DNA of 20,431 bases from Bacteroidota bacterium (GTDB taxonomy: Bacteria; Bacteroidota; Bacteroidia; Flavobacteriales; Flavobacteriaceae): assembly GCA_006227965.1 (NCBI GenBank), contig SBFL01000320.1:1-20431 (forward strand), written 5' to 3'. Positions within the stretch are counted from its first letter, which is position 1. The number at the start of each line of letters is the position of its first letter. The notes under the pieces were generated by a model that ran no database searches, was not told the DNA's origin, and was given only the letters and a program-made list of their open reading frames with translations. This document shows positions 1-20,431 of this stretch, piece by piece. Both the position numbers and the translations under genes were made by a program.

Positions 1-1032
1 CCCAACTACGGAAAGCCCATAGAGGAGAGATGAAAACTCGAGCGGCAGTCCTTCGTAAACGTAAACGGTATTGAAAAGCCAGCCATGAAGGCTTTGCCCT
101 TCCCCAATCTGTGTCAGATAGAATACCTTGGAGATAAAGCTGGAGAGGAAGTAAACGGTAATTGCATTGGCCCCGGCGTATTTGAAAATGCTGCCAAAAC
201 GAATTCCCTTCACATCGGTTAAATAGTAAATCAACGCAAGCACCAGGTTAGCCCATCCGGCCGTGACCAGTACAAAGCTGCTGGACCACAGCGCCTTGTT
301 GATGGGGAAGGCCAGGTCCCAGATATGGCCGAGGGCAATCAGGGCTACTCCCATAAGGACCATCTTGCGGACCTTTTGCCCCTGATCGGAGACCAGTAGC
401 AAGCCAGTGAAAATTCCCAGAAGGGAAGTAACGATGGATGGAAATGTGCTTAGCAAGCCCTCCGGATCATAATCCTCCTGGTACATATGCGTGCCGAATA
501 CCTGAAGGTCGATGTAATTTGCCCAGTTGTTCGGGGCCCGCTCAAAAGTGGGTGCCTGCCCATTAAGGGGAATAAAGCCCATCCAGACCCAGTACCCCAG
601 CAGGATAACTACTGTGATACCCAGGAGGGTCTTCCAGTTGACATTTAAAAACAGGATGGCAGCCGCAAAAAACACGACCCCGATGCGCTGCAATACCCCA
701 GGGAAACGAATATCCCCAAGGGGTTCAATAAACGGGAAGGTCAGGGTGAAGGCCCCCAGGAAAAGACCCAGGCCAATCAACTTAAGGCTTCGGATGCTGA
801 TCTTGCGATAGACGGCGAGGCCGGATTGCTTGCTTCGGTAGGCAAAGACTATGGAGGTCCCCACTATAAAAAGGAAAAATGGAAATACCAGATCCGTGGG
901 GGTGTATCCGTGCCACTTTGCATGCAGCAGCGGCGGATAGACTGCTGACCAGATCCCCGGAGTATTCACCAGGATCATCAGGGCTATGGTAAGCCCCCTG
1001 AAAATATCAACGGAAATTACGCGCTGTTTCAT
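1..1032 (-). CDS. DUF5009/heparan-alpha-glucosaminide N-acetyltransferase-like membrane protein (3' end outside window)
   Basis: Reading the minus strand from the ATG at 1032 gives 344 residues with no stop before the window edge, so the C-terminus is missing. The N-terminus (MKQRVISVDIFRGLTIALMI) is typical of the family of multi-pass acyltransferases related to human HGSNAT (DUF1624/DUF5009, NagX-like). Other family marks are WHGYTPTDLVFPFFLFIVG near residues 50-68, RFPGVLQRIG near 107-116, a NYID segment, and DPEGLLSTFPSI near 193-204. Alternating hydrophobic segments indicate an inner-membrane protein with many helices. The start overlaps the stop of the upstream symporter as ATGA, so the two are probably translationally coupled. 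In Bacteroidota such proteins often sit with amino-sugar or sugar uptake genes; the acyl acceptor cannot be read from the sequence. The family call is secure, the substrate is not. Confidence 0.85.
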   Translation of the reverse strand, partial: MKQRVISVDIFRGLTIALMILVNTPGIWSAVYPPLLHAKWHGYTPTDLVFPFFLFIVGTSIVFAYRSKQSGLAVYRKISIRSLKLIGLGLFLGAFTLTFPFIEPLGDIRFPGVLQRIGVVFFAAAILFLNVNWKTLLGITVVILLGYWVWMGFIPLNGQAPTFERAPNNWANYIDLQVFGTHMYQEDYDPEGLLSTFPSIVTSLLGIFTGLLLVSDQGQKVRKMVLMGVALIALGHIWDLAFPINKALWSSSFVLVTAGWANLVLALIYYLTDVKGIRFGSIFKYAGANAITVYFLSSFISKVFYLTQIGEGQSLHGWLFNTVYVYEGLPLEFSSLLYGLSVVG

Positions 1033-2858
1033 AGTATGTCACCTTTGATTTGATTCCATATTTTGCTGAGATACCATCCCGAGAGCACCACCACTACCGT
1101 GAGGACTGAAGCAAGGCTGTAATTGCCATAAATCCAGTTGCCGGTGGCGAACATGGTACAGTAAACGAGCAGGCAGCCCAGCAACATGGCGAGAATGCCC
1201 GATGGCACAGTCCATTTCTTTCCCTCTTCCACAGGCTCCCCATCGGTCCGGGCCTGTTGCACAACCCCTCTCCATCCGGGACCACCCGGCTGGATCCTCC
1301 TGTAGAACTGCCTCAACGTTTCCGGCCGCTCGGAAGGGGTCATGAACGTGACAGCCACCCAGATCACCGAGGTAACAAGTACTACCAGAGGGAATCTGGA
1401 CCAGGCGGGAAGGAGCGGCTCCAAAACAATCCCCGAACTGTCCTCCCCACCAAAGAGGAGCACCCCCAGGTCGGTAAAGTTCAGCAGGATCGAAATGACC
1501 CCGGAAGAAAACATGGCCGAGATCTCACTCCACGCATTGATGCGCCACCAGAACCAGCGAAGTATAAAAATAAGGCCCGTACCCGCACCGAACATCAGGA
1601 TAATATCAAAGAGCTGAAGGGCATTGGTCAGGTACAGCGCCAGGATGGCACTGCACACCATCAGGACCACCGTGGTGATCCTCCCCACATTGACCAGCTC
1701 CCGTTCTGAGGCCCCCGGGTTGATCTGTTGCTTATAGAAATCATTTACCACATAAGACGACCCCCAGTTCAGGTGGGTGGAAATGGTCGACATGTAAGCC
1801 GCTCCCAGGGATGCCAGGACGATTCCCATTAACCCCGGAGGTAATTTTGTCAGCATGGCTGAATACGCCAGGTCGTTGCCGAGCTTGCTTTCTTCCACGT
1901 TAGGGAAGGCCTCATGAATACTGGCCACGTCCGGGAAAACCACCATGGAAGCGAGTGCCACCAGAATCCAGGGCCACGGGCGCAGGGCATAGTGCATAAT
2001 ATTGAAGAAGAAGGTCGCTCCGATCGCGTGATTCTCATTTTTAGCGGCAAGCATCCGCTGGGCGATATAACCCCCTCCTCCCGGCTCGGCGCCAGGGTAC
2101 CAGGCACTCCACCACTGGACCGCCAAAGGGATTATAAGGATGCCAACCAGTGCTTCGGTATCGGAGAAATCAGGCAACAGGGATAGCTTCCCGCGCACAT
2201 TTTCATGAGTCAAAAGGGAGGAAACCCCGCCCACTTCCGGCAGGTTGACCAGGTAAATTGCGGCCCCTACCGCACCTGCAATTGCGACGAAAAAAAGGAG
2301 GAAATCCGTATAGACCACCCCCCTAAAGCCCCCTGCAGCACTGAAAATGACCGTGATCACCCCCCCGATCAGCACAGTTTCCACAGGGGTAAGCCCCAGC
2401 ATTACCTGCCCGATCTTGATCGCTGCCAGGGTCACCGCGGACATCGCCATGATATTGAACAGGATCCCCAGGTAAACCGCACGGAACCCCCTTAGGAAAT
2501 GGGCTGGTTTCCCTCCGTAGCGGAGGTCGTAGAACTCCATGTCCGTGTTTACCCCGGACCGCCTCCAGAGCTTTGCATACACAAAAACCGTCAGTAAGCC
2601 CGTTAGCAGGAAGGCCCACCAGACCCAGTTCCCGGAAACTCCGTTGGAGCGGACGATGTCGGTGACCAGGTTTGGGGTATCCGTCGAAAAGGTGGTTGCC
2701 ACCATGGAAAAACCAAGCAGCCACCAGGGCATGGTCCTCCCGGAAAGGAAATACTCCGAGGTGTTTTTGCCTGACTTGCGCGAGACAGCAATCCCAATAA
2801 ACAAAACAAGTGTGAAAAACCCTGCTATCAAGGCATAATCAAGCGTGGTCAGTTGCAT
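1029..2858 (-). CDS. Sodium:solute symporter family (SSS) transporter
   Basis: A 609-residue polytopic protein that begins MQLTTLDYALIAGFFTLVLF, a usual first helix of SSS-family secondary transporters. Family marks are SEYFLSGRTMPWWLLGFSMV (residues about 34-53), the segment ATTFSTDTPNLVTDIVR where sodium-site residues of TM1 lie, a GG-rich GGFRGVVYTDF stretch, and YMSTISTHLNWGSSYVVNDF, the TM8-like motif with Ser/Thr residues near the second sodium site. About 13-14 hydrophobic helices are visible, ending with a short basic tail. It should import an organic solute with Na+ across the inner membrane. The stop (1029-1031) overlaps the acyltransferase start by ATGA, which suggests uptake followed by acylation of the same sugar-like compound, but this is inference. 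It is divergent from the TauE gene across a 69-bp gap. Confidence 0.88.
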   Translation of the reverse strand: MQLTTLDYALIAGFFTLVLFIGIAVSRKSGKNTSEYFLSGRTMPWWLLGFSMVATTFSTDTPNLVTDIVRSNGVSGNWVWWAFLLTGLLTVFVYAKLWRRSGVNTDMEFYDLRYGGKPAHFLRGFRAVYLGILFNIMAMSAVTLAAIKIGQVMLGLTPVETVLIGGVITVIFSAAGGFRGVVYTDFLLFFVAIAGAVGAAIYLVNLPEVGGVSSLLTHENVRGKLSLLPDFSDTEALVGILIIPLAVQWWSAWYPGAEPGGGGYIAQRMLAAKNENHAIGATFFFNIMHYALRPWPWILVALASMVVFPDVASIHEAFPNVEESKLGNDLAYSAMLTKLPPGLMGIVLASLGAAYMSTISTHLNWGSSYVVNDFYKQQINPGASERELVNVGRITTVVLMVCSAILALYLTNALQLFDIILMFGAGTGLIFILRWFWWRINAWSEISAMFSSGVISILLNFTDLGVLLFGGEDSSGIVLEPLLPAWSRFPLVVLVTSVIWVAVTFMTPSERPETLRQFYRRIQPGGPGWRGVVQQARTDGEPVEEGKKWTVPSGILAMLLGCLLVYCTMFATGNWIYGNYSLASVLTVVVVLSGWYLSKIWNQIKGDIL

Positions 2859-2879
2859 AGTCCTGCGTCGGTTAGCGCC

Positions 2880-2887
2880 TAAAGATA
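2880..2887 (-). promoter_or_regulatory. Possible -7 element for the symporter gene
   Basis: On the minus strand this reads TATCTTTA, one base from the Bacteroidota -7 consensus TAnnTTTG and of the same form as the elements before sqr and the sulfite dehydrogenase gene. It lies 21 bp upstream of the symporter start. No clear -33 TTG and no TGTAAC operator is present, so this promoter appears independent of the sulfur regulon. Confidence 0.4.
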
Positions 2888-2900
2888 TATTATTTTGAGA

Positions 2901-2908
2901 TACCTTTG
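2901..2908 (+). promoter_or_regulatory. Possible -7 element for the TauE gene
   Basis: The plus strand reads TACCTTTG, an exact match to TAnnTTTG, 19 bp before the TauE start codon. No TGTAAC-N4-GTTACA site is found upstream, so TauE is the one sulfur-related gene facing this gap that seems to be outside the putative Crp/Fnr regulon. Confidence 0.45.
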
Positions 2909-2927
2909 AAACCGTACCGATGCGCGC

Positions 2928-3686
2928 ATGATCTCTCCTTCCCCTATCTCCGACCTTTCCCTGACCTCCTATTTTCTGGCCCTGACAGCGGCCGTGATCC
3001 TAGGGATTTCAAAATCCGGGCTCAAGGGGATAGGAGTGTTTACCGTAACGGTTATGGCGCTGGCCTTCGGAGCCAGACAATCCACAGGGCAGCTGATCCC
3101 CCTGCTCATGTGCGGTGACCTGTTCGCAGTTTCCTATTACAGCCGTCATGCCCGCCGGGATTATCTCAGACGATTCCTTCCCTGGATGCTCCTGGGGATC
3201 CTCTTTGGGGCCTGGGTTGGGAAAGACCTCCCGGAACAGGTGTTCAAATGGGCCATGGCCGGTATTATTCTGGGAAGTGTGCTGCTGATGTACTGGTGGG
3301 ATCTTCGCAAGTCCAAACACGTCCCCACCCATCCGGCCTTTGCCGGATCCATGGGGATCCTTGCCGGAGTCACAACAATGATTGGAAACCTGGCAGGGCC
3401 CTTCACAAACCTTTACTTCCTCGCCATGCGGCTGCCCAAGAACCAGTTCATCGGGACCGCTGCCTGGCTCTTTTTGATTACCAACTGGGTAAAGCTGCCC
3501 CTCCACATCTTCCTGTGGAAGACCATAGACAGGGAGGTACTCCTCACAGACCTGTGGCTGCTTCCCGGGCTTGTGCTGGGTCTTCTGCTGGGTGTTCGCC
3601 TTGTCAGGCGAATACGGGAAGGGTTCTACCGAAAACTGATTCTCCTGCTTACAGCTGTTGGGGCGATCCTGCTGCTGCTCCGATAA
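2928..3686 (+). CDS. TauE/SafE (TSUP) family sulfite/sulfonate exporter
   Basis: A 252-residue membrane protein with the layout of the 4-toluene sulfonate uptake permease superfamily. The first helix contains AAVILGISKSGLKGIGVFTV (about residues 21-40), the conserved G-x-S-K-S-G-x-K-G motif of TauE/SafE proteins. The second repeat carries GILAGVTTMIGNLAGPFTNLYFLA (about 144-167), the matching G-x(4)-G-N-x-A-G-P motif. About eight hydrophobic segments are visible. Family members export sulfite, sulfoacetate or related sulfur anions from the cytoplasm. Here it lies between a symporter and a block of sulfide-oxidation genes, so export of sulfite made by the dioxygenases to the periplasmic sulfite dehydrogenase is a reasonable inference. 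Its stop is 4 bp from the end of the convergent YeeE half gene. No further upstream in-frame ATG is supported; the start follows a good -7 element by a short leader. Confidence 0.87.
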   Translation: MISPSPISDLSLTSYFLALTAAVILGISKSGLKGIGVFTVTVMALAFGARQSTGQLIPLLMCGDLFAVSYYSRHARRDYLRRFLPWMLLGILFGAWVGKDLPEQVFKWAMAGIILGSVLLMYWWDLRKSKHVPTHPAFAGSMGILAGVTTMIGNLAGPFTNLYFLAMRLPKNQFIGTAAWLFLITNWVKLPLHIFLWKTIDREVLLTDLWLLPGLVLGLLLGVRLVRRIREGFYRKLILLLTAVGAILLLLR

Positions 3687-3690
3687 GGCG

Positions 3691-4104
3691 TCAGTGCGGC
3701 AGCCTATCCTTAATCAATCCGTAAATCCACGTTCCGGCCACGGCCCCCAGGATTACGATCAATACGGGCAGGTATCCGGCACCTGTCAGCGTAAACATGG
3801 GGCCCGGACAGGCACCCGAAAGGCCCCATCCAAGGCCGAAAATAAAGCCGCCAATTATGTAGCGTGCTAAACTTTTATCCTTGGGGGTAAATTCGATGGG
3901 GTCCCCGTAAAAGGATTTGATCCTGAATCGCTTGATGGTAGCTACAATGATTACGCCGAATATTACGGCAGTGCCAATGATCCCGTACATGTGAAAGGCG
4001 TCAAACTTGAACATCTCATAAATCCGGAACCAGCTCGATGCCTCGGATTTAAACATGGTAATCCCGAAAAAGATTCCTATCAGTAAATAGCTTAAGCTTC
4101 GCAT
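3691..4104 (-). CDS. DUF6691 / YeeE-YedE C-terminal half, sulfur transporter subunit
   Basis: A 137-residue membrane protein with about four hydrophobic helices. The start at 4104 ([20 protein letters not shown]) is chosen because it gives the family-typical N-terminus and overlaps the stop of the preceding gene as TAATG; reading further upstream only adds sequence that belongs to the neighbour in another frame. The motif GLGWGLSGACPGPMFTLTGA (about 91-110) holds Cys99 and matches the G-x-C-P-G motif of YeeE/YedE thiosulfate transporters. Paired half-size proteins of this kind (called PmpA/PmpB in some sulfide-detoxifying bacteria) are thought to assemble into one transporter for thiosulfate or other sulfane sulfur. 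The direction and exact substrate cannot be told here. It is the last gene of its operon and converges with TauE. Confidence 0.85.
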   Translation of the reverse strand: MRSLSYLLIGIFFGITMFKSEASSWFRIYEMFKFDAFHMYGIIGTAVIFGVIIVATIKRFRIKSFYGDPIEFTPKDKSLARYIIGGFIFGLGWGLSGACPGPMFTLTGAGYLPVLIVILGAVAGTWIYGLIKDRLPH

Positions 4105-4664
4105 TATCCGAAAATTATTGGGTAAAACAAATAGATCATTACCAGGCCGCCCGCAAAGAAGCCGATGACCGCTAACAGGGAGGGCCACTGCAGGTTACTA
4201 AGGCCCGAGATGGCATGCCCGGAAGTACATCCGCCTGCATACCTGGCACCAAACCCCACCAACAAACCTCCCAGTGCCAGAAGCACTATGGCTTTCGGGT
4301 CTGTCCAGGCCCCGCTTCCGTAAAGCTCATCCGGAAGGTACTCGGCCCCTGCACTCTCAAAGCCCAGGGTCTTCAATTCCGCCACAGTATCCGGATTGAT
4401 GTCCACGGCCCGGTCCGGCGTCATGTAGTTCGCAGCTATAAATCCTCCGATGACCGCCCCCAGGACCACAATGAGGTTCCATCGCTGTTCTTTCCAGTCA
4501 AAACGGAAGAATTCAGAGCTGTTGCCGGCCCCGCAGATCGTACAGAGGGTGCGGAGGTTGGAAGACATCCCAAAATTCTTGCCAACCAGCAACAGCAAAA
4601 GCATTGACACTGCTATTGCAGCCCCGGAAACATACCAGGGCCAGGTTTGTGTTATCCAATCCAT
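4104..4664 (-). CDS. YeeE/YedE family N-terminal half, sulfur transporter subunit
   Basis: A 186-residue membrane protein with about five helices. Two cysteine-bearing motifs fit the YeeE/YedE family: [11 protein letters not shown] with Cys41 and Cys44, and [20 protein letters not shown] with Cys146 (about 140-159). In solved YeeE-type thiosulfate transporters, conserved cysteines lining the pore relay the substrate; the two genes here together supply equivalent positions. An unusual polar loop (about residues 82-125) separates the two motif regions. The gene has its own promoter with a perfect-arm TGTAAC/GTTACA operator 60 bp before the start, although sqr lies just upstream in the same direction. 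Stop and next start overlap as TAATG, so both halves are likely made in equal amounts. Confidence 0.87.
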
Positions 4665-4695
4665 AATTTTGATTTAATTCAGGTGAAACTATTGA

Positions 4696-4740
4696 CAAAA
4701 CAAGCAAATTCAAAGGTTTAACTGTGTAACCTGGGTTACA
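4696..4740 (-). promoter_or_regulatory. Crp/Fnr-type operator and -7 element of the yeeE pair
   Basis: On the minus strand the operator at 4725-4740 reads TGTAACCCAGGTTACA, with both arms exact. Exactly 21 nt later comes TTGTTTTG (4696-4703), which keeps the TTTG part of TAnnTTTG but has T in place of A at the second base. The site starts 9 bp after the sqr stop codon. Confidence 0.8.
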
Positions 4741-4749
4741 AAGCCCCCC

Positions 4750-5997
4750 TTAAACATCCTTTCCCTTGAGCATCTTATTCCAGTACAAATACGGAAGGCC
4801 GTATTTCTTCAGCATCCAGAGCCTCCAGTGTTCCTTGGAGGAATCCCCGATAAGCATCATCTTAAGCTTGGGGTCCGGAATGAAGTTGTTGTCGTAATCG
4901 AACTCAGCCAATACCATTTTGCCGTAATCCGTGACGATCGGACAGGAAGAATACCCGTTATACGTTTTGCTCCCCAGCCCATCCCCTGACTTCATGGCAA
5001 GGATGTTCTGTATCACAACCGGTACCTGCTTGCGGATGGCAGCGCCGGTTTTGGCCGCCGGAATTCCAGCTACATCTCCCAGCCCGAAAACATTCGGATA
5101 GCGGTTGTGCTGGAGGGTATACTTGTCGATATCCAGCCACTTGGCCTCATTTGCCAGGGGAGAATCCTGAATAACCCTGGGCGCCGAGGAAGGGGGTGCC
5201 GTATGCATCATATCGAAATGGATCCCGGTAAGGTTTCCATCCTTTTCAGTCCTGACATCCTTATGGTTGTATTCGTCCTCGTGATCCATAAAGGAGTACC
5301 AGGCTATTTGATTCGGCCCGTCTACCTTTTCCAGCTTATATCCGAACCTCAGGTTGATGTCTTTTTTGTCGACGACCTCCAAAAGGGTTTTTTTGATCTC
5401 GGGTATCCCGAAAATAGTCGTGCCGGGAGTGGCAAAGACTACGGTAGTCTTATCCCGAACCCCGGCTTTGCGGAAATGGCTTTCCGACAGATACATGATT
5501 TTCTGAGGAGCCCCGCCACATTTTATGGGCGTGGGAGGCAGCGTGAAAAGAGCCGTACCTCCCTTAAAGTTCCTTAATACATTCCAGGTGTGTTCGGGGT
5601 CCGTGTAATTACTGCAAACCACACCTTTGTCCATGGCTTCCCCCAGTCCTGGTACCAGGCTCCAGTCATAGACCAGGCCAGGGGCCACTATGAGGTAATC
5701 ATAGGTGATATCACCGCTGGAGGCTGTCTGAACCGTGTTCTGTGCAGGCTTGAACCCCGTTGCCTTGTCCTGAATCCAGGTGGCCCTCTTTGGGATTACA
5801 GAACTCATTGGGCGCCCCGTATTGCCGTAATCATACGTCCCGGCGCCTACCAGGGTCCAGGCCGCTTGATAATAATGAGTATCTGAAGGCTCTATGATAC
5901 CGACTTTCAGGCTTTTATTTTCTTTCAGGAGTTTGGCGGCAGTCATGATGCCTCCTGTCCCTCCACCGATAACCAGGATTTCATAATGTGATTCCAT
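4750..5997 (-). CDS. sqr: Sulfide:quinone oxidoreductase, type II-like (FAD)
   Basis: A 415-residue flavoprotein disulfide reductase homologue. Residues 6-20 (EILVIGGGTGGIMTA) form the FAD-binding GxGxxG turn, and NVFGLGDVAGIP (302-313) is the second FAD motif. Two redox cysteines sit in contexts shared with mitochondrial SQOR: PPTPIKCGGAPQKIMYLSE (Cys160) and YSSCPIVTDYGKMVLAEFDYD (Cys352). This places it with the type II enzymes that oxidise H2S to a persulfide and reduce membrane quinone. The C-terminal stretch WRLWMLKKYGLPYLYWNKML looks amphipathic and aromatic, as expected for monotopic membrane docking. Cys128 (GVVCSNY) is an additional cysteine near where type I enzymes have a third redox cysteine. 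The product would feed the dioxygenase-rhodaneses encoded downstream. The gene stands alone behind its own operator and is divergent from the sulfite dehydrogenase operon. Confidence 0.92.
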   Translation of the reverse strand: MESHYEILVIGGGTGGIMTAAKLLKENKSLKVGIIEPSDTHYYQAAWTLVGAGTYDYGNTGRPMSSVIPKRATWIQDKATGFKPAQNTVQTASSGDITYDYLIVAPGLVYDWSLVPGLGEAMDKGVVCSNYTDPEHTWNVLRNFKGGTALFTLPPTPIKCGGAPQKIMYLSESHFRKAGVRDKTTVVFATPGTTIFGIPEIKKTLLEVVDKKDINLRFGYKLEKVDGPNQIAWYSFMDHEDEYNHKDVRTEKDGNLTGIHFDMMHTAPPSSAPRVIQDSPLANEAKWLDIDKYTLQHNRYPNVFGLGDVAGIPAAKTGAAIRKQVPVVIQNILAMKSGDGLGSKTYNGYSSCPIVTDYGKMVLAEFDYDNNFIPDPKLKMMLIGDSSKEHWRLWMLKKYGLPYLYWNKMLKGKDV

Positions 5998-6023
5998 AAG
6001 TACAGGTTGTTTTTAACAGGAAA

Positions 6024-6068
6024 TAAAGGTACTGCATTCCCCTGCTTATGATTGTAACCTAGGTTACA
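6024..6068 (-). promoter_or_regulatory. Crp/Fnr-type operator and -7 element of sqr
   Basis: The operator at 6053-6068 is the perfect palindrome TGTAACCTAGGTTACA, and symmetry extends three bases on each side to 22 bp. On the minus strand TACCTTTA (6024-6031) follows after 21 nt, one base from TAnnTTTG. The start codon of sqr is 55 bp from the operator. Confidence 0.88.
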
Positions 6069-6168
6069 ATCATTGAGAATATCCCAGAAAAAAGGGGAAT
6101 TCTGATATTTTTCCCAACTGCGCCACCCAACCCCGGAAAAAGAGGTCGGAAAATCCGCGCCCGGGGTT

Positions 6169-6213
6169 TGTAACTTTTGTTACAGTGCAGTTTTTGAAAA
6201 TGCCTTATGTTTA
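6169..6213 (+). promoter_or_regulatory. Crp/Fnr-type operator and -7 element of the sulfite dehydrogenase operon
   Basis: The operator at 6169-6184 reads TGTAACTTTTGTTACA, both arms exact. TATGTTTA (6206-6213) follows after 21 nt, the same spacing as on the divergent sqr side. The start codon is 53 bp from the operator. The roughly 100 bp between this site and the sqr site (6069-6168) shows no other clear element. Confidence 0.87.
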
Positions 6214-6237
6214 TCGATCTTACATAAGTGTACTCAA

Positions 6238-7458
6238 ATGAACCGTCGGAAATTTGTACAGAATTCTGGGCTTACGGCCCTCAGCGCCCTCATTGGAGCA
6301 GAAATTGTCTTTGGCAACGCCATGCCAAAAGGGTATATCCCCCTTGGGCTGCAGGATCCGGACCCCTTTAAGATGTTTGACAAGGATCCGGAAATGTTGG
6401 TCCTTAATGACAAACCGTGGAATATCGAATCCCTGGCCCACCTGCTCGATGACCGGGTAACCCCGAACCGGGCCATGTTTATAAGGAATAACGGGAAGAT
6501 ACCTGAAAAGGTTGACCCCGCTGCCTGGACCCTCACCTTTGATGGCGAATCCGTTCAGAGTCAAAAAACCTACAGTCTTGCAGAACTTAAATCCCGATTT
6601 TCAAAGCACACCTATCAGCTGACCCTGGAATGCGGCGGGAATGGCCGCAGCGAGTTTGACCCCCCGGCCAAGGGGAACCAGTGGAGTGTCGGGGCTGTTT
6701 CTTCTGCAGAATGGACAGGGGTTCGGCTAAGGGACCTCCTGGATGATGTGGGCATCAAATCCAACGCTGTCTATATCGGATACCATGCAGCAGACACCCA
6801 CCTGAGCGGAGATCCGAACAAAGAACCCATCTCAAGGGGCTTCCCGATCGCCAAGGCCATGCAGGATGAAACCCTGCTGGCCTTCCAGATGAACGGAAAG
6901 GACATCCCCCTGGCCCACGGACATCCGCTGCGGCTGGTGGCCGGAGGGTGGCCTGCCTCTGTATCGGGCAAATGGCTGACCGGGATCAGCGTAAGGGATC
7001 AGGTACACGACGGGCCCAAAATGGTCGGCGATTCCTACCGGGTACCCTGCAACCCAGTGGCCCCCGGGACCAAGGTAGCAGATGAGGATATGTGCATTAT
7101 TGAATCCATGCCGGTCAAATCCCTGATTACCTACCCAAAAACAGGGGCTACCATTTCCCATGGAAAAAACATCTCCTTCCGGGGCCATGCCTGGGCAGGA
7201 GAACTTGAAGTTGACACCATGCAATATTCCATCGATTTTGGAAGCACCTGGAAAGAATGCAACCTGGAAGCCCCGGCCAACCGACTGGCCTGGCAGCATT
7301 TCTCAGGGGAAGCGACCTTCCCCAGGAAAGGGTATTACGAACTCTGGGCAAGGGCAATTGACAGCCTTGGAAATGCACAGCCCATGGTACTTCCCGGATG
7401 GAACCCGAAGGGCTACCTCAACAATGCCTGCCACCGAATTGCTGTAAAGGTTGTCTGA
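6238..7458 (+). CDS. Tat-exported molybdenum sulfite dehydrogenase (SorA/SoxC-type, sulfite oxidase family)
   Basis: A 406-residue protein that begins MNRRKFVQNSGLTALSALIG, a twin-arginine signal (RRKFVQ) followed by a weakly hydrophobic stretch, so the folded cofactor-loaded enzyme should go to the periplasm. The molybdopterin domain holds LTLECGGNGRSEFDPPAKGNQW (about 129-150), in which Cys132 is the molybdenum ligand; AVSSAEWTGVRLRDLL and HGHPLRLVAGGWPASVSGKWLTGI are further family motifs. The C-terminal part (about 300-406) matches the Mo-co dimerisation domain, ending near ARAIDSLGNAQPMVLPGWNPKGYLNNACHRI. It has no heme domain of its own; the next gene, overlapping by TGATG, supplies a cytochrome c, as in SorAB. 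Oxidation of sulfite to sulfate is the likely reaction. SoxC is close in sequence, but no other sox gene is present, which favours a SorA role. Confidence 0.88.
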   Translation: MNRRKFVQNSGLTALSALIGAEIVFGNAMPKGYIPLGLQDPDPFKMFDKDPEMLVLNDKPWNIESLAHLLDDRVTPNRAMFIRNNGKIPEKVDPAAWTLTFDGESVQSQKTYSLAELKSRFSKHTYQLTLECGGNGRSEFDPPAKGNQWSVGAVSSAEWTGVRLRDLLDDVGIKSNAVYIGYHAADTHLSGDPNKEPISRGFPIAKAMQDETLLAFQMNGKDIPLAHGHPLRLVAGGWPASVSGKWLTGISVRDQVHDGPKMVGDSYRVPCNPVAPGTKVADEDMCIIESMPVKSLITYPKTGATISHGKNISFRGHAWAGELEVDTMQYSIDFGSTWKECNLEAPANRLAWQHFSGEATFPRKGYYELWARAIDSLGNAQPMVLPGWNPKGYLNNACHRIAVKVV

Positions 7459-7937
7459 TGGATCCGACGGAAAAATTTGAACAGAGCGCAAGGGCAATCT
7501 CCAGGATGATGGGTATTATCTTTGCGATGTTTATGGTGGTAGGGGGCTTTTTGGTTTACATGATGATTGACCCTGCCTTTTCGGCTTTCCGTCCTGCTCC
7601 AGAGGTGGCTGTGGTGGTGGCGACCCCCCTGGAGGATGATTTTGACAAGATTGAAAACGGCGTGCACATAAGGACGGGCTTTATTGAAGGAGAAGGGCTG
7701 ATGACCGTTGTGAATAACTGTACCAATTGTCATTCAGCCAAACTGGTTACTCAGAACCGGATGAATGAAGATGGCTGGAGGGCCACCATTAAATGGATGC
7801 AGGAAACACAAAACCTGTGGGACCTCGGTAAAAATGAGGACATCATTGTAAAATACCTGGCAACCTATTATGCCCCTGAGAAAAAAGGCCGGCGCCAGAA
7901 TTTGGCTGATATCGATTGGTATGTACTGGAAAAGTAG
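7458..7937 (+). CDS. Membrane-anchored monoheme cytochrome c (SorB-like electron acceptor)
   Basis: A 159-residue protein starting at the ATG that overlaps the dehydrogenase stop (TGATG). Residues about 17-36 (MMGIIFAMFMVVGGFLVYMM) form one N-terminal membrane helix without an evident cleavage site, so the rest should be held at the periplasmic face. A single heme-binding motif CTNCH lies at 88-92, followed by SAKLVTQNRMNEDGWRATIKWMQ, a layout seen in cytochrome subunits of sulfite dehydrogenases and in SoxD-type heme domains. A methionine in the WMQETQ region could be the distal ligand; this is inference. Translational coupling with the molybdenum subunit supports a two-subunit enzyme. The last 17 bp overlap the rhodanese gene in another frame. 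Confidence 0.85.
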   Translation: MDPTEKFEQSARAISRMMGIIFAMFMVVGGFLVYMMIDPAFSAFRPAPEVAVVVATPLEDDFDKIENGVHIRTGFIEGEGLMTVVNNCTNCHSAKLVTQNRMNEDGWRATIKWMQETQNLWDLGKNEDIIVKYLATYYAPEKKGRRQNLADIDWYVLEK

Positions 7938-8880
7938 TCTTCTGGCTTTGTTATTGCTCCTTGGGTCCTGCCGGGAAAAAGAAGCGGCCCCTGTGGTGGT
8001 GGATGCCCCAGCGGCCCGGGAGGAAGGATATTTTAACCCGCAGGCCCTGGTAGATGCCGCTGATCTCATGCAGCTGTCGGGAGAGGAACATATCAAAGTC
8101 GTCGACTTCAGGAAGCGGGAGGATTTTGACCAGGGACATATTCCCGGGGCCCTGCCCTTGTGGCGGACAGACATCGAAGATCGGGAAGCTGCGGTGCAAG
8201 GCCTTATCGCCTCCAGGGAAACCATGGAAGCCCTGCTTTCCGAACTGGGCATCTCCAGCGAAGACACTATTGTAATCTACGACGACCGGGGTTGTGTGGA
8301 TGCGGCACGCCTTTGGTGGGTGTTGCAGGTTTATGGCTATGACAAAACGCGATTGCTGAATGGTGGCCTACATGCCTGGGAAAGTCAAAATGGCCCATTG
8401 AATTCCCGGTATATCCCCCCGCCTCACAGCGCCTTCCGGTTTGAAGGTCCGGGCAGGCCTTCCATGAAGATCGGCCGGGACAGTGTCCTCGCCCTGCTGG
8501 GCAATCCGGAATGGATCCTGATCGATACCCGCACTTCGGATGAATACAGCGGGAAAAGGCTGAAAGAAGGTGCCCTGGCTGCCGGGAGGATTCCCGGCAG
8601 CATCAACATTGACTGGGCTGAGGCTGTTCATTTCAACGGGGATATGACCTTCAGGCCTGTGGAACAGCTCAGAAAGAAATACGGCAGGATTCCGGATGAT
8701 CCCGGTCAATCTGTTATTGCCTATTGTCATTCAGGGGTACGGTCGGCGCATACGAGTTTTGTTTTAACCCAGCTGCTGGGATACAACCAGGTCCACAACT
8801 ACGATGGGTCCTGGCTGGAATGGAGTTCCTTTGAAGGGGCTCCGATAGAGAAAGATAGTATCACTTCAATTTTAAAATAG
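7921..8880 (+). CDS. Lipoprotein two-domain rhodanese (thiosulfate/3-mercaptopyruvate sulfurtransferase-like)
   Basis: The start at 7921 (MYWKSSLLALLLLLGSCREK) is chosen because it gives a clear lipoprotein signal with lipobox LLGSC, Cys17; an upstream in-frame ATG at 7870 would bury this signal. The 319-residue product has two rhodanese domains. The N-terminal one (about 38-165) contains VVDFRKREDFDQGHIPGALP and YDDRGCVDAARLWWVL, without a proper active loop. The C-terminal one (about 185-310) has LIDTRTSDEYSG and the active loop AYCHSGVRSAHTSF with Cys269. Family members move sulfane sulfur from thiosulfate or mercaptopyruvate to a thiol. Here it should sit on the periplasmic side, next to the sulfite dehydrogenase, where it could release sulfite from thiosulfate for that enzyme. 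It overlaps the cytochrome gene by 17 bp and ends 2 bp before the next start. Confidence 0.88.
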   Translation: MYWKSSLLALLLLLGSCREKEAAPVVVDAPAAREEGYFNPQALVDAADLMQLSGEEHIKVVDFRKREDFDQGHIPGALPLWRTDIEDREAAVQGLIASRETMEALLSELGISSEDTIVIYDDRGCVDAARLWWVLQVYGYDKTRLLNGGLHAWESQNGPLNSRYIPPPHSAFRFEGPGRPSMKIGRDSVLALLGNPEWILIDTRTSDEYSGKRLKEGALAAGRIPGSINIDWAEAVHFNGDMTFRPVEQLRKKYGRIPDDPGQSVIAYCHSGVRSAHTSFVLTQLLGYNQVHNYDGSWLEWSSFEGAPIEKDSITSILK

Positions 8881-8882
8881 CT

Positions 8883-9764
8883 ATGGAAAAATACCTGGAT
8901 GCTTTTGGAAACGCCTTTATGGGAACCGTGCAATGGACCTGGAAGTCCATCATTTTTGAAGTCCCGTGGTACACGAACTACTTCTGGGGGCTGATCGCGA
9001 TTTCCCTGGTGGTATGGATACTCGAAATCGCTTTCCCCTGGAGGAAGAACCAGTCCATCTTTCGTCAGGACTTCTGGTTGGATGCCTTCTACATGTTTTT
9101 CAACTTTTTCATTTTCGCCATCGTCATCAGCGGGGTGTATAAGGTTCTGGAGGTCTTCTTTGCAGACATAGGTATCACAGCCCAAAGCGTGTCCATAATC
9201 GACTTGGGTGGATGGCCTATGTGGCTTCAGTTGCTGGTCTTTTTTATCGTGCTGGATTTCGTACAGTGGTTCACCCATGTGCTGCTCCATAAATACCCGG
9301 TCCTCTGGAATTTCCACAAGGTGCACCACAGCGTGAAGGAGATGGGATTTGCAGCCCACTTGCGGTACCACTGGATGGAAAACGTCCTCTACAAACCCCT
9401 GAAGGTTTTCGGGGTGATGATTTTAGGAGGGTTTGAGCCGGAGCAGGCCTATATCGTGCACTTTGTGGCCATTGCCATCGGGCACCTGAACCACGCTAAT
9501 ATCAAGCTGACCTGGGGTCCGCTGAAATACATCTTCAACAACCCGGTCATGCACCTGTACCACCACGCATATACCCTGCCAGAGGGTTCTTACGGAGTGA
9601 ATTTCGGGATCAGCCTGAGCCTTTGGGACTATATTTTCAAAACGAATTATATCCCGGAAGACAGCGGCACCATAGAACTCGGATTCCCTGGGGATGAAAA
9701 TTTCCCCAAGGATTTTGTCCACCAGAATATCTACGGATTCGGGAAAACCGCCAAGGAGTCTTAA
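8883..9764 (+). CDS. Sterol desaturase / fatty acid hydroxylase superfamily membrane protein
   Basis: A 293-residue polytopic protein with the histidine clusters of the non-heme di-iron family: HVLLH at 132-136, FHKVHHS at 144-150, HLNH at 201-204 and MHLYHHAY at 223-230. Hydrophobic helices lie near 33-51, 66-88 and 113-130. Family members hydroxylate or desaturate lipids with O2. It is the fourth gene of the sulfite dehydrogenase operon, 2 bp after the rhodanese, so it should be expressed with it. I know no established role for this family in sulfur oxidation; links to lipid modification or to sulfonolipid synthesis, which uses sulfite-derived headgroups in Bacteroidota, are speculation. 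The gene ends 7 bp before the convergent racemase gene. Confidence 0.87.
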   Translation: MEKYLDAFGNAFMGTVQWTWKSIIFEVPWYTNYFWGLIAISLVVWILEIAFPWRKNQSIFRQDFWLDAFYMFFNFFIFAIVISGVYKVLEVFFADIGITAQSVSIIDLGGWPMWLQLLVFFIVLDFVQWFTHVLLHKYPVLWNFHKVHHSVKEMGFAAHLRYHWMENVLYKPLKVFGVMILGGFEPEQAYIVHFVAIAIGHLNHANIKLTWGPLKYIFNNPVMHLYHHAYTLPEGSYGVNFGISLSLWDYIFKTNYIPEDSGTIELGFPGDENFPKDFVHQNIYGFGKTAKES

Positions 9765-9771
9765 GGGCTTT

Positions 9772-10461
9772 TCAGGAATCTCCCCCCATGATAAAATCAA
9801 CCGCCATACGGGCGTGAAGGTCCGTAGTGGCCAGGGTGGGAACCTCAACATCCTCTGCCCTGATCAGCAGGGGCAGTTCGGTACATCCCAGGATGATCCC
9901 TTCAGCACCCCGCTCCCTGAGCCGACTTATTTGTTCTTCGTAAAAATTTCGGGCGGCATCCGTGAATTTCCCGCGGGTCAGCTCAACGGAAACATATCTG
10001 TGGGACTGGGAAACGGCGTGATCCTCAGGAATGATGACCTCAATCCCGTATTTCTTTTTCAGCACCCCGGGTATAAAGTCCCCTGTCATGGTGGGACGGT
10101 TGCCCAGAAGGCCCAGTTTTTTAAGACCAAGGCGGGTTGCCTCCATTCCCGTGGCATCCGCAATATGAAGGATTGGGACTTCTATTTTCGGCTGTACGTA
10201 GTCGTAGACCATGTGGGGTGTATTGGCACAGATGAGGATCGCGGACGCCCCTGCTTCCATGAGCGTGTTGGAAACCTCCAGGTACTTGGCATTAATCCGG
10301 TCCCGGTCTTGTTCCCGCATGATCTCAATGTTGATGCTGTAGAGGATCAGCTCGGGGTTTCCCCGGGTCCCAATGTGTTCCCCCACTCCTTCGTTGATGA
10401 GTTTGTAATAGGCCACTGTGGAATGCCAGGAAGTTCCGCCTATCAATCCCAGAGTTCTCAT
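9772..10461 (-). CDS. Aspartate/glutamate racemase family protein
   Basis: The ATG at 10461 gives MRTLGLIGGTSWHSTVAYYK, the standard N-terminus of this family; another ATG two codons upstream would add only MT. The product is about 229 residues. Both catalytic cysteines are present: ICANTPHMVYD with Cys78 and ILGCTELPLLI with Cys193, along with LGLKKLGLLGNRPTMTGDFI between the two half-domains. The enzymes racemise aspartate, glutamate or broad-range amino acids without cofactor; which one is used here cannot be told. It follows the DUF3365 heme protein by 16 bp in the same direction and is probably co-transcribed. The link to sulfur metabolism is not evident. Confidence 0.88.
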   Translation of the reverse strand: MRTLGLIGGTSWHSTVAYYKLINEGVGEHIGTRGNPELILYSINIEIMREQDRDRINAKYLEVSNTLMEAGASAILICANTPHMVYDYVQPKIEVPILHIADATGMEATRLGLKKLGLLGNRPTMTGDFIPGVLKKKYGIEVIIPEDHAVSQSHRYVSVELTRGKFTDAARNFYEEQISRLRERGAEGIILGCTELPLLIRAEDVEVPTLATTDLHARMAVDFIMGGDS

Positions 10462-10477
10462 AGTCATAAATTTTGGG

Positions 10478-11101
10478 TTAGTTCTCAGGAAAGGCAACCT
10501 TCCACAACCCCCTGAGTTCCCCTGCCGAATACCCCACTGCCCGGTCTTCCGGGTAGCGTTCCTTTATTCCGGAATACACTTCTGGGGTTATTTCCATTCC
10601 CGGACTGCCGTGGCACTGCAGGCAAAGATTATTAGTTACAATGGGATAGTAAACGTGAATCCTGTTCTCCCGGAGTGCCACTAGTCCTTTCGCTGTATGG
10701 CCTTCGGCCAGATCCTTCCTGTATACCGAAAAATACTTCATCTCCCCCTCTGATGCCGCGCTCTGCGGGTTTCGGGGACGGTCCGTTATCCTGCTGATAG
10801 TGGCGCCAAGTTCCCGAGAAAGGCTGTCTGTTATAGCAAGGGCGTTTAGGTTGCAGAATTCAATGGCCGCAGGTGCACCTTCTTTTGAAATTTTTTCCTG
10901 CAGGGTTTTACCCAGGGCAGCCTGAACAGCCATGGCATATTCCAGGCCGGTCTCCCTGTACTGTTCCGTGGTTGCGGTCTGCCCGATCCGGACTGCTGCC
11001 TCCTTCTCCGGGTAGGAGCCCTCCTGCCCTTTCCGGTCAGCTTCCCCCCTGCAGGCAAGCAGCGCAAAGGGCAATGCACAAAGTAGCAGTTCTTTTTTCA
11101 T
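10478..11101 (-). CDS. DUF3365 (Tll0287-like) heme c lipoprotein
   Basis: The ATG at 11101 yields MKKELLLCALPFALLACRGE, a lipoprotein signal with lipobox LLAC (Cys17). The reading frame is open further upstream, but that stretch runs through a terminator hairpin and gives no signal. The 207-residue product carries AIEFCNLNALAITDSLSRELGATISRITDRPRNPQSAA (about 79-116 region), the hallmark of Tll0287-like domains, and one heme motif CLQCH near the C-terminal third (LCLQCHGSPG). The family consists of periplasmic heme proteins thought to sense redox state or carry electrons; no enzymatic role is settled. Its start is only 35 bp downstream of a strong intrinsic terminator, so expression needs readthrough or a promoter that overlaps the terminator. 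Confidence 0.85.
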   Translation of the reverse strand: MKKELLLCALPFALLACRGEADRKGQEGSYPEKEAAVRIGQTATTEQYRETGLEYAMAVQAALGKTLQEKISKEGAPAAIEFCNLNALAITDSLSRELGATISRITDRPRNPQSAASEGEMKYFSVYRKDLAEGHTAKGLVALRENRIHVYYPIVTNNLCLQCHGSPGMEITPEVYSGIKERYPEDRAVGYSAGELRGLWKVAFPEN

Positions 11102-11136
11102 GATGTCCCGATCTGTGTCTGTTGAGAAAAAGGTAC

Positions 11137-11177
11137 AAAAAAAAGAAAGCGGCCCATTTATAAATAAGGCCGCTTTC
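11137..11177 (-). terminator. Strong intrinsic terminator upstream of the DUF3365 gene
   Basis: A perfect 10-bp inverted repeat, GAAAGCGGCC at 11145-11154 and its complement at 11168-11177, encloses a 13-nt AT-rich loop. On the minus strand the hairpin is followed directly by eight T residues (11137-11144). It has no matching T-run on the plus strand. It ends the transcript from the promoter at 11278-11322 and any readthrough from the dioxygenase gene at 11359-12771. Confidence 0.88.
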
Positions 11178-11274
11178 CTCACTAAAAACAATCAACTCAA
11201 CCTTTTAAATATGTTCCAACTGCCCTCTGAGGGCGCGTTGTCTTTCAATCTCAACCGGATCTTTTACAATCTCA
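11137..11274 (-). ncRNA. Candidate regulated small RNA (or attenuated leader)
   Basis: The interval runs from the transcription start predicted from the -7 element at 11278-11285 to the U-tract of the terminator, about 138 nt. No ATG begins an open frame of useful length on the minus strand within it. A short hairpin GCCC-TCAGA-GGGC is visible at 11222-11234, followed by an A/T-rich, probably single-stranded stretch and the terminator hairpin. The presence of a full operator and promoter in front of a stretch without a gene is the main evidence. It may instead be the 5' leader of the DUF3365 gene with premature termination. No similarity to a known RNA family is recognised. Confidence 0.5.
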
Positions 11275-11277
11275 GAG

Positions 11278-11322
11278 CTAAAATAGGTTGTTCTATATTT
11301 CAACACAGTAACATTGGTTACA
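11278..11322 (-). promoter_or_regulatory. Crp/Fnr-type operator and -7 element before a non-coding interval
   Basis: On the minus strand the operator at 11307-11322 reads TGTAACCAATGTTACT, one mismatch to the perfect palindrome, in the last base. TATTTTAG (11278-11285) follows after exactly 21 nt, one base from TAnnTTTG. The next gene start in this direction is 205 bp away, with a terminator between. Confidence 0.78.
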
Positions 11323-11358
11323 CAGACGGAAAATTTTTCCTCCGGCTCCTGATGTGCA

Positions 11359-12771
11359 TCACAAAGTGCTCGGGCAGACATAATCGGTTACCGGCAGCCC
11401 GGCTTCCTTGATGGCATCAAAGCCTCCGGTGACATCCACCAGGTTGTGGATCCCACGGCTTTTCAGGATAGACGCTGCCACCATGCTCCGATACCCGCCC
11501 GCACAGTGCACGTAGAAAACCTCTTCCTTCGGGAAGGTGCTCAGGTAGGTGTTTAAGAAATCAAGGGGCGTGTTTTCAGCATCCACCAGGTGCTCGGACA
11601 GGTATTCACTCTCCTTGCGGACGTCAAAGACATGCACCGCCTTTTCTGATCCGATAAGGGCCTGCAGTTCTTTCGCGCTGATCGGGCTCACGGTGTCGTA
11701 TTCCTTGGAGGCCTTTTTCCATGCTTCAAAACCACCATCCAGGTAGCCAAGGGCATTGTCAAACCCAACCCGGGAAAGACGGGTCACCGCCTCTTCTACA
11801 CGGTCCTTATCGGCTACCAGCAGGATGGGCTGGGCCACGTCGGCCACAAGCGCTCCCACCCAGGGGGCAAAACTGCCATCCAACCCTATGAAAATTGACC
11901 GCGGGATATGTCCTTTGGCGAAATCCTCCTTGCTCCTTACATCCAGCACGATGGCGCCGGTTTCGTTGGCGGCCACCTCAAAACCGTCGGGGTCCAGGGC
12001 CCGGGTCCCGCGCTCCAGGACGAGATCTATATCTTCATACCCCTCCTTGTTCATCTTAACGTTAAGCGGGAAATATTGAGGGGGGGGCAACAGGCCTTCA
12101 GTTACTTCACGGACAAATTCTTCACGTGTCATATCCTTCCTGAGGGCATAATTGGTCTGTTTTTGATTCCCCAGTGTATCCACGGTTTCCTTGGACATAT
12201 TCTTCCCACAGGCCGAACCAGCTCCGTGAGCCGGATAGACGATTATATCATCGGCCAGCGGCATGATCTTCTTCCTCAGGCTGTCGTAGAGGGTGGAGGC
12301 AAGCTGCTCCTGTGTCATGTCGGCTGCTTTCTGTGCGAGGTCGGGTCGACCCACATCTCCCAGGAAAAGGGTGTCCCCGCTGAAGATTGCATGGTCCCTG
12401 CCATCGGCATCCCGAAGCAGATACGTGGTGCTCTCCATGGTATGTCCCGGCGTATGAAGGACAACAATGGTGAGGTCCCCTACTTTAAATTCCTGCCCGT
12501 CCTCTGCGATGATGGCATCATAGCTGGGGTTGGCCAGGGGGCCATAGACGATAGGTGCCCCTGTTTTTTTGGAAAGGGTGACATGCCCGCTGACAAAATC
12601 AGCGTGGAAATGGGTTTCGAAAATATACTTGATATCCGCGTCATCCTGACGGGCGCGCTTGATGTAAGGGCCTACTTCCCTCAGGGGGTCGATGATAGCC
12701 GCTTCTCCATTACTCTCTATATAATACGCTCCCTGTGCCAGGCAGCCGGTATAAATTTGTTCAATTGTCAT
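11359..12771 (-). CDS. Persulfide dioxygenase-rhodanese fusion (MBL fold), copy 1
   Basis: A 470-residue protein. Residues 1-240 form a metallo-beta-lactamase fold of the ETHE1/Blh persulfide dioxygenase type: THFHADFVSGH (53-63) supplies the metal ligands and flanking residues, followed by LHTPGHTMESTTYLL and FSGDTLFLGDVGRPDLAQ, the Fe(II) histidine and aspartate positions. Two rhodanese domains follow. The first (about 255-355) starts with IVLDVRSKEDFAKGHIPRS but has no active cysteine (LLVADKDRVEEA). The second (about 368-460) ends in the active loop VHCAGGYRSMVAAS with Cys423. The expected reaction is oxidation of glutathione or similar persulfide to sulfite, with the rhodanese making or using thiosulfate. 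It is cytoplasmic, with no signal. It has its own operator and lies directly downstream of its paralogue, separated by a terminator. Confidence 0.9.
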   Translation of the reverse strand: MTIEQIYTGCLAQGAYYIESNGEAAIIDPLREVGPYIKRARQDDADIKYIFETHFHADFVSGHVTLSKKTGAPIVYGPLANPSYDAIIAEDGQEFKVGDLTIVVLHTPGHTMESTTYLLRDADGRDHAIFSGDTLFLGDVGRPDLAQKAADMTQEQLASTLYDSLRKKIMPLADDIIVYPAHGAGSACGKNMSKETVDTLGNQKQTNYALRKDMTREEFVREVTEGLLPPPQYFPLNVKMNKEGYEDIDLVLERGTRALDPDGFEVAANETGAIVLDVRSKEDFAKGHIPRSIFIGLDGSFAPWVGALVADVAQPILLVADKDRVEEAVTRLSRVGFDNALGYLDGGFEAWKKASKEYDTVSPISAKELQALIGSEKAVHVFDVRKESEYLSEHLVDAENTPLDFLNTYLSTFPKEEVFYVHCAGGYRSMVAASILKSRGIHNLVDVTGGFDAIKEAGLPVTDYVCPSTL

Positions 12772-12798
12772 AGCGTAAATCCTTGTTTTTATTTAAGA

Positions 12799-12843
12799 CA
12801 AAAATAATCCCCCGGTGTTCCCTCTACAGTAACTCAAGTTACA
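12799..12843 (-). promoter_or_regulatory. Crp/Fnr-type operator and -7 element of dioxygenase copy 1
   Basis: On the minus strand the operator at 12828-12843 reads TGTAACTTGAGTTACT, with a mismatch only in the last base. TATTTTTG (12799-12806), an exact TAnnTTTG, follows after 21 nt. The start codon is 56 bp from the operator. The terminator of the upstream paralogue begins 4 bp away. Confidence 0.87.
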
Positions 12844-12847
12844 AAAG

Positions 12848-12881
12848 AAAAAAAGCCCGTCAACTGAAGCCCGGGCCTTTT
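12848..12881 (-). terminator. Intrinsic terminator of dioxygenase copy 2
   Basis: On the minus strand AAAGGCCCG (12872-12880) pairs with CGGGCTTTT (12851-12859), a 9-bp stem with one G-U pair and a 12-nt loop, followed by a run of T (forward A at 12848-12854). It lies 18 bp after the stop codon of the gene at 12899-14317, so the two paralogues are separate transcription units. Confidence 0.85.
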
Positions 12882-12898
12882 CTATGATATCCTCAACC

Positions 12899-14317
12899 TT
12901 AGAGGAGTGTGGTAGGACAGATGTATTCTGACTTCGGAAGCGAGGTCTCCTTCATCTCGTCAAATCCTCCGGCAATGTCTGCGAAGTTGCTCCAGCCGCG
13001 CTGTTTCAGAATGGAAGAAGCGATCATGCTGCGGTAACCTCCCGCGCAATGCAACAGGAAGGGTTTGTCCTTCGGGATTTCAGCGAGGTGCTGGTTGATC
13101 TCGTTCAGCGGTATGTTTACCGCATCGATCAGGTGCTCGGAGTCGAATTCACTTTTCTTGCGCACATCGATGATCATGGGTAGCTGATGTTTCTCATACT
13201 GCTTCACGACTTCCTGCACAGTTACCCTTTTGGCTGTTTCCACATCTTTGCCGGATTTATTCCAGGTGTCAAACCCGCCCTTGAGGAATCCAAGGGTGTT
13301 GTCATATCCAACCCTGGAAAGCCTGGTTACAGCCTCTTCTTCCCTGTCTTTATAGGTGACCAGCAGGATGGCCTGCTTCACGTCCGGGATCATTTCTCCT
13401 ACCCACTGGGCAAAATTCCCGTCCAGGCCGATATTGATGCTGTTGGGGATAAACCCTTTGGCAAAGTCCTCCGCATTGCGGGTGTCGAGGACCAGGGCGC
13501 CTGTTTCATTGGCCGCAGCCTCAAAGGCCCCGGGGCCCAGCGGCTGGGTTCCGCGCTCCATGATTTTATCAAGGGATTCATATCCCTTGATGTTCATCAG
13601 GACATTTTGCGGAAAGTACCCCGGGGGCGCCGTAAGCCCTGTGAGCAATTCTTTGATGAATTCTTCCTTGGTCATATCCGCGCGCAGGGCGTAATTGACT
13701 TCCTTCTGGTGTCCCAGGGTATCCGTGGTTTCCTTGCTCATCATCTTGCCGCAGGCCGACCCGGCTCCGTGGTTGGGATAGACGATCAGATGGTCCGGCA
13801 ACGGCATGATCTTGTTGCGCAGGGAGTCAAAGAGGTGGCCTGCCAGTTTCTCTTCTGTAAGGTCGGAAACCACGTGCTGTGCCAGGTCAGGACGTCCCAC
13901 ATCGCCTATAAACAAGGTGTCCCCGGTAATGATCCCATGCATCTGATCCTTGTCGTCGATCAGCAGGTAAGTGGTACTTTCCATGGTGTGCCCGGGGGTA
14001 TGGATCACTTTTACCTTATAGTCCCCGATCTCAAAAACCTGCCCGTCCTCAGCGACGATGGCTTCGTATGCGGGCTTGGCGCCCGGTCCGAATACAATCT
14101 CTGCCCCGGTTTTCTTTTGCAAATCCAGGTGCCCGCTGACAAAGTCAGCGTGGAAATGGGTTTCAAAAACGTACTTGATCTCAGCATTGTCTATCTGGGC
14201 ACGGTCAATATAGGGCTGTACCTCTCTCAAGGGGTCGAATACCGCCGCCTCGCCCTTGCTTTCGATGTAGTACGCGGCATGGGCCAGGCATCCTGTATAA
14301 ATTTGTTCAACTTTCAT
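12899..14317 (-). CDS. Persulfide dioxygenase-rhodanese fusion (MBL fold), copy 2
   Basis: A 472-residue paralogue of the next gene, alike along its whole length. The metal motif THFHADFVSGH is again at 53-63, followed by IHTPGHTMESTTYLL and ITGDTLFIGDVGRPDLAQ. The first rhodanese domain (VLDTRNAEDFAKGFIPNSI) also lacks a catalytic cysteine (LLVTYKDREEEA); the second has the active loop LHCAGGYRSMIASS with Cys424. Both copies end in the same type of tail, Y-[VI]-C-P-[ST]-T-L. The copies differ in surface residues and in the linker (about 355-375), so the duplication is not recent. It should be a cytoplasmic iron enzyme acting on low-molecular-weight persulfides. The operator for this gene overlaps the end of the SulP gene, so it can be transcribed both with SulP and alone. 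Confidence 0.9.
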   Translation of the reverse strand: MKVEQIYTGCLAHAAYYIESKGEAAVFDPLREVQPYIDRAQIDNAEIKYVFETHFHADFVSGHLDLQKKTGAEIVFGPGAKPAYEAIVAEDGQVFEIGDYKVKVIHTPGHTMESTTYLLIDDKDQMHGIITGDTLFIGDVGRPDLAQHVVSDLTEEKLAGHLFDSLRNKIMPLPDHLIVYPNHGAGSACGKMMSKETTDTLGHQKEVNYALRADMTKEEFIKELLTGLTAPPGYFPQNVLMNIKGYESLDKIMERGTQPLGPGAFEAAANETGALVLDTRNAEDFAKGFIPNSINIGLDGNFAQWVGEMIPDVKQAILLVTYKDREEEAVTRLSRVGYDNTLGFLKGGFDTWNKSGKDVETAKRVTVQEVVKQYEKHQLPMIIDVRKKSEFDSEHLIDAVNIPLNEINQHLAEIPKDKPFLLHCAGGYRSMIASSILKQRGWSNFADIAGGFDEMKETSLPKSEYICPTTLL

Positions 14318-14351
14318 ATCTCTCCTTTGTTATTGATTAGATTACTTCACA

Positions 14352-14396
14352 CGAAAATAAAGAGGAGACTCCACTCCTTCAGTTACTTAAGTTACA
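14352..14396 (-). promoter_or_regulatory. Crp/Fnr-type operator and -7 element of dioxygenase copy 2
   Basis: On the minus strand the operator at 14381-14396 reads TGTAACTTAAGTAACT; the distal arm is exact, the proximal arm has two mismatches. TATTTTCG (14352-14359) follows after 21 nt, one base from TAnnTTTG. The TAA stop of the SulP gene lies inside the operator. Confidence 0.75.
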
Positions 14397-16125
14397 TATT
14401 GCGCCCGGCAGCCTGGGTCGCGATCTTCGCTTCCATTTCGGACCTCGAACCTTCAGCCCTGCAATAGGTGTAGGCCTGGTACGTGTCTGCAAAGAAGTTT
14501 TCAGGGCCGATCTCGTCAATCAGCCTGCTGTGGTAGAATATGTCCCGGGCAGGGCCTATAGCCCCGGCTATGGCAAAATTGATCCCGTCTTTTTTGAGCT
14601 CCTGTATCAGGGCCCTCAGCATGAAAACCGCGGAGCTGTCTATGTAGTTGATCGCCTCGGCATTCAGTATAATGTATTTCAGGGCATTTCCTTTTTGACC
14701 GACCCGTTTCTGAAGCTGCTCCCGGAAATAGTCCTTGTTCCCGAAAAAGAGCTGACCGTCAAAACGCAGGATCAAAAACAGGTCGGAGTCCTCGGCATCT
14801 TCCGCAAAACGATCCAGGTTCCGGAAATAGTTGGTACCCCGGATTTTGCCCAGGATCGCAATATGGGGTTTTGAAATCCTGTAGACCAGCAAAAGCAGGG
14901 AAAGTAAGACCCCCAGCAGGATGCCTTCCTTGATCCCGAGCCCGAGTGTGAGCAAAAAAGTAACCACCAGCAGTACGAATTCATCCTTGCGGTTTTTCCA
15001 GAGCTGCATGGGGTAATTCAGATCGATGAGTCCGAAAACGGCAACCATGATGATGGAAGCCAGGACCGCGTTGGGCAGGTAATAAAAAGCCGGGGTCAGG
15101 AACAGTAGCGTAAGGCCTACCACGGCGCTGCTCACCAGGGCTGCCAGCCCGGAATGAGCCCCTGCCTGATCGTTGACAGCCGTGCGGGAAAACCCGCCCG
15201 TGGTCGGGTAGGACTGAAACAGGGACCCCACGATATTGGATGCTCCAAGGGCTACCAGTTCCTGGTTCGCATTCACCCGGTTCTCCCCCCTTTTTTCCTC
15301 TACAGCCTTTGCCACGGAAATGGCCTCCATAAATGCGATGAGGGCCAGGGTGAGGGCTATTGGAAACAGCTCCGAAATCCGTGTAATATCAAAGGTTGGA
15401 ACTACCGGAGCGGGAAGTCCGCCAGGGACATCCCCTACGATCCGGACCCCGTTGTTAAACAGACCCAGGAAGTAGACTGCAACCACCCCGATGATGACCG
15501 CTACCAGGGCACCCGGGATTTTGGGGTTGGTTTTTTTCAGGCCCTTGATCAGCACAATTGCACCCAATCCAATACCAAGGGTAATGAGGTTGGTGTCTCC
15601 CACTGTGGCTGCGGCATTGGACAGCAGGGTATGGATCTGGTTGCTCCCCTCAATATCAGTGCCCAGAAGATGTTTTAACTGACTCAGTCCGATTATAATT
15701 GCCGCGGCAGAAGTAAACCCGCTAATAACAGGTTTTGAAAGGAAATTTACCAGGAAGCCCATTCGAAGCAGCCCAAAACCCAGCTGCAGCACCCCCATGA
15801 AAAGCGCCAGAAAAATGGCCATTGAAATGTATTCATCTATGCCGGAAAGGGATAACGCTCCCAGGCCTGAGGCCACCAGCAGGGAATCCATGGCAACCGG
15901 GCCAACGGCAAGCTGGCGGGATGTCCCCATAAGGGCGTAAATCACCTGGGGAATAAGGGCCGCGTAAAGGCCGAATACAGGCGGTAATCCGGCAATCATC
16001 GCATAGGCCATCCCCTGTGGGATCAGCATGATCCCCACGGTAATTCCTGCGGCAAGGTCCCCGGGGAGCCATTGTTTCTTATACGCTGGCATCCATTCGA
16101 GAATGGGAAAAAAACGCTTTAACAT
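14392..16125 (-). CDS. SulP family anion transporter with STAS domain
   Basis: A 577-residue protein from the ATG at 16125 (MLKRFFPILEWMPAYKKQWL); a frame extension upstream would need a TTG start. The motif GDLAAGITVGIMLIPQGMAYAMIAGLPPVFGLY (about residues 22-54) is the SulP signature of TM1-TM2, followed by GPVAMDSLLVASGL and FQSYPTTGGFSRTAVNDQAGA. Twelve or more hydrophobic segments fill residues 20-420. From about 440 the cytoplasmic STAS domain is seen, with ILNAEAINYIDSSAVFMLRALIQEL. Bacterial SulP proteins carry sulfate, bicarbonate or other anions. The setting between the Crp/Fnr gene and the dioxygenases favours sulfate or sulfite, but a bicarbonate carrier cannot be excluded. It starts 34 bp after the crp-like stop and is likely in the same operon. 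Confidence 0.9.
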   Translation of the reverse strand: MLKRFFPILEWMPAYKKQWLPGDLAAGITVGIMLIPQGMAYAMIAGLPPVFGLYAALIPQVIYALMGTSRQLAVGPVAMDSLLVASGLGALSLSGIDEYISMAIFLALFMGVLQLGFGLLRMGFLVNFLSKPVISGFTSAAAIIIGLSQLKHLLGTDIEGSNQIHTLLSNAAATVGDTNLITLGIGLGAIVLIKGLKKTNPKIPGALVAVIIGVVAVYFLGLFNNGVRIVGDVPGGLPAPVVPTFDITRISELFPIALTLALIAFMEAISVAKAVEEKRGENRVNANQELVALGASNIVGSLFQSYPTTGGFSRTAVNDQAGAHSGLAALVSSAVVGLTLLFLTPAFYYLPNAVLASIIMVAVFGLIDLNYPMQLWKNRKDEFVLLVVTFLLTLGLGIKEGILLGVLLSLLLLVYRISKPHIAILGKIRGTNYFRNLDRFAEDAEDSDLFLILRFDGQLFFGNKDYFREQLQKRVGQKGNALKYIILNAEAINYIDSSAVFMLRALIQELKKDGINFAIAGAIGPARDIFYHSRLIDEIGPENFFADTYQAYTYCRAEGSRSEMEAKIATQAAGRNM

Positions 16126-16159
16126 GGTCAATAATCTTTTACGTTACCCGGAATCACTC

Positions 16160-16792
16160 CTAAAGGTCCAGGATCTTGAGGTAGTTCCTGTGAATCTCTA
16201 TCTTTCCCATCTGCTCCAGTTTTTTGAGCAGACGGGAGATAACCACCCTGGAACTGTGCAGGTCATAGGCGATTTCCTGATGCGTGTTCCTGATGATGGA
16301 ATCCTCATTTACCCGGGCCTTTTCCCTGAGGTAATTCACCAGCCGTTCATCCATATTCAGGAAAGCAATATTGTCGATGGTCTGCAACATCTCATTGAGC
16401 CGGTTGTTATAGCTCTCGAAGACAAAATTCCGCCAGGAGCGGTATTTGGCGGTCCATTCCTCCATTTTGCGGATCGGGATCATGATGAGTTTGGCATCGG
16501 TCTCGGCAATCGCCCGGATTTCGCTCTGGGACTGACCCATGCAGCAACTCATGGTCATCGAACAGGTATCCCCCCGCTCGAGGTAGTACAACAGGAGTTC
16601 ATCCCCGTCCGGATCTTCCCTCAGGATCTTGATTACCCCTGAAATCAACAGTGGCATCCCCTTAATATATTCCCCGATCTCCATAAGCTTGTGTCCTGCC
16701 TGTACTTCCCTGAACGTACCTACCTGGGCAATCTCGTTGATCAGGGCTTCTTCGAACTGATGGCCGTAACTGGCCTTTAATTCCTGTATCAT
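16160..16792 (-). CDS. Crp/Fnr family transcription regulator with a cysteine cluster
   Basis: A 210-residue regulator. The N-terminal cyclic nucleotide-binding-like domain covers about 15-125 (AGHKLMEIGEYIKGMPLLISG marks the barrel). A winged helix-turn-helix covers about 135-210, with NTHQEIAYDLHSSRVVISRLL at 169-189 as the DNA-recognition segment. Residues 77-84 (CSMTMSCC) hold three cysteines in the loop where the classical cAMP phosphate cassette would be; the cassette itself is absent. Regulators with this cysteine pattern are common in Bacteroidota, and a role in sensing reactive sulfur or redox state is an inference. The start overlaps the DUF983 stop as ATGA. The operon carries its own TGTAAC operator, so self-regulation is likely, and it is the best candidate activator for all seven sites in the window. 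Confidence 0.9.
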   Translation of the reverse strand: MIQELKASYGHQFEEALINEIAQVGTFREVQAGHKLMEIGEYIKGMPLLISGVIKILREDPDGDELLLYYLERGDTCSMTMSCCMGQSQSEIRAIAETDAKLIMIPIRKMEEWTAKYRSWRNFVFESYNNRLNEMLQTIDNIAFLNMDERLVNYLREKARVNEDSIIRNTHQEIAYDLHSSRVVISRLLKKLEQMGKIEIHRNYLKILDL

Positions 16793-17187
16793 ACGCGCTG
16801 TTTAGCTTTTCTTGCGACGGTATTGTCGTAACTAAAAAAGAAATTCGCCCAAATCAATTTGGACACGGCTCCTATATAGGGCATCAACAGGACCAGGGCG
16901 GTAACAATAGAGCCGAATATGCCTCCGATTCCAAGGTCCAGTCCAAAAATCAGGATCAGCAAATACACGGCAACCGCCACCGCCACCCCCACGCCATAGG
17001 ACACGTACATAGACCCGTAATAAAAGCTGGGTTCAATCTTGTATTTCAATCCGCATTTGGGGCACCTCTCGCGCACCCTGTTCATGCTGCCCAGGTTATA
17101 AGGGTGTTTGTGCAGAAAAGGGCCCTCGTGGCAGCGCGGGCACTTCAGCAGCAGGATGCTGTAAAGTTTTGAGCCTTTTCCAATCAT
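16789..17187 (-). CDS. DUF983 family zinc-ribbon membrane protein
   Basis: A 132-residue protein starting at the ATG at 17187 (MIGKGSKLYSILLLKCPRCH); an in-frame TTG at 17202 would lie almost on the predicted transcription start and is rejected. Two CxxC pairs, CPRC and CPKC, form a likely zinc ribbon in the first 50 residues, followed by the DUF983 signature YKIEPSFYYGSMYVSYG. Two hydrophobic helices cover about 70-115. The function of the family is unknown. It is first in the operon DUF983-crp-SulP and overlaps the regulator gene by ATGA, so it should be made together with it. A role in signalling to the regulator is possible but not shown. Confidence 0.85.
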   Translation of the reverse strand: MIGKGSKLYSILLLKCPRCHEGPFLHKHPYNLGSMNRVRERCPKCGLKYKIEPSFYYGSMYVSYGVGVAVAVAVYLLILIFGLDLGIGGIFGSIVTALVLLMPYIGAVSKLIWANFFFSYDNTVARKAKQRV

Positions 17188-17206
17188 AATTCCAACCTTC
17201 AAGATA

Positions 17207-17251
17207 CAAAATTAAGCCAAGGCAGTCTAGCAAATTGTGACTTTGGTTACA
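17207..17251 (-). promoter_or_regulatory. Crp/Fnr-type operator and -7 element of the DUF983-crp operon
   Basis: On the minus strand the operator at 17236-17251 reads TGTAACCAAAGTCACA; the distal arm is exact and the proximal arm has one mismatch. TAATTTTG (17207-17214), an exact TAnnTTTG, follows after 21 nt. The start codon of DUF983 is 48 bp from the operator, which leaves a leader of roughly 16 nt. Confidence 0.85.
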
Positions 17252-17345
17252 CAGGCCGGCCGCGGAGGCAAACCTATTGTATTACAGTATTTTACCATTG
17301 CATGCTCCAGATGGAAAGTAATAATGAGGATGACTTTTTTAATCT

Positions 17346-17375
17346 TTGAAAATCGGGCATTTTAGCATATCTTTT
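17346..17375 (+). promoter_or_regulatory. Probable promoter of the OmpA-family gene
   Basis: TTG at 17346-17348 and TATCTTTT at 17368-17375 are separated by 19 nt, which fits the Bacteroidota -33/-7 promoter layout with one mismatch in the -7 element. The start codon is 28 bp further on. No TGTAAC operator faces this direction. Confidence 0.5.
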
Positions 17376-17403
17376 AGGTTCTTTTTTAACTAAACCCGAC
17401 AGT

Positions 17404-18177
17404 ATGAAAAAAGCATTAGCATTTCTACCCTTCCTTCTCTTTCTGCTACTGGTGTGGCTGGCCTGGGGCTGGTACAAAGATACCGTGGTCTGTTGTCCGG
17501 AAGAAGAACCACCTGTCGCGGTGCAGTATGGGCCGCTTATTTTTGACTGCCAGACAGGTGCCGTGATTACCAACGAAGGCTGGCCGGACAAGAAGCAGGA
17601 AATCCTGGCAGCCCGGGTTGAAGGAAAGAAACTCTTACTGGTTGGGCCCTATTTCGGCTCAGAGGATCCCAGTGAAGGCGTTGCAAGAGCGGAAAAGGTC
17701 AAAGCGCTCTTTACAGAACTCGACCCGGATGACGTAGTCGTAGGGCGGCGGCCTGTGGACGACTGTGAAAGCACCAAGGTCAATATGCTGCACGAACTTC
17801 AGTACAAGTGGGTGACGCGGAACGATGACGTCATCGAATTGTACGACCGGACGGCTATCCTGTACAGATTTGATTCAGACCAGGAAATAGTAACTCCCGC
17901 TGTGGAGGCTTTCTCCAGAGAAGTTGCAGAGTACATTGCAGAGACCGGAGACCGTGTATTGCTGATAGGGCATACAGATTCTGACGGTGAACCCGACTAC
18001 AACTTGGACCTCGGGATGAAGCGGGCAGAAGAATACAAGCAACACCTAATATCTTTGGGAGTGGATGAATCCAAGATAGAAGTTAAATCGGTAGGTGAAA
18101 CGGACCCCGCTGTTCCCAATGATTCTCCCGAGAACAAACAGCGCAACCGACGGGTAACCATACAAATCATTAAATAA
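17404..18177 (+). CDS. OmpA-family peptidoglycan-binding protein with N-terminal membrane anchor
   Basis: A 257-residue protein. Residues about 4-22 form a hydrophobic segment (ALAFLPFLLFLLLVWLAWG) without a clear cleavage site or lipobox, so it is probably an inner-membrane anchor. The middle region (about 40-145) is acidic and not recognised. The C-terminal OmpA domain (about 150-257) begins at ILYRFDSDQE and contains LIGHTDSDGEPDYNLDLGMK followed by RAEEYKQHLISLG and a final QRNRRVTIQI, which carry the Asp and Arg that bind diaminopimelate in peptidoglycan. It should tether the envelope to the cell wall. The next gene follows after 25 bp and is probably co-transcribed. Confidence 0.88.
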   Translation: MKKALAFLPFLLFLLLVWLAWGWYKDTVVCCPEEEPPVAVQYGPLIFDCQTGAVITNEGWPDKKQEILAARVEGKKLLLVGPYFGSEDPSEGVARAEKVKALFTELDPDDVVVGRRPVDDCESTKVNMLHELQYKWVTRNDDVIELYDRTAILYRFDSDQEIVTPAVEAFSREVAEYIAETGDRVLLIGHTDSDGEPDYNLDLGMKRAEEYKQHLISLGVDESKIEVKSVGETDPAVPNDSPENKQRNRRVTIQIIK

Positions 18178-18202
18178 CTAGAACACTATAAAAACTAAGA
18201 TT

Positions 18203-18619
18203 ATGACACTACTTCAAATAAACACCGTGGCATGTGACGGGTCCGATGTTTTCTGGCCCTGGTTCTTATGGCTCCTCGGGGCTTTTATACTTGGGGTGTT
18301 ACTGGGATGGCTGCTTCGCCAGATCTTCGCAGGTGCAGGCGCTGCCGAAGATGAACCCGCTGTCAGGCAGGACCTGACCAAAGTCGAGGGGATTGGACCC
18401 AAAATTGAGGGCTTGCTCAACAAGAAAGGTATTATCAGCTATCGGCAGCTGTCTAATACTTCAATAAGCTTCCTTGAGAAATTGATTCACGATGCCGGGC
18501 CGAATTTTGCCACCCACCGAGGCATGACAGGCACCTGGCCTGCACAGGCCAACCTTGCCGATCACGGGGAATGGGATGAACTTGCCAAATGGCAGGAAAT
18601 CCTCAAAGGAGGCGTTTAA
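18203..18619 (+). CDS. Membrane-anchored helix-hairpin-helix protein (COG3743-like)
   Basis: A 138-residue protein with one membrane helix near 18-39 (WPWFLWLLGAFILGVLLGWL), a short acidic linker and a C-terminal part that holds DLTKVEGIGPKIEGLLNKKGI (57-77). This is a helix-hairpin-helix motif of the type annotated as a predicted flap endonuclease-1-like domain (COG3743). The tail GPNFATHRGMTGTWPAQANLADHGEWDELAKWQ fits that domain as well. No catalytic residues are evident, so non-specific DNA or protein binding is more likely than nuclease action. Pairing with an OmpA-family anchor suggests an envelope role. The gene is followed by a strong terminator. Confidence 0.82.
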   Translation: MTLLQINTVACDGSDVFWPWFLWLLGAFILGVLLGWLLRQIFAGAGAAEDEPAVRQDLTKVEGIGPKIEGLLNKKGIISYRQLSNTSISFLEKLIHDAGPNFATHRGMTGTWPAQANLADHGEWDELAKWQEILKGGV

Positions 18620-18638
18620 TCGCCGCCCCTTTCAGGCC

Positions 18639-18670
18639 AAAACAGCCCCGGAAAAGCCGGGGCTGTTTTT
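18639..18670 (+). terminator. Strong intrinsic terminator after the OmpA-HhH pair
   Basis: A perfect 13-bp stem (18639-18651 with 18657-18669, core CAGCCCCGG/CCGGGGCTG) with a 5-nt loop ends in five T residues. It closes the transcript 19 bp after the stop codon of the HhH gene. The remaining 77 bp to the next gene show no clear promoter. Confidence 0.92.
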
Positions 18671-18747
18671 ATATAACCATCCGGGTGGTGATTTTTTAGT
18701 ACTTTATTCCGTGAAAAACATGTCTCTCACTCTCTAAACATCCACAG

Positions 18748-20431
18748 ATGCATTTATTCCAAATCCCGAAGCGTACGTTTATAATAGTGTGTTCCGTAGT
18801 TTTCCTAGGCTCTGCCAGCCTTACCGCACAGGGATTCAACGGGTATTATCGTTATCCTGACATCCATGGGAACAAGATTGTGTTTACCGCAGAAGGAGAC
18901 CTCTGGCTGGTCTCCACAGAAGGCGGTCTTGCCCGGCGCCTGACGAGTCACCCGGAAGAAGAAACCCATGCTGTTTTCTCACCAGACGGAAAGTCCATTG
19001 CATTCTCCGCCAGCTATGAAGGCCCCACAGAGGTCTATACCATGCCGGCAGAGGGAGGCCTGCCCACCAGATGGACCTATGAACGGGACGCTTCTTTTGT
19101 GAATACCTGGACTCCGGATGGTAAGGTTGCCTACCAGACCCGTGCCTATTCCCGGGTTCCCGATTATCAGGTGGTCACCGTCGACCCGGGAAATAAAGTA
19201 ACGGAAGTGGTCCCCCTCAGCCAGGCAAGCGAGGCATCCTATGACGCCACCGGGGAAACGGTCTATTTTGTCCGGCCTGCCTACCACCGGAATGTCACCA
19301 AGCGCTATAAAGGGGGGACCGCCCGGCAAATCTGGAAGTATACCCGGGGCGCGCCCGAAGCTGTCAGACTAACCCGTGATTACGATGGGGGCAGCCACCA
19401 CCCGATGTGGTATTACAACAGGGTATATTTTATCACAGACAGGGACGGGACCATGAACCTCTGGTCCATGGACGAAAATGGGGATGACCTGCAACAGCAT
19501 ACCCGGCATGTGGATTTTGATGTGAGGTATGCCCGTCTTTCCGCCGGAAAGATAGTCTACCAGCGAGGAGCCGATCTCTGGCTGTATGACATTGGCTCCG
19601 AAACCAATGATAAACTGGACATCCACCTGACCTCCGACCTTGATCAACTGCGTGAAAAATGGGAGGAAAACCCCGGACAATATATCACTAATGTCAGCCC
19701 GGATCCGGAAGGGGACAATATCGTTCTTACCGCGAGAGGGCGTGTTTTTGTGGTCCCTGCTAAAAGCGGTCGCTTTGTCAATTTTACGGACAAAAGCCGG
19801 GTGCGGTACAGGGATGCTGTATTCTCCCATGACGGGAAAAGGCTCTATGCCCTCTCGGATGAAAGCGGGGAGTTTGAATTTGTCTCCCTCCCGGCCAACG
19901 GTATCGGCGAGGAGAAACCCATCACCGGGGATGGGGAGGTGCTCCGTTTCGAGGGAGTACCGTCTCCGGACGGCAGGGGACTGGCCTATAAGGACCTCCT
20001 GGAACGTCTGTACATCCTGGATTTGAAAACCGGGGAAAGCACTAAAATTTCTGACCTGGACAATTACGTGGGGAATCCGTCCTGGTCCCCCGATGGAAAA
20101 TGGCTGGCCTTTGAAGAATCGGCTGATAACCTGATGACCCGGATTGTGCTCTATCAACTCTCCAGTGGCCAGCGGCATTACCTTACCACAGACCGGGCCA
20201 ACTCCGTGAGTCCCCAGTGGGGCAGGGACGGGAAATTCATTTATTTCCTCTCCGACCGGAGCTTTACCTCTCTGGTGGGCTCCCCATGGGGCCCCCGACA
20301 GCCGGAACCCTATTTCGACGCCAAATACAAGGTCTACCATACCCCCCTGCGCAAGGGAGAGCGGTCTCCATTCCGGCCCTCAGATGAGCTTTATAAAAAG
20401 ACCGAAAAAGATTCTGATAAAAAGGAAGAAG
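18748..20431 (+). CDS. Tricorn-like S41 family peptidase, N-terminal part (truncated by window edge)
   Basis: The frame from the ATG at 18748 stays open for 561 codons to the end of the window. The N-terminus (MHLFQIPKRTFIIVCSVVFL...LTAQG) is a signal peptide, probably cut after TAQ or close to it. The mature part starts GFNGYYRYPDIHGNKIVFTA and then shows repeated propeller blades of the form F-S-P-D-G-K-x-I-A-F-S, for example HAVFSPDGKSIAFSA, WYYNRVYFITDRDGTMNLW, and SWSPDGKWLAFEE. This matches the beta-propeller half of bacterial tricorn protease homologues. The end (near RPSDELYKKTEKDSDKKEE) is the charged linker before the second half; the PDZ and S41 catalytic domains would lie outside the window. 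It should be an exported or periplasmic peptidase that trims oligopeptides. Confidence 0.87.
   Translation, partial: MHLFQIPKRTFIIVCSVVFLGSASLTAQGFNGYYRYPDIHGNKIVFTAEGDLWLVSTEGGLARRLTSHPEEETHAVFSPDGKSIAFSASYEGPTEVYTMPAEGGLPTRWTYERDASFVNTWTPDGKVAYQTRAYSRVPDYQVVTVDPGNKVTEVVPLSQASEASYDATGETVYFVRPAYHRNVTKRYKGGTARQIWKYTRGAPEAVRLTRDYDGGSHHPMWYYNRVYFITDRDGTMNLWSMDENGDDLQQHTRHVDFDVRYARLSAGKIVYQRGADLWLYDIGSETNDKLDIHLTSDLDQLREKWEENPGQYITNVSPDPEGDNIVLTARGRVFVVPAKSGRFVNFTDKSRVRYRDAVFSHDGKRLYALSDESGEFEFVSLPANGIGEEKPITGDGEVLRFEGVPSPDGRGLAYKDLLERLYILDLKTGESTKISDLDNYVGNPSWSPDGKWLAFEESADNLMTRIVLYQLSSGQRHYLTTDRANSVSPQWGRDGKFIYFLSDRSFTSLVGSPWGPRQPEPYFDAKYKVYHTPLRKGERSPFRPSDELYKKTEKDSDKKEE

Follow-up and report, generated by a model that had tools for sequence, protein, structure and literature searches.

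What controls the sulfur genes of this Flavobacteriaceae contig, and do their promoters answer to one regulator? We analysed the window (the whole 20,431-nucleotide stretch of contig SBFL01000320.1), its assembly and related genomes, establishing computationally the architecture of the promoters, their conservation, their co-occurrence with a regulator gene and the target set. We consider that the seven promoter elements listed in Table 1 are probably class II activator promoters of a single sulfur regulon, served by a Crp/Fnr activator that would be switched by persulfide or polysulfide.

A composite promoter element of fixed geometry

The initial annotation had proposed seven sites, each pairing an operator of the form TGTAAC-N4-GTTACA with a TAnnTTTG-like box exactly 21 nt further on, and the window sequence agrees at 7/7 positions. 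Three of the 16-mer operators match perfectly, three have one mismatch and one has two; in all seven, the half farther from the downstream gene reads TGTAAC. The boxes (TTGTTTTG, TACCTTTA, TATGTTTA, TATTTTAG, TATTTTTG, TATTTTCG and TAATTTTG) comprise two exact matches to TAnnTTTG and five with a single mismatch, and the gene-ward distance from operator to box is 21 nt in every case. The operator of MBL-rhodanese B reaches into the 3′ end of the SulP frame.

Taken alone, the operator is weakly significant in the window (nine matches at ≤3 mismatches against 4.5 expected, a count that 5 of 100 shuffles also reach). The composite, scanned as TGTAAC-N4-GTTAC-N22-TANNTTTG, yields 1, 6, 7 and 9 window matches at up to 0, 1, 2 and 3 mismatches, respectively, two of the nine being the reverse side of palindromic sites. 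It lies far above chance: in 400 order-2 Markov sequences there are no matches at ≤2 mismatches, where the window has seven, and a mean of 0.02 at ≤3. The window's whole assembly (2.28 Mb, 74.8% complete) holds nine matches at ≤2 mismatches, seven of them within the window, and 17 at ≤3 mismatches as compared with nine for the reversed control pattern.

The operator occupies most of the promoter element known as the -33 element, and E. coli CRP and FNR are class II activators. In a published start-site map of F. psychrophilum, TAnnTTTG lies at -12 to -5; with the box at this position and a spacing of 21 nt, the operator centre falls at -41.5. From these box coordinates, which come from another genus, we infer that the operators sit at the class II position, in support of what had been claimed for them.

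Table 1. Promoter elements and genes of the sulfur cluster in the window
Feature	Positions	Strand	Details or basis
YeeE-type pair composite promoter	4696..4740	-	operator 4725-4740, box 4696-4703
sqr composite promoter	6024..6068	-	operator 6053-6068, box 6024-6031
sorAB composite promoter	6169..6213	+	operator 6169-6184, box 6206-6213
Tll0287-like gene and racemase composite promoter	11278..11322	-	operator 11307-11322, box 11278-11285
MBL-rhodanese A composite promoter, exact match	12799..12843	-	operator 12828-12843, box 12799-12806
MBL-rhodanese B composite promoter	14352..14396	-	operator 14381-14396, box 14352-14359
DUF983-regulator-SulP operon composite promoter	17207..17251	-	operator 17236-17251, box 17207-17214
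DUF6691/Sulf_transp protein, second of pair	3691..4188	-	domain search
YeeE-type Sulf_transp protein, first of pair	4104..4664	-	domain search
Sulfide:quinone reductase, type III-like	4750..5997	-	below NCBIfam cut-off
SorA-like sulfite dehydrogenase, catalytic subunit	6238..7458	+	below NCBIfam cut-off
SorB-like cytochrome c subunit	7398..7937	+	below NCBIfam cut-off
Tll0287-like protein	10478..11191	-	domain search
MBL-fold and rhodanese protein A	11359..12771	-	domain search
MBL-fold and rhodanese protein B	12899..14317	-	domain search
SulP-family transporter, regulator operon gene 3	14392..16131	-	domain search
Crp/Fnr regulator, 210 aa, proposed binder	16160..16792	-	Pfam, conserved cysteines, fold
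DUF983 protein, regulator operon gene 1	16789..17202	-	domain search

Conservation of the element and its link to the regulator gene

The spacing was examined behind 302 strict operators from 80 loci of relatives, at offsets 0–60 and with no value assumed beforehand. A box with ≤1 mismatch stands at offset 21 behind 224 of the 302 operators (3.4 expected per position) and an exact box behind 114; no other offset holds more than 8 boxes at ≤1 mismatch or more than 3 exact ones. Across 199 family genomes the composite has 593 matches versus 11 for the control. At ≤1 mismatch it is present in 146 of the 153 family genomes with a good regulator match, the remaining seven having none, and in 12 of the 46 whose match is weak or lacking; these counts are uncorrected for relatedness, and the threshold separating good from weak matches was set after the values had been seen. 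Presence of the composite tracks the regulator gene across the family genomes. In one genus a site stands 5′ of an MBL-rhodanese gene, yet the best regulator match seen in that genus is weak (G127, 3e-56). In five Robiginitalea-type loci the orthologous promoters that could be placed keep the site, and the spacer has diverged to 29% identity.

The individual promoters of the window recur in relatives' loci as well. A composite site is found 5′ of sqr in L021 and L136, 5′ of sorA in L018, L021 and L136, at the Tll0287-like/racemase and MBL-rhodanese A promoters in L018–L021, at the MBL-rhodanese B promoter in L018, L019, L021 and, by position, L020, and at the promoter of the DUF983-regulator-SulP operon in L018–L021 and L136. 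Both in the window and in most of the stretches looked at, the regulator gene lies amid target genes.

Sulfur genes make up about half of the 63 genome-wide targets, with several thiol-redox genes in addition: the set holds 13 MBL-fold proteins, 12 proteins with rhodanese domains, 8 TauE, 5 SulP, 3 Sulf_transp, 2 Pyr_redox_2 and 1 Oxidored_molyb, along with redoxin and thioredoxin families. The two MBL-rhodaneses of the window are probable persulfide dioxygenase/sulfurtransferases by predicted function. Non-sulfur targets include cydA and hemN (in some relatives), TolC-type OEP (6/63) and cytochromes. In the window's own genome, a thioredoxin gene outside the window is counted in the regulon. 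The frame after the C301 site runs for 56 residues until its contig ends, and no Pfam family matches it; by eye it resembles the start of L099, and we do not claim it as a redoxin.

A chance origin of the composite was rejected, as the shuffles, the spacing peak and the family-genome counts are all contrary to it. The further proposals of the initial annotation, namely that the sites form one regulon of fixed geometry, that it takes in the sulfur genes and the regulator's own operon, and that the composite would be kept in related genomes, came through the genome, relatives and co-occurrence tests intact.

The regulator and its candidate signal

The protein encoded between the DUF983 and SulP genes is a member of the Crp/Fnr superfamily: PF00027 (cNMP_binding) is followed by PF13545 (Crp-type helix-turn-helix), both above cut-offs, and among the matches listed for its structure model all 50 are Crp/Fnr-type entries. 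The model has the right fold, with its lowest confidence at the cysteine segment. The protein has three cysteines only, Cys77, Cys83 and Cys84. The Cx5CC arrangement occurs in 120/120 homologues among the matches listed, Cys77 is invariant in 51 homologues, and part of the trio is missing in 10 of 113 matches. In E. coli CRP, Glu72 and Arg82 of the phosphate-binding cassette contact cAMP. The corresponding segment of the regulator reads CSMTMSCC (CSMTMSCCMGQ in the profile alignment, where the Glu72 and Arg82 places hold Met and a Lys/Gln position), and it lacks the CRP-type cAMP signature. FNR binds its 4Fe-4S centre through an N-terminal cysteine cluster, which is absent from the regulator, all of whose cysteines lie at 77, 83 and 84. 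Conserved cysteines in the sensor domain, one feature expected of a sulfane-sulfur sensor, are present.

This protein is very probably the binder of the seven predicted sites, and we would be surprised if it did not activate its targets. That another Crp/Fnr protein binds them is very improbable: the genome does encode a second Crp-type helix-turn-helix protein (on C57, a response-regulator fusion by sequence) and its assembly is 74.8% complete, but motif presence follows the window's regulator family-wide, and that regulator lies inside the regulon with a site at its own operon. Only slightly less improbable is a repressor seated at -41.5 and released by the signal. Repression has precedent among sulfane-sulfur regulators, the excerpted literature listing ArsR-type SoxR/sHdrR, the MarR family and PerR as repressors and OxyR, among others, as an activator; however, a fixed 21-nt spacing suits polymerase contact and is unnecessary for blocking, and since the operator replaces most of the -33 element, the promoters would be weak without help. 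As for the signal, we lean slightly towards Cys77, Cys83 and Cys84, at the place of cAMP in CRP, sensing persulfide or polysulfide. The same regulon and activator could instead use the trio as a general thiol-redox or metal/Fe-S site reporting oxygen or redox state, which we regard as unlikely, if by no means far-fetched. The targets cydA and hemN are classic oxygen-linked genes, peroxiredoxins and thioredoxins are common in the target set, and a cluster of three cysteines might bind a metal; yet the target families met most often deal with sulfide, persulfide and sulfite, and cysteines confined to 77–84 are unlike the N-terminal ligands of FNR.

The least probable reading is an HcpR-type nitrosative-stress regulator with the sulfur genes as a side effect. 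The HcpR resemblance claimed initially holds for the DNA and fails for the protein. The window's sites match GTAACnnnnGTTAC, which is the HcpR2 consensus in the excerpt of PMC1274295; the core GTAAC-N4-GTTAC and the Crp/Fnr architecture are common to both, and the exact 21-nt composite is present in one Bacteroidia hcp promoter (G426). In G418, a Crp/Fnr gene adjoins hcp (spotted on visual inspection of a longer stretch and confirmed by Pfam), but its product gives no phmmer match to the regulator, and in G418 the box lies 22 nt away by manual count rather than 21. Searching 30 short hcp loci with the regulator profile gave no match at E ≤1e-3. No hcp (PF03063) was found in the window's genome (74.8% complete), and the 71 phylum genomes that do have a PF03063 match all lie outside this family. 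HcpR uses heme and answers NO according to excerpts on P. gingivalis (PMC12750200) and B. thetaiotaomicron (PMC13370916), and its target is hcp, whereas the targets here are sulfur genes. HcpR membership of the regulator was rejected on the G418 comparison, the 30 loci and the lack of hcp in its own genome; on sequence comparison the regulator is not HcpR, though HcpR reads the same DNA core.

Under the persulfide/polysulfide-switched activator reading, a regulator dimer would bind TGTAAC-N4-GTTACW centred at -41.5, stand in for most of the -33 element and bring RNA polymerase to TAnnTTTG at -12 to -5. This would switch on the oxidation of sulfide (SQR), of persulfide (the two MBL-rhodaneses) and of sulfite (SorAB), the transport of sulfur (the YeeE pair and SulP), the thioredoxin encoded outside the window and the operon of the regulator itself.

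The proposed activator among known systems

Among open-licence PMC papers we found no description of the regulator, none joining Crp/Fnr with sulfane sulfur and none naming a regulator of sulfide oxidation in Bacteroidota; the sulfur-responsive activator behind these promoters seems to be previously undescribed. The excerpt of a sediment study reports heterotrophs including Bacteroidota as sulfide oxidisers, with Bacteroidota sqr and pdo transcripts rising after NaHS (PMC12345210). If our reading is right, the sulfur regulon of a large bacterial family can be predicted from one short pattern, DUF983, Tll0287-like and TolC-type genes become tied to sulfur handling, and the replacement of cAMP by cysteines in the CRP fold becomes testable with one purified protein. 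We would give even chances to a wider proposal, that of a class of Crp/Fnr activators, widespread in Bacteroidia, in which a Cx5CC trio, persulfidated or polysulfide-bridged, replaces the cAMP cassette and which switch on a conserved class II sulfide/persulfide/sulfite regulon through a DNA code common with the distant NO sensor HcpR. It would amount to a sulfane-sulfur sensor on the CRP fold, working as an activator.

With E. coli CRP and FNR the regulator shares the fold and, by inference, an operator centred at -41.5; it differs in having CSMTMSCC in place of the cAMP-contact segment, no FNR-like N-terminal cluster and another half-site. A sequence-profile search of the PDB gave no close relative. 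The best match, both by sequence profile (E 9e-19) and by fold, is the Eubacterium rectale Crp/Fnr protein 3DV8, which is 25% identical in the structural alignment and has Cys at the Cys77 and Cys83 places and Ile where the regulator has Cys84. CstR and FisR are sulfane-sulfur sensors of other folds. Further such sensors, as given in the excerpted sources, are SqrR, BigR, SoxR/sHdrR (ArsR type), the MarR family, PerR and OxyR. Like these sensors, the regulator would control sqr, persulfide dioxygenase, rhodanese or YeeE-type genes, and the cysteine-based sensing found in them is proposed here; unlike it, they have different folds and many are repressors.

The promoter architecture is fixed and conserved

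All seven operators that the initial annotation had placed in the window are present, each with a TAnnTTTG-like box exactly 21 nt on. Read toward the gene, the distal half is TGTAAC at every site, and the proximal half is GTTACA, GTTACT, GTAACT or GTCACA. The rarity of the 16-nt operator by itself is insufficient to convince (9 matches in the window at ≤3 mismatches versus 4.5 expected; at least 9 in 5 of 100 shuffles), while that of the composite of operator, spacer and box suffices: at ≤2 mismatches it occurs seven times in the window and not once in 400 order-2 Markov sequences. The proposed whole-genome scan, run on our own assembly (2.28 Mb, 74.8% complete), returned nine matches at ≤2 mismatches, seven of them in the window; the eighth lies upstream of a thioredoxin gene (contig C333) and the ninth, on contig C301, upstream of a frame truncated by the contig end. 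A thioredoxin gene lies behind a composite site in a second genus too (locus L195). At ≤3 mismatches the assembly gives 17 matches versus 9 for the reversed control pattern, and the 3-mismatch matches are therefore uninformative.

Spacing was assessed on 302 strict operators, counted in both orientations, from 80 regulator-centred loci (1.53 Mb). A box with ≤1 mismatch stands at offset 21 in 224 cases, compared with at most 8 at any other offset within 0-60 and an expectation of 3.4. A flavobacterial transcript-start study places the TAnnTTTG box at -12 to -5 (PMC9723704), so that the operator would span -49 to -34 with its centre at -41.5, in line with the predicted position near -41. In 239 sites with the symmetric core (GTAAC-N4-GTTAC), aligned in the direction set by the box, the outer distal base is T in 220. 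Position -34, which mirrors it, carries T in 152 but A in only 53, and G occupies position -33 in 149. The proximal end of the operator has traded symmetry for TG at -34/-33, which we read as the leftover of a -33 element.

As for conservation, which the initial annotation had named as a check, every placeable orthologous promoter in four Robiginitalea-type loci and one same-genus genome (L018-L021, L136; all searched at ≤3 mismatches) retains the composite. The promoters compared were those of the DUF983-regulator operon, the MBL-rhodanese genes, the Tll0287 gene, sorA and sqr, where placeable within the stretch. In L020, which has poor gene calls, position decided the assignment of the first sites, and the stretch ends short of sorA and sqr. 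Identity between orthologues is 29% for the spacer (320/1121, over 19 compared positions) versus 354/354 for the distal half, 331/354 for the proximal half and 323/354 for six box positions; because the sites were picked by motif, the high values arise partly by construction, and the information lies in the low value for the spacer. L136 lacks a separate yeeE promoter, yeeE lying directly behind sqr, and one two-sided operator there serves the divergent genes sorA and sqr, whereas the window has a site for each.

Coordinates of features in the window and in loci fetched from relatives (L); G, genome
Stretch	Coordinates	Feature
Window	7398-8880	SorA, SorB and rhodanese frames, overlapping as listed, so that SorB and rhodanese start codons are uncertain
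Window	8883-9764	Fatty-acid-hydroxylase-family gene, behind sorAB and rhodanese
Window	9772-10497	Asp/Glu racemase-family gene, behind the Tll0287-like gene; same placement in L018, L019, L021
L035	8861-10216	Cytochrome bd oxidase subunit I gene behind composite site
L136	16782-16855	Two-sided operator (box at 21 nt each side), sorA and sqr
L176 (G426)	7460-7504	hcp promoter
L177 (G418)	6007-7638	Frame downstream of hcp promoter
L178	3670-3743	Two-sided operator (box at 21 nt each side), divergent genes
L178	13733-15070	Cytochrome bd oxidase subunit I gene behind composite site
L180	11043-11116	Two-sided operator (box at 21 nt each side), divergent genes

The composite is associated with the regulator

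Across the family, the composite (≤1 mismatch) occurs in 158 of 199 genomes, with 593 matches versus 11 for the control. Among the 153 genomes whose regulator match is good, 146 have it; among the 46 whose match is weak (14) or absent (20 listed genomes and 12 unlisted), 12 do. These counts ignore kinship and use a good/weak cut set after the values were seen. In a sample of 296 genomes drawn across the phylum, with groups counted by hand, it is present in 30/30 of the family, 1/6 of the rest of the order, 19/37 of the rest of the class and 16/223 of the rest of the phylum, the control matching in 11/296; the composite is a feature of the class and close to background beyond it. Twelve stretches from 10 genomes were read (9 outside the family and, by label, inside the class or, for G469, the order). 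Sulfur clusters bearing composite sites are found in G457, G348, G352 and G200. The stretches of G457, G200 and G237 include a regulator match that has Cx5CC; those read from G205 and G469 contain no regulator match.

Target genes

The regulator-centred set, biased by that centring, comprises 80 loci plus the window, with 291 sites (≤1 mismatch per part), 280 downstream frames and 11 sites without a frame. Best BLAST matches of these frames to window proteins are MBL-rhodanese (89), DUF983 (29), SQR (23), YeeE (18), regulator (16), SulP (15), fatty-acid hydroxylase (10, directly behind 10 of the 291 sites), Tll0287 (6), SorA (4) and none (70). By sequence strings, one TauE and one peroxiredoxin call being checked by Pfam, the unmatched frames are 31 TauE-like, 12 peroxiredoxin-like, 9 a small MKKNMG protein and 18 others.

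The genome-wide set, comprising 30 loci from the family scan and 39 stretches around listed matches of genomes G143, G154, G027, G107, G101 and G172 (one further stretch, L227, left out), yielded 66 sites, of which 63 precede a frame. Pfam assigns these to MBL-fold (13), rhodanese (12), TauE (8), OEP (6), DUF983 (6), SulP (5), AhpC-TSA (5), Sulf_transp (3), cytochrome c (3), Tll0287 (2), Pyr_redox_2 (2), Oxidored_molyb (1) and further families (the listing covers 25 of 40); MBL-fold, TauE, SulP, Sulf_transp, Pyr_redox_2 and Oxidored_molyb make up 32/63. DUF983 genes (6/63 targets) have composite sites at a distance from the regulator (L189, L143-type; for example on contig C1 of G143 at 1.24 Mb, with the regulator at 2.82 Mb), so DUF983 looks like a regulon member in its own right, beyond a mere neighbour. 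The OEP genes, of the TolC-type outer membrane efflux kind, are in L102, L118, L121, L205, L209 and L217.

The regulator and other Crp/Fnr proteins

The regulator is a Crp/Fnr protein by domains and by the fold of its structure model, and shares 97% identity with a protein recorded as Robiginitalea sp. Where CRP has its cAMP-contact region, the aligned segment reads CSMTMSCC. Cx5CC is present in 120/120 homologues among the matches listed and in 103/113 profile matches in the fetched loci (some being one gene in overlapping loci); six of the ten without it form a group of weaker matches (E 1e-44 to 1e-53) with the first cysteine only. Across 51 aligned sequences Cys77 never varies, and conservation of Cys83 and of Cys84 is ≥90%. 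Five of the six weaker-group genes are near the regulator, at ~4-9 kb (L030, L041, L045, L050, L074); the sixth is in L115. Our own genome encodes one further Crp-type helix-turn-helix protein above the cut-off, by sequence a response-regulator fusion.

The computations establish the promoter architecture, its conservation, its association with the regulator gene and the set of targets. Very probably this regulator is the protein that binds the operators, and we are similarly confident that it would activate the targets. That it would sense sulfane sulfur through its cysteines is a reading towards which we lean only slightly. The main rival is a redox or metal signal, and the cydA, hemN, OEP and cytochrome targets in relatives speak against a sulfur-only reading. 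Cytochrome bd oxidases tolerate sulfide.

The suggested resemblance to HcpR stands for the DNA and not for the protein: the core matches the HcpR2 consensus, published as GTAACnnnnGTTAC (PMC1274295), but the Crp/Fnr protein encoded next to hcp in G418 gives no phmmer match to the regulator. The hcp promoters of G426 and G418 have the operator core in common with the window sites, G426 being an exact composite with 21 nt to the box and G418 having 22 nt. Since these promoters carry the same core and the G418 protein is unmatched, one DNA code appears to be read by two distant Crp/Fnr proteins in this class, and operator code and geometry seem common to distant members of the Crp/Fnr group.
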